Part shown: piece by piece, positions 1-48,168 of the stretch | How the letters are laid out: each line of letters begins with the position of its first letter | Numbering within the stretch: position 1 is the stretch's first letter | Assembly (NCBI GenBank): GCA_015492245.1 | Contig: WGFM01000004.1 | Span: 1-48,168, forward strand | Source: Deltaproteobacteria bacterium | Lineage (GTDB): Bacteria; Desulfobacterota; GWC2-55-46; DRQE01 | Reading direction: 5' to 3' | DNA length: 48,168 nt | Made by a program: the position numbers and the translations under genes | Notes under the pieces: model-generated | Seen by the model: the letters and a program-made list of their open reading frames with translations, nothing else | Told to the model about the DNA's origin: nothing | Database searches by the model: none

Positions 1-617
1 ATTCTTTAATCTCCCGTGGTGTAAAAGAGGGTATTGTGCGCAGCATAATGCGTGGATCCATTCCGCGGGCTCATGAGCTTTATGAGGTGGCAAAGGTGCT
101 CGGCGTTACGGTAGAAAGGCTTCTCACAGGCAAGGACACCCATCTTGTTTGTGATGTGGAGCAACCCATCCATGAAGAAGATGGCTACTCCATTCCGATT
201 GTCGAGGGCACGATAACGGCAGGCACAGGTGCCGTGGCTGATGACAGGGTAAAGGGCTACCTCTGGCTACCCAAACAGTATCTGAAGAGTCCTGCGGGTT
301 ACGAGTGTAGATATGTCGCCGTTCAAGTCGAAGGCGATAGTATGGAGCCTCTTCTTTCTGATGGTGAGTTAGTGATAATAGATCGTGTACGATGTAAGAT
401 CGAGGACATCACATCTAAGGGCATATTTGCAGTGAATGCAGGATGGGGCACTGTGGTGAAGCATCTCAAATACGACAAGAAGACCAACACCCTCCAGCTC
501 ATAAGCGCCAACCCTGAATGGCTGCGCATCCACGGCGTGGAGGTCATAAGCCTTGATGCGTGCGAAACAAACCCAATAGTGGGTAAGGTGGTCTTTTCTC
601 TGAAAAAATGGAAGTAA
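1..617 (+). CDS. S24-family (LexA/CI-like) repressor, 5' partial
   Basis: The reading frame is open from the left edge (codons start at base 3), so the N-terminus lies outside the window; a GTG at 36 is only an internal candidate. The visible start is the second half of an XRE-type helix-turn-helix followed by LGVTVERLL, the usual end of that domain. Numbering from the GTG, an Ala-Gly pair at residues 62-63 (ITAGTG) is placed like the autocleavage site of LexA/CI proteins. GDSMEP (Ser102) and VVKHL (Lys142) supply the serine-lysine dyad of the S24 peptidase fold. Proteins of this family repress phage or island genes and cleave themselves when RecA is activated. Its position inside the presumed integrated element, whose edge is the tRNA fragment at 1984-2033, fits a role as the element's SOS-responsive switch. 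Family is clear; the target operators cannot be seen. Confidence 0.85.
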   Translation, partial: SLISRGVKEGIVRSIMRGSIPRAHELYEVAKVLGVTVERLLTGKDTHLVCDVEQPIHEEDGYSIPIVEGTITAGTGAVADDRVKGYLWLPKQYLKSPAGYECRYVAVQVEGDSMEPLLSDGELVIIDRVRCKIEDITSKGIFAVNAGWGTVVKHLKYDKKTNTLQLISANPEWLRIHGVEVISLDACETNPIVGKVVFSLKKWK

Positions 618-634
618 AACCAAGGAGGCACATC

Positions 635-1195
635 ATGAGAACCATTAAGGCTTCCCTATTGATCTTGTTTTTACTTGTTGCATCATCTGCGCTTGCGGCC
701 ACCAAAACTGTAGAAGGCAGCACAACAGGTAAGGTTTACAATGAACTGCTTGGACGCTGGATCGAAAAAAAGATAACCGTGTATGTGGATAATAAAGGCA
801 ATACTTATATCATGCCATCAGACACGGTATTGCCTGTAAGAGGTGTGTTAACCTCTGCTGAAAGAAGAAAAGCAATAGCCCTTCTCGAAAAGTCTTTGAA
901 GTGGTCTGACACGGCAAGAAAGAACAAGCTGGAGACCACAAGAAAACTTGGTTTATTCATGAAATCATTCGATTATCGAGAATACGGTGTATCTCTAACT
1001 TTCTTCTCTGCAAACAAGGGCAAACAAACGAATGTAATACTGCATTTAAAAGACTTCGAGAACATGTTTGCCGAGGAAGAGCTATACCTCGACCCAAAAG
1101 AGGTGAAAGGATTGATTGCCTTATTAAAAAGGGCATCCCTGGCGGTCAAGAAGTTAAAAAAAGAGGCAAAGAAGGCAGATGAGCTTTTGCGGTAA
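635..1195 (+). CDS. hypothetical exported protein, element cargo
   Basis: I chose the ATG at 635 because AAGGAGG lies 7 bases before it and a clear signal peptide begins there (MRTIKASLLILFLL, ending in an Ala-rich SSALAA cleavage site). A longer frame starting at 608 inside the repressor gene would add nine charged residues before the signal. The mature part (about 165 residues) is basic and rich in Lys at its C-terminus (KKLKKEAKKADELLR), with mixed helix and strand-like segments and no cysteine. I recognise no family. It follows the repressor by 17 bases and is probably co-transcribed with it and with the next genes. It may be a periplasmic cargo or lysogenic-conversion protein of the island, which is inference from position only. 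Confidence 0.7.
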   Translation: MRTIKASLLILFLLVASSALAATKTVEGSTTGKVYNELLGRWIEKKITVYVDNKGNTYIMPSDTVLPVRGVLTSAERRKAIALLEKSLKWSDTARKNKLETTRKLGLFMKSFDYREYGVSLTFFSANKGKQTNVILHLKDFENMFAEEELYLDPKEVKGLIALLKRASLAVKKLKKEAKKADELLR

Positions 1196-1235
1196 AGCCA
1201 GCAAAACTGGATACTGTAACCAAAGGAGGCACATC

Positions 1236-1586
1236 ATGAAGAAAATCCTTCTCACTCTCATCTTATCACTATTCTTTACCACACCACTTCTGGCAGAGTG
1301 TAAACGCCATGTGGTGCTATACGGCATCGAGGACCTCATGAAAGAGCTTGGTGTGTCCGAAGCGTATGCAGCATCCTACAGAATAAACCTCTGGGACTCT
1401 CCACGACGCACTGGGGTCGTGGCAAGACTTTTACCTGGCACACATCTTCTCATACTCGAAGAGACAAAGGATCACTACAAGGTCAAGGCTCCAGAGCCAC
1501 AGGGCGGCGCTGTAGGATGGATAGGTAAGGTGCAGGCAAAGAAAGTGGTGAAACAGGACACAAAGACCAACAAACCATGCAAATAG
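1236..1586 (+). CDS. exported SH3b-domain protein, element cargo
   Basis: The ATG at 1236 is preceded by AAAGGAGG at about 7 bases, and the product opens with a signal peptide (MKKILLTLILSLFF, cleaved near PLLAE). The mature protein is about 97 residues. Residues from roughly 48 on (YRINLWDSP, then VARLLPGTHLLILEE and GGAVGWI) follow the pattern of bacterial SH3 (SH3_3/YgiM-like) domains: an N-terminal 'N-L-R/W-x-x-P' strand, a hydrophobic core and a closing GWI/GWV. Such domains bind peptides or murein in the cell envelope. Two cysteines (about residues 22 and 115) flank the domain and could form a disulfide. The gene shares the leader GGAGGCACATCATGA with the gene at 635, so the two look duplicated or co-evolved at the translation-start level. 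Function in the element is unknown. Confidence 0.7.
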   Translation: MKKILLTLILSLFFTTPLLAECKRHVVLYGIEDLMKELGVSEAYAASYRINLWDSPRRTGVVARLLPGTHLLILEETKDHYKVKAPEPQGGAVGWIGKVQAKKVVKQDTKTNKPCK

Positions 1587-1598
1587 GGAGGTGTCATC

Positions 1599-1808
1599 AT
1601 GGCAATAACCCGTCTCAAAGAAATCATCTGTCCAAATCAAAATTGTGGTTACAAGGGCTCCCCGAAGAAAGTAGCTCGCGGCAATGCACTTGTGGGAATA
1701 ATCTTATTGTTGTTCTTCCTTCTTCCTGGCATTCTCTACTTTATGTTCAAAAGCGGCTATCGTTACATCTGTCCACAATGCGGTATGCAGCTTACTGCCG
1801 ATGTGTAA
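1599..1808 (+). CDS. small zinc-ribbon membrane protein, element cargo
   Basis: A 69-residue protein with a CPNQNC knuckle near residue 11, a single hydrophobic helix (about residues 31-51, ALVGIILLLFFLLPG), and a second knuckle CPQC near residue 61. The two CxnC pairs on either side of one transmembrane segment are typical of small zinc-ribbon membrane proteins; how they would share a metal across the helix is unclear, unless the helix forms a hairpin. GGGAGG sits 7 bases before the ATG. It lies 12 bases after the SH3b gene and is probably in the same transcript. No specific function can be assigned. Confidence 0.7.
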   Translation: MAITRLKEIICPNQNCGYKGSPKKVARGNALVGIILLLFFLLPGILYFMFKSGYRYICPQCGMQLTADV

Positions 1809-1920
1809 AGGAATAAACAAATACTGGCTACTCTTTCTTATTGCAACCATCCGCCTGCGCAAGATAGCAAGGGATAAAGGCATCAAACACTGGTATTTGA
1901 AGGCTCACAAGAATCTATGA
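1801..1920 (+). CDS. 39-residue ORF overlapping the zinc-ribbon gene
   Basis: An ATG at 1801 overlaps the last codons of the preceding gene in another frame and opens a 39-codon frame. The predicted product has a hydrophobic stretch (YWLLFLIATI) followed by a strongly basic tail (RLRKIARDKG, then KHWYLKAHKNL). Start-stop overlap suggests translational coupling, but no good Shine-Dalgarno sequence is visible. It is the last possible gene before the tRNA fragment. It may instead be the 3' remnant of a longer gene. Confidence 0.35.
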   Translation: MCKGINKYWLLFLIATIRLRKIARDKGIKHWYLKAHKNL

Positions 1921-1983
1921 CTTACAATATGCTTACATCACTTTTATATCATATTGAATCTACAGGTTTTTTGGACTCACACA

Positions 1984-2033
1984 ACGGATTCCTAATCCGT
2001 GTGTCGGAGGTTCGAGTCCTCTCGGGGGCACCA
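1984..2033 (+). other. 3' part of tRNA-Arg(CCT): candidate attachment site
   Basis: The bases fold as the 3' portion of a tRNA: anticodon stem ACGGA/TCCGT (1984-1988 and 1996-2000) around a 7-base loop TTCCTAA with anticodon CCT, variable loop GTGTC, T-arm GGAGG-TTCGAGT-CCTCT, the 3' acceptor strand CGGGGGC, discriminator A and an encoded CCA. The matching 5' acceptor strand (GCCCCCG) and a D-arm are absent from the bases just before it, so this is not a complete tRNA gene. Tyrosine integrases commonly insert in tRNA 3' halves and leave such a copy at the far end of the element. With the fragment on the plus strand, the element should lie to its left. Confidence 0.8.
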
Positions 2034-2252
2034 TTTGTCAGACCTGACGACACTTTCTGGCTCAGTACCATCCCCATCAACGCCTTTATCACGGGATAGA
2101 CATCTCCATGGATCAGCAGAAAAAGGGCACAGGAGCATATTGCCTGCAAAACGAGGTGGCAGGCTCTCTGGCATGGCTCTCAAAAAAAACAGGGCACAGC
2201 TGACACAGCAATGAAGAAACCAGGATTGATTAAAGAATGCCTTTTGGTCTTT

Positions 2253-2582
2253 CTACATACATAGTGCTTTTAATATTTTTGCAGCAAGCCTTAACTTCTT
2301 CTCATCGCTGTGGTTTAACAGGCCAGTGATATAGTCCATCAGGTCATCTGCCGGAAGATGCTGTGGATAGTTGAACAACTCCGGCACATCCACATCCAGG
2401 GCACAGGCTAATTTTATTATGGTATCGAATGTGGGATTCTCGAGTCCCCGCTCAATGCTACTCAAATACTTCGCGCTTATGTTTGTCTTCTCTGCAAGTT
2501 CCTCCTGAGTCATTTTTTTTGCTCGTCGTAACTCCTTTATCCTCTTTCCTACAAGCTCTTTTGTTCTGTCACCTCTTTTCAC
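2253..2582 (-). CDS. XRE-family transcriptional regulator
   Basis: A protein of about 109 residues with a Cro/C1-type helix-turn-helix at roughly residues 11-66: GKRIKELRRAKKMTQEELA, then ISAKYLSSIERG and NPTFDTIIKLACALDV. The remaining C-terminal 40 residues are acidic then helical (DDLMDYITGLLNHSDEKK) and may serve dimerisation. GGAGG is only one base before an ATG at 2585 and four bases before the GTG at 2582, so the GTG is the more likely start. An imperfect inverted repeat at 2627-2653, upstream of this gene, is a plausible operator. It is divergent from the promoter at 2684-2712 and the ATPase gene, so it may control both. Whether it belongs to the host or to an older mobile element is open. 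Confidence 0.85.
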   Translation of the reverse strand: MKRGDRTKELVGKRIKELRRAKKMTQEELAEKTNISAKYLSSIERGLENPTFDTIIKLACALDVDVPELFNYPQHLPADDLMDYITGLLNHSDEKKLRLAAKILKALCM

Positions 2583-2626
2583 CATGCCTCCTTTTTTTTA
2601 TCTACAAAATCAGACACTTACCCAAT

Positions 2627-2653
2627 TTCAAATGATACATAAATCATCTTGAA
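2627..2653. promoter_or_regulatory. inverted repeat, candidate operator of the XRE regulator
   Basis: TTCAA-ATGAT, six bases, ATCAT-c-TTGAA: ten complementary positions with one extra base in the right arm. It lies between the XRE start and the divergent sigma-70 type promoter, the usual place for an autoregulatory operator. Binding is inferred from position and symmetry only. Confidence 0.45.
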
Positions 2654-2683
2654 GTTAAAACAATCCTGCATACAGAAAACATC

Positions 2684-2712
2684 TTGACAATTCAAGGCAA
2701 GAGATGTATAAA
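2684..2712 (+). promoter_or_regulatory. sigma-70 type promoter
   Basis: TTGACA (2684-2689), 17-base spacer, TATAAA (2707-2712). A perfect -35 box, ideal spacing and a good -10 box make this one of the best promoters in the window. Transcription would start near 2719, over 230 bases before the ATPase gene, with the hairpin at 2825-2843 in between. Confidence 0.65.
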
Positions 2713-2824
2713 TCTATGTGATAATTAGAAAATTTTCGTCCTTTTCAAGGTGCAGGGAAGAAGAAATTTAGATAGCTGTTAACAAAGAAGGTCATGGAAG
2801 ATATATTTGCTTGAGCCATTAACC

Positions 2825-2847
2825 ATTCCCCTTTAGCGGGAATTTTT
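2825..2847 (+). terminator. hairpin with T-run, candidate terminator or attenuator
   Basis: ATTCCC (2825-2830) pairs with GGGAAT (2838-2843) around a 7-base loop and is followed by a run of five T within TTTTTATTT. The stem is short (6 bp), so termination may be partial. Placed about 105-130 bases after the predicted start at the 2684 promoter, it could end a small RNA or attenuate the ATPase gene. A second weaker stem (TTCCC at 2859 region with GGGAA near 2873) follows. Confidence 0.45.
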
Positions 2848-2985
2848 ATTTACTGCTCTTCCCTCTTCCAGCAGGGAACTACTTCAATTATTAATTATTA
2901 TAGCACATATTTCTTATTAGATTGATAACGAGTAAATCCTTTACCAAGCGAAGGCATGCATATATTAAAGGGGCACAAATACACC

Positions 2986-4725
2986 ATGAATACTGCACGG
3001 GAACATATAGAAAGGATAATAAGCTCCTACCTGTCTGCAGACCAGAGGTTTGTGCTGCGTTCGCTCAAGAACAGTGTGGAGCGCCTTATACACTCTTCTG
3101 GCAGGGAAGGCACATTCATCACAGAGTTTATAAACAACGCAGACCATGCGGGAAGCACCAGATTGCGTATGGAACTTACCGGGAGCTGCGTAAACATGAT
3201 AAACGATGGCATACCTTTGAGCGCAAACGATGTGGACAGCCTCTGCATGCTCGGTTATTCACCCAAGCCCTGCCAGGACAGGCACCCCTATTCAGGAACT
3301 GGCTTCAAGTCGGTATTCATGGTGTCAGACCATATCGAGCTATATTCTGGTGGGTACAGGTTCATGTTCAGCAAGACCCACTGGCAGCACCCTGAAAACA
3401 TACCCTGGCAACTCATACCACTGTGGATAGAAAACCAGGAGCAACCCCTGCCAGAGGGGTTCGAAACCCTCCTCAGGATAGATATAAAGGACCCCCACAT
3501 TATGGAAAGGGTGTGCAACTCTGCACTGAACTATGAGTACATCCAGCCCAAGACACTGCTCTTTCTCGATAATATGGAGACGATAGAGATAAAAGACTAC
3601 ACCTCCAATACACACAGGCGTATACAGAAGTGTCTGGACAGAAGAACCGAAGATTACGCTGTCTACAGGATAAGAGAGTTTATCAATGGTTCTGAGAAAC
3701 CTGGTGAAGGCTGGGTTGTATTCACACACATGGCAGATGTTCCAGAGAAGGTATCGAAGAGACTATCTCCTTCAGATTCTGTACCCCTAACTCAGAAGCA
3801 GAAGATTGTCCTTGCATTCAGACTCCAAGGGGACGGAGACCTTCTTACAACAGGGCATGGCTATAGCGTAGGCTTTCCAGCCTCCCTTTCCCAGAGAACG
3901 ACCATGTCAAAGTTCAACTTTATCATCCAGGCAGACTTTCTGCCCTCTCCACAGCAGCCCGACTCTGTAGAGGATACCAGCTGGAACAGGTGGCTCTGTG
4001 AAGAGATACTCCACATGATAACCAGAAGGTGCATTCCTGCCTTTCTCAAAGACAAGAGATGGAGCAAGAGTTTTCTTGAAGTGCTCTACGGGGCAGAAGA
4101 GGTGGCAGACAGGTTGCTCGAAGACAGGATAAACACCCCGCTCAGAAACTACCTGGCAGAAGAAGAGGTGCTCTGCACACTCGATGGTTCCTTTGTAAGG
4201 GCAAATGATGCACTGCTTATTATGAGCAGCAAGATAAAAGAGCTCCTTAGTGAGGAGGATCTCAAATCACTCTATCCTGACAAAAGACTGCTTCATCCCT
4301 CTCTCAGGATACCCTATGAAATCAAAAGGCTCATAAAGGAAGGGCCAGACTACAGCGATTCCTATGGCGCCAACAAGGAGTTGCTAAAGCTCCTTGAAGC
4401 CAGGGCTGCCAGAAGGGATACAGATTTCTTCAAGAGGTTCTATCGCCATCTGTCCGAGTTTGCAGAGGTGCTGCGCAACAGCCACCTTAAATACTCCAAC
4501 ATAGTGCTTACCGAGAACTGGGAACTCGTGGACCCCGGGTTCGCCTACATAAACAGGGCCTCCCTCTCTGTTCCTGACAAGCTCGAGAATACGGTAAAGA
4601 TCGTCCACCACGAGCTCGCCTCTGACACAGTGATACGGAACACCCTTGAGCTCCTCGGCGTTGAGGAGCTTACAAGGGAATACATAGAGGCGATGCTGCA
4701 GCTTAAGGACAGATTCAAGATATAG
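2986..4725 (+). CDS. sacsin/Nov-like GHKL ATPase-domain protein
   Basis: About 579 residues. The first 130 carry a GHKL (Hsp90-type) ATP-binding fold. Numbering from 2986: the N-box is EFINNADHA (Glu47, Asn51), the Mg/ATP-contact loop is NDGIPL (about 73-78) and the glycine box is GTGFKSVF (about 104-111). The pattern and the 'FINNADHAGSTRLRM' stretch match sacsin/Nov-type ATPases rather than histidine kinases, MutL or gyrase. The remaining 440 residues are unassigned, with no membrane helix or second catalytic motif that I can name. Start choice is uncertain: 2956 also has an in-frame ATG but no well-spaced ribosome site, while 2986 has AAAGGGG about 12 bases upstream. The stop is three bases from the convergent metal-pump gene. 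Sacsin-like ATPases are often seen in defence or stress loci; its closeness to the island edge is suggestive only. Confidence 0.75.
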   Translation: MNTAREHIERIISSYLSADQRFVLRSLKNSVERLIHSSGREGTFITEFINNADHAGSTRLRMELTGSCVNMINDGIPLSANDVDSLCMLGYSPKPCQDRHPYSGTGFKSVFMVSDHIELYSGGYRFMFSKTHWQHPENIPWQLIPLWIENQEQPLPEGFETLLRIDIKDPHIMERVCNSALNYEYIQPKTLLFLDNMETIEIKDYTSNTHRRIQKCLDRRTEDYAVYRIREFINGSEKPGEGWVVFTHMADVPEKVSKRLSPSDSVPLTQKQKIVLAFRLQGDGDLLTTGHGYSVGFPASLSQRTTMSKFNFIIQADFLPSPQQPDSVEDTSWNRWLCEEILHMITRRCIPAFLKDKRWSKSFLEVLYGAEEVADRLLEDRINTPLRNYLAEEEVLCTLDGSFVRANDALLIMSSKIKELLSEEDLKSLYPDKRLLHPSLRIPYEIKRLIKEGPDYSDSYGANKELLKLLEARAARRDTDFFKRFYRHLSEFAEVLRNSHLKYSNIVLTENWELVDPGFAYINRASLSVPDKLENTVKIVHHELASDTVIRNTLELLGVEELTREYIEAMLQLKDRFKI

Positions 4726-4728
4726 GGA

Positions 4729-7700
4729 TCATTCCATGGCCTTCTCCTCTCCTTTCTCTTCCACCACGAACCACTTGTATATTGCCGGTATCACAAGTAG
4801 AGTGAGCACCGTGGAGGTAAAGAGTCCTCCCACCACCACAGTTGCAAGTGGGCGCTGAATCTCGCTTCCCACCCCGGAAGACAGAAGAAGTGGCACCATG
4901 CCAAATGCCTGCACAAGGGCTGTCATCATAACGGGTCTCACCCTCAGGCATGCCCCCTTGACGGATGCCTCGTCCACAGCCATACCAGCCTTCACGAGCT
5001 GATTCAGGTATGTAACCAGCACTATGCCGTTGAGAAGGGCTATACCAAAGAGCGCTATGAACCCGACAGTGGACGGCACCGAGAGGTTCTGGCCTGTGAT
5101 GAAGAGTGCCACTATGCCTCCCACAAGGGCAAGCGGTATGTTCAGGAATATGAGAATGGTGGAGCGAAGCGAATGGAACGCTGAAAATAGCAGTATGAAT
5201 ATTATGAACAGTGTTATGGGTATTACCACCATGAGCCGTTTGTTTGCCTCCTGCTGTAGTTCGAACTGTCCTCCCCATGTGACCATGTAGCCTGGTGGAA
5301 GGGAGACATCTTTTTCCAGCCTCTCCTGAGCCTTCCTCACGAAGGTGCCTATGTCTACCCCTGTAACATTGCACTGTATGGTGATGAATCGCTGGTTGTC
5401 CTCCCTGGTTATCTGCCGCGGGCCAACCACTTCTTCTATCTTTGCAAGTTGTCCCAGTGGGACCAGCTTGTCATCAGGGGTCTTTATGAGTATGTTTCTT
5501 ATTGCATCAGGTGAGTCCCTGAACTCCTCTGGAAAACGCACGAATATGGAGAACCTCCTTATACCCTCGAAGAGTTCTCCTGCCACCTCGCCACCAACGC
5601 TGGACCTCACCACCTCCTGTATATCCTCAACATTTATCCCGTAGCGTGCTATCTTGTGGCGGTCTATGTGTATTATGAGCTGAGGGGTGCCCGTTACCTG
5701 GGCCACCTGAACATCTGCACTGCCAGGAATCTTCCTTAGGACAGAGGCAATATCTTCTGCCTTCTCCTTGAGCACATCGAGATCGTCTCCAAAGAGCTTT
5801 ACCGCAAGTTCTGCCCTTATGCCCGATATCAGCTCATCCAGTGTCATGGCTATGGGCTGGGTGATATTGACCAGCACACCCGGGACATTGCCCAGTTCAT
5901 CCCTTATGAGTTCTTCAATCTCCTCCTGGTTTTCTACTCTCCATTCATCTTTTGGTATGAGTATCACATACATTTCTGCACTGTTCACAGGGTCGGTGTG
6001 GGCGCCCACCTCGCCTCTGCCTATCCTTGAGACCACCTTCACCACCTCTGGTATCTCAAGTAGCCGCTTTTCGACGAGCATCGTTACCCGCTGGCTCTCA
6101 TCAATAGATATGGATGGTGCCATGGTGAGCCTTACCACTATGGTTCCCTCCTGAAGCCTTGGGGTGAACTCTGAGCCCAGCTGGGGGAATATGGCTATAC
6201 CTGTCACAAGGAAGACCACCGCAAGCCCGATGGCGATCATACGCCTTTGAACGAAAAAACGCACCAGGGGCTCGTAGTATCTCAAAAGTATCCTCAGGGC
6301 AATATTCTCCCTGTGCTTGCCCTTTCCTGGCAGCGGCATGAAAAGGGATGCAAGAACAGGGGCTACGAATATGGTGAACACTATCGAGCCACCCATGGCA
6401 AGGGCAACCGCATAGGCAAGGGGGCTGAAGGTCTTCCCCTCCACGCCACTGAGGGTAAACAGTGGCAGGAAGACTATTATGATTATCATCACCGCAAAGG
6501 TTATGGGCCTTATGACCTCCACAGAGGCAGCCCTTATAATCTCCATGAAGCTCTTGTCCCTTTCGGTTCTGAGCCATCGGTCTATGTTCTCCACTATGAC
6601 CACACCACCATCGACCATCATACCTATGGCTATTGCCAGTCCGCCAAAACTCATAAGGTTTGCAGATATACCAAGGTAGTACATGCCCACCATGGCAAAG
6701 AGCACAGAGAATGGTATGGAAAGGGCAACCACCACAGATGGGCGTATTGCGCCAAGGAAGACCATGAGGATTATTATCACCAGCACTATGCCCTCCATCA
6801 GGGCAGATGTAACCGTCTCTATGCAGGCATCCACGAGGCTTTTCTGCTCGTAGTAGGGCACTATCTTTATGCCCTCGGGCAGCATCTTGTTTATCTTCTC
6901 TATCCTCTCCTCCACACGTTTTATAACGGTAGAAGAGTTCTCTCCGTATAGCTTTATTATCATGCCGGAGATCACCTCGGTATCTCCGTTCATGGTCTGC
7001 ACGCCCCTTCTTATGGCCCCTCCTATCTTCACATGGGCTATGTCCTTGAGATAGACAGGTGTTCCATCCTCTGCCTTTATGATGATGTTCTCTATGTCCT
7101 CAATATCAGAGACGAGCCCTATGGATCTCACTATGTATTCCTCGTTGTTCTTTACGATAAACTGGGCACCCACATTGAGGTTGTTTGCCTTTATCTTCTC
7201 TATAACATCCTCTATGGTAACACTGTAACGAAGGAGTTTATCGGGGTGTACCACCACATGGAACTGCTTCTCATAGCCACCTATGCTCAGGACCTCTGTA
7301 ACTCCTGGTACCGTCTCAAGGTTGAACTTTACCACCCAGTCCTGTATGGTTCTGAGCTCTTCAAGTGTGTATTTGCCTGTTGTATCCTCAAGGTAATAGA
7401 ATAGTATGAGCCCCATACCTGTGGATATTGGCCCCATCTGGGGGTTTCCAAAGCCCTCGGGTATCTCTTCCCTTACCTCTTGCAATCGCTCGTTAACCAG
7501 TTGTCTCGCAAAATATATGTCTGTGCCGTCCTCGAAATAGATATTGACCACCGAAAGGCCAAAGTTGGATACAGAACGAATCTTCTCAAGGTTGGGCAAC
7601 CCGTTCATTGCCACTTCCACCGGGTATGTTACATACTTTTCCACCTCCTGTGGGGCAAGGCCCTCTGTTTCTGTAAAGACCTGCACCAGCACGGGCGACA

Positions 7701-7821
7701 CATCTGGAAATGCATCTATGGGAAGCCTCTTATAGCTTATAGCACCTGCCAGAAGGACAAAGATGGCAAGTGTTACCATCAAAAGCCTGTTGTTGAGTGC
7801 AAACTCTATGAATCCTTTCAC
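4729..7821 (-). CDS. czcA/cusA-like: heavy-metal efflux RND transporter, CzcA/CusA family
   Basis: A 1030-residue inner-membrane proton/metal antiporter, full length for the HME-RND family. It begins at a GTG with AGGAGG about 10 bases upstream. Residues 1-30 hold TM1, the 'RLPIDAFPD' motif follows at 32-40, and TM4 carries GGLAIAIGMMVDGGVVIVEN at about 393-412 with Asp404 and Glu411. The first Asp of the CzcA motif DFGxxxDGAxxxVEN is replaced by Ala/Ile, as in CusA (Cu/Ag) and some nickel pumps, so a divalent zinc/cobalt specificity is not assured. It forms the tripartite pump with the fusion and outer-membrane proteins encoded immediately upstream. Gene order C-B-A and short spacings (30 bp to the preceding gene) indicate one operon. 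Metal specificity cannot be settled from sequence; the multicopper oxidase at 27553 makes copper plausible but is distant. Confidence 0.92.
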   Translation of the reverse strand: MKGFIEFALNNRLLMVTLAIFVLLAGAISYKRLPIDAFPDVSPVLVQVFTETEGLAPQEVEKYVTYPVEVAMNGLPNLEKIRSVSNFGLSVVNIYFEDGTDIYFARQLVNERLQEVREEIPEGFGNPQMGPISTGMGLILFYYLEDTTGKYTLEELRTIQDWVVKFNLETVPGVTEVLSIGGYEKQFHVVVHPDKLLRYSVTIEDVIEKIKANNLNVGAQFIVKNNEEYIVRSIGLVSDIEDIENIIIKAEDGTPVYLKDIAHVKIGGAIRRGVQTMNGDTEVISGMIIKLYGENSSTVIKRVEERIEKINKMLPEGIKIVPYYEQKSLVDACIETVTSALMEGIVLVIIILMVFLGAIRPSVVVALSIPFSVLFAMVGMYYLGISANLMSFGGLAIAIGMMVDGGVVIVENIDRWLRTERDKSFMEIIRAASVEVIRPITFAVMIIIIVFLPLFTLSGVEGKTFSPLAYAVALAMGGSIVFTIFVAPVLASLFMPLPGKGKHRENIALRILLRYYEPLVRFFVQRRMIAIGLAVVFLVTGIAIFPQLGSEFTPRLQEGTIVVRLTMAPSISIDESQRVTMLVEKRLLEIPEVVKVVSRIGRGEVGAHTDPVNSAEMYVILIPKDEWRVENQEEIEELIRDELGNVPGVLVNITQPIAMTLDELISGIRAELAVKLFGDDLDVLKEKAEDIASVLRKIPGSADVQVAQVTGTPQLIIHIDRHKIARYGINVEDIQEVVRSSVGGEVAGELFEGIRRFSIFVRFPEEFRDSPDAIRNILIKTPDDKLVPLGQLAKIEEVVGPRQITREDNQRFITIQCNVTGVDIGTFVRKAQERLEKDVSLPPGYMVTWGGQFELQQEANKRLMVVIPITLFIIFILLFSAFHSLRSTILIFLNIPLALVGGIVALFITGQNLSVPSTVGFIALFGIALLNGIVLVTYLNQLVKAGMAVDEASVKGACLRVRPVMMTALVQAFGMVPLLLSSGVGSEIQRPLATVVVGGLFTSTVLTLLVIPAIYKWFVVEEKGEEKAME

Positions 7822-7851
7822 CTTTTCTACCTCCTCACATCTACATGGGTT

Positions 7852-9060
7852 TTAATGTGCGTGCCCTTCACCGAACTCCGCCTTCTTGAACTCTGCCTTT
7901 ATGGTGAATCCTCCCTTGCTCGCGTATTCTTCACCAGGCTCAAGCCCTTTCAATATCTCCACCCTATCTTCATCGCTTCTGCCCGTAACCACCACCCTCG
8001 GCACGAATCCTTCCTTGGTGCGCACGAATACCACCGTATTCCCCTTGAATGTATGCACCGCTGTTCTGGGCACCACCAGGCCCACATCTATGCTCTCCAC
8101 ATCTATCTTCGCCCTTATGAATGTTCCTGGCCTGAGAATCCCCCTCCTGTTCGATACCACACACCTTGCGGCCACTGTCCTCGTCTTCTCCTCTATCACA
8201 GGGGCAACATAGGAAAGCCTGCATCCAACAGGCTTAACACCGTAACCAACCTCGATGATAGCCTTCTGTCCATCCTTTACGTAGGGTATGTCCTTCTCGT
8301 ATATTGCGAGCAACACCCATACCCTCGAGAGGTCTGCTATCTTGAAGACCGTCATATCGGTGCTCACGAACTCTCCCTTCGTTATGTGCCTTTCCAGCAC
8401 CACTCCATCTATGGGTGAAAGAAGCTCGTAGCGGGTAAGGGGTATGTCTCTATGGTCCTTGAGTCCCTTCACATCCTCATCCGTGAGTCCCAGGGCATGG
8501 AGCTTCTGTTCCCGTGCCATAAGTTCTATCTGGGCCTCGGCAAACATCTTCTTTGCCTTGAGGTAGTCCTTCTCAGCCACTATCTTTTCCTTCCAGAGCT
8601 TTTCCTTCCTGCGAAATTCGAACTCCGCAAGCTTGAACCTCTCCCTCGCTGTAAGGTAGGCGCTCTTTGCATCGGCAAGCTCGCGGCTCTCTATTATTGC
8701 TATCACCTCACCTTCTTTCACCCTGTCTCCAACCTTCTTCCTGACACTGAACACTATTCCACCGACCCGTGGCACAAGGTGTGAGACGAGATCAGGATCG
8801 GGCCTTATCTCACCTGTTGCCTCCACAAACACACGGAGCTTGCCACCCCTTGCCCTGTCTATCTCTATGCCGAACTCCTTTAGTTCCTTCTCTGTAAACC
8901 TCACAACCTCTTCTTCTTGTTCGTGCCCCTCTTCCTCATGCCCCTCTGTGCCTGCCTCAACGGTATGGGGTGCAACGGTAAGGCTTAGCATGATTACCAC
9001 AGTCAGTGTCAAGATTATGAATAAAGGTCTACTTCTCATAACCGACTCTCCCTTCTTCAT
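7852..9060 (-). CDS. czcB/cusB-like: periplasmic adaptor (membrane fusion) protein, CzcB/CusB family
   Basis: A 402-residue adaptor that links the RND pump to the outer-membrane channel. It starts with a hydrophobic signal/anchor (residues 12-32, PLFIILTLTVVIML), then a His/Glu-rich segment (EGHEEEGHEQEEE, about 40-52) that could bind metal. The first biotinyl-lipoyl half lies near residues 88-120 (VPRVGGIVFSVRKKVGDRVKEG split around the hairpin), then a coiled-coil hairpin (about 125-205), the second lipoyl half (LLSPIDGVVLERHI) and beta-barrel regions. The tail GEGHAH is again His-rich. The start ATG overlaps the stop of the outer-membrane gene by one base (TAATG), implying coupling; a second ATG at 9039 has a somewhat better ribosome site. 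The His-rich ends favour a role as metal chaperone as well as linker. Confidence 0.92.
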   Translation of the reverse strand: MKKGESVMRSRPLFIILTLTVVIMLSLTVAPHTVEAGTEGHEEEGHEQEEEVVRFTEKELKEFGIEIDRARGGKLRVFVEATGEIRPDPDLVSHLVPRVGGIVFSVRKKVGDRVKEGEVIAIIESRELADAKSAYLTARERFKLAEFEFRRKEKLWKEKIVAEKDYLKAKKMFAEAQIELMAREQKLHALGLTDEDVKGLKDHRDIPLTRYELLSPIDGVVLERHITKGEFVSTDMTVFKIADLSRVWVLLAIYEKDIPYVKDGQKAIIEVGYGVKPVGCRLSYVAPVIEEKTRTVAARCVVSNRRGILRPGTFIRAKIDVESIDVGLVVPRTAVHTFKGNTVVFVRTKEGFVPRVVVTGRSDEDRVEILKGLEPGEEYASKGGFTIKAEFKKAEFGEGHAH

Positions 9061-10274
9061 TATATTTCTCCCAGAAGTTTTTCTATCTCTGTTACGGCAA
9101 GGGTTAGCTCGAAAATCGCCCTGTTGAACTCGAGCAACACCTCGCGCTGAATCCTCTGTGTGTCCAGGTAGTTGAGAAGATCCGTCTCTCCGTACCTGTA
9201 GCTCTTCTCTGCTATCCGCAGGGCCTCCTCTGCCTCCTTGAGAAGCCCTCTTTCAAAGAGCTCCACCCTGTCGAGTGCCATACGGTACTTTCTGTAGGAC
9301 TCCGCCACCTCTCTTGTGAGTTCTATTCTGGTCTTTTTGAGCTCTGCCTCACTCATGATTAGCTCTGCCTGAGCCTCCTCTATGCCTCCTCTGTTTCTGT
9401 ACCACAGAGGAAGACTCAGAGATACCCCCAGGGTTGTTGCGTCAACACCTTCTTCTCTTTCCATGCCTGCACCGAGCCTTACATCTGGCACCACAGATGC
9501 CTTCTCCTTGAGAAGGACAAGCCTTGCCTGCTTCATCCTCCTCTCTTCCCTCTTTATAAGCGGATGGGTTGCAATGACCCTGCTTATCAGCTCATCCTTC
9601 TCATAGCTCTTTCGTTTTATATGGAAGTCCCCTTTGAGTTCGAATCCATCGGGAAGCATATTTCCAAGAAGGGCGCTCAGCACTGTTCTCGCTATGTAAA
9701 GCATCTGCGTCGAGGTCTTGAGCTCTTTCTCTATCCTCATGGTCTCGACCTGTGCCCTCAGAAGCGAGAAGAAGGTGTCCTCCCCTGCATTCACCCTCTT
9801 TCTGACGGTATCGAGAAACTCCTCCATCACGGACTTGCTCTCGTTCAGAAGGCTCACCTCTTTCTTCACGAAGAGTATCCTGTAGAATGCCTTCTTTATC
9901 TGCCACTTGAGCTCCCTCATGAGTGCTTCTTTCTCCTGCTCCATCACACCAAGGGCTTCACGGGAAGAAGCCTTCCTGTATGCCCTCTTCTTGTACCACT
10001 CGAAGGGCTGCTCTATGGTAAGTGCGTATCTGTAGTCGTCAGGATAGTCGGCACTCTCCAGAGTTATCTCAGGATTTGGATATGCTGAGGCAGATATTAT
10101 TCGTGCCTTTGCAGCCTCGAGCCTCGCCTCTATTATGGCTACCGACGGGTTCCACCGTTCAGCCATCCCTATGAGTTCCTCAAGGGTATATACACCCCTG
10201 GTGTCTTCAGCCCTCGCAAAGTATGTGCCGAGAAGCAGGATGGCAACAATCATTGCCACAATTTGCCTTATCAT
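9060..10274 (-). CDS. czcC/cusC-like: outer-membrane efflux channel, CzcC/CusC (TolC) family
   Basis: About 404 residues, with a signal peptide (MIRQIVAMIVAILLLGTYF, cleaved near ARAED) and the two-fold repeated helical structure of TolC-like factors: 'YTLEELIGMAERWNPSVAI' opens repeat one and a second block from about residue 220 (SRVIATHPLIKREERR) opens repeat two. The segments ASAYPNPEITLE and SLSLPLWYRNRGGIEEA are the membrane-inserted strand regions typical of CzcC. I prefer the ATG at 10274 over the GTG at 10280 because AAGGGGG lies 7 bases before the ATG. No lipobox Cys is present, so it is not lipid-anchored like CusC. It is the first pump gene of the operon. Confidence 0.92.
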   Translation of the reverse strand: MIRQIVAMIVAILLLGTYFARAEDTRGVYTLEELIGMAERWNPSVAIIEARLEAAKARIISASAYPNPEITLESADYPDDYRYALTIEQPFEWYKKRAYRKASSREALGVMEQEKEALMRELKWQIKKAFYRILFVKKEVSLLNESKSVMEEFLDTVRKRVNAGEDTFFSLLRAQVETMRIEKELKTSTQMLYIARTVLSALLGNMLPDGFELKGDFHIKRKSYEKDELISRVIATHPLIKREERRMKQARLVLLKEKASVVPDVRLGAGMEREEGVDATTLGVSLSLPLWYRNRGGIEEAQAELIMSEAELKKTRIELTREVAESYRKYRMALDRVELFERGLLKEAEEALRIAEKSYRYGETDLLNYLDTQRIQREVLLEFNRAIFELTLAVTEIEKLLGEI

Positions 10275-10384
10275 AAACACGCCCCCTTCTGACAGGTAGT
10301 ATGTAAATAGCCTCTGCGCCCTCTTGATACCGCAAAAGAGCGGCAGACCTTAAAGTGGTTTGTCCTTATCTGGCTGTTGGGATC

Positions 10385-10732
10385 TTACACAAGCCTGGGG
10401 GGTTTGGATATTCCCCCTGGAAGCAAGTTTGCCGATTGCCTGTAGGCTGGCAGGAACTGAACGAGTCCTACAGAAATGCCTGTACTCGCAAGCACAGGGT
10501 TGGGTATGAATTGAAAATGACAGGGACAACCATCAAAAATGGAGGTATCACTGTCAGCGTGGTTGTTGGCATTGTCTATCGAGGCTGACTGGCTTGCATG
10601 TATCAGCGTAACGCCATACTCCAGATCTCCACTGAAAGGGATGTCACCTTTGTCTATACAGTTGATCCCTGTAAGCTGAACAACGATAAGAGCCAGAAGA
10701 AATATGCCTGTTATCTTATGATAGACTTTCAT
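10385..10732 (-). CDS. small exported Cys/His protein preceding the efflux genes
   Basis: A 115-residue protein with an N-terminal signal or anchor (MKVYHKITGIFLLALIVVQL) and a mature part containing a CPCHFQ motif near residue 70, several His and Asp, and a C-terminal SKPPRLV. Short exported proteins with a CxCH-like motif and a Pro-Pro-Arg tail commonly precede metal RND operons (CzcI/DUF2946-like proteins); similarity here is by layout, not by clear homology. The predicted promoter ends only about 12 bases before the ATG and no ribosome site is visible, so the message may be leaderless. The 110 bp gap to the channel gene contains a small CCGC/GCGG hairpin. Confidence 0.6.
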   Translation of the reverse strand: MKVYHKITGIFLLALIVVQLTGINCIDKGDIPFSGDLEYGVTLIHASQSASIDNANNHADSDTSIFDGCPCHFQFIPNPVLASTGISVGLVQFLPAYRQSANLLPGGISKPPRLV

Positions 10733-10743
10733 CGTAGTTTTGT

Positions 10744-10772
10744 AGAATACCAGCTATTTGACTGGGTGTCAA
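10744..10772 (-). promoter_or_regulatory. promoter of the metal-efflux operon
   Basis: On the minus strand: TTGACA (10772-10767), 17-base spacer, TATTCT (10749-10744). The -35 box sits inside GGGT-TGAC-ACCC, an inverted repeat that could be a regulator site. Transcription should begin near 10737, about five bases from the ATG of the small exported protein. Confidence 0.55.
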
Positions 10773-10781
10773 CCCACATTT

Positions 10782-11120
10782 TTAGCCATCTCCATGGCGA
10801 TACTTTGTCACCCTCACCTTCTCCATGGTTATGAGGCCTTCTTTCACCACCTCATCAAGAAAGGGCATAAGCTCTGCGAGTCTCTCCTCTCTGTCCACTA
10901 TCTCTATGACCACCGGCATATCCTCTGACAGGCGCAGTATCTTCGAGGTGTGCACCCTGCTGTGTGCACCGAATCCCATTATACCCCTTAAGACAGTAGC
11001 CCCTGCAAGCCTCATCTCACGTGCCTTGAGCACTATCTGTTCATAAAGAGGTCTGCCCTCATGGGTATCCATCTCTCCTATGAATATCCTGAGAAGAACC
11101 CCCTCTTCCGGCAGCTTCAT
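10782..11120 (-). CDS. DUF190 family PII-like protein, partner of CrcB
   Basis: A 112-residue soluble protein with the DUF190 pattern: LRIFIGEMDTHEGRPLYEQI at the start, AGATVLRGIMGFGAHS in the middle and MPVVIEIVDREERL followed by a short helix. DUF190 proteins have a PII-like ferredoxin fold and are found next to fluoride channel genes, where a regulatory role has been proposed. It starts 6 bases after the crcB stop codon and is surely co-transcribed with it. The stop codon lies only about 10 bases from the promoter of the metal operon, so read-through into that operon is possible. Confidence 0.88.
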   Translation of the reverse strand: MKLPEEGVLLRIFIGEMDTHEGRPLYEQIVLKAREMRLAGATVLRGIMGFGAHSRVHTSKILRLSEDMPVVIEIVDREERLAELMPFLDEVVKEGLITMEKVRVTKYRHGDG

Positions 11121-11126
11121 AGTGTC

Positions 11127-11522
11127 TTACCACCTCTCCATCGAAGTGTTTACAACATAGAGTGTGCCCATGAAACCAGCCACCACAAGCACCACACCTG
11201 CAAGGTTGTTCAGGACCATGTTGACTATGGCACCCTTCAGCTCGCCATCTCTCAGTAGGTTGACAGTCTCGAGCGTGTAGGTTGAAAATGTGGTGAAAGA
11301 GCCAAGCACACCCACGAACAGGAACACCCTGAACGATGCCGGTATTGTAAACCTTTCGGTCAGAGCCCAGAGTATCCCTATGACAAGTGAGCCCACCAGA
11401 TTCACCACAAGGGTTCCCCAGGGGAAGATACCCTCTGCAAACCTGTGCACCAGACCTGAAACACCGTATCTCAAAAGAGCCCCTATCATGCCACCCAGAG
11501 AGATCAAAACAACCTTTTCCAT
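11127..11522 (-). CDS. crcB: fluoride ion channel CrcB (Fluc)
   Basis: A 131-residue membrane protein with four predicted helices and the family signatures: GGMIGALLRYGVS (about 10-22), WGTLVVNLVGSLVIG (about 35-49) with the conserved Asn of the pore, and GVLGSFTTFSTYTLE (about 71-85) containing the Phe-box and the TTFST sodium-site region. Fluc channels are dual-topology dimers that export fluoride passively. A single gene suggests a homodimer. I looked for a fluoride riboswitch in the 80 bases upstream and see none; a plain sigma-70 type promoter is present. DUF190 follows at once. Confidence 0.93.
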   Translation of the reverse strand: MEKVVLISLGGMIGALLRYGVSGLVHRFAEGIFPWGTLVVNLVGSLVIGILWALTERFTIPASFRVFLFVGVLGSFTTFSTYTLETVNLLRDGELKGAIVNMVLNNLAGVVLVVAGFMGTLYVVNTSMERW

Positions 11523-11555
11523 TGACAGGCCACACCTTAAAAGGAGATTCCTTGA

Positions 11556-11585
11556 ATTTTAACCTATCAGAAGAGCTTGTGTCAA
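11556..11585 (-). promoter_or_regulatory. promoter of crcB-DUF190
   Basis: Minus strand: TTGACA (11585-11580), 18-base spacer, TAAAAT (11561-11556). The -35 box is perfect and the -10 box matches five of six. Start near 11549 leaves a leader of about 27 bases. Confidence 0.55.
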
Positions 11586-12007
11586 ACAGGTCCATGTAGA
11601 ACCTATGTAAAACATGTCTCTACTGCGGCATTTTTGCACAAAGCCATGAACAGGCATATACCAAAAGGGCTGCCTCTGTGTTGCTCACCACCTGACATAC
11701 AATAGTGCCGCACCTGTTGTACGGTATTGTAACATGTGCTGGTGCCCCAACATACTGAAATTACAGGCAAACATCTCACATCATACTTTGGCACCATTGT
11801 TGCTATTGATAGTTTCCTGTTCGATGGCCCAACAGGGTGACAGAGGGGCTGCTCAGAGGCTATGCCATATACAGGCAATCCTTTCCTTATATTTCAACTA
11901 CTATAAGTCGGCAAGCCATTCTGAGCCCCATCCTGTCCGCCCTTGGACAATCCTGTATACATTCACCCATCCCTGTAGAACCAACCATTACAGGAGAGAC
12001 TATTTTT
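11586..12007. other. gene-free stretch
   Basis: About 420 bases between the crcB promoter and the ribosome site of the MBL gene. Open frames here are short, Cys/His-rich and without ribosome sites, so I take them as noise. I see no tRNA, strong hairpin or clear promoter; the promoter of the MBL gene is expected here but is not recognisable. Confidence 0.4.
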
Positions 12008-12021
12008 AGGAGGTGGACACG

Positions 12022-13170
12022 ATGAAGATGGATGAACTTATGGCAGATTACGAACTACCGGTAGAGCTGTGTCCTGGCGTGTTCTGGGTCGGCAGAAGAA
12101 CGAAGGATGAGCTTCTACACTGCAACTCTTATCTCATAGAGATAGAGAGGGATGTGGGTACACTGTACATTCTGATAGACCCTGGTTCTCCCATGGACTT
12201 CAGGGTAAGTAGTGGCAAAGTGGTACAAATTATGGGTAGTCTGGAGCGTCTCTCACTGATAACAATCAACCATCAGGACCCTGACATAATCCTTACCCTT
12301 CCAGTCCTTCTCAATAGATTTTCCCCCAATGCCCTTGTGCTTATGACAGAGAACACATGGCGTTTGGTGTCACACACAGGCATACCAAAGAAAAGGGTAA
12401 GGCTGGTGGAACAGTTCCAGAGTGGGTTAAGATTCAAAGGAGCCAAAAGGGAGCTGAAGCTTGTTCCCACCCCTTTCTGCCACTTCACAGGTGCCTTTGC
12501 AATATATGATGTATCTAACAGGATACTCTTCACAGGAGACCTGTTTGGTGGAGTTACCCTGAACCCCCACATGTTGGAGCTCTACGCTACCGAGCAGAAC
12601 TGGCAGGGAATAAAGATGTTTCATGAACTCTACATGCCCTGCAACAGTGCCCTCAGGCACGCAGTGGAACAGATAACCCGACTTGAGCCACCTGTTGAAA
12701 TCATAGCCCCACAGCATGGCTCGATAATAAAGGGCAGGCTGGTAAGAGAGTTCCTCAACAGGATGAAAAGACTCTATGTGGGTGCAGACCTTCTGACAGA
12801 CCAGATGGACAAAACAATGCTGGATACATGGAGCATGGTTGCAAACGAGATACTGGAAGAGGCCAAGCAAATACTCGGCACAGATGTAGCCATATCACGA
12901 CTTACAGAGAACGAGGACATCCTTGACATGATTGACTTCGATAACGAAAGGCTCGTCATAGGGAAGTTTCCAAAACAGGTTGTTGAGAGCATGCTGCTTT
13001 GTCTGACCGAAAAGGAGGTCCCACAGATTGCAAACATGCTTAAGATAAAGGCAATCCTTTCCTGTGAGCTCCATGGTCTGCCGGCACCAACCATAGACCT
13101 GTCCTACGACACAGATACAACCTGTGAAGACCTGCTGCCACCCGTACCTGACAGGAACTCAAAGGACTAA
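12022..13170 (+). CDS. MBL-fold protein of flavodiiron/ODP type with an extra C-terminal domain
   Basis: AGGAGGT at 12008 is 7 bases before the ATG at 12022, which is preferred over a GTG at 12013. The first 250 residues are a metallo-beta-lactamase fold of the flavodiiron kind: NHQDPD (cf. H-x-E-x-D-H), PFCHFTGAF, LFTGDLFGG and APQHGSII supply the expected H, D/D, H, D and H ligands. The final His of the first motif is Ile here, as can occur in ODP-type oxygen-sensing domains. The motif PGVFWVGRRT opens the domain. Residues about 255-382 are helical with no flavodoxin signature, so this is not a complete flavodiiron reductase. The protein may sense or reduce O2 or NO, or act as a sensor without enzyme activity. 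No redox partner gene is adjacent; the hairpin at 13228 probably ends the transcript. Confidence 0.75.
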   Translation: MKMDELMADYELPVELCPGVFWVGRRTKDELLHCNSYLIEIERDVGTLYILIDPGSPMDFRVSSGKVVQIMGSLERLSLITINHQDPDIILTLPVLLNRFSPNALVLMTENTWRLVSHTGIPKKRVRLVEQFQSGLRFKGAKRELKLVPTPFCHFTGAFAIYDVSNRILFTGDLFGGVTLNPHMLELYATEQNWQGIKMFHELYMPCNSALRHAVEQITRLEPPVEIIAPQHGSIIKGRLVREFLNRMKRLYVGADLLTDQMDKTMLDTWSMVANEILEEAKQILGTDVAISRLTENEDILDMIDFDNERLVIGKFPKQVVESMLLCLTEKEVPQIANMLKIKAILSCELHGLPAPTIDLSYDTDTTCEDLLPPVPDRNSKD

Positions 13171-13227
13171 CCCTTCCAGTTCAGGTGCCTCGAGAGACAG
13201 GAATATCCAAGAAAACCTGTGCGGTGC

Positions 13228-13253
13228 GGTGGGCTGAGCTCTCTCAGCCCACC
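13228..13253. terminator. strong 11-bp hairpin between convergent genes
   Basis: GGTGGGCTGAG (13228-13238) and CTCAGCCCACC (13243-13253) pair perfectly around CTCT. No T-run follows on either side, so it could be a bidirectional or factor-assisted terminator between the MBL gene and the end of the pel-ispG transcript. Confidence 0.5.
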
Positions 13254-13302
13254 ACACAACACCACAGGTAAGGAGGTGGGTAGTGGATGGTAAACCTATG
13301 TA

Positions 13303-13437
13303 TCAGGAGGCCATCCTCTCTTTCCTTGCGGTTGAGAGCACCTCCCGGAACCGTTCTATATCGTTACCTTTAAGAAGCCGCATGGCTCTCACCACACCCC
13401 GCAGGATGTCCCTAAGGTGGATGACCTCACCTTTCAT
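13303..13437 (-). CDS. possible 44-residue protein after ispG
   Basis: A short frame on the minus strand encodes an amphipathic, charged peptide beginning MKGEVIHLRDILRGVV and ending STARKERMAS. The composition (balanced Glu, Arg, Leu, Ile; no Cys) looks protein-like. An in-frame ATG at 13452 would extend it by five residues. Neither start has a ribosome site. It lies 140-157 bases downstream of ispG in the same orientation. The opposite strand has a 72-codon frame with AGGAGGT upstream, but its Ser/Arg/Thr-rich product looks like an antisense shadow. Unknown function; may not be real. Confidence 0.3.
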   Translation of the reverse strand: MKGEVIHLRDILRGVVRAMRLLKGNDIERFREVLSTARKERMAS

Positions 13438-13593
13438 TATATTTATCGGCATGTGGGTGGATTTAGTTGAGAGGTGTTTTGGTATTAATCGGCTTCCGTA
13501 AGATATTTAAGATCGTTGGTCTCTGTGAAGGTTTGTAGACAACGGGCCTTCCTGTTACTTAATACACCATGCGGGGCTGACAACAGGCACGGA

Positions 13594-14679
13594 TCAGTGG
13601 AGTCCTTCTGTGGGGCCTTCTTTTCTGGCACAGAGTCTTTCCACCTCTTTCACAACCCTTTCGACCACCTCGTCTTCCCTGAGTTTTTCAACGGGCCTGC
13701 CCTCCACATAGAGCGTGGCAACACCATTGCCACCTGCTATGGCAACATGGGCATGTGCGGCCTCGCCAGGGCCGTTCACAACACAACCCATTACAGCCAC
13801 CTTCAAGGGGGTGGATATGTGTGAGAGCCTGCGCTCTATCCTCTCTGCAAGCTCTATGCAGTCTATCTTTATCCTGCCGCAGGTGGGACAGGCTATGACA
13901 TTTACTCCCCTCTCTCTTAGCCCCAGGGCTTTGAGTATCTCCCAGCCCACCCTTACCTCTTCGACAGGGTCTGCCGTAAGGGAGACCCTTATGGTGTCTC
14001 CTATGCCCTCTGCAAGGAGTATACCTATGCCTGTGGCAGACTTCACTGTGCCAGAAAAGATGGTGCCTGCCTCTGTTATGCCCACATGGAGCGGATAGTC
14101 CACCTTTGTGGCCATAAGCCTGTATGCCCTTATGGTGGTCCACAGCTCAGATGCCTTGAGGGACACCTTTATGTCCTGGAAGCCCTCGTCTTCCAGTATC
14201 CTTACATGCCTCAACGCACTCTCCACCATGGCCTCCGGGGTGGGACGGCCGTATCTTTCAAGGAGTTCTTTCTCAAGGGAGCCGGAGTTCACACCTATAC
14301 GGATGGGCACCCTTCTTTCAAGGGCACAGCTTACCACCTCTCTGACCCTGTCCGCAGAACCTATGTTTCCCGGGTTGAGCCTCAGCCCATCGGCACCACA
14401 CTCTACCGCCTCTATTGCCAGGCGCCAGTTGAAATGTATGTCTGCTATAATGGGTATGGTGATTCTCTCTTTTATCTTCCTTATGGCCCTCGCAGACTCC
14501 TCATCGGGCACACTCAGGCGCACCATCTCACAGCCTGCTCTTTCAAGCCTTCTTATCTGCTCCACCGTGGCCTCGATGTCTGCGGTGATGGTGTTGGTCA
14601 TGGACTGCACCCTTACAGGTACACCACCACCCACGGAGACACCACCTATATAGAGCCTTCTTGTCCTGCCTCTTTCCAT
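13594..14679 (-). CDS. ispG: 4-hydroxy-3-methylbut-2-enyl diphosphate synthase IspG (GcpE)
   Basis: Catalyses the reductive ring-opening of MEcPP to HMBPP, the sixth step of the MEP isoprenoid pathway, with a [4Fe-4S] cluster. The N-terminal TIM-barrel shows VRVQSMTNT, PIIADIHFN and DGLRLNPGNIG; the C-terminal cluster domain has ACPTCGR and GCVVNGPGE, giving the three Cys ligands plus the conserved Glu. At about 361 residues it is the compact bacterial form, without the insert of plant enzymes. I prefer the ATG at 14679 (MERGRTRR) because family members start just before the 'GGVxxGGxxPVxVQSM' segment, but a GTG at 14700 is possible; neither has a good ribosome site. It starts 57 bases after pelB's stop and may be expressed from the pel transcript as well as its own promoter. 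Confidence 0.97.
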   Translation of the reverse strand: MERGRTRRLYIGGVSVGGGVPVRVQSMTNTITADIEATVEQIRRLERAGCEMVRLSVPDEESARAIRKIKERITIPIIADIHFNWRLAIEAVECGADGLRLNPGNIGSADRVREVVSCALERRVPIRIGVNSGSLEKELLERYGRPTPEAMVESALRHVRILEDEGFQDIKVSLKASELWTTIRAYRLMATKVDYPLHVGITEAGTIFSGTVKSATGIGILLAEGIGDTIRVSLTADPVEEVRVGWEILKALGLRERGVNVIACPTCGRIKIDCIELAERIERRLSHISTPLKVAVMGCVVNGPGEAAHAHVAIAGGNGVATLYVEGRPVEKLREDEVVERVVKEVERLCARKEGPTEGLH

Positions 14680-14735
14680 TGAATATAATGATACCATCAC
14701 CCAGGGGTATTTTTGAAGGGTAAATTTAGGACCCC

Positions 14736-17534
14736 TCAGTGGAAGAGACTGTATCGCAGGTAGATGTTCATGAACTCGTCATCCCTTGCCTTGAAGCCCT
14801 CCACATATCTAAAGCCTACAGAGAGGTTATCCTGCCTGAAGAGCCCACCCCCTATGCCAGCTTCTACATCGAAGCCAAGGTCTGTCCTGTTGTTCCATGT
14901 AGCATTCAGGCTTGCAAAGGGTCTCCACACCCGTGTGTAGCCATCCCTGTGTTTGAGCCCGAAGACAATCCCCACACCTGCAAGGTTGTAGCTACGGTTG
15001 AGCACCCTTGTCGCCTCGTAGGGATAGAGTCTCTCTACAATGGCTCCCCTTTCTCTATCCTCCTTGAAGTCAAGGGACTCAACATAGAGCCTCAGCGTGT
15101 AGTCGGGATAGCCTGCCCTGACCTTGTAGAATACATTCTGTCTCAGGATGGTGGCACTGCCGAGTTCGAGGCCATCCTGCGAACTGTAGTTGTGGGTGCC
15201 AAGCTCAAGGCTCAAAAGAGTCCTGTAGCTGTGGTTGTAGGACAGGGTGGCCATGTAGCTCTCCCTCATGCCACCAAGGTAGAGATAGACATTGTCGTTC
15301 GTAAAGAGATTCTTTCCATAAAGAAGGCTTACTGCCAGCCTGTCTTCAAGATAGAATCCCTCGAGTTTGAGCCTGTAGAAGCCGTTCTCTTTGAGCCCCT
15401 TCATGCGCCCAAGGGCAAGGGTTATCCTGCCTCTGTCAAGGAGCCCTGTAACCTTTATGCCGAACCTTCTTCTGTCAGAGGGTGGGTTCACGAGGTTGGC
15501 CTTGTCCACCACCCTCTTCTGTGCCATAAGCCCTGAGAGCTCAAGCCCTATACCCTTCGACAGGTAGATACCGAGGGAGACCTCTTCCTTAGACTCCTCG
15601 TAGGGACCATACATTATGTAGCCAACCTCAACCCCTGAGTGCTCCGCATGCTCTGAGACGAGTTCTGTATACTGTGTGTAAAGGAGGGTTTCCTCCCTGT
15701 TATCGTCGAGCCCACGGTAGGCATAGCCGAGTGCATCCCATATCCTGCCTGTTCTGGTGAGGGCTTCCACCCTGTCCCTCACTGGCAGTGTGTCAATATG
15801 GGTTTTGAGAAGCTCGAGCATTTTCATCCGCTCGTCTTCCCACAGTGCAAGGTTAAGATACATCCATGGGCGCCCCATGTAAGCCCGTCTTTTAAGAAGA
15901 TAGCTTGCCCTGTCTCGCTCTTCCCTCCACAGAAGAGAGGACAGCCTTATATCTTCCACCATGCGGCGTGGCAACACCCCCTCTGCCATGTGAAAGTACC
16001 TATCTATCCTCTCTGGTGGCTCGTAGTATGTTGCAACCCTCAGGAAGCTCTCCATAAAGGCTCTGTTCCTGAGCAGATGGGGCTCCTTCTTTAGCCTTCT
16101 CTCGAGCCTTCGGTAGATGCCATACCTTAAGGCCTCTGCCTCATGCTCTCTACCATAAAGGCGGAGTATGTCGATGTAGAGAAGCTCACCGTCTACTGTG
16201 TCTCTTGGAAGGAGATAAGAAAGCTCAAGGGCTTTCTTACCCTTCTGTAGCCTTACATATGCCAGCAGGAAGGGGGTTAAAAGCTCCCGCTCCTCTTCCA
16301 TGTGGGAGTACCTCTTGACAACCCCCCTGAGTCCCAGGGTGTCGTCCACATGGAGGAGGAAGTATAGGTAGTCTGCGAGCAACTTCTTTGTAAACTCCCT
16401 TCCGAGGACTTCTTCGTATAGCCCTCTTCCTTTGCTCACCTGTCCAGTGTTTGCCAGTGCCTGAGCATAGATGGAGACAAATGCAGGGTTCTTCATGAAC
16501 CTGTGGAAGTCCTCTTTCTCAAGCCCTTCCACCTCTCTGACCACAAGTTCCCATCTTCCGAGAGATACTGCTGCATTAAGGAAGTAGTAGAACATGTAGT
16601 CTATCCCGAAGTGCTGCCAGCCTTCCAGTGCATACTCGAGGGCCCTCTCCTCCCTGCTCTCCATCCACCACAGGAAGAGTCTCTCATAGTCCACCTGCCT
16701 TGCCATGTCTGTCCCATGGAGCATCTGGCTTGCCTGTATTGCCGTGGGATAGTCCCTTATAGCCCATGCAATATCGCTCATGGTCTCCCAGTATTCACTG
16801 TCCTCAGGGGATACTGCCTTGCTGTATCTTTTCAGCACCGAAAGTGCCTGCCCGTATCTTTTAAGCCTGTAGAGTGTGCGTGCATAGAAGAGGGCTTCCT
16901 CGGGGCTAAGCCCGTATCTTCTCTCCATCTCGGCAAGTGTTCTGAGTGCATCGCCAGGTCTGCCATAGAAGGAGTAAAGGCGGGCAAGGGTACCCAAGAG
17001 TTCCTTATCTGCCCTCTCCTTGTAGGACTTCTCCAGGATACCTATCAGTTCATCAATACTGCCTGCCTGTTCGTATATGCTGACAAGCCCTTTGAGTTCC
17101 TCTGCCTCTGCCCCTGCCCCTTCTATCCTCTTCTCCACAAGCCTTTTTGCCACATCGAACCTGTTAAGTGAGATTGCAAGCTCCACAGCCTTCTTTCGCA
17201 TCTCCTCCCTGCCCGAGAGTCTGTAGGCTTCAAGGTAGGCATTGAGTGCCTCCTCTGGCCTGTCTGTCCACAGGTTTATCTCTGCCTGTTTTTCCCACCA
17301 GAACGAGTCCTGTGGGAAGAGGGCTGTGGCAATGGATGTTACCCTGAGGGCGTTCTCAAGGTCTCCTGATGCAAGGAATGTGGAAAGAAGCAGCCTCAAG
17401 ACCTCGCCTTTCTTGTTTGACGAGGTGAGCTTCTTCTCTACAGAGCCCCCCGCAGCCTCCTCTCCACAGGTGATTGCAGTTGTTGCGGTAAGCACAAACA
17501 CCGTGGATATGAGTATCACTATGGTTCTCGTCAC
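14736..17534 (-). CDS. pelB: PelB, C-terminal part: TPR and outer-membrane beta-barrel porin
   Basis: A 932-residue protein with its own signal peptide (MTRTIVILISTVFVLTATT, cleaved near CGEEAA), a long array of TPR helices (about residues 45-600, for example ENALRVTSIATALFPQDSFW and PEEALNAYLEAYRLSG) and a C-terminal beta-barrel of about 300 residues made of alternating Gly/aromatic strands ending in YLRYSLFH, with a terminal aromatic pattern usual for outer-membrane proteins. In Pseudomonas, PelB is one 1193-residue protein that anchors in the inner membrane, spans the periplasm through TPRs and forms the export pore. Here the inner-membrane part is a separate gene just upstream, overlapping by four bases (ATGA). 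The signal peptide means this half reaches the outer membrane alone and must contact its partner through TPRs. PelC should sit at the pore entrance. Confidence 0.85.
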   Translation of the reverse strand: MTRTIVILISTVFVLTATTAITCGEEAAGGSVEKKLTSSNKKGEVLRLLLSTFLASGDLENALRVTSIATALFPQDSFWWEKQAEINLWTDRPEEALNAYLEAYRLSGREEMRKKAVELAISLNRFDVAKRLVEKRIEGAGAEAEELKGLVSIYEQAGSIDELIGILEKSYKERADKELLGTLARLYSFYGRPGDALRTLAEMERRYGLSPEEALFYARTLYRLKRYGQALSVLKRYSKAVSPEDSEYWETMSDIAWAIRDYPTAIQASQMLHGTDMARQVDYERLFLWWMESREERALEYALEGWQHFGIDYMFYYFLNAAVSLGRWELVVREVEGLEKEDFHRFMKNPAFVSIYAQALANTGQVSKGRGLYEEVLGREFTKKLLADYLYFLLHVDDTLGLRGVVKRYSHMEEERELLTPFLLAYVRLQKGKKALELSYLLPRDTVDGELLYIDILRLYGREHEAEALRYGIYRRLERRLKKEPHLLRNRAFMESFLRVATYYEPPERIDRYFHMAEGVLPRRMVEDIRLSSLLWREERDRASYLLKRRAYMGRPWMYLNLALWEDERMKMLELLKTHIDTLPVRDRVEALTRTGRIWDALGYAYRGLDDNREETLLYTQYTELVSEHAEHSGVEVGYIMYGPYEESKEEVSLGIYLSKGIGLELSGLMAQKRVVDKANLVNPPSDRRRFGIKVTGLLDRGRITLALGRMKGLKENGFYRLKLEGFYLEDRLAVSLLYGKNLFTNDNVYLYLGGMRESYMATLSYNHSYRTLLSLELGTHNYSSQDGLELGSATILRQNVFYKVRAGYPDYTLRLYVESLDFKEDRERGAIVERLYPYEATRVLNRSYNLAGVGIVFGLKHRDGYTRVWRPFASLNATWNNRTDLGFDVEAGIGGGLFRQDNLSVGFRYVEGFKARDDEFMNIYLRYSLFH

Positions 17535-18640
17535 CGCAGAGCCTTCTCCTCGAGGTGTCTCAACACATTGAGAGCTATCTCTCTTGCAAACACCGTGTCT
17601 CCTGTGGCAAGGGCAGAGTTCAGTATGAACTCTGCCATCTCGTCCTCGTCTGTGAACTGCCTTCCATAGACATCAATAAGCCTCCTTACCGCCCTATAGT
17701 CCTCGTTCCAGAGGGCAACCTCTATGGCACGCCTGAAGTGGCTGAACCTTCTCTTTTTCTTCTTCTCGAGCCTCATTGCATCTACATAGGCATCCACGGC
17801 TCTTCTGTAGTCATCCTTCTGCAGATAGAGTTCTGCGGCCATGGCATACCATCTGGCATCCTTCCTTGTATCACCGAGCCTTGCAAGATAGCTCTCTGCA
17901 GCCTTGAAGTCTTTGAGTGCCATGGCAAGCCTCATGGCCTCGCCCAGCCAGTATGCCCTGCGCCTTCTATCCACCTCTGCGAGCCTGCCTGCAAGTTCCA
18001 TGGCCTTTCTCACCTTCGATGTCGCCACAGCTTGCCTGTAAGCCTCGCCCAGCCAGTATGCCCTGTTCCTGTCTATCTCTGAGAGTTTTTCTGCCGCAAT
18101 GAGGGCAAGCTGTGGCATGTTCATCAGCAGTCCCTCCCTGTAGAGCCTCCTCAGTGTCTTTATGTCTCCTGTTCTCTCTATGGCTCCTCTCAGCTCCTCC
18201 TCTATTTCTGCCATGAGTTCCCTGTTGCCCTCAAAATACTCGCGCTTCAGTGTTTCGTATCTCAGAGAGAAGGCTTCATGCCTCACATAGGCCAGTGGAG
18301 ACAGCTGTAGATCTTCAAGCAGTCTTCCAGCCTCCTTGTAGTCCCTGGTCTTCATGTATTTCTTCGCAAGGGAGAGCTTCATCCTGTCATCAGGCTTTAC
18401 CGAAAGCAGGTTCTCTATGTAGATGATACTCAGGTCCAGATTGGTCTCTTCTTCTCGCATTATGAGCAGTTCGAGCCTCTCCCTGGGAAAGAGCAGAAAG
18501 ATCACCAGCAGTATGCCCAGAGAGAACACCACCAGCTCAGAGTAGTCAACGAACCTGACCCTTACATCTTGCTCTAATAGTCGCCTCGGTGGAATCTGGG
18601 ACTCTGTAAAGAACTTCTTTCTCCTTCGTTCTTGTCTCAA
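17531..18640 (-). CDS. pelB: PelB, N-terminal part: inner-membrane anchor with TPRs
   Basis: A 369-residue protein with a basic cytoplasmic start (MRQERRRKKFF), one membrane helix (about residues 35-52, VVFSLGILLVIFLLFP) and then TPR-like helices to the end, including a tandem pair around 'AYWLGEAYRQAVA' and 'AYWLGEAMRLAMA' that repeats almost exactly about 33 residues apart. This matches the N-terminal third of Pseudomonas PelB. Start is a TTG at 18640 with a strong GGAGG five bases upstream, placed 95 bases inside the end of pelA; no later start codon precedes the membrane helix. The four-base overlap with the following porin gene couples the two halves. The TPR region probably binds and stimulates PelA's deacetylase, as known for PelB. 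Confidence 0.8.
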   Translation of the reverse strand: MRQERRRKKFFTESQIPPRRLLEQDVRVRFVDYSELVVFSLGILLVIFLLFPRERLELLIMREEETNLDLSIIYIENLLSVKPDDRMKLSLAKKYMKTRDYKEAGRLLEDLQLSPLAYVRHEAFSLRYETLKREYFEGNRELMAEIEEELRGAIERTGDIKTLRRLYREGLLMNMPQLALIAAEKLSEIDRNRAYWLGEAYRQAVATSKVRKAMELAGRLAEVDRRRRAYWLGEAMRLAMALKDFKAAESYLARLGDTRKDARWYAMAAELYLQKDDYRRAVDAYVDAMRLEKKKKRRFSHFRRAIEVALWNEDYRAVRRLIDVYGRQFTDEDEMAEFILNSALATGDTVFAREIALNVLRHLEEKALR

Positions 18641-21323
18641 CCCTTCCTCCTTCTACGGAGATACTGCAGCCACCCTTCTCTATGGAGAACTCGAGTGGCA
18701 TGTGGCTGCGAAGCCCTATGGAAATGGAGTCATCTTTTCTCTCCTGGAAGACAACCTGTCCGTTGGCCTCTATGAGCCTGAAGCCCTCCTTAGGGTCTTT
18801 CCTTGATACAATCATGTAGTCTCCAGACCCATCCAGATGTATATAGACCACATCCCTCCACTCCCTGTAGCCAACAACCCCTCTTGATAGCTCAAGGTCT
18901 GGCACACCTGCCTTCCTGTCAACCCTGAGTGTCCTGAGTGTGTGGTCTCCTCTTACAATGACTCTGCCATCGAGCAGTCTGGCAAACCCCATCGTCCTGA
19001 ACTCGAAGACCCTCTGGGCATACTCGCTAAGATACATGGGGTTTAGCTCCTGACTCATAGCCCACCTGTATACCTCCTTAAGAGCCTTCAGGGATGCCAC
19101 CTTCTGGGCTGAGTAGAAGTGATAGTATATGCTCACGGGCTTGAGCCTTCTGGGACTCTCTGTTAGCTCGAAGGTCTGTATCACATTGGAGTAACCGTAG
19201 TGGGGACCCGTCCACTCGTTGGTATAGAGGTTCTCGTTCTGAACAGGTGCATAGACCTGAAAGTACCCTTCCCTGTCCACGCCCATTGGGGATATGTAGA
19301 CAAGAAAGGGGTTGGCCTCTGTTATGTAGGTATCTCCACCATTCACATTGTACACACCGAGCCTGTAGGTGTGCCCTATTGCCTCTGGGTTGGGCAGGCA
19401 GTCGCCTGTCCACAGGAATGCCCTTACGGGTTTATCCTCGGGGGTGAGTCTCTGGTTTATATACTCTATGGAGCCATCTATATCTCTCTCGAGGCTGAAC
19501 CTGTAGTCGGGGACTGGCAGATTATAGCCCTCGGGTGGGCTGCCATCCTCACCGCTATCTCCATAGATTAGTGCCTTCCAGTAGTAGGGGTGGCTCATGC
19601 TGTGGCTTGCTGATTCCACATTGGGCAGGCTGAATATGGAGCGTGCCACGGCCTCAAGCCTTTCTGCCATCTGCCCATGAAGCCCCCAGGGGGCGACCTC
19701 TGCTTCCACCACCGAGACGGTGTGTGGCAGCCTGAACTCCTTCAACACCTCATCCCTTATGACCTCACCAAGGTTCCTCCTGATATCGAAGTCTGCATGG
19801 CCGAAAAAGCTATCGCCATCTATGTGGGCTGTAAGGATGCGTCTGCCCACCTCTGTTGTAACATCTGGCACTGCCATGAACCCCTGGGGAAAGACCTCCT
19901 TGAAGACCTCGAAGGGGTCGTATACCCATGCCTCAAACTCCTTTACTATCAACGCCCCGTCCAGTGCGTATCCACCCCATGGGGTCATTGCAAAGGGAAC
20001 ACTTTCTGTGCCATCCTCATCTGCCATGACCAGAATCCTTCTTGCCTTAGAAGGCATAAGGGCAGGCACCGTGGAGGCAACTGATGGCTCCGCCTCAAAG
20101 AAGGAGAGCAGTGTCTTCCTTACCCGTAGAGTCTTGATGCCTGTGGTGCCAGCCCTTACAAGCCCTATACCCAGAGGCTCAAGCAAGCTACTGTCGGCTG
20201 GGAAACCGAAGTCATCCATGAAGAAGACCCTGAGCCCCTCTTCTATCTTCTCCACGACCCAGCTGTGGAAGGCACTGTAATCTACGAGCCTGCCTGTCCA
20301 GACGACCACCCCTGCGTATCTGTCCGCAAGGTAGGCCTCTGGGAGTCCGTTCTTTATGTCATAAAGTACGGGCACAAAACCGAGGTACTCAAGGGGCATC
20401 TGAACGAATCTGTGCACCTCTGTAAAGCTGCGCTCGGGCTGGGCTTCAGAGTTATAGAGAAGCAGCACCCTTCTTGGAATAAGCTCGCAACCTCCCACCC
20501 CAATGGTTGAAAGCTCGTAATCACTCACATAGGGAATAAACCCAAGCCCTGCTATCTTCCTCGCCGTCTGTCTTGCAAGCTCCCTCATTGAGGGTGAAAG
20601 ATAGTCCAGCACCACCACAGGCAGGCCATAGGCCTTCACCTTCTGCAGCCTTTCAAGAAGCCAGTCCCTCTCTTCTTCGCCTACCTCCCTGTAGCCTTTA
20701 TTCTCGAGCTCTATCCCCCTGAACAGCCCTTCGACCAGAAAACCGTCCACCATGGTGTGCACATGGTCTAAAATCTCAAAGCCCCTGTTCATGACTATGA
20801 GTCCTTCTGGAAAGAGCCTCCTTATCTCTTCTACAAGCTCAACCTCTGCCCTTTCGTATTCAGCCCATTCCTCCTCCTTGAGGACAAGCTGGTAGGAGTC
20901 CATGGTATCAAGAAAGACACCGTCGAACCCCTGCTCCATGGCAGGCACTATTACCTTCTGAAGAAGAAACTTCCTGTAGGCCTGCCTTCTCAGGTCGGCT
21001 ATCATCGAGTTCCATGCCCTGTTCTCACCCAGAAACCACTCTCTGCTGGCATCTCTGAAATACTGCCTGTGTTGTTCCAGCTCGCCCACGCTCACATAGG
21101 CGATAAGCCTTGCCCTTCTGTTCTCTATGTAGAACCGTTCCTTCAGTCTCTCCATGGAAAGACCATCTGGGTCCACGATGAGCCAGTCATAGATATAGAG
21201 CGCCTCCTCTGGCAGGTCGTGCCCGTAGTAGACCGCCACACACCGTGGCTCTGCCCATGACATACCCGTGAATATGAAAAACGCCAGACTAACGGAGCAT
21301 AAAAGTCTGATAATGTATCTCAT
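18546..21323 (-). CDS. pelA: PelA: periplasmic glycoside hydrolase and polysaccharide deacetylase
   Basis: A 925-residue exported protein (signal MRYIIRLLCSVSLAFFIF, cleaved near SWAEP). Residues about 27-275 are the GH114-like hydrolase domain (AVYYGHDLP, LIAYVSVGE, GFDGVFLDTMDSYQ, with candidate acidic residues in FLDTMD). A Rossmann-like reductase/amidotransferase-type region follows (about 285-440). The deacetylase domain starts near residue 490, with the metal motif HIDGDSF (about 498-504) and SHSMSHPYYW (about 573-582), which supply Asp and two His ligands. PelA removes acetyl groups from the GalNAc-rich Pel polymer and can cleave it. GAGGAGG lies about 7 bases before the ATG; the start overlaps the end of pelG by 35 bases. 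Length is close to the 948 residues of the Pseudomonas protein, so all domains should be present. Confidence 0.93.
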   Translation of the reverse strand: MRYIIRLLCSVSLAFFIFTGMSWAEPRCVAVYYGHDLPEEALYIYDWLIVDPDGLSMERLKERFYIENRRARLIAYVSVGELEQHRQYFRDASREWFLGENRAWNSMIADLRRQAYRKFLLQKVIVPAMEQGFDGVFLDTMDSYQLVLKEEEWAEYERAEVELVEEIRRLFPEGLIVMNRGFEILDHVHTMVDGFLVEGLFRGIELENKGYREVGEEERDWLLERLQKVKAYGLPVVVLDYLSPSMRELARQTARKIAGLGFIPYVSDYELSTIGVGGCELIPRRVLLLYNSEAQPERSFTEVHRFVQMPLEYLGFVPVLYDIKNGLPEAYLADRYAGVVVWTGRLVDYSAFHSWVVEKIEEGLRVFFMDDFGFPADSSLLEPLGIGLVRAGTTGIKTLRVRKTLLSFFEAEPSVASTVPALMPSKARRILVMADEDGTESVPFAMTPWGGYALDGALIVKEFEAWVYDPFEVFKEVFPQGFMAVPDVTTEVGRRILTAHIDGDSFFGHADFDIRRNLGEVIRDEVLKEFRLPHTVSVVEAEVAPWGLHGQMAERLEAVARSIFSLPNVESASHSMSHPYYWKALIYGDSGEDGSPPEGYNLPVPDYRFSLERDIDGSIEYINQRLTPEDKPVRAFLWTGDCLPNPEAIGHTYRLGVYNVNGGDTYITEANPFLVYISPMGVDREGYFQVYAPVQNENLYTNEWTGPHYGYSNVIQTFELTESPRRLKPVSIYYHFYSAQKVASLKALKEVYRWAMSQELNPMYLSEYAQRVFEFRTMGFARLLDGRVIVRGDHTLRTLRVDRKAGVPDLELSRGVVGYREWRDVVYIHLDGSGDYMIVSRKDPKEGFRLIEANGQVVFQERKDDSISIGLRSHMPLEFSIEKGGCSISVEGGRVETRTKEKEVLYRVPDSTEATIRARCKGQVR

Positions 21324-22659
21324 AGAGGAACCTCCTCAAAAGTACGATACCCATTATGTTTGATACAAAAAGGGATACAACAAAGCCATATCCGTAATAG
21401 TAGGGACCCAGCAGTATGGACAACTGGCTCAACGAGAGATTGAGAAGGACAAAGGCGAGGCTCATGAGGAATGCCTCTCTTCTTCTATCAAAGTAGAATG
21501 CCAGCGAGAGTATGGCGATAAACAGTAGCTGCAGGAAGGTGCCTATGCTCAGCACATTGAACAGGGGTATGTAGACCAGGGAGAGACCGAAGAACCTGAA
21601 TATGACCACCTCGAAAAGGAACACAAATATAAGCCCTATTGCCTGTATCCTCATCACATCGAGTACGAGGGTTCTTGCCGAGTCCACAACCTCATCACCA
21701 AGGTCATAGAGCTTGTCCAGCGTGGCTCCTTCCCTTACTGCCTTGTAGTATCTGTCGTATATCTCTGCAAACTCTCCCTCGAGCTTGAGAAACAGTGATG
21801 CCATTCCGGGTGCCATGGTAAGGTAGGCAAGGAAGACTGGTATGTCGTAAAGGACAGAAGCCCTGAGGGGGCCTACCACACTCTGGCTCGTGGACCCGTT
21901 TAGCCAGAAGACAAACTTGTCTGCCCACACACCCATGTTGTAGAAGAAGCCTGTGAGCACAAGCGATGGATATATCTTCTTGAGGTTGGTAAAATCGAAT
22001 TCCAGGAGCATCTCGGACCTGAAAGAATGCATCGTGTAGCCTGCGAGCAGCGCGAACAACACAGCCTGACCCGCAAGAAAAGAGAACATCAGGCCATTCA
22101 GCCCGTAGTTGACCAGAAAGTAGGACAGAAGGACGAACACTCCGTATCCAGCCGAGAAGGAGAGCAGAATATACTTGTAGTTCTTAAGGCTTGTAAGCAG
22201 TATGGTGGTCATCCACACGCCACACAGTGTGGTGAAGCTGAAAAGAAAGAGTATGGCATAGAGGTATCCCTGGTCCCTGAAGGCATATACAACAAATCCC
22301 AAGCAGACAAGAAAGCCTGTAATCATGTTGAGCACCACCACACCAGCAAAGTTCGGCATGATTCTGCGGAACTCCTTTACAAATATCACATCCGATATGT
22401 ATCTTGTGAACACAAGCTGACTCGCCCCTGTGTAGATGAGGCTGAAGGCTATGAGGTATGTTACGCTCACCTGAAACTGCCTTACCAGAACCTTGTCTTC
22501 AACAAATGTGTAGGCGAGCCATCCTGCAAATATTATGCTCAGGATAGAGACAAAATAGGGCCCCGAGCTCAACATGGCAGAATAGCCGAAAGCTGTTAGT
22601 ACGGATGTGAGCTTCCTCTCTCTCAATATGGACCTGAGTTCAAACCCTATGCCTGCCAT
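21289..22659 (-). CDS. pelG: PelG: inner-membrane polysaccharide transporter
   Basis: A 456-residue polytopic membrane protein with about 12 helices, matching PelG (MOP/Wzx-like flippase superfamily). It opens with MAGIGFELRSIL, the conserved PelG start, which is why I place the start at 22659 rather than at the ATG at 22692; AGGGAG lies about 9 bases upstream. Marker stretches are FSAGYGVFVLLSYFLVNYG, FYNMGVWADKFVFWL and the C-terminal LGPYYYGYGFVVSLF. PelG forms the synthesis and transport complex with PelD, PelE and PelF that polymerises and moves Pel across the inner membrane. The start overlaps pelF by 20 bases and the end overlaps pelA by 35 bases. Confidence 0.94.
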   Translation of the reverse strand: MAGIGFELRSILRERKLTSVLTAFGYSAMLSSGPYFVSILSIIFAGWLAYTFVEDKVLVRQFQVSVTYLIAFSLIYTGASQLVFTRYISDVIFVKEFRRIMPNFAGVVVLNMITGFLVCLGFVVYAFRDQGYLYAILFLFSFTTLCGVWMTTILLTSLKNYKYILLSFSAGYGVFVLLSYFLVNYGLNGLMFSFLAGQAVLFALLAGYTMHSFRSEMLLEFDFTNLKKIYPSLVLTGFFYNMGVWADKFVFWLNGSTSQSVVGPLRASVLYDIPVFLAYLTMAPGMASLFLKLEGEFAEIYDRYYKAVREGATLDKLYDLGDEVVDSARTLVLDVMRIQAIGLIFVFLFEVVIFRFFGLSLVYIPLFNVLSIGTFLQLLFIAILSLAFYFDRRREAFLMSLAFVLLNLSLSQLSILLGPYYYGYGFVVSLFVSNIMGIVLLRRFLYEIHYQTFMLR

Positions 22660-24142
22660 ACATCTGCTCCCTGTATATCTTCCTGTACGCATCTATCATG
22701 GTATCGAGCCTGTAGTATCGCTCCACCCTTCTCATGGCAGCTTCCTGGCAGCTGTTCCAGTCCCCTCTGTTTGAAAGCAACCTTTTGTATGCACGGGCAA
22801 GCTCATGAGGATTAGCTATTGGAGTAAGCTCCCCTGCCATGCCTATCTTGATGTCCTCGTCGTCGAGTCCACCCTGTATAAGCTGCCTGCAGGAGCCCAC
22901 ATCGGTTGCCACAACAGGCACCCCCGCGCCAAATGCCTCAAGCACAACAAGGGGCATGCCCTCGCTTATAGATGTAACTGTAACAAGCCCTACCCTGGGA
23001 AGTATATCCTCTATGTCCTGAAGCCCCATGAATACGACCCTGTCCTCAAGGTTGAGTATTTCTACAAGTTTTGTGCACTCCTCGTAGTAGCCTGGGTCCT
23101 CGTCGGTGGGTCCAACTATCCAGCCCCGTGCATCTGGTAGTTCATCGGTTAGAATCTTCACGGCATTTATAAATGTCTTTGTATCCTTTATGGGAACCAC
23201 CCTTCCTATAAGCGCCACAACCCTGGGGACATCACTGTCAGGGGACCTTCTAAGCCGTGAGAACCTCTCAAGCTCTATGCCGTTCGGTATTATACATGTC
23301 CTGTCAGGGCTGGCACCATACTTTATCTGAACCTCCCTTGCACCATCGAAGAGAGATATTATTGGCTCGGCACTGTTGTAGATGAACCTGCCTATACTCT
23401 CAAAGAAGCCTATCCACACCTGCCTCAAGTGCTCCACATCGCCGTGTTCTTTCTGAAAGAACAGCCTTCTGTCCACAAGCCAGTCGGCATTCATTATGTC
23501 TATCTTTCGCTCCCTCGTGTATATGCCATGTTCTGTGAGAACGAAGGGTATGTCTCTATCGTATCTCAAAAGGGAGGCAAGGAAGCCTGCGTATCCAGTG
23601 GAGGGGCTGTGGATCAACCTGAAAGATGGGAGATTTTTTGCTATATCGGCAAGTTTCCATATGGGCAGATGCATGTTTCTTATGGTCCAGAAGTAGTCAA
23701 CAAAGGGAGACTCCATATCGTAGTTTATGTACTGCTCCTTTATAAACTTCCACACATCCTTACTGTAGAGGAAGGCTTCTTCTTTGACCTCCTCTATGTA
23801 GAACCTGAGTGTTTTGAGCTTCTCTGGCACATCCTCTGTGTGTCTTCCCTTGAACCACAGGTGCAGGTGTCTCACATACTCAAGGCTACTCTCCTCTATA
23901 CGCTGTGCCTGTGGGGTAGGCCCTGTAACAGGCTCGAACATATAGTGCTCTTCGAGGTGTACGAGGTTGTCGGAAAGTATATACTTCTTCTCCCCATAAT
24001 CCCGAGCCCTTCCACCTATGAAGACCACTCCGAAGGTGAACTCCTTCATGCTCGTTATGAGACGATGTATCCATGTGGACACACCCCCGCTCACATATGG
24101 ATAGGTTCCCTCAGCCAGTATCATTATGTCTATTCTCTTCAT
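22640..24142 (-). CDS. pelF: PelF: cytoplasmic glycosyltransferase (GT4)
   Basis: A 500-residue GT-B fold glycosyltransferase. MILAEGTYPYVSGGVSTW (residues 7-24) is the PelF signature; LTEHGIYTRERKIDI (about 210-224) and VALIGRVVPIKDTKTFI (about 317-333) are the acceptor- and donor-domain segments. EGMPLVVLEAFGAGVPVVA near residue 393 is the family-4 EX7E motif, with Glu at the start and within LEAFG. PelF is the polymerase that uses UDP-GalNAc (or UDP-GlcNAc) and works in complex with PelD, PelE and PelG at the membrane. Its start overlaps the pelE stop by four bases. No membrane helix or signal peptide is seen. Confidence 0.95.
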   Translation of the reverse strand: MKRIDIMILAEGTYPYVSGGVSTWIHRLITSMKEFTFGVVFIGGRARDYGEKKYILSDNLVHLEEHYMFEPVTGPTPQAQRIEESSLEYVRHLHLWFKGRHTEDVPEKLKTLRFYIEEVKEEAFLYSKDVWKFIKEQYINYDMESPFVDYFWTIRNMHLPIWKLADIAKNLPSFRLIHSPSTGYAGFLASLLRYDRDIPFVLTEHGIYTRERKIDIMNADWLVDRRLFFQKEHGDVEHLRQVWIGFFESIGRFIYNSAEPIISLFDGAREVQIKYGASPDRTCIIPNGIELERFSRLRRSPDSDVPRVVALIGRVVPIKDTKTFINAVKILTDELPDARGWIVGPTDEDPGYYEECTKLVEILNLEDRVVFMGLQDIEDILPRVGLVTVTSISEGMPLVVLEAFGAGVPVVATDVGSCRQLIQGGLDDEDIKIGMAGELTPIANPHELARAYKRLLSNRGDWNSCQEAAMRRVERYYRLDTMIDAYRKIYREQMYGRHRV

Positions 24143-25083
24143 GAGCCTCTCCAGAACATGACTATGCTGCGTAGATGGTTGTTGAGCACCGTCTCCACAT
24201 CCATCTGCTCCAGAAGCTCCCTGGTCCTGTTGTAGTCGCCACGGTTGAAGTATATCTCTGCAAGATAGGGTATGGTCCTACTCTCCTCCACGCCCAGCCT
24301 ACGAGCCCTCTCAAGGGCACGCATCGCCCCATCATGGTCACCCATCTTAAGACGGGCCTTTCCGAGCACCACATATGCCGCAGGGTCTTCGGGGTTCTCC
24401 CTTATGGACTCCCTTGCGTATATTATCGTTTCTTCAAGTACAGACGGCTTTATTGCGTCATCCACTATATTGAAATAAAAGAGATCGTAATAGGTCTGTG
24501 CCAGTTCTTTGAGCATCTCTGCCCTCTTTGTCCTGTCAGCCTCTGCCGGCAGAGCCTTCTTTATACTGTGTATACTCTCTACAAACTCCTTCTCTGCACT
24601 GTTCAGTATGCCAAACACATAGAGCCTGATTTCATCCACAGGGTTCGAAAGGTTCTGCTTTATGATTTCAAAGGCTGCAGGTGTCTTGAAATCAGCGAAT
24701 CCAAGGAAGACCTTCTGCTTTGCCTCAACATTTGCCTTCTCGGGTTGAAGGAGTTCTGCAAATGCACCCTCTCCGAACCTTCTTCCTTCAAAGAAGAGGT
24801 CCTCTTCCATGATGTCACCCGTGGCTATGGTATCGTATGAGATTACCCTCTGCTGCATGCGGCTCTTGAGGAGAAGATAAAGGGCTATGAGCACAATGTA
24901 TCCTGCTACGAATGTGGTGAAGCCCACAACGAAGAATACCAGAAAGCCTGCAAGCCTGTACTTTCTGTATCTTTCAGGCAGAAGAGGCTGCACCAGCGCG
25001 GAAAGCAGAGCAACAGCCAGGGCATGCATGGTAAGGACTATTAGTATAGCCAACTGATAGTTGTCTGGTATATACGACATCAT
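24139..25083 (-). CDS. pelE: PelE: membrane-anchored TPR protein of the Pel synthase complex
   Basis: A 314-residue protein with two N-terminal membrane helices (about 10-32 and 44-71, FLVFFVVGFTTFVAGYIVLI) and a soluble part ending in TPR-like repeats (PAAYVVLGKARLKMGDHDGAM, then RTIPYLAEIYFNRGDYNRTR). This layout equals Pseudomonas PelE, which bridges PelD and PelG. Assignment rests on layout and position between pelD and pelF. The start has two adjacent ATG codons and no clear ribosome site, 16 bases after pelD's stop, so translation may depend on re-initiation. Confidence 0.88.
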   Translation of the reverse strand: MMSYIPDNYQLAILIVLTMHALAVALLSALVQPLLPERYRKYRLAGFLVFFVVGFTTFVAGYIVLIALYLLLKSRMQQRVISYDTIATGDIMEEDLFFEGRRFGEGAFAELLQPEKANVEAKQKVFLGFADFKTPAAFEIIKQNLSNPVDEIRLYVFGILNSAEKEFVESIHSIKKALPAEADRTKRAEMLKELAQTYYDLFYFNIVDDAIKPSVLEETIIYARESIRENPEDPAAYVVLGKARLKMGDHDGAMRALERARRLGVEESRTIPYLAEIYFNRGDYNRTRELLEQMDVETVLNNHLRSIVMFWRGS

Positions 25084-25099
25084 AGTGGTTCACGGTCTG

Positions 25100-26374
25100 T
25101 TATTGTGCATCAAGTGTAAGCACATCTCTCAACAGCACATCGGGTTCTTCCGTGAGCCTGAAGAACCTGCAGTTCACATTCTCTGTGAAGTTGTCAATGC
25201 CCATGTAGTTTACAAGGGTTCTGCTCAGGCGTTTGTAGAAGCCCTTTGCATCCTCCATGCCAGCAAAGGGAAGCAGAATGAGGAATATCTCCCTATCAGC
25301 CCTGTCCACCTCGCAGATTACATCGAGGGTACGCAGGTTATCCCTTACAATCTCCTCCACATCCAGGGTGCTCTTCTCTATGTAGAATGCCACAAGTGTG
25401 CTCTCCACACCAAGGTTGTGCTTGAGGTCATAGTGTGTCTTGAGCTCTTTCAGGAAGTCCACCGATATATCACTTAATCCCTCCGCCAGTGGGCTCATCT
25501 CTTCGAGGACCCTCTCTTCTTTGTATAGATAGTGAAGCAGCACATAGAACAGGAAAAGGTTGTCCCTGTTAAGGGATACAAAGGGAATCTCCTTTATCAC
25601 CATGAGCAGTTCAGGTCTGTTGTCCACAACTGGAATGACGGCAAGGTACTGTGAGGCTTCCCGCTCGAGATCGAGCATGGATATGTAGCACACCCTCTCT
25701 TCCTCGATAGCCTTTCTTACAAGGGGGTCTTTCATATCAAGCTGGACATCTTCTCCTGTTGATACCACAGGGATGAAGGTGCCATCCTCCCTTCTGTAGA
25801 TGGCTCCCCTGGAGAGTTTGAAGTTTGTGGAAAGCAGACTTATCAGTACACGATATGCCTCTTTCTTCTCTGCTCTCGCAACAGCCTCTCTTATATCGTA
25901 AAGGATACTTCTTATGCTCACAGGTTTTATGAGGTATGCCCTCTCGAGCTGGTTGTGAGACTCTTTGAGCAGGATGAAGTTTCTCGCCATATCATCGAGT
26001 TTGTCCTCTAAATAACTGGTCTTGAGGGTAGCCCTCTCCATGTGTCTTCGCCAATAGAAGTTGAACTCTCCCATTATGAGTGTGAGAAGGGCATGCCACA
26101 GAAAGTAGTCTGTGGGAAAGGTCTCGTAGAAGTAGAGTATAAGAAGGGTGGAGACAAACAGCGCTATGAGCCCTGCCCCAAGACCATAGTAGAGTGTGAG
26201 CACCGTCAGAAGAACCATCAGGTAGGTTGTTCGCTCGTTGACAAGGAAGGGATCTTCCGGGTTGAGCAGATAGCCAGCAAAGGCAAGCCCTGCGGTAAGA
26301 ACCAGTATTTCACCCAGCAAGACCTTTATGCTGACATCCTGAAAGAAAGAGCTGGCTGGCTTCAACCTTATCAA
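25100..26374 (-). CDS. pelD: PelD: c-di-GMP receptor of the Pel synthase complex
   Basis: A 424-residue protein with about four N-terminal membrane helices (residues 15-107), a GAF domain (about 155-285) and a degenerate GGDEF domain (about 290-415). The active-site GGDEF is absent: the matching turn reads EVDRADREIF, so no cyclase activity is expected. The inhibitory-site motif RxxD is kept as RTLD at 348-351, the site through which Pseudomonas PelD binds c-di-GMP and switches on polymer synthesis. A TTG at 26374 is the only start that keeps the first helix; GAGAGGT lies about 9 bases upstream. The 245 bases between pelC and pelD hold a short ATGGTA/TACCAT hairpin but no gene, so pelD may have its own promoter. 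Confidence 0.93.
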   Translation of the reverse strand: MIRLKPASSFFQDVSIKVLLGEILVLTAGLAFAGYLLNPEDPFLVNERTTYLMVLLTVLTLYYGLGAGLIALFVSTLLILYFYETFPTDYFLWHALLTLIMGEFNFYWRRHMERATLKTSYLEDKLDDMARNFILLKESHNQLERAYLIKPVSIRSILYDIREAVARAEKKEAYRVLISLLSTNFKLSRGAIYRREDGTFIPVVSTGEDVQLDMKDPLVRKAIEEERVCYISMLDLEREASQYLAVIPVVDNRPELLMVIKEIPFVSLNRDNLFLFYVLLHYLYKEERVLEEMSPLAEGLSDISVDFLKELKTHYDLKHNLGVESTLVAFYIEKSTLDVEEIVRDNLRTLDVICEVDRADREIFLILLPFAGMEDAKGFYKRLSRTLVNYMGIDNFTENVNCRFFRLTEEPDVLLRDVLTLDAQ

Positions 26375-26619
26375 TTCCTGTTACCTCTCTGCTATGAGGA
26401 TGGACAGCACAATCAATCTGTAACCTGATACTGAACGAGCTTGTTCTGCGCAGGCAGTCATCACCACCATTGTTCTGCTATCCAATTGGTTATCAGACTC
26501 AGGATGCCTTTGAGATGGTAATTGTAGAGCTACCATGAGAAGCTGTTATTATGAAATGTTCTCAAGTCTGTCCAAGAGCAATCTTACAGTATGGTGCGCA
26601 TCCTTATGGCTTAAGGTTG

Positions 26620-27114
26620 TTACTTACGGACAAGTTTATTGAGAAGTTTTTGCGTAACCGTTCCTATGGACTCATGGGACCAGCCTGTTGCAGAACCTGC
26701 TGCACTCCATACCACCCTGCCACCTGCCGTGCTGTAGAGGTCTATGGTGATACTTACCGCAGGTTCCCCGTCTATGCCTGTTTTGTACCTGTACTCGTTC
26801 ACACTACCTGTGAAGATATAGCCTGCACCCTTTCCGCGAGCCTCTTTAAAGAGTTGCCTTATCTCCTCAGGTGTGTAGTCCCCTTCCTTGAGCCTCCAGA
26901 ACCTCTCCTCGACGGCATACCCCTTCGTTCTCAGTACACTCTCCATCAATGAGGCAACCCGTAAGCCAGCCATGGGGGTCTCGGTATGGTTCTCAAGAGG
27001 CAGAACCACGACAGAAGCCGTATCTGGCAACTCCGTCAGCTTACCTGTATTTACAACACTGCTGCAGGACAGGAGTACAAGACCTATCAAACCGGTTATT
27101 AACGCTCTCACCAT
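26620..27114 (-). CDS. pelC: PelC: outer-membrane lipoprotein
   Basis: About 164 residues, starting at MVRALITGLIGLVLLSC, a lipoprotein signal with lipobox LLSC (Cys17). An in-frame ATG at 27150 would add 12 residues before the signal and is less likely. The mature part (VVVLPLENHTET, then SLMESVLRTKGY, and GAGYIFTGSVNEYRYKTGIDG) follows the TolB-N/LpoB-like fold of PelC, which forms a dodecameric ring under the PelB pore and guides the cationic polymer through its acidic funnel. Length is near the 172 residues of the Pseudomonas protein. Here it is the first gene of the pel run, unlike pelABCDEFG, where it is third. Confidence 0.82.
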   Translation of the reverse strand: MVRALITGLIGLVLLSCSSVVNTGKLTELPDTASVVVLPLENHTETPMAGLRVASLMESVLRTKGYAVEERFWRLKEGDYTPEEIRQLFKEARGKGAGYIFTGSVNEYRYKTGIDGEPAVSITIDLYSTAGGRVVWSAAGSATGWSHESIGTVTQKLLNKLVRK

Positions 27115-27171
27115 AAACCAAGTTCCTCTGTCTAAAAGACTCTCTGCCACGGCATGCCATAAAGCTTCAAT

Positions 27172-27201
27172 ATATTAATAACTGCCAACGAGTAATGTCA
27201 A
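27172..27201 (-). promoter_or_regulatory. promoter upstream of pelC
   Basis: Minus strand TTGACA (27201-27196), 18-base spacer, TAATAT (27177-27172), or ATTAAT with a 16-base spacer. The start would be near 27165, about 50 bases before pelC. No c-di-GMP riboswitch or obvious regulator site is visible. Confidence 0.5.
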
Positions 27202-27499
27202 TCCATTTCTGCAATGGGCCGGCTTATACTACCCTAAAGTATAGCCATGATACCGGACTCTCAAAATCCCGCGTCCATCAACACAAAGTTGAAAGCAGGG
27301 ACAGCCCCGAAAGGCCCATTCAACCTGTCTGTCAATATGGCTATGTAACGCATATTACACGATTATACTATATTGTCCGAGCATGTGAAGCACCTTTCAG
27401 CCACCTCTATGACCTTAACCCGTATTAGCCTGTGAACGGCATGGTGGGGAAGTTTTTTTTCCATTTTTCACGAAAAAGATGATATTTGTCCTATTTTAG

Positions 27500-27547
27500 A
27501 ATCATTATTTGATTATAATGCTTCTAAAAAAGGTGAGGAGGTAAAAC
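27500..27547 (+). promoter_or_regulatory. -10 element and ribosome site of the multicopper oxidase gene
   Basis: TATAAT at 27514-27519 lies in an AT-rich stretch with no recognisable -35 box at the right distance, and GAGGAGG (27534-27541 region) precedes the ATG by about 11 bases. The rest of 27202-27499, between the pel promoter and this point, holds no gene that I can support. Confidence 0.4.
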
Positions 27548-27552
27548 AATCC

Positions 27553-28653
27553 ATGGGAAAAGGAGCACACAGACTGGTTCTTTTACTCTTCCTGCTACTT
27601 GCTGTCACGGCAGGCAGGTCCTATGCAACTGACACAGAGAAGAGCTTCTACATCAAGCCATACGATGGCCCGGCAAAGTCAATAAAAGTGGCAAAGATGG
27701 ACAAAGATGGTAAATGGGATACAGACTACAGGGGCAAGAGGCCCCTTAAGGAGTTCACCATCGTGGTGAAGGATGTGGAAATAGAGATAGCCCCTGGTGT
27801 GAAGGTTACAACCTGGGCTTTCGGGCTCGAGGGAGAAGAGGCTACTGTGCCAGGCCCTGAGATAAGGGTAAACGAAGGAGACTTCGTAAGGGTTTACTTC
27901 AAGAACACCCATAACATACCACATACCATACACTTTCACGGTCTTAACGCACCCTTCCACTCTGACGGAGTGCCCGGTGTCAGCCAGAAAGAGGTCAACC
28001 CGGGGGAGGTCTTTGTTTACGAGTTTGTTGCAAGAAGGACCGGAACCCATGTCTACCACTGCCATTATCAGACCATAATGCACCTCGAGATGGGCATGTA
28101 TGGAGCCTTCATAGTGGAGCCAAAGGAGAAGAGGTACGAAGCGGACAGAGATGTGGTATGGTTCCTCGATGAATGGTCTGTCATAAAGGATGGTAAGTGG
28201 TATGACCTCCCTCTTTCAGGGGTCAACGGCAAGTACAACTACTTTACCATAAACTCGGTTGCATGGCCCAAACTCGATGTAGCACTTACAGGTGTCAAGG
28301 TGGGCGAGAGGATAAGGATAAGGCTCATAAACATGGGCTACAAGCTACACTCCATGCACATTCACGGGCACAAGATTCTGGTTACCCACTACGATGGCTA
28401 CCCTGTGCAGGACCCCTACTTCATAGACACGCTCCCCATAGCCCCAGGACAGAGGATAGACTTCATATTCGAGGCGGATAACCCCGGCATATTCCCTGCC
28501 CATTGTCATGTGGTTCCCCATGTGTCGAACAATGGTGTATATCCTGGTGGCATGTTGACAGGCATAGTCTATGAGGGCTTCAGGCCAGGAGAACTACCAG
28601 AGAAGGTAGATGAATACAGAAAGAGACACTTCCCCATCCCCCCTTCCAGATAA
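27553..28653 (+). CDS. exported two-domain multicopper oxidase
   Basis: A 366-residue protein with a signal peptide (MGKGAHRLVLLLFLLLAVTAG, cleaved near SYAT) and two cupredoxin domains. Copper motifs in order: HTIHFHGL (about 124-131), HVYHCHYQTIMHLEMGM (about 163-179, with Cys-His and Met typical of a type 1 site), HSMHIHGH (about 266-273) and HCHVVPHVSNNG (about 316-327). The set fits two-domain laccase-like or nitrite-reductase-like oxidases that trimerise and share the trinuclear or type 2 site between subunits; which of these applies needs structure modelling. The likely role is periplasmic metal (Cu or Fe) oxidation or detoxification. It is divergent from pelC and is followed by a long hairpin. 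Confidence 0.88.
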   Translation: MGKGAHRLVLLLFLLLAVTAGRSYATDTEKSFYIKPYDGPAKSIKVAKMDKDGKWDTDYRGKRPLKEFTIVVKDVEIEIAPGVKVTTWAFGLEGEEATVPGPEIRVNEGDFVRVYFKNTHNIPHTIHFHGLNAPFHSDGVPGVSQKEVNPGEVFVYEFVARRTGTHVYHCHYQTIMHLEMGMYGAFIVEPKEKRYEADRDVVWFLDEWSVIKDGKWYDLPLSGVNGKYNYFTINSVAWPKLDVALTGVKVGERIRIRLINMGYKLHSMHIHGHKILVTHYDGYPVQDPYFIDTLPIAPGQRIDFIFEADNPGIFPAHCHVVPHVSNNGVYPGGMLTGIVYEGFRPGELPEKVDEYRKRHFPIPPSR

Positions 28654-28676
28654 CCTCTAACACCCTTCATCTCTTA

Positions 28677-28711
28677 ATAGCCCTGGGGGGACACTATGTC
28701 CCCAGGGCTAT
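28677..28711. terminator. long hairpin after the multicopper oxidase gene
   Basis: ATAGCCC and GGGCTAT form the outer stem, GGGGACA and TGTCCCC the inner stem around CTA, with a small G bulge. The stem is very stable but has no T-run, so it may act as a bidirectional block between the convergent oxidase and the tonB transcript. Confidence 0.6.
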
Positions 28712-29032
28712 CCTTAATGTTATACAGAGGATCATGGGGCACAGAACCCCTTTCACCACCCAGCGCTATGCTCATCACTCCGTGGAAGGCCTGCTGTTTA
28801 GACAGCCTGGATTGGCACACCCCCAAAACCCCACAGCGAGCATCCTCGACCTCCTGAACTCCTTCATGCTCATGGCAACCCTCTCTAAGATTTTGAAGAA
28901 AGTTTACAATCACACAACAGGAGGAGGACATCATCATTTCGGTGTAACACACCCATAGCGAGTTAGAACGAATCTTGACCACTCTGTTTTTGGTCAACCA
29001 GCCCCGTTCCGTTGAACACCAAATGGCTGTCA
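28712..29032. other. non-coding stretch with repeat remnants
   Basis: About 320 bases between the oxidase terminator and the tonB stop. It carries one copy of a 26-base sequence also found at 45576-45601 and the 12-mer ATTTCGGTGTAA (28936-28947), also found at 45558-45569. No convincing ORF is present; a 74-codon plus-strand frame has a His/Pro-rich product and no ribosome site. Confidence 0.45.
28767..28792 (+). repeat. 26-base dispersed repeat, copy 1
   Basis: ATGCTCATCACTCCGTGGAA then GGCCTG; the copy at 45576-45601 differs only at one base (A for G). Such a match at 16.8 kb distance is not expected by chance. Both copies have the same orientation and both lie in non-coding DNA near ATTTCGGTGTAA. 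Confidence 0.6.
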
Positions 29033-29773
29033 TCAACGCAGTCTAAAGACTATCTCTACCTCCATCATCACCCTGTCTTTGCCGATTCTGACTGGTGGAA
29101 AGGGGGCAGCCCTTTCTACAATCCTTATGGCGGCACGGTTCAACACCCTGTGGTTGCACGGTGAGCTTACGCGCAGGCCAGCTATGGTGCCATCCTTCAG
29201 GATGTAGAAGTATAGCCCCACCCTTCCCTCATAGCCCCTCTTTCTGGCAACCATGGGGTAGAATATATTCTGCTCTATAATCGTCCTTACCATGCTCTTG
29301 TACTCTGCCATATAGCCATCATCACCATCTTCTTGCATGCCGTTAGGGCTGATGGCTCTATCGGGGGTCTTGCTGCCGGCATGCGCGGGATGGGAGTTCT
29401 GAGTACCTTCCATACCGTAAGGCTGCACCTGCGGGGGCTCACGGGGCTTTCTCTTTTCAACAGAGGCCGGGGCCACCCTGTCGTCCTGTGCCCTGTAGTG
29501 TGCCACATTGCCTTTATTTCTCGCCTTTCTATTGGGTCCGGGGGGTCCGACATCAGCACCATCGCCACCGTTCGTAATGCTCCTGCCTTCTTTATAGGCG
29601 GCCTCTGGCACGATACTCAACACAACCACATCGGGTGCTCCATCTGGCCTGCTGTGTGTCTTTGGACCGAGGACCACAATGGCTGCAACAACAGATACAT
29701 GGAGCAACAAGGAGCCAACCCATGCAAAAGCTACTGTGGACAGACGGCTACCTTTCGCCTGCGGTCCTATCAT
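29033..29773 (-). CDS. tonB-like: TonB family energy-transducing protein
   Basis: A 246-residue protein with one N-terminal membrane helix (about residues 14-35, AFAWVGSLLLHVSVVAAIVV, with the His often seen in TonB helices), a long flexible Gly/Pro/Lys/Asn-rich periplasmic linker (about 55-150) and a C-terminal TonB domain (about 155-245: YKSMVRTIIEQNIFYPMVA, GYEGRVGLYFYILKDGTIAG, LNRAAIRIVERAAPFPPV). It transmits proton-motive force to the outer-membrane receptor encoded in the same operon. It is last in the operon, overlapping the BtuF-CbiZ gene by 26 bases; the ribosome site (AAGGC) is weak. The linker is Gly/Asn-rich rather than the usual Pro/Lys repeat. Confidence 0.88.
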   Translation of the reverse strand: MIGPQAKGSRLSTVAFAWVGSLLLHVSVVAAIVVLGPKTHSRPDGAPDVVVLSIVPEAAYKEGRSITNGGDGADVGPPGPNRKARNKGNVAHYRAQDDRVAPASVEKRKPREPPQVQPYGMEGTQNSHPAHAGSKTPDRAISPNGMQEDGDDGYMAEYKSMVRTIIEQNIFYPMVARKRGYEGRVGLYFYILKDGTIAGLRVSSPCNHRVLNRAAIRIVERAAPFPPVRIGKDRVMMEVEIVFRLR

Positions 29774-31775
29774 GCCTTAAGCCCATGAGTATGCCATTGA
29801 ACAGACAGTTGAAAGCCCTGCGTAATGCTACAGGGAGTTTCAGCCTCCTGTTGACAAGCGGCTCGAGCTCCTCTACCGTGCCTTTACTCAGCCTCTCGGC
29901 TACAGCCACACACCAGAGCATATATCCATCGAGCCCACCTATTGAGCCATGCTCTATACCATCGCTTATCAAGAATGCACCCTCTACAAAAGATGCATAC
30001 AGGGGCAGTGTAAGTATCTGCTCGAGTCTTTCAACAAGCCTGGCCCTTTCTGCCCCTGAAAGCCCTGCCCCATCCAGTAGTGAGTAAACCTCTATGTTCC
30101 GCTCGGCAAGTCTTTCAAAGACCGAACGCCTCATCCCTATACCGTTCTGTTTAAAGACTGCCTCCTTGACCGCCCTGAAGACCGCTCTACCCATGACCTC
30201 ACCGACCTTTGTATGTCCACCTGTGGCATCCACATCTGCCCCCGTTCCTTCAACCACTATTATGTTATCTGTGCCGGTGCCTGTCGCCTGGTTTACAGCA
30301 GGGCTTTGAGAGCTTCTTATATCAAGGTCCTGAAGGGCTGCTGTCTTTGCCTCTGTTGCTGTTATGAGAGCTCGTGCCATAGCCCGTGGCGACAGCTTCC
30401 TGTTAGCCATTATTATTATATTTATGGTGCCGGGCCTGTAGAAGCTGCCCTCATCCTCAGATGCACGAAGGGCATTTGACCTAACACCGGCAGTTACAAT
30501 GGCATATACTGTAAGCCCCCTGTAGTCTTCTCTTGCCACACTTAAGTTGTCCATATCCGCCCCTGTGAAGAGAAGGCTCGCCTCTTCTTCCAAGAGTCCC
30601 GTTGCACGACAGACCTGCTCCCTCAACCTCTTAAGCCCAACCCTGTGTGCCACCGCCCAGTTCTGCGGGGGCAGATAGTGGTTGCCCACATAGCGCACAC
30701 CTTCACGCCATCCTTCAAGGGTTGACAGGACCTTCAAGGGCTGTCTGAACCGAACGATAAGGCTTTTGTGTATAAAGTCGTTTATACGCACATGGTCTAT
30801 ACGGCTCATTTCCACATAGGCCAACTCCAGAGGCAGGGTCTTTGAGCCAACAGGGGCATCCTTATAAACCCTACTCTTTGCAAACTCCTCAACATATATG
30901 TTCGATGCAAGCCATGAGACGAAATGTCCTGCACTTACAGAGGCTCTACAGGTTAGCTCACAGGGAAAGAATAGTATCCTGCCCTCTTTTACCGCCTCCA
31001 CATCCTTCCAGCCCGGTTCATTCTCTATAGTCTCAATCGCCCTGCTCTTCTTGTTACAGGCGTATATCACCTGTGGGTTGAACTCCATCCACTCCTTCTT
31101 TGTAATGCTTACCACATCGCCCTGCTTTCCTGTCGTAAGCGGTATGGCACCTGCTGCCCTTATGTAGTCGAGCTGGAAGGAGTCATCCCCAGGGACCATC
31201 ACCCTGTCTCCACCCATAATTCTTGCAACCCGCTTCCTCCTCTCCCTGGGTACATGGCTCAACTTTTTTGCCACAAGCTCTATCTCCTCTCTTATGGCCT
31301 TCACCAGCTTTTCTGCCTCACTTTCTTTCTGGAAGATTCTTCCCACGATCCTTATGTTTCCGTATATGTCCTCTATCGAGTGGGCATCGAGCTCAACGAT
31401 GGCTGCCTTGCCTTTTAGCCTCTCTATCGCATCTCTGTGAACACTGGCAACAAACATCAAATCTGGCTCGAGGGCTTCTATCTTCTCCAGAGACGGATAA
31501 AGAAAGCCTCCCAGGAGTTCCTTACCTTCGGTGTGGCTGTCGTGATACGTGAGACCTTCGAGCTCATCCTTCATACCGAGTGCAACCAGTATGTCCGTAA
31601 CCGAGGGCACCAGAGACACCACCCTTGACGGAGGCCTGTCTATTGCAACCCTTCTGCCTGCTCCATCGGTGAAACTTACATGGTAAGAAGAGGCATACAA
31701 ATGCCCACTATAAAGAAGTGCTGTAAGAAAGCTCAATGTGAGGATAAAGGCCACCATTTCAGTTTTTCTCATCAC
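29748..31775 (-). CDS. exported BtuF-like binding protein fused to a CbiZ amidohydrolase domain
   Basis: A 675-residue fusion. After a signal peptide (residues about 8-28), residues 30-310 form a class III periplasmic binding protein of BtuF type: RVVSLVPSVTDILVALG, LEALEPDLMFVASVH-like segments (IEALEPDLMFV) and GVVSITKKEW-type hinge regions. Residues about 335-555 match CbiZ adenosylcobinamide amidohydrolase: LIVRFRQPLKVLS, AGVRSNALRASED (near 425), GTINIIIMANRKLSP, ITATEAKTAALQDL and TGTGTDNIIVVEG. About 110 further residues (to 675) are helical and unassigned. CbiZ cleaves the nucleotide-loop amide of pseudo-corrinoids to cobyric acid and is normally cytoplasmic, so an exported version is unusual. 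The start ATG overlaps the end of the CobN-like gene by four bases. No BtuC/BtuD permease genes are in the window. Confidence 0.85.
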   Translation of the reverse strand: MMRKTEMVAFILTLSFLTALLYSGHLYASSYHVSFTDGAGRRVAIDRPPSRVVSLVPSVTDILVALGMKDELEGLTYHDSHTEGKELLGGFLYPSLEKIEALEPDLMFVASVHRDAIERLKGKAAIVELDAHSIEDIYGNIRIVGRIFQKESEAEKLVKAIREEIELVAKKLSHVPRERRKRVARIMGGDRVMVPGDDSFQLDYIRAAGAIPLTTGKQGDVVSITKKEWMEFNPQVIYACNKKSRAIETIENEPGWKDVEAVKEGRILFFPCELTCRASVSAGHFVSWLASNIYVEEFAKSRVYKDAPVGSKTLPLELAYVEMSRIDHVRINDFIHKSLIVRFRQPLKVLSTLEGWREGVRYVGNHYLPPQNWAVAHRVGLKRLREQVCRATGLLEEEASLLFTGADMDNLSVAREDYRGLTVYAIVTAGVRSNALRASEDEGSFYRPGTINIIIMANRKLSPRAMARALITATEAKTAALQDLDIRSSQSPAVNQATGTGTDNIIVVEGTGADVDATGGHTKVGEVMGRAVFRAVKEAVFKQNGIGMRRSVFERLAERNIEVYSLLDGAGLSGAERARLVERLEQILTLPLYASFVEGAFLISDGIEHGSIGGLDGYMLWCVAVAERLSKGTVEELEPLVNRRLKLPVALRRAFNCLFNGILMGLRHDRTAGER

Positions 31776-34700
31776 ATTCTCCTTCCACTTTTTCTGTAGC
31801 CAAGAAATATTAGAAGAAGAAAGAGCATGAAGCCCATTATGAACAGATAGGGCACCGGTGCAGAGCCTGTTTCTGCTTTTCTTTTCACCTCTTCCATCTC
31901 ATAGCCCTCAACGGTCTGTGGCTTCTTCTCTTTGGACACAGGTTCTCTGTTTTCTTCCCTTAGGGATGTGCTGCCAGCTGTGGTTGTGTTCTTGAATATC
32001 CTCTCGAAGGATGCCGCTCCGTCCTTCAGTGCCGGCACAGGTAGCATGACACTTCTTGTGAACTCTTTAAGTTTCGGATTGTTGCATGTATGATCACAGC
32101 AGGTAAGCCCCACATCTTCCACAGTCTCCGTATACTCGCTTACCAGTCTTTTCACCGTCTCACCATCTGCCTTCCAGTAGCCTTTCCTTACTGCCTCGAG
32201 CATCCTTGCCACAAGGCTCTGGTATGCATAGAGGTTACTGGCATCTTTCATCCTCTGCTTTATGTTCAGTCTGTAACGGTCGAGCACATAGGTCTCATAG
32301 AATGCCTGCCACATGGTATCTCCCACAGCCTCTGGCACAGTTACCTGCCATCCCCAGAGATACTCCATCAGATTTGCAAAAAACCGTGCACCTGCATAGC
32401 CCTCACGAAGCATGGATTCTATCCAGCGCGGGTTTAGGTAGCGGGTCTGTGCCTCCTTTGTCATAAACCGTTTAAGTGCTTCCTGTCTCATCCTGTCAGG
32501 GTCTATGAGGTTCGTTATATAGACATTCGGGCTCTTGCCATCCATGGTTCTTACAGTAAGGGCAAGCCCACCGAGGTATTGAAACATATCGTCGTTGTCC
32601 ATCGTTGCGTAGAGGTTGCCAGAGACACTGTGGACCACCATGGATGTGCCAGAAAGAGTCTTCCAGAAGATATTCAGCCCACCTGCTGTCGCATCCTCAC
32701 CCCAGAAGCCCTGTCCATAGAGGTATCCCAGCCGCCTTAGAAAAAGCTCTGCAAGGCTTCTTTCGTCCTTCCATGAGTCCGATTTTGCCACCGCCTCACT
32801 CAGCCCTGTTCCATAGGTGCCGGAGCGCTCGGTAAAGATTCTCACCGTGGCAAGCCTCTCTGCAAGCCTCTCTTCCACGCCCTGTTTGATGAGTATCTCC
32901 TTGAGTTTCAGTGTATGGCTTCTTATCGCGTTGTCTCTTTCGTTCTGTTTCTTTGCCACGGTTACTGCCCTGTCGAGAAGTGCCATGAGGTTCGGAAATG
33001 TGTCCCTGTAAAGCCCTGATGGCACCATCACCACATCAACCCTTGCCCTTCCGAGCCTCTCTCTCGGTATGGCTGCAACATCAACCACCCTTCCGCGTTC
33101 ATCCCATACAGGCCTTACACCAAGGAGTGCCATAACCTGTGCCTCCATGATCCCCCTGTGTCTTATGGTCTCAACAGCCCACAGGTTTATGGTTATCTTT
33201 TGTGGCATGGTGTCCTCATCTTTCAGGTGCTTCTCCATGAGCTCTTCTGCCATCTTAACCCCTTTCCTGTAGGTGGCCTCTGTGGGTATCTTTGATGGGT
33301 CGAAGGCAAAGAAGTTTCTGCCTGTGGGAAGAGACTCTGGAGTTCTTACAGGGTCTCCCCCAGGACCTGCTGGTATGTATCTACCATTGAGGGCGGTGAA
33401 GAGTTTTTCAAGCTCTTCCTTTGCGGAATGCAGGATGAGTCTGCGATAAAGGGCCTTCTTGTCTTCCACATCCTCTGACGAGCCAACAGCCTCAGCAATT
33501 GCAACAGCCGTCTTGTCAACCATGTCCTCATGGGGTGTCTTTCCAAAGGTATGGAGCCCAAAGGGTGTTGGGGCATTCTCCATCTCATCCATGTATGCCT
33601 CGATTCTGTCGAGCACATCGCTATCGGCCACATCTTTTACTGAAAGTGCCCTTAATATACCAAGCCTTTCTGCAAGCTCTTTAAGCTCCCTCAGGGTTTC
33701 ATCTAAAGAGGTGGCGCCAAGTGCAAGGGCGTTCCTGTAGTCGTTCAGGAGTTCTTTCAGTCTTCTGACATCAGGGTTCAACCCTGCCTTATCGAAAGGT
33801 GGCGTCATGTGGTCTATCACAACTGCCATGCCACGCCTTTTTGCCTGAAGCCCCTCGCCAACATCGTCCACTATGTAGGGGTATACAACCGGGGTGTGCT
33901 GGGTCAACACATCTGGTGGGTCGCTTTCTGAAAGCCCCATCTCTTTGCCCGGAAGCCACTCATGGGTGCCATGGGTTCCAAGGTGTATTATGGCGTCTGC
34001 CCTGAAGACCTTCATGAGATAGAGATAAAAGGCTATGTACTGATGATGGGGTGGTAGTTCCGCAGAGTGGTAGAGTTTGTCTACATCCTGAAGCCAGCCC
34101 CTTGCAGGCTGGGGTGCGAGTATCATGTTGCCATACCTGACAATGGGTAGCACGATGTAGTCCTTTCCATCTTTCTTCCACATCATTATGGTGCCATCCC
34201 CGGGGCTACCCCACTCTTTTATGACCTCTTTTCTGAACCCCTCTGGAAGCTCACCGAACCAGCGCGAGTACTCATCAACAGGAATCAATACAGCCTTACC
34301 AGATGCCACAAGGCGAGAGAGCTCTCCTGCTGCCCAGTTGCCAAGGTTTCGTCCATAGCGGAAGAGATTCTCCGAAAGCCCCGTTTTCGTGAGCCCTCTG
34401 TTGCCTGTGTTATATCCCTGCCTTCTGAATCCATCCATCATGGTGTATATGCTCTCGATCACATTGAGATAGGATGCCCCTATGTTATGTTTGCCAGATG
34501 GATAGTTGTAGTAAACGATGGCGATGCGTTTGTCCCTGTTGGGTTTGCTCCTAAGATTGAGCCATGCCCTCACCCTCTTTGCGAGCATCTCCACCCTTTC
34601 CCTTATGGGTTCTGTCCTGTAATAGGTTGTACCGGTTGATGGGTCCTTGTACCGTTCTCTGGAGCCCACCACCACTGGCTGCACAGTTCCAGCAAGTTCA

Positions 34701-35629
34701 GGGGTTGCCACCTGCCATGTCCTCTCGAATATGGAAAGCCCTTTCCTGGATTGGAGCCATTCGCTGCGGCTCTTTCTATAGAGGCTTATGGCATCTATTA
34801 CAGGAGCCCCTATCTTCTCAAGTATGGGCACCATAGAGGTCTTTGCCCCTATCTTAAGAGATAGGCCCACTATGATACTCACCCTGAACTCCGGGTTTTC
34901 AAGAAAGTATCTCTTCAGCATCTCCTCTTCTGGCCAGCCAAAGACAGGAAAGACATTCAACCCCTCTTTCTCAAGGGCATCCACTATGGCGTCAACAAGG
35001 TTGGTGTCTTCTGTAACCAGTGAATTTCTGTAGAATGTAAGCCCCACCCATGGGACATCCTTCCTGGGTTTGTAGTGTCTCAGAAACTCATCAACACTTT
35101 CCACCCACCTGTGCTCCCCTCGTATGTATATGCCCATAGAAGGCATCTTCCGTGGGGCATCTGGCTCCACTTCGATTCCAGGCTCTTTCCTTACAAGAAA
35201 AAGGAGCATGTTCTTAAGGTTCTCCGTGCCACCATGGTCGTAGTAGGCCGTAAGAACAGGGTCTCTCAGTATACCCATCTTTCGGTATTCTTCGTCATAG
35301 GGCTCGCTTACCCCATAGACCCTGCCGCCATTTTTAACAACCCTTTCTACATAGTCCCTTGCTGCCATAACGATTCTTCTATCCATAAGGTAGATGACAA
35401 AGAGCTCGCCCTTCTCTGGCTTACTGTCTTTGATACCCGAGCGATCAAGAACCTTGAAGGAGACCCTTTTTTCAACCTCAGGGTGCTCCTTCTCTATGGC
35501 CTTTATTGCCTCTACAAGAGGCAATGTGTGGCTATCCGCGGGAAGAATGGTTATGACCGATGCAACGGATTCCTTTGCAAGAAGAAACAATAGAAGTGCC
35601 ACTATGTGAAAGAGCCTACTCTGGAACAT
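31772..35629 (-). CDS. exported, membrane-anchored CobN/HmuS-like chelatase subunit
   Basis: A 1285-residue homologue of the large cobaltochelatase/Mg-chelatase subunit (CobN/BchH). Unlike biosynthetic CobN it has a signal peptide (MFQSRLFHIVALLLFLLAK) and a C-terminal membrane helix (about 1259-1278, PYLFIMGFMLFLLLIFLGY) followed by a basic tail, placing the catalytic body in the periplasm. Family motifs include HLGTHGTHEWLPGK near residue 550, AGPGGDP near 760 and ERSGTYGTGLSEA near 940, plus a CC-x3-C motif (LTCCDHTCNNP) near the end. HmuS of Bacteroidota has this architecture and works on haem; here the cobalamin riboswitch and CbiZ fusion suggest a corrinoid. No CobS/CobT partner genes occur nearby. 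AAGGGTG lies 6 bases before the ATG; overlaps the DUF2149 gene by 14 bases. Confidence 0.88.
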   Translation of the reverse strand: MFQSRLFHIVALLLFLLAKESVASVITILPADSHTLPLVEAIKAIEKEHPEVEKRVSFKVLDRSGIKDSKPEKGELFVIYLMDRRIVMAARDYVERVVKNGGRVYGVSEPYDEEYRKMGILRDPVLTAYYDHGGTENLKNMLLFLVRKEPGIEVEPDAPRKMPSMGIYIRGEHRWVESVDEFLRHYKPRKDVPWVGLTFYRNSLVTEDTNLVDAIVDALEKEGLNVFPVFGWPEEEMLKRYFLENPEFRVSIIVGLSLKIGAKTSMVPILEKIGAPVIDAISLYRKSRSEWLQSRKGLSIFERTWQVATPELAGTVQPVVVGSRERYKDPSTGTTYYRTEPIRERVEMLAKRVRAWLNLRSKPNRDKRIAIVYYNYPSGKHNIGASYLNVIESIYTMMDGFRRQGYNTGNRGLTKTGLSENLFRYGRNLGNWAAGELSRLVASGKAVLIPVDEYSRWFGELPEGFRKEVIKEWGSPGDGTIMMWKKDGKDYIVLPIVRYGNMILAPQPARGWLQDVDKLYHSAELPPHHQYIAFYLYLMKVFRADAIIHLGTHGTHEWLPGKEMGLSESDPPDVLTQHTPVVYPYIVDDVGEGLQAKRRGMAVVIDHMTPPFDKAGLNPDVRRLKELLNDYRNALALGATSLDETLRELKELAERLGILRALSVKDVADSDVLDRIEAYMDEMENAPTPFGLHTFGKTPHEDMVDKTAVAIAEAVGSSEDVEDKKALYRRLILHSAKEELEKLFTALNGRYIPAGPGGDPVRTPESLPTGRNFFAFDPSKIPTEATYRKGVKMAEELMEKHLKDEDTMPQKITINLWAVETIRHRGIMEAQVMALLGVRPVWDERGRVVDVAAIPRERLGRARVDVVMVPSGLYRDTFPNLMALLDRAVTVAKKQNERDNAIRSHTLKLKEILIKQGVEERLAERLATVRIFTERSGTYGTGLSEAVAKSDSWKDERSLAELFLRRLGYLYGQGFWGEDATAGGLNIFWKTLSGTSMVVHSVSGNLYATMDNDDMFQYLGGLALTVRTMDGKSPNVYITNLIDPDRMRQEALKRFMTKEAQTRYLNPRWIESMLREGYAGARFFANLMEYLWGWQVTVPEAVGDTMWQAFYETYVLDRYRLNIKQRMKDASNLYAYQSLVARMLEAVRKGYWKADGETVKRLVSEYTETVEDVGLTCCDHTCNNPKLKEFTRSVMLPVPALKDGAASFERIFKNTTTAGSTSLREENREPVSKEKKPQTVEGYEMEEVKRKAETGSAPVPYLFIMGFMLFLLLIFLGYRKSGRRM

Positions 35630-35954
35630 ATATCACCCTTCCGTCTTCGAGCCTGTAGGCGGTGCCAAGCTTTACTCCCCTGCCAGACAGTCTCCTGTCT
35701 GTAACCCTTTTTGCCTCTATCTTACGGCCCTTTTTGGTTATGATTTCGATCTTTCCGTCTCCATCCTTTTTTAGTATCGTGAGTTCAGACTCGGGGTTCA
35801 GAAGCTCCAGCATGTTGTATGCCATAAACAGGGCTACCATCATGCTCACTATGAAGACAATCCCTGCATCGAAGAGGTTTGCCACACCCTGTATGGGATC
35901 CTCTATGGGTTCTTTGGAATCGAAAAAGAGCCTTCTTCTTTTAAGAAACCTCAT
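35616..35954 (-). CDS. DUF2149 protein, ExbD-like
   Basis: I place the start at 35954, where ATG overlaps the stop of the ExbB-like gene (ATGA); a frame starting at 36023 would only duplicate that gene's 3' end. The 112-residue product is MRFLKRRRLFF..., with a single membrane helix preceded by VANLFDAG. Asp29 at the start of this helix corresponds in place to the proton-carrying Asp of ExbD/TolR/MotB. The C-terminal part is periplasmic and basic, with KKGRKIEAKRV and a strand-rich end (GTAYRLEDGRVIYV). DUF2149 is a domain found with CobN-like and ExbB-like genes in archaea and bacteria. I infer that it replaces ExbD as stator partner for the operon's TonB. Confidence 0.82.
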   Translation of the reverse strand: MRFLKRRRLFFDSKEPIEDPIQGVANLFDAGIVFIVSMMVALFMAYNMLELLNPESELTILKKDGDGKIEIITKKGRKIEAKRVTDRRLSGRGVKLGTAYRLEDGRVIYVPE

Positions 35955-36505
35955 CCTTTCTGTCTCCTCCTCAAAAGAATCTCTGCATGGGTCTCCATTC
36001 TGAGTATGTCTCTTTTCACCCACTTCTCTTTTACAAGGCTCAGCACATAGGCAGCTACCCCGCAGGCAAGCCCCACCACAGTGGTCGTAAAGGCTGTAAC
36101 CATATTGCCTGCCATCTGGGGTATGTCTCCCCTGGCAAGAGAGCTCAGGGCTATGCCCATCGGTATGAGGGTTCCCATGAGTCCAAGTGCAGGCCCCACC
36201 CTTATGACAAACCTTATCCTGTTGAGCCCGTCGGTAAGCTCTGCCTCTCTGCGCTGTAGCTCCCTTTCTATAAGTATGTCCAGTGTATCTGTGGATTCAC
36301 TGTTTTCAACCTCTTCTTCAAGGCTATCGCAGAATCTTTCCACATCGTACTCATAACCTCTCTTTCTTTCGATATACTCTCGCAGAAGTGCGCCCGAACA
36401 GAAAAGAACCCAGAAGACAAGCCCCACAAGGCCTGCCACGACAGGGTATAGCATAAGTTCGGAGAGCACATACAGAAATGTCAGAAGCCCTGCGAATATG
36501 TTCAT
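35951..36505 (-). CDS. exbB-like: MotA/TolQ/ExbB-type proton channel protein
   Basis: A 184-residue protein with three membrane helices: about 8-40 (LSELMLYPVVAGLVGLVFWV), 98-125 (VIRVGPALGLMGTLIPMG) and 132-160 (MVTAFTTTVVGLACGVAAYV). The GPALGLMGTLIPMGIAL and FTTTVVGLACG motifs are the ExbB/TolQ signature, including the Thr residues lining the proton path. Cytoplasmic loop from about 45 to 95 is acidic. It would power TonB together with DUF2149. Overlaps the DUF2162 gene and the DUF2149 gene by four bases each, so translation is tightly coupled. Confidence 0.9.
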   Translation of the reverse strand: MNIFAGLLTFLYVLSELMLYPVVAGLVGLVFWVLFCSGALLREYIERKRGYEYDVERFCDSLEEEVENSESTDTLDILIERELQRREAELTDGLNRIRFVIRVGPALGLMGTLIPMGIALSSLARGDIPQMAGNMVTAFTTTVVGLACGVAAYVLSLVKEKWVKRDILRMETHAEILLRRRQKG

Positions 36506-37209
36506 ACTCTCCTCCCGCTGGTTATGAAACCAGTGACTGCTGCAAGGAGAAGAATCCCCACAACACCAGGTGCATCTGCGGTAAGCATTACAGGAGATTT
36601 TGCCCCAAGAAAACCAGAGTACACAGGCCTTGCCTTCTCCACCACTGCTGGAACGAAAAGAGAAAGGATAAAGTATAGCCCTACGAGAAAGAGTGTGAAA
36701 GAGAGGTTGACTATGCCCCTCTCCTTCGATGCCCTCGCAACAAAAAGAAAAACTGTGGTCAGCGTAAGAAAGACCACGAGAAGCAAGCCTCCCATAAATA
36801 CGGGGGAGCTACCTGTAAATGCCACCGCAGACCACACAGAGTATGCAATGGCAGCCGTACATACAGGGCACGGAACGACGAGCAGAATAAGTGAAACCTT
36901 CTTCTGCCGCTCGGTGCAGCACACGCTGTGGTTTTTGAGTATCCACAGTGCCCAGCCTACAAATGCTACGGCAACTATTGCGTGAAGATAGATGCCTGCC
37001 CCAAGCACGCCTGAAAGAACCCCCACCACATCTTCAGCAACAAGGCTCAGGATGATGAAGAGTGCCATGTAGCCTCCATAGACAAGCCCCACCTCTTTAA
37101 GTGTGGCTCTCGCAAACCCAAGCCCACAGCCTGTCTTTACTGCGAACACCCCAAGGCTTATACTCATGCCAAGAAGCCACAGAGCCGTATCTATGGATGG
37201 ATTCTGCAC
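36502..37209 (-). CDS. DUF2162 predicted transporter
   Basis: A 235-residue polytopic membrane protein with about six or seven helices, e.g. DTALWLLGMSISLGVFAV, GLVYGGYMALFIILSLV and GVVGILLLAAVTGFITSG. It has a CCTERQK motif near residue 97 and PCPVCTAAI near 112, giving four Cys that could bind a metal or form redox pairs. DUF2162 proteins are annotated as putative transporters and commonly neighbour CobN-like and DUF2149 genes. GTG start with GGAGG six bases upstream, 10 bases after the receptor gene. It could move the freed metal or corrinoid across the inner membrane, given the absence of BtuCD; this is inference. Confidence 0.82.
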   Translation of the reverse strand: MQNPSIDTALWLLGMSISLGVFAVKTGCGLGFARATLKEVGLVYGGYMALFIILSLVAEDVVGVLSGVLGAGIYLHAIVAVAFVGWALWILKNHSVCCTERQKKVSLILLVVPCPVCTAAIAYSVWSAVAFTGSSPVFMGGLLLVVFLTLTTVFLFVARASKERGIVNLSFTLFLVGLYFILSLFVPAVVEKARPVYSGFLGAKSPVMLTADAPGVVGILLLAAVTGFITSGRRV

Positions 37210-37219
37210 GAACGCCTCC

Positions 37220-39166
37220 TCATATTATGAGCCTCACAATCCCTGTGTATGTCCTTTCTGGCATGGGATAGCCCGCCACATACTCGTAGCTTCTGTTGAG
37301 AAGGTTCTCAACTGAAAACCCTAACTCAACCTCCTTGTGCACCCTGTATGAACCCTTCAGGTTCACAAGAAGGAAGCCTCTCTTCTCTATGGTCTTCCCA
37401 TAGGTTGGTGAAGAGAAGTTCCAGTCTGTAACCTTCTCCTTTCCGTTATAGCGTGCAACGAGCCTTGCATCCCAGCTTTCACCCATCATCCTTACGCCAA
37501 AACTGCCAACCCACTTTGGCGTGTATAGAAGGGTCTTTCCGTACTCGTCTATTTCGGTCCTGTCTTTTGCAGAGTAGCGGGTATGGTAGGTTATGCTTAC
37601 GAATGGCTCTACCGAGGTGAACCAGCCCAGAAGAGCACCTATGTCTGTAGAGAGGTTTGTCTCCACACCCTGAACAGTGGCACCATCCACATTCTTCCAT
37701 GTCCTTGCAGAAAGGCCTGCATCGTAGTAGCCCAGTATCTTGTTGTCAAACTCTGTATGAAAGAAGGTAAGCTCCACACTGTTCATCCCATCTGAGAACT
37801 CCACACCTGCATCATAGGTTACACTCTCCTCGGGCTCAATCTCAGGGTTTCCCACATAACGGGTTCCCCATGAAGAGACATAGTCTGCTGCAAGCTCATC
37901 AGGGGCAGGAGATCTGAAGGCCGTGCCAATGTTGAGCTTAACCCTTGTATGCTCTGTAAGCCTGTATACTGCACCACCCCGTAAGGCTGTGTAGTCCATG
38001 TCCTCATCCCTTGGGGTTACAGAGACACCAGGGGTGCTCAGCACCTCGTTCTTGAAGTAGTCGTATCGCAGTCCACCGTTGAGGGTGAGCCTTTTGTCCA
38101 GAAGCTCTCCCCTGAGTTCTGTAAAGACTCCATATGTGTTGTACCGCGAGTTCGGGCTATAGGGAGCTCCTGCGGTTCTCTTTGAAGAGACCCTTATCCT
38201 GTTCCAGTCCGCACCAGCTACAAGGCGCACACCTTCGAACTCAAAGCTTTTCTGTGCTGTAAAGCCGGTGGTCTGTGTATTTTTTGTGGTTACATTGGTG
38301 TTACTGTACCACTCGTCCTTGTCGTCTATACTGTAGTAGCTTATCTTTGTGCTCTCTGTGGTGTAGGCAATATCTATGCCGTCTCTTTTCTTATCCGAAT
38401 AGTCGTCCGGAGCTGGTGAGTACCTTGGCCCTGGGGAGCCTATGTCCCAGCCACGCCAGTGCTCGAGACCGAAGGAAAGCCTTCCGCCTTCTTTGAGCCC
38501 GTAGCCGAGCCTGAAGGAAAAGGTCTCGTCGTTGTAGGATGTGTTTGGAATCTTACCGTACTCTCTGGCGTCGTAGTCGCCCCTTGATGCCCTGCTCACA
38601 GAAAACAGAAGGTCTACCATTCCTTCTTTAAGGCTGAACTCTGCCCACTGTTTCGAGTAGTCCCACGAGCCACCTTCTGTCCCAAGCTCTGCACCCGTGC
38701 GCCTCGCCCTTTTGGTTATTATGTTTACAACCCCTCCCATTGCCTGTGAACCGTAGAGCACGGAGGCAGGTCCCTTTACTATCTCTATCCTCTCTATATC
38801 CTCAACAGGTATCTTTGCAAGGTTCACCGTGCCTGCATTGTGCCCGTCTACGAGAACGAGTACCCTGCTCTTGTAGATACTGAAAAGGTCTGTTGCAAGC
38901 CCCCTCAGGCCCATTCTTGCACTGAGTGTGCCGGGATACTTGTGCACATGCCCGATGCCTGCCTCGCTCACCAGATCTGCTGCATCCTGTGCGGTGGAGT
39001 TCTTTATGTCCTCACTGGTTATAATCTGAACCGGAGAGGATACATCTTTTCTTGGCTCCTCAATCCTTGTGGCTGTAACGACCACTTCTCCAAGACTATC
39101 CGCCTGCACGGTAAGTGCTGTGTTTGTCAAGAGAAGGATTACGAGACATACAAGAAACCTCTTCAT
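37220..39166 (-). CDS. btuB-like: TonB-dependent outer-membrane receptor, BtuB/HmuR-like
   Basis: A 648-residue receptor. A signal peptide (MKRFLVCLVILLLTNTAL, cleaved near VQADS) is followed by a TonB box (LGEVVVTATR, about 25-34), a plug domain with SARMGLRGLATD, VLVLVDGHNAG, DIERIEIVKGPASVLYGSQAMGG split across 120-150 and IITKRARR, and a 22-strand barrel ending in YTGIVRLII. Length and plug motifs fit BtuB and haem receptors equally. The cobalamin riboswitch upstream favours a corrinoid ligand. The barrel has no FRAP/NPNL-type haem motif that I can see. GGAGG lies about 10 bases before the ATG. First large gene of the riboswitch operon. Confidence 0.92.
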   Translation of the reverse strand: MKRFLVCLVILLLTNTALTVQADSLGEVVVTATRIEEPRKDVSSPVQIITSEDIKNSTAQDAADLVSEAGIGHVHKYPGTLSARMGLRGLATDLFSIYKSRVLVLVDGHNAGTVNLAKIPVEDIERIEIVKGPASVLYGSQAMGGVVNIITKRARRTGAELGTEGGSWDYSKQWAEFSLKEGMVDLLFSVSRASRGDYDAREYGKIPNTSYNDETFSFRLGYGLKEGGRLSFGLEHWRGWDIGSPGPRYSPAPDDYSDKKRDGIDIAYTTESTKISYYSIDDKDEWYSNTNVTTKNTQTTGFTAQKSFEFEGVRLVAGADWNRIRVSSKRTAGAPYSPNSRYNTYGVFTELRGELLDKRLTLNGGLRYDYFKNEVLSTPGVSVTPRDEDMDYTALRGGAVYRLTEHTRVKLNIGTAFRSPAPDELAADYVSSWGTRYVGNPEIEPEESVTYDAGVEFSDGMNSVELTFFHTEFDNKILGYYDAGLSARTWKNVDGATVQGVETNLSTDIGALLGWFTSVEPFVSITYHTRYSAKDRTEIDEYGKTLLYTPKWVGSFGVRMMGESWDARLVARYNGKEKVTDWNFSSPTYGKTIEKRGFLLVNLKGSYRVHKEVELGFSVENLLNRSYEYVAGYPMPERTYTGIVRLII

Positions 39167-39333
39167 TGTTAAAAGACCTCCATAATTTTTTAAAAGACCG
39201 TGTTACACTCCACCGGGCCTGACACACTGAAAGAAGAAATCCCATTGACCTGAGGGGGACACACGATGGGTGCATGAAGACACACCAGCGCCTTTCCACA
39301 CAAGATTATGGGTATGTGTGGCTCTGCGTGGTA

Positions 39334-39405
39334 TCAGGTAATTTCAGATGAATCTGGTGGGTCTACCAGCGAAATGTGTATCTGGCAGGAAATGAACTTT
39401 TCCAT
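39334..39405 (-). CDS. 23-codon ORF after the cobalamin riboswitch
   Basis: ATG at 39405 preceded by GAGGGAGGT seven bases upstream, opening a frame for MEKFISCQIHISLVDPPD and a few more residues, then TGA. It lies right after the riboswitch aptamer, whose end region CCTCGAGG is complementary to the ribosome site, so its translation may be the switch's direct target. It may be a leader peptide or simply a regulatory start site. Not homologous to anything I know. Confidence 0.4.
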   Translation of the reverse strand: MEKFISCQIHISLVDPPDSSEIT

Positions 39406-39434
39406 GGCATTACCTCCCTCGAGGATTTTCCTGA

Positions 39435-39592
39435 CGGATGGGTCTTCCGGCTTGGGGCAGGTTAGCCTACTCGCCCGCCTTCCCACCATGGTGTTATCCA
39501 TGGCAGTGGCTCTGGTGGGCTTTCGTTCCCATCACGGCTGCGGGGCAGCGGGGGATTCACACCCCTCTTCCACGCATCCGCCAGTTTGTGTG
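39435..39592 (-). promoter_or_regulatory. cobalamin (B12) riboswitch
   Basis: On the minus strand the aptamer contains, in order, GTGTGAATCCCCCGCTGCC, CCGCAGCCGTGATGGGAACG, the B12 box GAGCCACTGCC, CCATGG paired with CCATGG, GGTGGGAAGGCGGGCGAG and AAGCCGGAAGACC. These are the conserved core segments of AdoCbl-type riboswitches. It starts within about 20 bases of the predicted transcription start. The expression platform probably involves CCTCGAGG and the GAGGGAGG ribosome site that follows (39410-39430), so translational control is likely; no terminator stem with T-run is evident. It controls the receptor-CobN-like operon and ties it to corrinoids. Confidence 0.92.
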
Positions 39593-39602
39593 ATTTCGGC
39601 TC

Positions 39603-39631
39603 AATATATAATAACAGTTTTCCTGTGTCAA
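39603..39631 (-). promoter_or_regulatory. promoter of the corrinoid operon
   Basis: Minus strand TTGACA (39631-39626), 17-base spacer, TATATT (39608-39603). Nearly consensus, with a predicted start near 39596, just before the riboswitch aptamer. Confidence 0.7.
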
Positions 39632-39648
39632 GTTAATTCACCATTATA

Positions 39649-39864
39649 TCAGAGAATGGAAGGTATGACCCCGAAAGAGAAGCTAAGGAGCAGAAAGGCG
39701 ATGATAACACTCCGTAATACTCCATTTTCCCGTGATAATCCTTGAGGAGCTTGTGTCCCTGATAGATCCCCTGAACAATGTGTTGAACCAAACACATAGA
39801 GGTGGTAAATATGTCTATACCAGGTGCCCCTAACTTCTTTCCGAATCTCACTGAAAAGTTTCAA
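39649..39864 (-). CDS. possible small membrane protein or broken gene
   Basis: TTG start at 39864 with AAGGAGG seven bases upstream. The 71-codon frame begins MKLFSEIRKEVRG and ends with a hydrophobic stretch (VLRSVIIAFLLLSFSFGVIP). The middle is low in protein-like character, and another frame over the same bases (IVQGIYQGHKLLKDYHG) looks more natural, so this may be a gene with compensating frameshifts. It ends 18 bases before the promoter of the corrinoid operon. Confidence 0.3.
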   Translation of the reverse strand: MKLFSEIRKEVRGTWYRHIYHLYVFGSTHCSGDLSGTQAPQGLSRENGVLRSVIIAFLLLSFSFGVIPSIL

Positions 39865-40111
39865 AAATGTGCCTCCTTAGAGAACAGTTCCTTACCACAT
39901 TTACTATTGTTAGACACAGTTGTTCGGTAAAGGATACACCACAAATAGATTATATTCGTGTAAATGGCTATCATGAGTTCAGAGCATAGGGACCCCTATA
40001 GATATGGGTCCCGAAAAAGTGATAAAGATGACAGATAGGGTTTACAGCTTAAAGGGCAGGGGATTGAAAAAGACAAGTAGAAAGTGTTAAGATTGATCAA
40101 GAGGTATATAC
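39865..40111. other. intergenic region with GGGACCC hairpin
   Basis: GGGACCC (39989-39995) and GGGTCCC (40006-40012) form a 7-bp stem around 10 bases, followed by GAAAAAG and not a T-run. It lies between the divergent small ORF and the cupin gene. The rest holds no gene or clear promoter that I can support. Confidence 0.35.
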
Positions 40112-40546
40112 ATGAATGGTAAAAAACGACAAGGTCAATTTATGAAGAAAACCAGAAGAAGTTCTCTACCAGGCAGGGTTAAGGTATTCAATGTGCTGGA
40201 TGGTCAAGCCGTAAAGCTCAAGCACACACCTTATGGATCTGTGGGCTACTGCTATCGTGGTAAGGATATGGAGGTGGTCTGGGTGCGAAAAGAAGCGGAA
40301 GAGATTGACACAAGCTGGTATTCCCAGCCCACAACGGATCATATTTTTATCGTCAAGGGAAGACTTAAGGTGGTATTCCCTGGCGGAAGTTCGACGATAC
40401 TTAAGCCTGGTGATCTGATGGTCTTGCCCAAGAATACAAAGTGCAGGGCTTATAGCTACCCGCGCCGGAAAGGGGCGGAAACAATTTTTTTAGCCTTTTA
40501 TCGAAAGCCACCTACGAGTCATACATCTCACAAGAACAAGCGTTAG
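40112..40546 (+). CDS. small cupin-domain protein
   Basis: A 144-residue protein with a single cupin barrel (about residues 60-130): HIFIVKGRLKVVFPGG and LKPGDLMVLPKNTKCRAY match the two cupin motifs, though the usual metal-binding His pair of motif 1 (HxH) is reduced to one His in TTDHIF and motif 2 lacks His, so it may not bind metal as canonical cupins do. The start has a basic tail (MNGKKRQGQF). AGAGGT lies 8 bases before the ATG. It is convergent with the radical-SAM operon and its stop overlaps the last gene of that operon by four bases, an arrangement that suggests antisense coupling. Function could be binding or isomerising the operon's product. Confidence 0.8.
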   Translation: MNGKKRQGQFMKKTRRSSLPGRVKVFNVLDGQAVKLKHTPYGSVGYCYRGKDMEVVWVRKEAEEIDTSWYSQPTTDHIFIVKGRLKVVFPGGSSTILKPGDLMVLPKNTKCRAYSYPRRKGAETIFLAFYRKPPTSHTSHKNKR

Positions 40547-41532
40547 AGCCAGCAATGCGGGTCTTCTCCAAACAGATCACCATGGTAAGCCAGAGCTGTT
40601 GCTCTGCAACCACCACATCTTTCCATGAAGATACAGACGGAACATTTGCCTTTAAGATTTCGGCCAACCTGAAGCTTTCTTACGCAAGGGGAACCGCGCC
40701 AGATTTCACCGAACGATTGGATCCTTAAATCACCAATAGGCGCTGGTATCAATACACATGGAGTAACATATCCCTCAGGAGTAATGCACGCCTGTCCTCT
40801 ACCTGCAGCACAACCTCTGAACCCTTGCCTGGAGGCATGAAGTGGATCTATCAAAGCCAATTGGGACAGATGCGTCCTGAATTCCATTTTGCCCTTGTAG
40901 TTATCTCTCATTTCCTTCCATTTGCTCATAACCCACTTCCATTCCTGCGGAGACAGATCCTGGTCTTCGGTGCCCCTGCCGACCGGGACAAACTGTGAAA
41001 CATTGAATAGAGCAATCCCCATATCTGAGGCCAACTTCACGAGGGGTTCAAAATGGTGTAAGTTGCTTCTCTGCGGTGTGTAACATAGATGAACCTTCAA
41101 TCCAATTGATACAGCACTGTGGACAGTCTCCAAAGCCCTAACGAAGGAACCGGGACGACGGATAGAATCATGGCTTTCCTCCAGCCCATCAATACTGACT
41201 TGAAGTCGATTGATACCACATGACTTGAGTTCTTCAAGAACCTCACGACTGACATTCCAGCCGTTGGTCCCAATGCCAACACAGAAATTCTTCTTGACAG
41301 CGGCCGTGATAATATCAAAGATGTCGGCTCGTAACAGAGGTTCTCCCCCTGAAAACGCCAAATCAACCACCCCGATTGATTTCAGCTGGTCCATAATATC
41401 CAGGATTTCTTCCAGTGACAGTTCTTCTTCCGCTGGTTTTCCTCCATCCGCTGAACAATGAAGGCACCTGAAGTTGCAAGCCCTGGTGATCTGCCACAGT
41501 ATGTGATAAGGATAGACATTAATATCAGTCAT
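40543..41532 (-). CDS. radical SAM/SPASM enzyme (second copy)
   Basis: A 329-residue radical-SAM protein of the PqqE/SPASM type. The cluster motif CNFRCLHC (Cys19, Cys23, Cys26) is followed by FSGGEPLLR, GIGTNGWNV and LQVSIDGLEES, the SAM-binding and barrel signatures. The C-terminal SPASM region carries GCAAGRGQACITPEG, TPCV, CSVCIFMERCGGCR and DPHCWL, enough Cys for two auxiliary clusters. The ATG at 41532 has AAGG nine bases upstream and overlaps the HemN-like gene by eight bases; an ATG at 41541 is less well placed. It resembles the first SPASM gene at 43933 throughout, so the two are paralogues that may act on different sites or form a pair. Substrate unknown. Confidence 0.9.
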   Translation of the reverse strand: MTDINVYPYHILWQITRACNFRCLHCSADGGKPAEEELSLEEILDIMDQLKSIGVVDLAFSGGEPLLRADIFDIITAAVKKNFCVGIGTNGWNVSREVLEELKSCGINRLQVSIDGLEESHDSIRRPGSFVRALETVHSAVSIGLKVHLCYTPQRSNLHHFEPLVKLASDMGIALFNVSQFVPVGRGTEDQDLSPQEWKWVMSKWKEMRDNYKGKMEFRTHLSQLALIDPLHASRQGFRGCAAGRGQACITPEGYVTPCVLIPAPIGDLRIQSFGEIWRGSPCVRKLQVGRNLKGKCSVCIFMERCGGCRATALAYHGDLFGEDPHCWL

Positions 41533-42799
41533 CGACCACATCCTTTTTAGGACAAAATGGCTGTAGTTCCTCGGGTATACGCATTACTCGCCTCAAGTAT
41601 TCTTCGTTCTTGAATTTAAAATATACCGCTGAAAGCAGGTGTATCTGTTCCATCCCTTTCCAGGACAGATGCACCTGATCCTTGTTGAGTTCCACCAGCC
41701 CAGCCTTTGACAGCTCTGAGAGCTCTTTTTGCAAATATTTTACAGAGCCTGAGCCAAATCTGGCCTCTAAATCCGAATACCGGAACATCATTCTTTTTGA
41801 TAACCCTAAAAGAGCCCAGCGCCTGATCAAGTCGCCACTGTCCAAAGAAATAGACAGCGCCTGTGTGTTATCAGGTGTTCTACCAATGTACTGCTCCAAG
41901 TCAGATATGTTTTTCATGTAACGACCATCTATAAATGACTGGGCTGACACCCCAAAACCAAGGACATTCCCCCCATCCCAGTATTTATGATGATGGATAC
42001 AGACATACTTGTCGTCAAGGGCGAAATGGGCTGTGCCTATACGAAGATACCCATGACTCAGAAGGTAATCGGTTGAACTTCTGAAACGTTCCATTCTCTC
42101 TGTTTTGTAGGCCAGGCATTCTCTGCGTAGACTTTCATCTGCAAAGACCCCTGTATTGTTTCTGAGAACAAAGGGATATACCGAGATATGTGGAATCTTG
42201 TTTCGAACCAACACATCGAGGGTGGCATCAACTGATCTTTGTGTCTCACCAGGGAGACCTACGAGAACATCGCAATTGATGTTCTCAAAGCCATTCTTTC
42301 GTATAAGGTCCACCATGTGGGAGAACCGCCCTGGTGTCCCCTCCCTGCCAAATCGTTGCAATAGCTGGCCATCAAGGTTTTGTACTCCCAGACTGATACG
42401 ATTGAATCCTGCTGCTCTCCATATTCGCAATTTAGCCTCATCTATTGAAGATGGATTGCATTCAACAGTTACTTCGGGAATCTCTCTTGTCTCCCAGAAT
42501 CTTGTTAAGACCCTTATCAGGTGGCTCCATTGCCGAAGCGACAACAAGCTCGGGGTTCCGCCTCCTATGTAAAGTGAATTAACTATGGATTCCCTGGGCT
42601 TCCAACCATGCCATCTAAACTCGATCTCCTGTTCCAGGGCGGTAAGGTAGGCGTTAATCTCTGCCTCGCAAACCTCGACGAAGGAGACATAAAAACAAAA
42701 CTTACACTTGGTCTTACAAAAAGGTATGTGGATGTACAGTTCCAGATCTTGAGCCGGAGTGTTCCTGCGTTGGCCTGTTGGCACCTCATTTGCTCTCAT
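41525..42799 (-). CDS. HemN/HemW-like radical SAM enzyme
   Basis: A 424-residue radical-SAM protein of the coproporphyrinogen dehydrogenase-like group. YIHIPFCKTKCKFCFY (Cys28, Cys32, Cys35 from the start at 42799) is the HemN-type motif. YIGGGTPSLLS, VTVECNPSSID, RISLGVQNLDGQLLQRFGR and VLVGLPGETQ are typical of HemW, HutW/ChuW and class C radical methylases. The C-terminal part (about 310-400) is a winged-helix-like domain (FRYSDLEARFGSGSVKYLQ). The Cys-to-aromatic residue after the motif is Phe-Tyr, not the Gly-type of HemN itself, so haem synthesis is not assured. AAAGGGAA sits 7-8 bases before the ATG at 42799. It overlaps the methyltransferase gene by 14 bases. Confidence 0.88.
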   Translation of the reverse strand: MRANEVPTGQRRNTPAQDLELYIHIPFCKTKCKFCFYVSFVEVCEAEINAYLTALEQEIEFRWHGWKPRESIVNSLYIGGGTPSLLSLRQWSHLIRVLTRFWETREIPEVTVECNPSSIDEAKLRIWRAAGFNRISLGVQNLDGQLLQRFGREGTPGRFSHMVDLIRKNGFENINCDVLVGLPGETQRSVDATLDVLVRNKIPHISVYPFVLRNNTGVFADESLRRECLAYKTERMERFRSSTDYLLSHGYLRIGTAHFALDDKYVCIHHHKYWDGGNVLGFGVSAQSFIDGRYMKNISDLEQYIGRTPDNTQALSISLDSGDLIRRWALLGLSKRMMFRYSDLEARFGSGSVKYLQKELSELSKAGLVELNKDQVHLSWKGMEQIHLLSAVYFKFKNEEYLRRVMRIPEELQPFCPKKDVVDD

Positions 42800-43643
42800 A
42801 GAGTTTCCCTTTGCCATGAACGAATAGATAGCCTTTCGACCTGTGGATTTCCAGCTCAGAGAAGGCATCCCCTAACCGCATCTGAAAAAAAGAAGAGTCG
42901 AACCGATGCAAGTGAGCTTTAACCTCGGAAATACCAAACATCTGTCGGGATTGTTTGTGCAGCAAATAAGCCTCATCTTCAGTATCACCCACACTTAGGT
43001 AAAGGCATCCACCGGGCCTGAGAACCCTGAGGATTTCTGCCATGGCAAGATCAGGGCTGATGAGATGGTCAAAAACATCGATACTTAAAAGAACATCAAA
43101 AAAGTTGCTCTGTAAGGGCAAACATTCGGCAATGCCTTGCACAAAAGGCACTCCATGATTTATTGCTGCCACACATGGGTCGAGACCAAGATAGTTGCTA
43201 TCAGGGAAATGGTTTGCCCTGAGAGCGGTCCCGCACCCAAGGTCGAGAACCCACTTGCCCTTTGCAAGCTGTATCAGGTCTAATAGCTTGTATATCACTT
43301 CAGGATCAAGACGGTGTTCCTTCGTAAGCTTCCGAGAAAAAGGAGCTCTTGATCTGGCATGGGAATCTTTCTTGTTGCGCCAGGAGTAGGTGGATTCCAT
43401 GGACTCGGCCCATCGGCCCAGCAGGCTTTCTGATACGCCTCGTGATGTGAGCAACTTCAAGACACGCGGTGTAATAAAACTCGGGAAGCCTGCTCTGACA
43501 GGAAAGTTGGCGTTGCAAAGTCGGCAAAGAAGCGCGCCCCTGTTGTCATGCTCTAAGGAACCAAGGCAGAGGGGACATGCTAAGCTGCGTATAAAGGCAT
43601 CTATAAGTACATTAAATACATTTGTCTGCTGGTTTGGTGTCAT
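42786..43643 (-). CDS. class I methyltransferase with N-terminal zinc ribbon
   Basis: A 285-residue protein. The N-terminal knuckles CPLC (23-26) and CRLC (40-43) form a Trm112/zinc-ribbon-like module. KWVLDLGCGTA (about 130-140) is the SAM-binding motif I; DSNYLGLDPC, FDVLLSIDVFDHL and EILRVLRPGGCLYLSVGD are motifs II to IV. It looks like a small-molecule or protein methyltransferase related to UbiE-type enzymes. I take the ATG at 43643, which overlaps the PqqD-like stop (ATGA), over the ATG at 43709. The fusion to a zinc ribbon is common in enzymes acting on amino acids or rRNA, but the substrate here is presumably the operon's product. Confidence 0.87.
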   Translation of the reverse strand: MTPNQQTNVFNVLIDAFIRSLACPLCLGSLEHDNRGALLCRLCNANFPVRAGFPSFITPRVLKLLTSRGVSESLLGRWAESMESTYSWRNKKDSHARSRAPFSRKLTKEHRLDPEVIYKLLDLIQLAKGKWVLDLGCGTALRANHFPDSNYLGLDPCVAAINHGVPFVQGIAECLPLQSNFFDVLLSIDVFDHLISPDLAMAEILRVLRPGGCLYLSVGDTEDEAYLLHKQSRQMFGISEVKAHLHRFDSSFFQMRLGDAFSELEIHRSKGYLFVHGKGKLYESK

Positions 43644-43936
43644 TCCACCGCCTGAATCTCTAACAATTGCCGCTCCATAAGGTCCTTTACAAACAAGAGA
43701 GTAAGCCATTTCACCCGTTCCATCTCTTTTTCATCACAATCAAGGGCATGCACGAATATCCGGATAGCATCCTCAATACTCAGCTTTCCATCCAACAAGC
43801 TTAAAAAGCGAACCCCCTCGTCTGAAACGGAATGGAGATGATCGGTAGCGGGATTATAGAGCAGATAGCCTTCATCCTGTTTGCGGAGAATCACATCATC
43901 GCGTATACGCGGTTTACAGCTTAACAAATCTATCAT
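43640..43936 (-). CDS. PqqD-like (RRE) protein
   Basis: A 98-residue PqqD-family protein: PRIRDDVILRKQDEGYLLYNPATDHLHSVS shows the beta-hairpin (split across residues 9-38), then DEGVRFLSLLDGKLSIEDAI and a helical end. PqqD-like domains bind the leader of a precursor peptide and present it to a radical-SAM/SPASM enzyme, so a ribosomally made product is suggested. It starts and ends with four-base overlaps (with the SPASM gene upstream and the methyltransferase gene downstream), which points to strict co-production. Confidence 0.85.
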   Translation of the reverse strand: MIDLLSCKPRIRDDVILRKQDEGYLLYNPATDHLHSVSDEGVRFLSLLDGKLSIEDAIRIFVHALDCDEKEMERVKWLTLLFVKDLMERQLLEIQAVE

Positions 43937-44991
43937 GCTGTATCCTCCTTTGAGTTGGAAATGCCAAAGTCCTGCGGAGTTTCGTCAGCTTTGATCCAAC
44001 AGTAGCTGTCGCCGTTGAAGGCATCTCCATAATATGCAAGAGACAACGCCCTGCAGCCACCACAAATCATCTTGTGTTCGCACTTACTGCAGTTGCCAGA
44101 GACGATATTGTTACGGTCGCGTATCCGCCAGAGGATGTCCGACTCGTTCCATATCCGGCTAAACGAGAAACGGCGTAAATCCCCCGCTGGTAGAGGAAGT
44201 GATACGCATGGCGTTACCTTTCCATCAACAGTTATTCGACAGGTGACAACCCCTGCCCCACAGCCAATATATTTCGACGAGGCGGTAGGTTCAACCAGCA
44301 AGGCCACCCTGCAATCGTGCCAGAGGATCTTCATTCTCCCGGCATATGACCGCTTCATCTCGATCCACTCCTCAAGCACCCATTTCAGCTGGTGATCACT
44401 CAATGCGATATCCAGCCCACCGCGACCCGTCGGCACATAAGTAGACAAGTTCGCCTTCTTCACACCAAGCCTTTCGGCCAGCGCAACGACCTGCCGACCA
44501 TGACGGTAGTTCAGAGCGGTGGGAGTAAACCCTACGGTAACAGGAACACCTGCTGCTACAAGCCGTTGTATCCCTTCCAGGGCAGATTGGAAGAGACCTT
44601 GTTGCCCTCTGATCTTCTCGTGAACTTCACTGCTGGCACCGTCAAGACTGACGGTTACATTGTGAACACCAATTGTCTTGAGATCGTGTACAACATCAGG
44701 GGTTAAGGTTCTCCCATTGGTGCCTACTGTTACACGAAGGGACTTCGCCACAGCGTGACTCAGGAGGTCTCGCCAGTCAGGGCGTAATAAGGCTTCACCT
44801 CCAGAGAATCCTAATATGAAGACCCCCATGTGGGCAAGTTGGTCTATAACATCCAAGGCCTCGACGGTAGATAACTCGTCTGTCACCACATCAGGACCAG
44901 CGTTTGAATAGCAATGAATGCACAGCGCATTACACTTGTGGGTAACTTCCCACACGACATACAGAGGCTGGTTGAAGAAGTAATGAGACAT
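43933..44991 (-). CDS. radical SAM/SPASM enzyme (first copy)
   Basis: A 352-residue PqqE-like protein. Cluster motif CNALCIHC (Cys20, Cys24, Cys27), FSGGEALLRPDW, VTVGTNGRTLTP, VTVSLDGASSEVHEK and VPTGRGGLD follow family order. The SPASM region has GCGAGVVTCRI, TPCVSLPL, CSKCEHKMICGGCR and DSYCW, supplying ligands for one or two auxiliary [4Fe-4S] clusters. It overlaps the PqqD-like gene by four bases, the classic PqqD/PqqE-type pairing. Its N-terminus is hydrophobic (MSHYFFNQPLYVVW) but is not a signal. It is 14 bases after the SnoaL-like gene. Confidence 0.9.
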   Translation of the reverse strand: MSHYFFNQPLYVVWEVTHKCNALCIHCYSNAGPDVVTDELSTVEALDVIDQLAHMGVFILGFSGGEALLRPDWRDLLSHAVAKSLRVTVGTNGRTLTPDVVHDLKTIGVHNVTVSLDGASSEVHEKIRGQQGLFQSALEGIQRLVAAGVPVTVGFTPTALNYRHGRQVVALAERLGVKKANLSTYVPTGRGGLDIALSDHQLKWVLEEWIEMKRSYAGRMKILWHDCRVALLVEPTASSKYIGCGAGVVTCRITVDGKVTPCVSLPLPAGDLRRFSFSRIWNESDILWRIRDRNNIVSGNCSKCEHKMICGGCRALSLAYYGDAFNGDSYCWIKADETPQDFGISNSKEDTA

Positions 44992-45005
44992 AAAGTCTCA
45001 CATCC

Positions 45006-45467
45006 TCAAACGATAGCCCATGCAATAGCCGATAATTCACCCAAATCCTTGACAGAAAGCCTGTCAGCTAAAACAAAGGGTTTCTCCGTCGGTGTTGGCA
45101 GGTAGAGGGTCAGCTTTTCGATCTTATTGTCTTCAATCTCAAAAACCTGGACACCTCTAACCTTGAACGAGGCGCCAGACCTATCAGAAAGTATGGTCAA
45201 AAATTCCACCGCAACTATACCGTTTTGCACCAAAATGGTTTTTGGACAAGAAACAGCGGCTCCTAAGCGTTCTTTGGACTTCCTGAACATCTCGCCAAAG
45301 AGTTGAGCAATCTCGTCTTTACATCTACAGGTGAGCCTTTTGCCTTCGGGCTCAATTCCGCCCACATATTCCACTACTGCTCCTTCTGAGAACAGCTCTG
45401 TCACGCCACTTGGATTCCCATCGTTGTATGCATCATAGAATTTCCTTACAATAAGTTCTGCTGACAT
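45006..45467 (-). CDS. SnoaL/NTF2-like protein
   Basis: A 153-residue NTF2-fold protein: KFYDAYNDGNPSGVTELFSEGAVVEY is the N-terminal helix-turn-strand (residues 9-34), GKRLTCRCKDEIAQLF follows, and VEFLTILSD, FKVRGVQVFEIEDNKIEKL are the C-terminal strands. SnoaL-like folds act as small-molecule isomerases, cyclases or binding proteins. AAGGAGG lies about 8 bases before the ATG, the best ribosome site of the operon. It is the first gene after the operon promoter, which supports a main role, perhaps in late product handling. Confidence 0.85.
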   Translation of the reverse strand: MSAELIVRKFYDAYNDGNPSGVTELFSEGAVVEYVGGIEPEGKRLTCRCKDEIAQLFGEMFRKSKERLGAAVSCPKTILVQNGIVAVEFLTILSDRSGASFKVRGVQVFEIEDNKIEKLTLYLPTPTEKPFVLADRLSVKDLGELSAIAWAIV

Positions 45468-45506
45468 GGCCCTATCCTCCTTTCGGTAAAAATTCTGTTA
45501 ACAACA

Positions 45507-45534
45507 AGTATAATGTAAAACCTGCCCATGTCAA
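45507..45534 (-). promoter_or_regulatory. promoter of the radical-SAM operon
   Basis: Minus strand TTGACA (45534-45529), 16-base spacer, TATACT (45512-45507). Start near 45500, about 33 bases before the SnoaL-like gene. Confidence 0.62.
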
Positions 45535-45543
45535 CAATATTAG

Positions 45544-45569
45544 TGTAATTTTTTTACATTTCGGTGTAA
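45544..45569. promoter_or_regulatory. triple TGTAA/TTACA half-site array, candidate operator
   Basis: TGTAA (45544-45548), five T, TTACA (45554-45558), six bases, TGTAA (45565-45569): three alternating half-sites forming two inverted repeats just upstream of the -35 box (45529-45534) of the radical-SAM operon. A dimeric regulator could bind either pair. The half-site TGTAA and its flank ATTTCGG recur at 28936-28947. Confidence 0.45.
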
Positions 45570-45575
45570 TCTTCC

Positions 45576-45601
45576 ATGCTCATCACTCCGTGGAAAGCCT
45601 G
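45576..45601 (+). repeat. 26-base dispersed repeat, copy 2
   Basis: ATGCTCATCACTCCGTGGAA then AGCCTG; 25 of 26 bases match 28767-28792 in the same orientation. It lies in DNA that has no gene and just beyond the operator array. The nature of the repeat is not known; it may be a remnant of a mobile element end. Confidence 0.6.
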
Positions 45602-45646
45602 AGGAAAGGTATAGAGGAGTTCGAGGTAAGGGTGGAACAAATCTTA

Positions 45647-45790
45647 TCACAATTTTATCACAATGGGGTGGGGTGCACCCCTCTGTCGAGACAATCTGGA
45701 TCGACACACTTGCCTGATTTTATTGTCGCACCTCTTCATACGCTCGACAACCATCAGCTTGGACGCCTTTGAATGTCTTTTCTTTGCCAC
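45647..45790 (-). CDS. possible 47-residue basic Cys-containing protein
   Basis: A GTG start with AGGAGG eight bases upstream opens a frame for a basic peptide (MAKKRHSKASKLMVVER, MKRCDNKIRQVC, ending IVIKL). The lower part runs into the GGGGTGCACCCC palindrome (45670-45681) and a duplicated TTATCACAA. It overlaps the truncated PIN gene on the other strand. It may be spurious or a remnant of a mobile element. Confidence 0.28.
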   Translation of the reverse strand: MAKKRHSKASKLMVVERMKRCDNKIRQVCRSRLSRQRGAPHPIVIKL

Positions 45791-45819
45791 TTGCAACACC
45801 TCCTTGTGTGGCAAGTGTG

Positions 45820-46101
45820 ACATATTTGCTGTCTCATTACAAGGGTGCAGTCCAGGAGGAGGCAATGGAGCTGAGAGATGCACTCCGCAAATACCCGATA
45901 CACCATCACTCGTTCACCACATTTCTCGACTCGGCCTTTGCCATTGCCAATCAGACAGGCCAAAGCATATACGACTGTCTATATATCGCCCTTGCGGCCA
46001 TTCTCAAAGGCAGGATGGTTACAGCCGACAGGAGGCTTTACAAGGCTATAAGAAATGGACGATTCAAAAAGCACATTATCTGGATCGAGGATATAAAGTA
46101 G
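45820..46101 (+). pseudogene. PIN-domain toxin (VapC-like), 5' truncated
   Basis: The frame encodes the C-terminal two thirds of a PIN nuclease: EEAMELRDALRKYP, FTTFLDSAFAIANQTGQSIYDCLYIALA, then GRMVTADRRLYKAI and IIWIEDI. The Asp of YDCLY and Asp of TADRR are two of the conserved acidic residues. The N-terminal strand with the first catalytic Asp (M/V-DASVxxK-like) is missing, and the preceding residues (SLPLATPPCVASVT) do not fit. No antitoxin gene is visible upstream. I call it a broken VapC-type toxin gene. Confidence 0.65.
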
Positions 46102-46236
46102 AGGGCTTGACCAATCGCTCGTGTAAACTTTACTTTAATCGAGAAGACGCAAGAGGAACCCAAGGAGCAATGATATTGCGACCTCAACTTCTTGGAGCGT
46201 GTTAGTTTCAGAATATTATATGGTGTGTAGGATAAA

Positions 46237-46918
46237 ATGCCACTTATAGAGCCATGCATACTAACCGGTAGAGAGCACCATGAACTTGACTTATGGCACA
46301 AAGAAGAATGCTATCGTTTTTATGTTCAGCAGCGGCGTCAGAATTGCAGCTTCATGGAGGTGATGAACCTGTGGCTACTGGCTCCTTATTGCGGGGAATG
46401 CGCTCTTTCTGTTCCCTTTACTGGAAACCACCCTCCTCATATAAATCCGAGCAACTGGGAGGAGGACATAGCGTTGGAGGTCGGCCATACTGTTCTTGAA
46501 CGTATAAAAAAGGAACTTCGTGTAACCACCGATTTCGCCCTCCTTTGCAAGAGATGCGGAAGAGAACTCAAACCCTGGATCGATGACAAGGTCTATGTTG
46601 TGTCTTATCATCTTGAAGAACACTACGCCATCCCTCTTGAGACTCCAGGACGAAGAAGACCCTCAAAAAGACTTCGAGATCAGATATTCAAGCTATACGA
46701 TAATAGATGCTTCGGCTGTGGCTCAAGTAGACGTCTTCATATCGACCATATTGTCCCACAAAGCAAACGGGGGTGACGCTGCTTTCCGGAATCTTCAACC
46801 CTTATGCCATAAATGTGGAAATCTTAAGGGCGCAACTATTCCGGAAGAGATAGACGTCTTTTCTTACATCTATTTTGGACCTTATCCTTCCGATGCGTAC
46901 GAAGGCCTTTTCTGGTGA
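46237..46918 (+). pseudogene. HNH endonuclease gene with one frameshift
   Basis: Two frames join to give a protein of about 226 residues. The first (from ATG 46237, to 46776) has zinc knuckles CGEC and CKRC and reaches CFGCGSSRRLHIDHIVPQSK, the first half of an HNH motif with the second zinc Cys pair. After the five-G run at 46769-46773 the frame shifts by one base and continues as GGDAAFRNLQPLCHKCGNLKG, completing the HNH/N-H-x-Cys-x2-Cys half, and ends at 46918. A single indel in the G run explains the break, so it may be a recent mutation, a sequencing error or programmed slippage. Such HNH proteins are common in phages and in defence loci. Confidence 0.8.
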
Positions 46919-46959
46919 CTCTGGTTGAGTCTTTTCAACCATAGAAAAAGATTTGCTCA

Positions 46960-47301
46960 TCAGACACCATTCACATGTCCATTTTCTACTGTTTCTTTCT
47001 TCACCTCAAACTCGAAATACCCTCCCCTCTCGGACTTCACCCAGCACAGACTCCAGAACACGAAATTCCTCTCCAGAGCTCCTATAATGCTCTCGTTTCC
47101 ACTCCAGCCACCGGTCACGAACTTGTAAACCATCATCCCTTCCCTTTCCTCATTTTCCACTTTCCCATAATCTTCGTTCCATGCCATACCAACGAACTCC
47201 ATGAGCTCAACAAAGCCATCCTCGTAAGGCCACTTCTCTATAGCTTCGAGAGTCTCCTCGGCAGGATACCCGTGCTTGTCAAAGAGAGGTTCTCTGAGCA
47301 C
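46960..47301 (-). CDS. small acidic protein of unknown family
   Basis: A 113-residue acidic product: MLREPLFDKHGYPAEETLEAI, ELMEFVGMAWNEDYGK, YKFVTGGWSGNESIIGALE and GGYFEFEV. It looks like a genuine soluble protein similar in style to small phage-encoded proteins. GTG start at 47301, with a G-rich run upstream as possible ribosome site. It is flanked by broken genes on the opposite strand. Function not recognised. Confidence 0.6.
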   Translation of the reverse strand: MLREPLFDKHGYPAEETLEAIEKWPYEDGFVELMEFVGMAWNEDYGKVENEEREGMMVYKFVTGGWSGNESIIGALERNFVFWSLCWVKSERGGYFEFEVKKETVENGHVNGV

Positions 47302-47348
47302 CTTTTCATCCCCCTTGTGTCTTTTACCTATGTATTACTCCACTCTCT

Positions 47349-47597
47349 GTACCGCTAATGTAATACCTGTTAAAACGCATGAATTTATCAGTGAAGTCAT
47401 GCTCAAGGTAGGTTATCTCATACCCTTTACGGTCATAAAGAACATGCCAGACCACGACTCCTATCTTACGGTCATCCCGCAAAAGGGCATCCTTGCCCAG
47501 CTACCAAAGAAGTATGCCAGAAAAGAGTACAGAATAGGTGATTCAGACTGGGCTTCGGTCTTCATGATAAAGGGAGCCCGCATCACGCTCTCTCAAA
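47349..47597 (+). pseudogene. NusA/S1-like RNA-binding fragment
   Basis: Reading from near 47349, VKTHEFISEVMLKVGYLIPF, VIKNMPDHDSYLTVIP, KGILAQLPKKYARKEYRIGD and ARITLSQKS resemble the S1-type segment of NusA-like proteins (compare 'ILPKxxQIPGExYRPGD' and 'IxLSRT'). The frame continues as SSQSGTTF, which has no family resemblance and coincides with the start of the DUF5131 frame, so the gene is cut near 47590. The assignment is by motif style only and could be wrong. Confidence 0.4.
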
Positions 47598-48168
47598 AGT
47601 CTTCGCAATCTGGAACGACCTTTTCCACGAAAAGGTGCCTTTAGAGTTCATTGCAGCAGCCTTCGGCATAATGGCATGGACAGATCAGCATGTATATCTG
47701 GTGCTCACCAAACGTCCGGAAAGAATGCTGGAATGGTTCAAATGGATGGAAAAACAAACCATCAAACACTTCGCACAACCACATCCAGCACTCAAATGTG
47801 CCTTTCACGCAACCAGATTCGAGGTGCCACACAAAATACTGCTTGAACTCTCGGATAAGGAAGACTCTTTGTGGCCACTTCCCAACGTATGGCTCGGAGT
47901 CACCGCCGAAAACCAGTCCACAGCAAACGAAATAATACCCCTGCTTCTACAGGCTCCCGCAAAAAAGAGATTCGTAAGTATAGAACCAATACTTGCAGAA
48001 GTAGACTTGATGTCCATTCAGAATCAGAGTATCACAGATGTGTGGTGCGAAAAACTCGACTGGGTAATTCTTGGTTGTGAAACAGGCCCCAATGCCCGTA
48101 ATTCACACATGGCATGGATAAGAAATGTGCGAGATCAATGTCAAATAGCCCAAATACCTCTTTTCTTG
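47598..48168 (+). pseudogene. DUF5131 (phage Gp37/Gp68-like) fragment, cut at both ends
   Basis: The frame starting at GTC 47599 encodes VFAIWNDLFHEKVPLEFIAA, then VYLVLTKRPERMLEWF, VWLGVTAENQSTANEI, RFVSIEPILAEVDL and DWVILGCETGPNARN, the conserved run of the DUF5131 family (radical-SAM-like Gp37/Gp68 proteins that start with a CxxxC...C motif). The N-terminal third with that cluster motif is missing upstream and no start codon lies before 47671. The frame is still open at the right edge. It abuts a NusA/S1-like fragment, so recombination joined the two. Deletion of the cluster motif implies loss of activity. Confidence 0.75.

Follow-up and report, generated by a model that had tools for sequence, protein, structure and literature searches.

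A cobalamin riboswitch-preceded operon in Desulfobacterota pairs a membrane-anchored CobN-like protein with an exported BtuF-CbiZ fusion and probably acts on corrinoids

Introduction

The closest described system is the hmuYRSTUV haem operon of Bacteroidota, whose CobN-like protein HmuS (PDB 9d26) was reported as a dechelatase in 2025, followed by the P. gingivalis HmuS in 2026 (PMC12583661, PMC13227078). HmuS shows that a homologue can demetallate, and its metal site, His-1209 and Glu-1212, defines the motif LSLDHxxEFMGG (PMC12583661). According to the 2025 HmuS structure paper (EMBO J.), most such homologues cannot be assigned. A family of periplasmic, anchored proteins, BtuS, had been proposed in 2003 (Rodionov, via PMC6460266), with BtuS1 and BtuS2 in B. 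fragilis; BtuS2 is HmuS, and the partial descriptions of the family that we found contain no BtuF-CbiZ or riboswitch module. For the cobN cluster on plasmid pSZ77 of Trichlorobacter (Geobacter) lovleyi (NC_010815.1), a corrinoid role was proposed in 2012 in a text that calls the role 'unknown', notes no CobS/CobT and is silent on riboswitches (PMC3403914). B12-elements have also been described before 'B12 transport loci' in Desulfuromonas (PMC545781). Two further comparisons are the BtuB-BtuFCD systems with CbiZ remodelling of R. sphaeroides and archaea, and CobN of the cobaltochelatase CobNST, a soluble, cytosolic protein that has ATP-driven partners and serves late cobalt insertion in the aerobic route. 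In anaerobes, many 'CobN' genes come without CobS/CobT.

Here we analyse an operon that resembles each of these systems in part. With the Hmu operon it shares a receptor, an anchored, periplasmic CobN-like protein carrying the equivalent of His-538, an ExbB-like protein and DUF2149, but it has a B12 riboswitch, CbiZ and DUF2162, and lacks HmuY. The pSZ77 cluster has the same succession of riboswitch, TonB-dependent receptor, DUF2162, ExbB, DUF2149 and CobN, and its CobN-like protein is 46% identical to the one studied here, but it has no CbiZ fusion and contains an additional ExbB-ExbD-TonB set. Receptor, BtuF, CbiZ and riboswitch control are common to the BtuB-BtuFCD systems, from which the operon differs in having no BtuC or BtuD, an exported and fused CbiZ, and an added CobN-like module. 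CobN of CobNST belongs to the same protein family and has the same Asp/Gln signature in its cleft, but differs in location, partners and solubility. Pieces of the module were foreseen by the BtuS proposal of 2003, as cited in PMC6460266, and by the T. lovleyi plasmid study of 2012.

Results

The window, meaning the whole stretch of DNA analysed (48,168 bases), is one whole contig from a genome of 1.88 Mb that is 100% complete. All features of the operon lie on its minus strand. A strong promoter-like site (TTGACA-17-TATATT; 39603..39631, read from 39631 to 39603), identified by consensus match only (11/12 positions), stands directly ahead of a cobalamin riboswitch aptamer (RF00174; 39442..39571, core, model positions 47-167), which scores 70.5 bits (E 1.7e-15) against a gathering score of 31.5. 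Next come a TonB-dependent outer-membrane receptor (37220..39166; TonB_dep_Rec PF00593 and Plug PF07715) and the gene for DUF2162, a multi-helix inner-membrane protein (36502..37209; PF09930, 135 bits). Consecutive genes from DUF2162 to TonB (29033..29773; TonB_C PF03544, 58 bits) overlap, the shared stretches ranging from a few bases to some tens, which makes a single, co-translated transcription unit likely. An earlier note on this DNA had listed this gene set with its riboswitch, and Pfam and RF00174 searches recovered each named element in its place within one overlapping operon.

Relatives were sought in 198 genomes of the phylum and in GTDB contigs. The order receptor-DUF2162-ExbB-DUF2149-(BtuF-CbiZ)-CobN, complete or cut short by a contig end, was found in about 15 other loci spread across Desulfobacterota, Desulfobacterales included, and in addition in a Mariprofundaceae MAG, so the gene set is not a product of chance. 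The set without CbiZ occurs in the named strains Desulfospira joergensenii, Desulfamplus magnetovallimortis and Desulfatitalea alkaliphila, as well as on the T. lovleyi plasmid. Among named relatives, the one nearest to the CobN-like protein itself is a fragment from the MAG 'Deltaproteobacteria bacterium HyVt-575' (90% identity), which, judging by its isolate name, we take to be of hydrothermal-vent origin. An apparent DUF2149-BtuF-CbiZ fusion at locus L084 was discarded because a run of N had produced it. The literature that we searched holds no description of a riboswitch-controlled module with an exported BtuF-CbiZ. What the earlier note had seen as one operon is a widespread and conserved module.

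Of 24 clade loci with testable upstream DNA, 19 are preceded by a cobalamin riboswitch (the window, L043, L046, L047, L050, L052-L055, L057, L076, L080, L081, L083, L084, L086, L087, L089 and L094), and none was found ahead of the other five (L044, L045, L056, L079 and L095). This frequency is beyond chance, given that the 1.88 Mb of the window genome contain just three such riboswitches. At three Hmu loci (Bacteroides finegoldii, Prevotella nigrescens and Aureibacter) none was found.

For the receptor, family models were less decisive than context. The generic haem-receptor model TIGR01785 gave 220 bits, compared with 153 and 125 bits from BtuB models, and none of these scores reaches its cut-off, so that the label 'BtuB-like' proposed earlier fits the genes around the receptor but not the ranking of the models. 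Compared directly, the receptor reaches a median of 301 bits against receptors near both CbiZ and CobN, but 83 bits against those near CobN only, and its closest relatives include two from loci with BtuF-CbiZ but without CobN (L142 and L144). Because its nearest relatives accompany BtuF-CbiZ even where CobN is absent, the receptor probably shares the ligand of BtuF-CbiZ, a corrinoid.

The CobN-like protein (31772..35629; CobN-Mg_chel PF02514, 1068 bits) is a member of the class I chelatase family whose best PDB matches are HmuS 9d26 (508 bits), CobN (474) and ChlH (422). Sequence and hydropathy indicate a signal-like N-terminal helix and a C-terminal membrane helix, the same terminal membrane segments that characterize the periplasmic HmuS. 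We built trees of 80 rows (LG+G4) and 35 rows (mixture model), both by quick searches and with SH-aLRT support only. Membrane-anchored CobN-like proteins adjoining ExbB and DUF2149 form one group (support 99) that stands apart from the soluble CobN and BchH and takes in T. lovleyi and Methanothrix archaea (L060, L070). Inside this group, the window protein falls in a supported subgroup (99) without HmuS, and its clade is also separate from four biosynthetic or cob-cluster CobN.

We then compared 39 aligned clade sequences with HmuS, using B. theta HmuS numbering (PMC12583661). The positions of the chelatase histidines His-506 and His-538 are kept in 39/39. His-1209 is replaced by Asp in 38/39 and Glu-1212 by Gln in 37/39, as in CobN, and the window has MDNDDMFQYLGG where HmuS has its motif. 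At the head/neck haem site, Met-79 is kept in 33/39, but His-254 gives way to the hydrophobic residues Leu, Phe or Met in 38/39 and to a gap in the remaining one. The domain IV segment is 38-47 aa long (70 aa in one clade member), whereas three HmuS have 150-339 aa there, and the clade lacks the methionine-rich insertion. Pfam searches of the operon genes detected neither HmuY nor the AAA+/VWA partners CobS/CobT or ChlI/ChlD. Judged by its residues, the window protein is part of an Hmu-type module but is not HmuS, because it has Asp/Gln for His-1209/Glu-1212, lacks His-254 and the methionine-rich insertion, and belongs to a separate clade. The description 'Hmu-like' in the earlier note accordingly stands for the architecture of the module, but not for its CobN-like protein, which lacks the defining features of the HmuS family, nor for DUF2162, which is not part of Hmu.

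These residues bear on two rival explanations. One is that the module acquires iron from haem or another porphyrin as Hmu does, its B12 control being coincidental or tied to a B12-linked need for iron; HmuS as the nearest solved homologue, the best receptor score with a haem model and AhbD/HemN-type radical SAM genes upstream speak for it. We consider it very improbable, since the riboswitch control seen at 19 of 24 loci but not at Hmu clusters, the CbiZ fusions, the missing HmuY and the altered cleft and haem-site residues all count against it. The substrate is thus very likely a corrinoid rather than haem, as the earlier note had argued from the riboswitch and CbiZ, and the CobN-type cleft now adds to that case. 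The second rival is periplasmic remetallation, in which corrins scavenged from phototrophs, either lacking a metal or holding the wrong one, would receive Co2+ from the CobN-like protein before they are imported. The CobN-type cleft and the corrinoid context throughout would suit such a role. It nevertheless seems quite unlikely: its product would have no import route in the window genome, where BtuC is missing, the substrates of CbiZ are complete cobamides or cobinamide, and the scheme presumes that the free periplasmic cobalt it needs is available.

The exported fusion (29748..31775; Peripla_BP_2 PF01497, 85 bits) combines a BtuF-like binding domain, a CbiZ amidohydrolase domain (PF01955, 190 bits against a cut-off of 27) and an all-helical C-terminal domain. 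Its N-terminus resembles a signal peptide in sequence and hydropathy, and its predicted structure (pLDDT 87, pTM 0.82) has three domains, the first of which matches the binding-protein fold. Across 30 sequences, fusions keep the main residue at 36 of the 45 columns that are invariant in cytosolic CbiZ. The C-terminal domain has no Pfam match; a sub-threshold CbiS match raises CobZ as a possible identity for it. CbiZ fused to BtuF adjoins the module in many loci, and an exported stand-alone CbiZ lies beside the module in G128 and is found in two relatives (L079 and L130). The sequences thus support corrinoid capture and trimming outside the cytoplasm, as the earlier note had proposed.

The window genome encodes anaerobic-type corrin synthesis, with cbiP, a CbiX-CbiC fusion, cbiD, cbiE, cbiL and cbiF behind one riboswitch and cobB/cbiA, cobU and cobT behind another; gene names were read from translations, and CbiD and CbiC were confirmed by family searches. 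Because this synthesis is of the CbiX type, cobalt can be inserted during biosynthesis without the CobN-like protein, and together with its membrane anchoring and separate clade this rules out a biosynthetic chelatase. No FecCD/BtuC permease (PF01032) was matched in the window genome, although control genomes gave matches, and none scored above cut-off in G012, which also carries the operon; CbiM was likewise not found in the window genome. Within the phylum sample, CbiD is present in 15/18 clade genomes against 74/180 of the others (p 0.0008, ignoring relatedness), and counting CbiC raises the number of ring makers to 16/18. However, most clade genomes have FecCD permeases and 13/18 have CbiM (no depletion, p 0.55), which rules out the absence of CbiM as a general rule and makes any argument from metal supply specific to the window genome.

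The missing permease suggests another rival, a corrinoid importer in the inner membrane that takes over from BtuCD. The CobN-like protein would hand off the ring, ExbB/DUF2149 would energise the step and DUF2162 would pass cobyric acid with its metal unchanged. Riboswitch control would suit an importer, as would the pairing of BtuF-CbiZ with BtuCD behind a riboswitch in G166 and G191, where BtuF, BtuC and BtuD would occupy the place that the module takes here. Yet these two genomes also have close relatives of the CobN-like protein and hence both systems, and FecCD is common in the clade. The conserved chelatase histidines would be superfluous in an importer, a ring of about 900 Da is large for a protein the size of DUF2162, and a relative of the module in Runella has a nickel context (see below). 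We therefore regard import of the ring as unlikely.

DUF2162 is nearly confined to this module. It scored above cut-off in 15/198 genomes, 14 of which carry clade CobN, while in the fifteenth (G159) DUF2162 and BtuF-CbiZ adjoin on one contig. Lys24, His75 and P112-C-P-x-C116 are invariant among 22-23 aligned relatives. The predicted structure is helical (pLDDT 84), and a fold search with it gave no significant match. Compared by hhalign with HmuT, the inner-membrane protein of Bacteroides Hmu, it gave a probability of 10% and is not detectably related; profile comparisons with HmuT, the Runella protein described below and a CcdA-annotated protein found no relationship. The CobN-like protein of a gammaproteobacterial group is coupled with CobB/BluB-like genes and BtuF rather than with DUF2162.

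Between DUF2162 and the CobN-like protein lie an ExbB/TolQ/MotA-like proton-channel subunit (35951..36505; MotA_ExbB PF01618, 57 bits) and the ExbD-like DUF2149 (35616..36023, likely start about 35954; PF09919, 107 bits). In 39 aligned DUF2149 sequences, the Asp of an NLFD motif is conserved at the start of the membrane helix, with Glu in Runella; a membrane helix bearing a conserved acidic residue is what would be expected of an ExbD/TolR-like stator, a likeness of motif rather than of demonstrated homology. Methanothrix, an archaeon that has neither TonB nor an outer membrane, also carries the pair alongside its CobN-like protein, and in T. lovleyi the pair lies beside that protein while a separate ExbB-ExbD-TonB set is present. 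For these reasons we lean towards ExbB/DUF2149 acting on the CobN-like protein, possibly on TonB too. An exclusive role with CobN is weakened in the window genome, where the only PF02472 (ExbD) match is TolR of a tolQ-tolR-tolA set, so the pair could also serve TonB.

In Runella slithyformis, which falls on a long branch within the window's subgroup, the CobN-like/ExbB/DUF2149/receptor set is located inside a hyp and Ni-hydrogenase cluster, and no riboswitch was found at this locus. The slot of DUF2162 is taken by a NicO-like protein whose Pfam score is below cut-off and in which a HAFEADH signature can be read by eye. Since hydrogenase needs Ni ions, the Runella module most plausibly yields an ion.

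Discussion

Taken together, we favour cobalt release with ion import by DUF2162 over remetallation or import of the ring. In the scheme we propose, low B12 in the cell would let the riboswitch permit expression, as the RF00174 match implies, and the receptor and TonB would carry corrinoids into the periplasm, where the BtuF domain would bind them. The tethered CbiZ would then sever the nucleotide loop at its amide bond, so that cobyric acid is formed and the cobalt lies open on its lower face. The membrane-anchored CobN-like protein would take up the trimmed ring, and metal release would be powered by ExbB and DUF2149, a proton-motive-force stator pair standing in for the ATP-driven motors that serve CobN and ChlH. 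DUF2162, which has a CPxC, a His and a Lys within the membrane, would then carry the ion inward to CbiX and the cell's own corrin synthesis. A B12-repressed module of this kind would win the limiting B12 ingredient from external corrinoids.

We infer every reaction and its direction, and give the whole reading, from corrinoid capture and periplasmic trimming to proton-motive-force-assisted cobalt release and ion import by DUF2162, a probability of roughly 40%. Metal release, as opposed to insertion or ring import, is put forward tentatively. It would fit the Runella context, in which the module most plausibly yields an ion, and a genome that makes its own corrin without FecCD or CbiM. Against it, the cleft residues match the inserting CobN and not the removing HmuS, cobalt in corrins is very inert, and we know of no enzyme that removes cobalt from a corrin. 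The possible need of TonB for ExbB/DUF2149 and the gammaproteobacterial group without DUF2162 also count against release. The strictest version, a periplasmic decobaltase driven by the proton-motive force and aided by tethered CbiZ, with DUF2162 as ion importer, is more doubtful.

Regardless of the reaction, one branch of CobN would gain a specific assignment, as a B12-switched, corrinoid-directed, periplasmic and stator-coupled protein that has its own dedicated partner in the membrane and is accompanied by a binding protein to which a trimming enzyme is fused. If the module does remove cobalt, it would contain the first enzyme to take cobalt from a corrin; the reaction would be new, and so would this means of obtaining cobalt in sulfidic water, with corrinoids serving as a cobalt source as haem serves as an iron source for Hmu. 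If it imports rings instead, it would represent a B12 importer of a new type. In both cases the result would bear on the role of ExbB/DUF2149 in the haem system of gut bacteria.

Domain architecture and flanking genes

The exported BtuF-CbiZ fusion of the window operon ends in a conserved, all-helical domain of about 120 amino acids (29748-30155), which recurs in almost all BtuF-CbiZ fusions. No Pfam match was found for this C-terminal domain, which is perhaps related to CobZ.

Directly past the 3' end of the operon lies a plus-strand multicopper oxidase gene (27553-28653). The region adjoining the operon on the other side (40112-45467) holds a radical SAM cluster. It encodes three proteins of the radical SAM family, one HemN/HemW-like and two of radical SAM/SPASM type (one of these AhbD/NirJ-like with a score below the cut-off), together with a cupin, a SnoaL-like protein and a methyltransferase.

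Related loci in other genomes

Two or three closely spaced cobalamin riboswitches precede the CobN-like/DUF2162/ExbB/DUF2149 module at four loci (L052, 4037-5893; L094, 9455-9921; L046; L089), and among these groups at least two riboswitches stand in direct tandem. In Desulfospira joergensenii (L045, 1-13636) the module itself is duplicated in tandem.

Cobalamin riboswitches also precede membrane-anchored CobN with ExbB and DUF2149 at three gammaproteobacterial loci, with CobB-like and BluB-like (L061) or CobU-like (L064) neighbours; in these two CobN proteins and that of L069, Ala occupies the position of His-506 of the Bacteroidota haem dechelatase HmuS, and the second motif reads DNND. Archaea have no outer membrane, yet in Methanothrix (L060, L070) an anchored CobN is accompanied by DUF2162, ExbB and DUF2149.

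Elsewhere, receptor, BtuF, BtuC and BtuD genes are followed by a CobN-like protein split over two open frames of about 800 and 490 amino acids (L140, 2278-11146; L151, 4387-13313; L155, 2548-11640); no cobalamin riboswitch was found at L151. The CobN-CbiZ association extends beyond the window's clade: at L137, L138 and L139, the latter two with a riboswitch, soluble CobN-like proteins adjoin genes of BtuF/BtuCD type and a CbiZ that is either soluble or exported.

On the Runella slithyformis plasmid pRUNSL01 (L095, 4890-13338), a hypABF-hypCDE and Ni-hydrogenase cluster encloses a CobN-like/ExbB/DUF2149/receptor set, with a NicO-like HAFEADH protein in the position of DUF2162. This set is possibly a nickel counterpart of Hmu.

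Follow-up and report, generated by a model that had tools for sequence, protein, structure and literature searches.

Cobamide remodelling has so far been treated as an intracellular step, and the characterised bacterial CbiZ, one of the enzymes involved in it, has been studied with adenosylated substrates, adenosylation being a cytoplasmic reaction. The occurrence of CbiZ genes adjoining transporter genes is already known (PMC8620254, PMC4285132), and a coupling of CbiZ to transport has been suggested before (discussed in PMC7733943). As regards the transport machinery itself, periplasmic CobN-like BtuS proteins have been described in Bacteroides fragilis (PMC6460266), while a cobalamin riboswitch had already been observed with some Hmu-like operons, which were accordingly linked to cobalamin (PMC10100974).

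The window considered here, that is, the whole stretch of DNA that was analysed (48,168 nucleotides of contig WGFM01000004.1, from a Deltaproteobacteria bacterium of the phylum Desulfobacterota), contains a gene in which a BtuF-type binding domain and a CbiZ domain are joined behind a signal sequence. In the open-access papers that were searched, neither an exported CbiZ nor a BtuF-CbiZ fusion was found to be described. A first-pass annotation had read the product as an exported protein, remodelling corrinoids in the periplasm before uptake. This reading is partly supported as a whole: the fusion is well supported as a sequence feature, and its function is inferred from conserved residues and gene context.

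Architecture of the fusion protein

The gene starts with a GTG codon, the second codon being ATG. The presence of a BtuF-type binding protein and CbiZ in a single ORF, as first proposed, was confirmed by a Pfam domain search of the full protein, which placed Peripla_BP_2 (84.7 bits, cut-off 27.5) at residues 52-269 and CbiZ (189.9 bits, cut-off 27), complete over positions 1-191 of 191, at residues 342-536. The limits of each part are given in Table 1, together with the other genes of the operon. When fusions are compared region by region, mean majority identity is highest in CbiZ (71%), followed by the BtuF part (61%) and the C-terminus (47%).

Table 1. Position of the fusion, its parts and the accompanying operon features in the window
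Feature	Position	Strand	Evidence
Cobalamin riboswitch aptamer (RF00174), some 275 bases before the first gene	39442..39571	-	Rfam 70.5 bits against a gathering threshold of 31.5
TonB-dependent outer-membrane receptor (plug and barrel)	37220..39166	-	Best curated models heme/hemoglobin and B12 receptors, none above cut-off
DUF2162 polytopic membrane protein, "predicted transporter"	36502..37209	-	PF09930, 135 bits; putative inner-membrane role
MotA/TolQ/ExbB-type proton channel subunit (HmuU-like)	35951..36505	-	PF01618
DUF2149 protein (HmuV/ExbD-like); true start may fall inside the ORF	35616..36023	-	PF09919, 107 bits
Exported CobN-like protein (BtuS/HmuS type)	31772..35629	-	PF02514, 1068 bits
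Exported BtuF-type/CbiZ fusion, 675 aa	29748..31775	-	ORF and Pfam
Fusion residues 1-30, signal peptide	31686..31775	-	Hydrophobic stretch, also present in 77/77 assessable homologues
Fusion residues 31-300, BtuF-type binding domain	30876..31685	-	PF01497; invariant C240, C272, C276
Fusion residues 301-335, linker	30771..30875	-	Alignments
Fusion residues 336-540, CbiZ amidohydrolase domain	30156..30770	-	Pfam and conserved residues
Fusion residues 541-675, C-terminal domain, probable decayed CobZ (alpha-ribazole phosphatase)	29751..30155	-	CbiS/CobZ comparisons
TonB protein, last gene of the operon	29033..29773	-	PF03544

The signal peptide assigned at first reading is also supported. The N-terminus (MMRKTEMVAFILTLSFLTALLYSGHLYASS followed by YHV) resembles a Sec signal peptide and has no lipobox: a few basic residues come before an extended hydrophobic stretch, and small residues (YASS) occupy the site where cleavage is likely. 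Hydropathy reveals no second transmembrane stretch after it in the window protein. In a survey of 78 fusion ORFs (Kyte-Doolittle hydropathy over 15 residues), a hydrophobic stretch lay immediately N-terminal to the BtuF domain in all of the 77 that could be assessed, with a median value of 2.5; at the same test cytosolic-type CbiZs gave mostly about 0.6-1.4, with one at 1.75. The predicted location of the fusion is the periplasm. Moreover, a separate clade of stand-alone CbiZs (L112, L114, L115 and L116; support 100/97 together with L113, whose start has no signal) carries a signal sequence of its own and no BtuF domain, so that exported CbiZ is seen twice in a TonB/CobN-like context: these four proteins adjoin TonB-dependent receptors and, in several cases, also CobN, DUF2162, ExbB or DUF2149 genes, L112 being near DUF2162, ExbB, DUF2149 and CobN-like genes. 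In genome G316, an exported fusion and a cytosolic-type CbiZ without a signal are both present.

The BtuF-type domain is recognised by the general Peripla_BP_2 model, whereas the NCBIfam BtuF equivalog (NF002894) gives 27.5 bits against a cut-off of 234, so that corrinoid binding by this domain rests on its context. The positions of the BtuC-docking glutamates of E. coli BtuF are variable among fusions, the second being shifted by one residue in the alignment. The three cysteines of the domain (PCxLTCR plus C240) are invariant in 53 of 53 fusions, and the motif PCxLxCR is also found in a stand-alone relative; they may possibly form a disulfide or a metal site, or provide a ligand to the corrinoid cobalt. 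Locus L063 has the BtuF half alone (51% identical), without CbiZ, adjoining FecCD- and ABC-type genes. In genome G050 (locus L117), a signal-less BtuF-like gene with C-x3-C is found about 1.2 kb from a gene for CbiS; the two ORFs, BtuF-like and CbiZ-CobZ (888-1703 and 2863-4041 of L117), may be relatives, in unfused form, of the two parts joined in the fusion.

As regards the CbiZ domain, a lack of catalytic residues, which the first-pass annotation had named as an observation that would speak against it, was looked for through the conserved columns of an alignment of 49 CbiZs, including fusions, exported stand-alone proteins, cytosolic-type proteins of the same phylum and annotated CbiZs of five other genera (Dehalococcoides, Leptospira, Phaeobacter, Shinella and Cytobacillus). 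Every column conserved at 90% or more is matched in the window fusion, the residues being T404, T428, G430, N434, R437, GTxN 449-452, E475 and K477, and further TGTGTD 498-503, G519, H521 and G525. Since the catalytic residues of CbiZ are, to our knowledge, not established, this match is a test of the family signature and not a proof of activity; the domain is predicted to be an amidohydrolase forming cobyric acid. In the periplasm it would have to accept upper ligands other than those of the adenosylated substrates used with characterised CbiZ, because adenosylation is cytoplasmic. In the tree of CbiZ sequences, the fusions form one clade (support 97/96), so that the fusion probably arose once, and their nearest non-fusion neighbours are the CbiS of G050 and the CbiZ of Dehalococcoides, at a weakly supported node (85/43).

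Finally, the extra C-terminal part, for which no role had been assigned, is real and conserved (about 135 residues after CbiZ), but a probable identity as a decayed CobZ can now be given. Pfam yielded chance matches only for this region. A profile of 53 fusion C-termini matches the CobZ half of G050 CbiS with 23 bits, the highest value among 500 shuffles being 4.3; with hhalign the match stands at 95% across about 121 columns, and the CbiS model NF038002 aligns over CbiZ plus the first 75 residues of the C-terminal region, its score on the fusion being 92.2 bits against a cut-off of 250. The acidic residues of CobZ (DE..G, DKKKPG and FLDD in the G050 protein) are not retained in the fusions. 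The region is thus most likely, judging from comparison with one CobZ sequence, a decayed CobZ without phosphatase function, equivalent to the second half of CbiS; a single sequence was used because the phylum has hardly any CobZ, with one clear case, and a search for CobZ in plasmids found none.

Operon, host genome and distribution

The fusion is the sixth of seven genes, in the order receptor, DUF2162, ExbB-like, DUF2149, CobN-like, fusion and TonB. It shares 4 bases with the CobN-like gene upstream of it and 26 with the TonB gene that follows, and because of these overlaps the seven genes, from receptor (39166) to TonB (29033), are read as one operon. The corrinoid context attributed to the fusion is supported by its place in a cobalamin-riboswitch operon with a CobN-like protein, the riboswitch being one of three in the host genome. 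Heme, suggested as the substrate of the operon by the best model of the receptor (a heme receptor), was rejected in view of the cobalamin riboswitch and the CbiZ domain.

The CobN-like protein has an N-terminal signal-like helix and a C-terminal membrane helix, as read from its sequence, and its closest solved relatives are the HmuS heme dechelatase first and then CobN. HmuS features a Met-rich insertion, Met79 and His254 (PMC12583661). In one pairwise alignment, with features taken from that work, HmuS stretch 699-890, which follows the first aligned block, is without counterpart in the CobN-like protein and His254 without a His partner, while a Met aligns with Met79; as both the insertion region and an equivalent of His254 are missing, the protein is not filed as HmuS.

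Outside the operon, sequence reading found a Pel-type polysaccharide operon look-alike (PelG-, PelF-, PelE-, PelD- and PelC-like) at 21289-27150 of the window on the minus strand, and, just past the TonB end of the operon, an exported multicopper-oxidase-like protein with cupredoxin-type His motifs (27553-28653, plus strand). Upstream of the riboswitch, at 40543-44991, two SPASM-type radical SAM proteins, a HemN-like radical SAM protein and a methyltransferase were read in the same way.

The host genome encodes CbiB, and behind its two other riboswitches are found CobQ/CbiP, CbiA, CobT, CobS and corrin-ring genes (names by sequence reading). Since both corrinoid synthesis and CbiB are encoded, the host seems capable of cobamide synthesis and of using cobyric acid. 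Two near-identical contigs of 4.3 kb in this genome (C10 and C11 of G000; loci L104 and L105) each carry cbiB, an aminotransferase and a CcdA-like gene, and could be strain variants or a recent duplication.

As regards the inner-membrane step, no FecCD/BtuC permease was found in the host genome (G000, estimated to be 100% complete), so that the words "before uptake" in the earlier claim need care; nor was FecCD found in the other three fusion genomes of the host order (G001, G004 and G009). FecCD is present in four fusion-less genomes of the host family and, outside the host order, in 47 of 48 fusion genomes. Within the window operon, DUF2162 alone is a candidate for an inner-membrane permease. 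Among ten genomes compared, it was detected in the fusion genomes G000 and G009 only, both without FecCD, and it is thus a natural candidate for the permease in the host lineage; in G001 an ORF of weak similarity occupies the corresponding position, and the contig of G004 ends too early to show it.

The fusion was found in 4 of 48 genomes of the host order; in the phylum-wide sample of 395 genomes, about 51 carry it (rows covering both halves counted). A scan of named genomes gave 51 fusion loci, mostly from Desulfobacterota, with a few labelled Nitrospirae; the named carriers in Desulfobacterota include Delta proteobacterium NaphS2, Desulfosarcina widdelii, Desulfofustis glycolicus, Desulfogranum and Desulfoferrobacter, and a close relative of the window locus (L016) belongs to a MAG named HyVt-575. 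Given this recurrence of the same architecture, in both the phylum sample and the named contigs, the two domains have not been joined merely by accident.

Of 30 other fusion loci scanned, 26 have a cobalamin riboswitch upstream on the same strand, and three of the four that gave none have under 2.6 kb of upstream sequence; in L023, L026 and L039 it immediately precedes the fusion gene. Two types of neighbourhood were distinguished, with or without the Hmu-like set (receptor, DUF2162, ExbB, DUF2149 and CobN-like), and those without it often contain FecCD/ABC genes and sometimes a separate BtuF. In L030, the fusion is found just upstream of cobQ, cobU, cobT, cobS, a gene for a CobC-type aminotransferase and cbiB (names by sequence reading), neighbours which concern the fate of cobyric acid, since their enzymes turn it into cobamide. 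In the same corrinoid locus, the genes for the TonB receptor and the fusion are separated by one (7356-8645) whose product is an exported protein of 429 aa.

Proposed function and alternative readings

The reading considered probable is that the fusion is a periplasmic enzyme for the capture and trimming of corrinoids, whose product, cobyric acid, would be imported and rebuilt. Under low adenosylcobalamin, the riboswitch would permit expression of the operon, and the TonB receptor, driven by the ExbB-like, DUF2149 and TonB proteins, would bring corrinoids into the periplasm. There the BtuF-type domain would capture them, and the tethered CbiZ would hydrolyse the amide bond by which the aminopropanol linker is attached, so that cobyric acid is formed and the linker or nucleotide part is set free. 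Cobyric acid would then cross the inner membrane, through BtuCD where present and in the host probably through DUF2162, and CbiB/CobS and their partners would build from it the native cobamide with its native lower ligand. The wider proposal, in which remodelling begins outside the cytoplasm and the host lineage has a BtuCD-free route, with DUF2162 passing cobyric acid and the CobN-like protein acting as a tetrapyrrole handler, is made only tentatively.

Alternatively, the fusion could serve ordinary transport, the BtuF domain working in uptake and CbiZ being an inactive or accessory binding module, in keeping with the fact that the fusion adjoins FecCD in at least 14 genomes. This is judged unlikely, considering that all CbiZ-wide conserved residues are kept and that CbiZ, and not the BtuF part, is the most conserved region; furthermore, several loci have a separate BtuF gene adjoining the fusion, and the window genome is without any FecCD.

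Also unlikely is a dismantling of corrinoids in the periplasm to scavenge cobalt or the ring, where the fusion would trim the side chain and the CobN-like protein remove the metal in the manner of HmuS, only metal or parts being imported, although the CobN-like partner is exported and nearest to HmuS among solved structures (PMC12583661) and the host, lacking FecCD, has no known corrinoid permease. Many fusion loci, however, have BtuCD-type genes and no nearby CobN-like gene, the CobN-like protein of the window lacks the large insertion region of HmuS and leaves His254 unmatched, there is no metal transporter in the operon, and the cobalt transporter CbiM is absent from G000. We also know of no enzymatic removal of cobalt from a corrin, which counts against the same alternative.

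Very unlikely, lastly, is an N-terminus that is no functional export signal, with a cytoplasmic fusion acting on corrinoids already imported: the described form of CbiZ is indeed cytoplasmic, and a signal-less BtuF-like protein occurs near CbiS in G050, but the signal sequence in every assessable fusion, the BtuF-type fold, the periplasmic partners in the operon and the independent exported stand-alone CbiZs all argue against it.

If the capture-and-trim reading is true, foreign B12-like molecules could be trimmed down to a core fit for reuse before entering the cell. A periplasmic CbiZ tethered to a binding protein would couple capture to hydrolysis and would reduce the dependence of salvage on the lower ligand, and neighbouring cells could receive some of the products. 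Moreover, the fusion suggests an origin for its C-terminal domain, and DUF2162 and BtuS-type CobN proteins become testable parts of corrinoid import, including in genomes seemingly without a B12 permease.

Comparison with known systems

With the CbiZ family (PF01955), represented by the adenosylcobinamide/pseudocobalamin amidohydrolases of Methanosarcina and Rhodobacter sphaeroides, the fusion shares a complete domain and all the family-conserved residues; it differs in being exported and fused behind a binding protein, whereas the characterised enzymes are treated as cytoplasmic. CbiS, the bifunctional CbiZ-CobZ enzyme (NF038002), has the same succession of CbiZ and a C-terminal region which, in the fusion, aligns with the CobZ half; the fusion has lost the acidic CobZ motifs and gained the N-terminal BtuF domain and the signal peptide. 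The binding domain resembles the vitamin B12 binding protein BtuF in its Peripla_BP_2 family, its export and its corrinoid operon, but it falls below the equivalog cut-off, has an invariant C-x3-C and has no BtuC partner in the genome.

The operon as a whole is similar to the Hmu and BtuS1-BtuS2 operons of Bacteroides (PMC12583661, PMC10100974, PMC6460266) in its TonB receptor, its exported and membrane-anchored CobN-like protein and its ExbB-like and DUF2149 proteins, differing from them in the lack of HmuY and in the addition of the exported CbiZ fusion and TonB. A physical coupling of a remodelling enzyme to uptake is also seen in Cytobacillus (L130), where CbiZ is fused to an ABC ATPase, and where CbiZ is found beside btuFCD; in these cases the coupling is on the cytoplasmic face, while that of the window fusion would be in the periplasm. 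Finally, CbiR of Akkermansia (PMC7733943) likewise opens cobamide remodelling and has been proposed to be coupled to uptake, but it is unlike the CbiZ of the fusion both in its unrelated fold and in the bond that it cuts.

Follow-up and report, generated by a model that had tools for sequence, protein, structure and literature searches.

A six-gene operon on the minus strand (positions 40543-45467) of the window, by which we mean the whole 48,168-nt stretch of DNA analyzed here, encodes in coding order an NTF2/SnoaL-like protein, a SPASM radical SAM enzyme (A), a PqqD-like protein, a methyltransferase, a HemN-like radical SAM enzyme and a second SPASM radical SAM enzyme (B; Table 1). We propose, at about even confidence, that the NTF2 protein carries the substrate and that the PqqD-like protein delivers it to A and B, which would modify a conserved C-terminal tail around an invariant Trp. 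Somewhat more tentatively, we suggest that the operon represents a pathway spread by horizontal transfer, where the AW tail of an NTF2-fold protein is modified by two SPASM enzymes with a PqqD protein, a third enzyme is swapped between clusters, and the product is either a new cofactor-type compound or a cofactor built into the NTF2 protein.

Table 1 Features of the operon and of the adjoining convergent gene
Feature	Position	Strand	Remarks
NTF2/SnoaL-like protein, 153 aa	45006..45467	-	First gene of the operon; proposed carrier/precursor; SnoaL_2 44.9 bits, residues 7-116
Conserved tail RLSVKDLGELSAIAWAIV, last 18 NTF2 codons	45009..45062	-	Proposed core/modification site; invariant L, D, G, L, A, W
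Radical SAM/SPASM enzyme A, 352 aa	43933..44991	-	Pfam; CxxxCxxC and SPASM cysteines
PqqD-like peptide-carrier (RRE) protein, 98 aa	43640..43936	-	Orthologue passes Pfam PqqD
SAM-dependent methyltransferase, N-terminal Trm112-like zinc ribbon	42786..43643	-	Methyltransf_11 54.3 bits, Trm112p 21.4 bits
HemN-like radical SAM enzyme	41525..42799	-	Radical_SAM and HemN_C
Radical SAM/SPASM enzyme B, 332 aa	40543..41541	-	Pfam; clade of B proteins 92/87
Cupin	40112..40546	+	Convergent, tail-to-tail with B, 4-base overlap; Cupin_3 29.2 bits

The genes lie in a single tight operon, as the sequence-only reading of this DNA had claimed, with overlaps of 4 to 17 bases and one 14-base gap, between the NTF2 gene and A. 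With re-set start codons, the A/PqqD and PqqD/methyltransferase junctions are ATGA overlaps, the latter obtained by moving the methyltransferase start from 43709 to 43643; the methyltransferase and HemN-like genes overlap by 14 bases and the HemN-like gene and B by 17, and the HemN-like protein probably starts at 42799 or slightly upstream. The long methyltransferase and HemN-like overlaps in the list of open reading frames were artefacts of over-extended start codons. In 200 mononucleotide shuffles of the same length, the longest open frame arising by chance reached at most 227 codons, and the operon frames are far longer. The membership of the convergent cupin gene in the operon is doubtful, and a comparison of 6-kb flanks found no cupin relatives near the four other clusters described below. 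A link to the neighbouring TonB/CobN/CbiZ operon was rejected on account of that operon's own cobalamin riboswitch, the convergent cupin gene in between and the lack of relatives flanking the other clusters. We also set aside a defence function, for which PADLOC gave only weak viperin-like radical SAM matches.

Pfam domains bore out the naming of three radical SAM enzymes, a methyltransferase and a SnoaL-like protein. Both A and B have Radical_SAM and SPASM domains, and both carry the CxxxCxxC motif together with the full SPASM cysteine pattern. Their best NCBIfam profiles include AhbD, NirJ2 and TIGR04053, and they fell short of the cut-offs for the AhbD (A 214 and B 198 bits; cut-off 500), NirJ (160 and 174; 515), MftC (151 and 144; 265) and PqqE (125 and 117; 381) models, and likewise for TIGR04053. 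The best solved relative of A is PqqE. In a tree that also took in the host's AhbD and NirJ-like protein, Thermus TIGR04053, MftC and Paenibacillus relatives, the A proteins of all clusters formed one clade (100/99) and the B proteins another (92/87), and A and B grouped together, apart from the other members (85/85). Because A and B of the window fall in the separate A and B clades, the duplication that produced them probably predates the spread of the cluster.

These profile matches raise the question of a tetrapyrrole pathway, in which A and B would be AhbC/AhbD/NirJ-like enzymes, with a coproporphyrinogen-type HemN as the third. AhbC, AhbD and NirJ, of siroheme-dependent haem and haem-d1 synthesis, are among the SPASM profiles nearest to A and B, HemN is the best NCBIfam profile of the third enzyme, and the neighbouring operon, of the cobalamin-uptake type, encodes a CobN-like subunit. 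We nevertheless consider this pathway very improbable: the scores are far under the cut-offs (AhbD, about 200 against 500 bits; HemN, 182 against 325), A and B form a group separate from the haem enzymes in the tree, the other clusters lack a HemN-like gene, and the host genome (1.88 Mb in 35 contigs) already has both an AhbD and a NirJ-like protein. The former, which is above its cut-off, lies on contig C6 beside a gene that we take to encode HemB, and the latter (425 of 515 bits) on contig C25 with neighbours on either side that are presumably cytochrome-cd1-type beta-propeller proteins. PqqD, to our knowledge, is not a haem-pathway protein. We accordingly rejected a haem or haem-d1 assignment in view of the scores, the tree and the presence of AhbD and a NirJ-like protein elsewhere in the host genome. 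Such an assignment was what the sequence-only reading had named as counting against its suggestion of a possibly undescribed pathway, and that suggestion survived the comparison.

The PqqD-like protein of the window had no Pfam match and only weak NCBIfam matches (E about 0.002), the weakly matching PqqD profiles being those of WgkC, ScmD and GeoRSP. It aligns to its orthologues with 29-44% identity over 43-87 aa, and the orthologue in Indioceanicola is above the Pfam PqqD cut-off (24.3 vs 23.4 bits), which agrees with the identification made from the sequence. Where SPASM enzymes work with a PqqD-type carrier, as in PQQ and mycofactocin biosynthesis, their target is normally a ribosomal peptide. 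The chemistry of the operon is therefore probably directed at a peptide or protein, much as the sequence-only reading had supposed in suggesting a peptide-derived product. For the same reason, the NTF2 tail as that peptide is the simplest reading of the gene set.

The gene order has parallels in characterized systems. In mycofactocin (MftA/MftB/MftC) and PQQ (PqqA/PqqD/PqqE) biosynthesis, as here, a substrate-like gene precedes those for a PqqD protein and a SPASM enzyme, and in the mycofactocin operon that we examined, mftA lies ahead of mftB and mftC, paralleling the position of the NTF2 gene. The window differs from both systems in that the candidate precursor is an NTF2-fold protein of 153-177 aa instead of a short peptide, that two SPASM enzymes are joined by a third radical SAM enzyme, and that genes of the MftD/E/F or PqqB/C/F type are missing. 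GeoRSP, SynChlorMet and WgkB/WgkC-type cassettes also pair SPASM enzymes with a PqqD-family partner, but the window proteins missed every cut-off by a wide margin and no cassette precursor was recognised; we know of no NTF2-tail protein described in these cassettes.

The core order NTF2, A, PqqD, third radical SAM enzyme, B is identical in four other, unrelated bacteria: on a plasmid of Indioceanicola profundi and in metagenome-assembled genomes (MAGs) of Bauldia, Rubrivivax and an Opitutaceae bacterium. A genome-neighbourhood search had been suggested as a check on the operon, and it is this search that recovered the core combination in four unrelated genomes or records. The Indioceanicola cluster came from a tblastn search of plasmids (50% identity to A), and the remaining three from genome contigs scanned with a short profile built on two sequences, which covers two peptide patterns only, so that the count is a lower bound. 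Identity between the window and the other clusters is 48-51% for A and 39-41% for B. Closer to the host, A had no match among 59 relatives (E 1e-60) or 395 genomes of the phylum (E 1e-65), and none but that in the window's own genome within the 63-genome class (1e-70); A was not found elsewhere in the sampled genomes of the Opitutaceae phylum and the Rubrivivax order, and a viral-contig scan and a first genome-contig scan yielded no further cluster. The gene set is rare and apparently mobile. Mobility is suggested by the plasmid location in Indioceanicola and by the surroundings of the other clusters, which include IS66, VapE-like and S24-peptidase repressor-like genes in Bauldia, TraL and a transglycosylase in Rubrivivax, and ArdC in Opitutaceae. 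In three of the four other clusters, the end of B is overlapped by a gene for a small 4-OT-type tautomerase. The enzyme has Pro directly behind its initiator Met, and the Indioceanicola record leaves the gene unannotated. The Bauldia cluster has an overlapping glyoxalase-fold gene.

In each of the five clusters the NTF2 gene leads the core genes, and the part of its product that is best conserved lies outside the recognised domain. The Pfam SnoaL_2 model stops at residue 116 of 153, and 4u13, the best solved relative, stops one residue past the matching last strand. Beyond the NTF2 fold, the window protein has a Pro-containing linker and then RLSVKDLGELSAIAWAIV; the corresponding tails of the four orthologues are ALQIEDLGHLSAMAWMVA, KLKIEDMGKLASVAWMVA, ALQVEDLGRLSAMAWMVA and ALRIEDLGRLSAMAWMVA, with the same end residue in all five and the consensus LxxxDLGxLSAxAW(M/A)(V/I)(A/V). 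Over these last 18 aa, which are the top-scoring 18-aa stretch of the protein, the window sequence is 33-56% identical to its four orthologues, compared with 18-25% over the remainder. Invariant columns make up 6 of 18 in the tail and 11 of 120 before it (Fisher p 0.011; Mann-Whitney p 0.0007), values that are indicative only, as columns were treated as independent, the tail was picked post hoc and the sequences are few, with three of the five clusters closely related and hence few independent comparisons. When the 30-aa tail alone was used as a query, the NTF2 gene of the cluster was the best match in 4 of 4 genomes or records (E 0.003 to 0.15). The NTF2 profile found one clear copy per cluster genome and none in the other sampled genomes (356 Alphaproteobacteria and 354 of the host's own phylum; E 1e-5 / 1e-4), and the family therefore appears to belong to this cluster. 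The sequence-only reading had seen no precursor peptide gene, which is probably wrong, since the SnoaL-like gene, with its cluster-specific conserved tail, is the best candidate for one.

Proteusins, the RiPPs with nitrile-hydratase-like leaders, offer a precedent for a folded leader; in that family, a Pro-rich linker joins it to a stretch with an LXXXXL motif and to a core that bears Trp (PMC10858898). The same arrangement of folded leader, Pro linker, LXXXXL and C-terminal Trp core also fits the window: LxxxxL occurs in four of the five tails and LxxxxM in that of Bauldia, a motif that is weak by itself and frequent by chance. The window differs from proteusins in its NTF2/SnoaL-like leader fold, its PqqD protein and SPASM enzymes and its lack of a Gly-Gly cleavage motif; the NTF2 proteins contained SnoaL-type domains only, with no nitrile-hydratase-like or Nif11 leader, and no leader/core cleavage motif was seen in them. 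Many well-studied radical SAM substrates are modified at Cys or Tyr. The tail has neither, which, like the missing cleavage motif and protease, speaks against its being the substrate; if it is modified, its invariant Ala-Trp is the obvious candidate for the modified residues.

Members of the SnoaL_2 family are often isomerase-, cyclase- or dehydratase-type enzymes, and the NTF2 protein could itself be a tailoring enzyme of this kind. Together with the tautomerase or the cupin, it would then act on a released peptide product or a small molecule, and the tail would have a structural role. The tautomerase in three clusters and the glyoxalase-fold gene of Bauldia suit such small-molecule chemistry. 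We think a tailoring role rather unlikely, because the domain is poorly conserved (18-25%) and the tail best conserved, where a catalytic pocket would give the reverse, and because the PqqD protein would be left with no operon-encoded peptide.

Such a peptide might instead be short and separate, encoded elsewhere in the genome or unrecognised as a gene. PqqD and SPASM proteins usually imply a peptide, very short genes are easily missed, and the many low-scoring matches in our flank comparison, which resemble GC-rich frame noise, could conceal one. The flanks argue against it: among open frames of at least 18 codons in the 6-kb flanks of the five loci, no shared short gene was found except the tautomerase, which Pfam identified as a 4-OT-type enzyme and which was rejected as a precursor on that basis. 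Within the operon, genes abut or overlap and leave no room for a short reading frame between them. A separate peptide is, in our estimate, a distinctly improbable substrate.

The third enzymatic module is the variable part of the cluster. The sequence-only reading had given the HemN-like enzyme and the methyltransferase a part in the pathway; both genes are present in the window, yet they lie outside the conserved core, as neither occurs in any of the four other clusters, where they are replaced by a B12-binding radical SAM enzyme. That protein has 482 aa in all four, a B12-binding domain was detected in the Indioceanicola copy, and its relatedness to the HemN-like protein of the window was undetectable beyond one short match. 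On sequence comparison, we regard the third module as exchanged between clusters, and the HemN type is known once, from the window. The HemN-like protein, besides missing the HemN cut-off, missed those of HemW (176 of 205 bits) and HutW (157 of 400), and its motif CKTKCKFCFY has the CxxxCxxC of radical SAM enzymes and lacks the fourth Cys of HemN (the CxC of CX3CX2CXC). Its PDB relatives are HemN (1olt) and NocN (9p2u), the latter a radical SAM methyltransferase. The zinc ribbon of the methyltransferase, of Trm112 type, scored 0.6 bits below the Pfam cut-off. A similar adjoining pair of HemN-like enzyme and SAM methyltransferase forms the cyclopropanase C10P/C10Q, whose substrate in the biosynthesis of CC-1065 is a small molecule; unlike in the window operon, PqqD or SPASM partners are not described for that step in the portions of the report that we draw on (PMC6050322). 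The likeness to C10P/C10Q lies in the gene pairing, the two window genes overlapping, and we treat it and the likeness to NocN as leads only.

Returning to the NTF2 protein as substrate carrier, we envisage that its folded domain and Pro-containing linker would together serve as a leader or carrier of unusual size, that the PqqD-like protein would bind the linker or tail and hand the tail to A and B, and that these would carry out radical chemistry near the C-terminus, around the invariant AW motif. The operon, the shared core, the conservation of the tail and the restriction of the family to the cluster are observed, and the identity of the substrate, the sequence of steps, the chemistry and the product are inferred. 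Against this picture, the NTF2 domain may be catalytic, and the tail might simply fold as a helix against that domain or contribute to a dimer interface. The exchangeable third module might then add a carbon or another C-C bond. No protease or exporter gene was seen adjoining the operon. The product could therefore be cut free by a host protease, in the manner of PQQ and mycofactocin, to give a small cofactor-like molecule, or the NTF2 protein could keep its modified tail as an internal cofactor.

A search of the open-access literature, with most subscription journals outside its reach, found no report of radical SAM and PqqD/RiPP systems with SnoaL, NTF2, ketosteroid-isomerase-like or tautomerase proteins. 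The swap of a HemN-like enzyme and methyltransferase for a B12-binding radical SAM enzyme would suggest that two subfamilies can do interchangeable work. If the tail is the substrate, the operon would represent a kind of pathway to modified peptides or proteins that has yet to be described, whose precursor hides in a protein annotated as 'SnoaL-like' or 'nuclear transport factor 2', and precursor searches limited to short unannotated genes would miss the whole class.

The unannotated 4-oxalocrotonate-tautomerase-type gene beside the Indioceanicola plasmid cluster (L009) is also kept in the Bauldia (L011) and Rubrivivax (L012) clusters but absent from the Opitutaceae cluster (L013) and the window. 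The glyoxalase/VOC-fold gene in Bauldia is a possible additional tailoring enzyme.

Contig C12 (L003) of the genome from which the window comes encodes a further SPASM radical-SAM protein of AhbD/NirJ2-like type, which scored 307 bits against a cut-off of 500 and lay under every cut-off; the gene immediately 3' of it reads as galactose-1-phosphate uridylyltransferase. The window itself also carries a B12/corrinoid-uptake-type operon, distinct from the radical-SAM operon, whose DUF2162/ExbB/DUF2149/CobN set resembles haem-uptake hmu operons. Its BtuF-like/CbiZ fusion would join uptake and remodelling in one protein, an unusual pairing.

Features in the window, its host genome and the related clusters
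Feature	Location	Strand
B12/corrinoid-uptake-type operon (TonB-dependent receptor, DUF2162, ExbB-like, DUF2149, CobN-like subunit, periplasmic-binding/CbiZ fusion, TonB)	window 28674-39571	-
Cobalamin riboswitch of this operon	window 39442-39571	-
BtuF-like periplasmic-binding plus adenosylcobinamide amidohydrolase (CbiZ) domains, single protein	window 29748-31775	-
AhbD/NirJ2-like SPASM radical-SAM protein	L003 1489-2691	+
4-Oxalocrotonate-tautomerase-type gene, 76 aa, overlapping the radical-SAM B end	L009, directly 3' of 15800	+
Glyoxalase/VOC-fold gene, overlapping the NTF2 gene start	L011 2292-2738	+
ORC-CDC6-like ATPase adjoining PRTase-CE protein, close to the cluster	L012 296-3303	-

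The ORC-CDC6-like ATPase and PRTase-CE protein in Rubrivivax are a predicted conflict/defence pair. The surroundings of the Indioceanicola, Bauldia, Rubrivivax and Opitutaceae clusters hold genes typical of plasmids, transposons, phage-like elements, conjugation and anti-restriction, which, together with the TIR and SIR2 genes immediately downstream in Indioceanicola, suggests that these clusters are carried on mobile islands.
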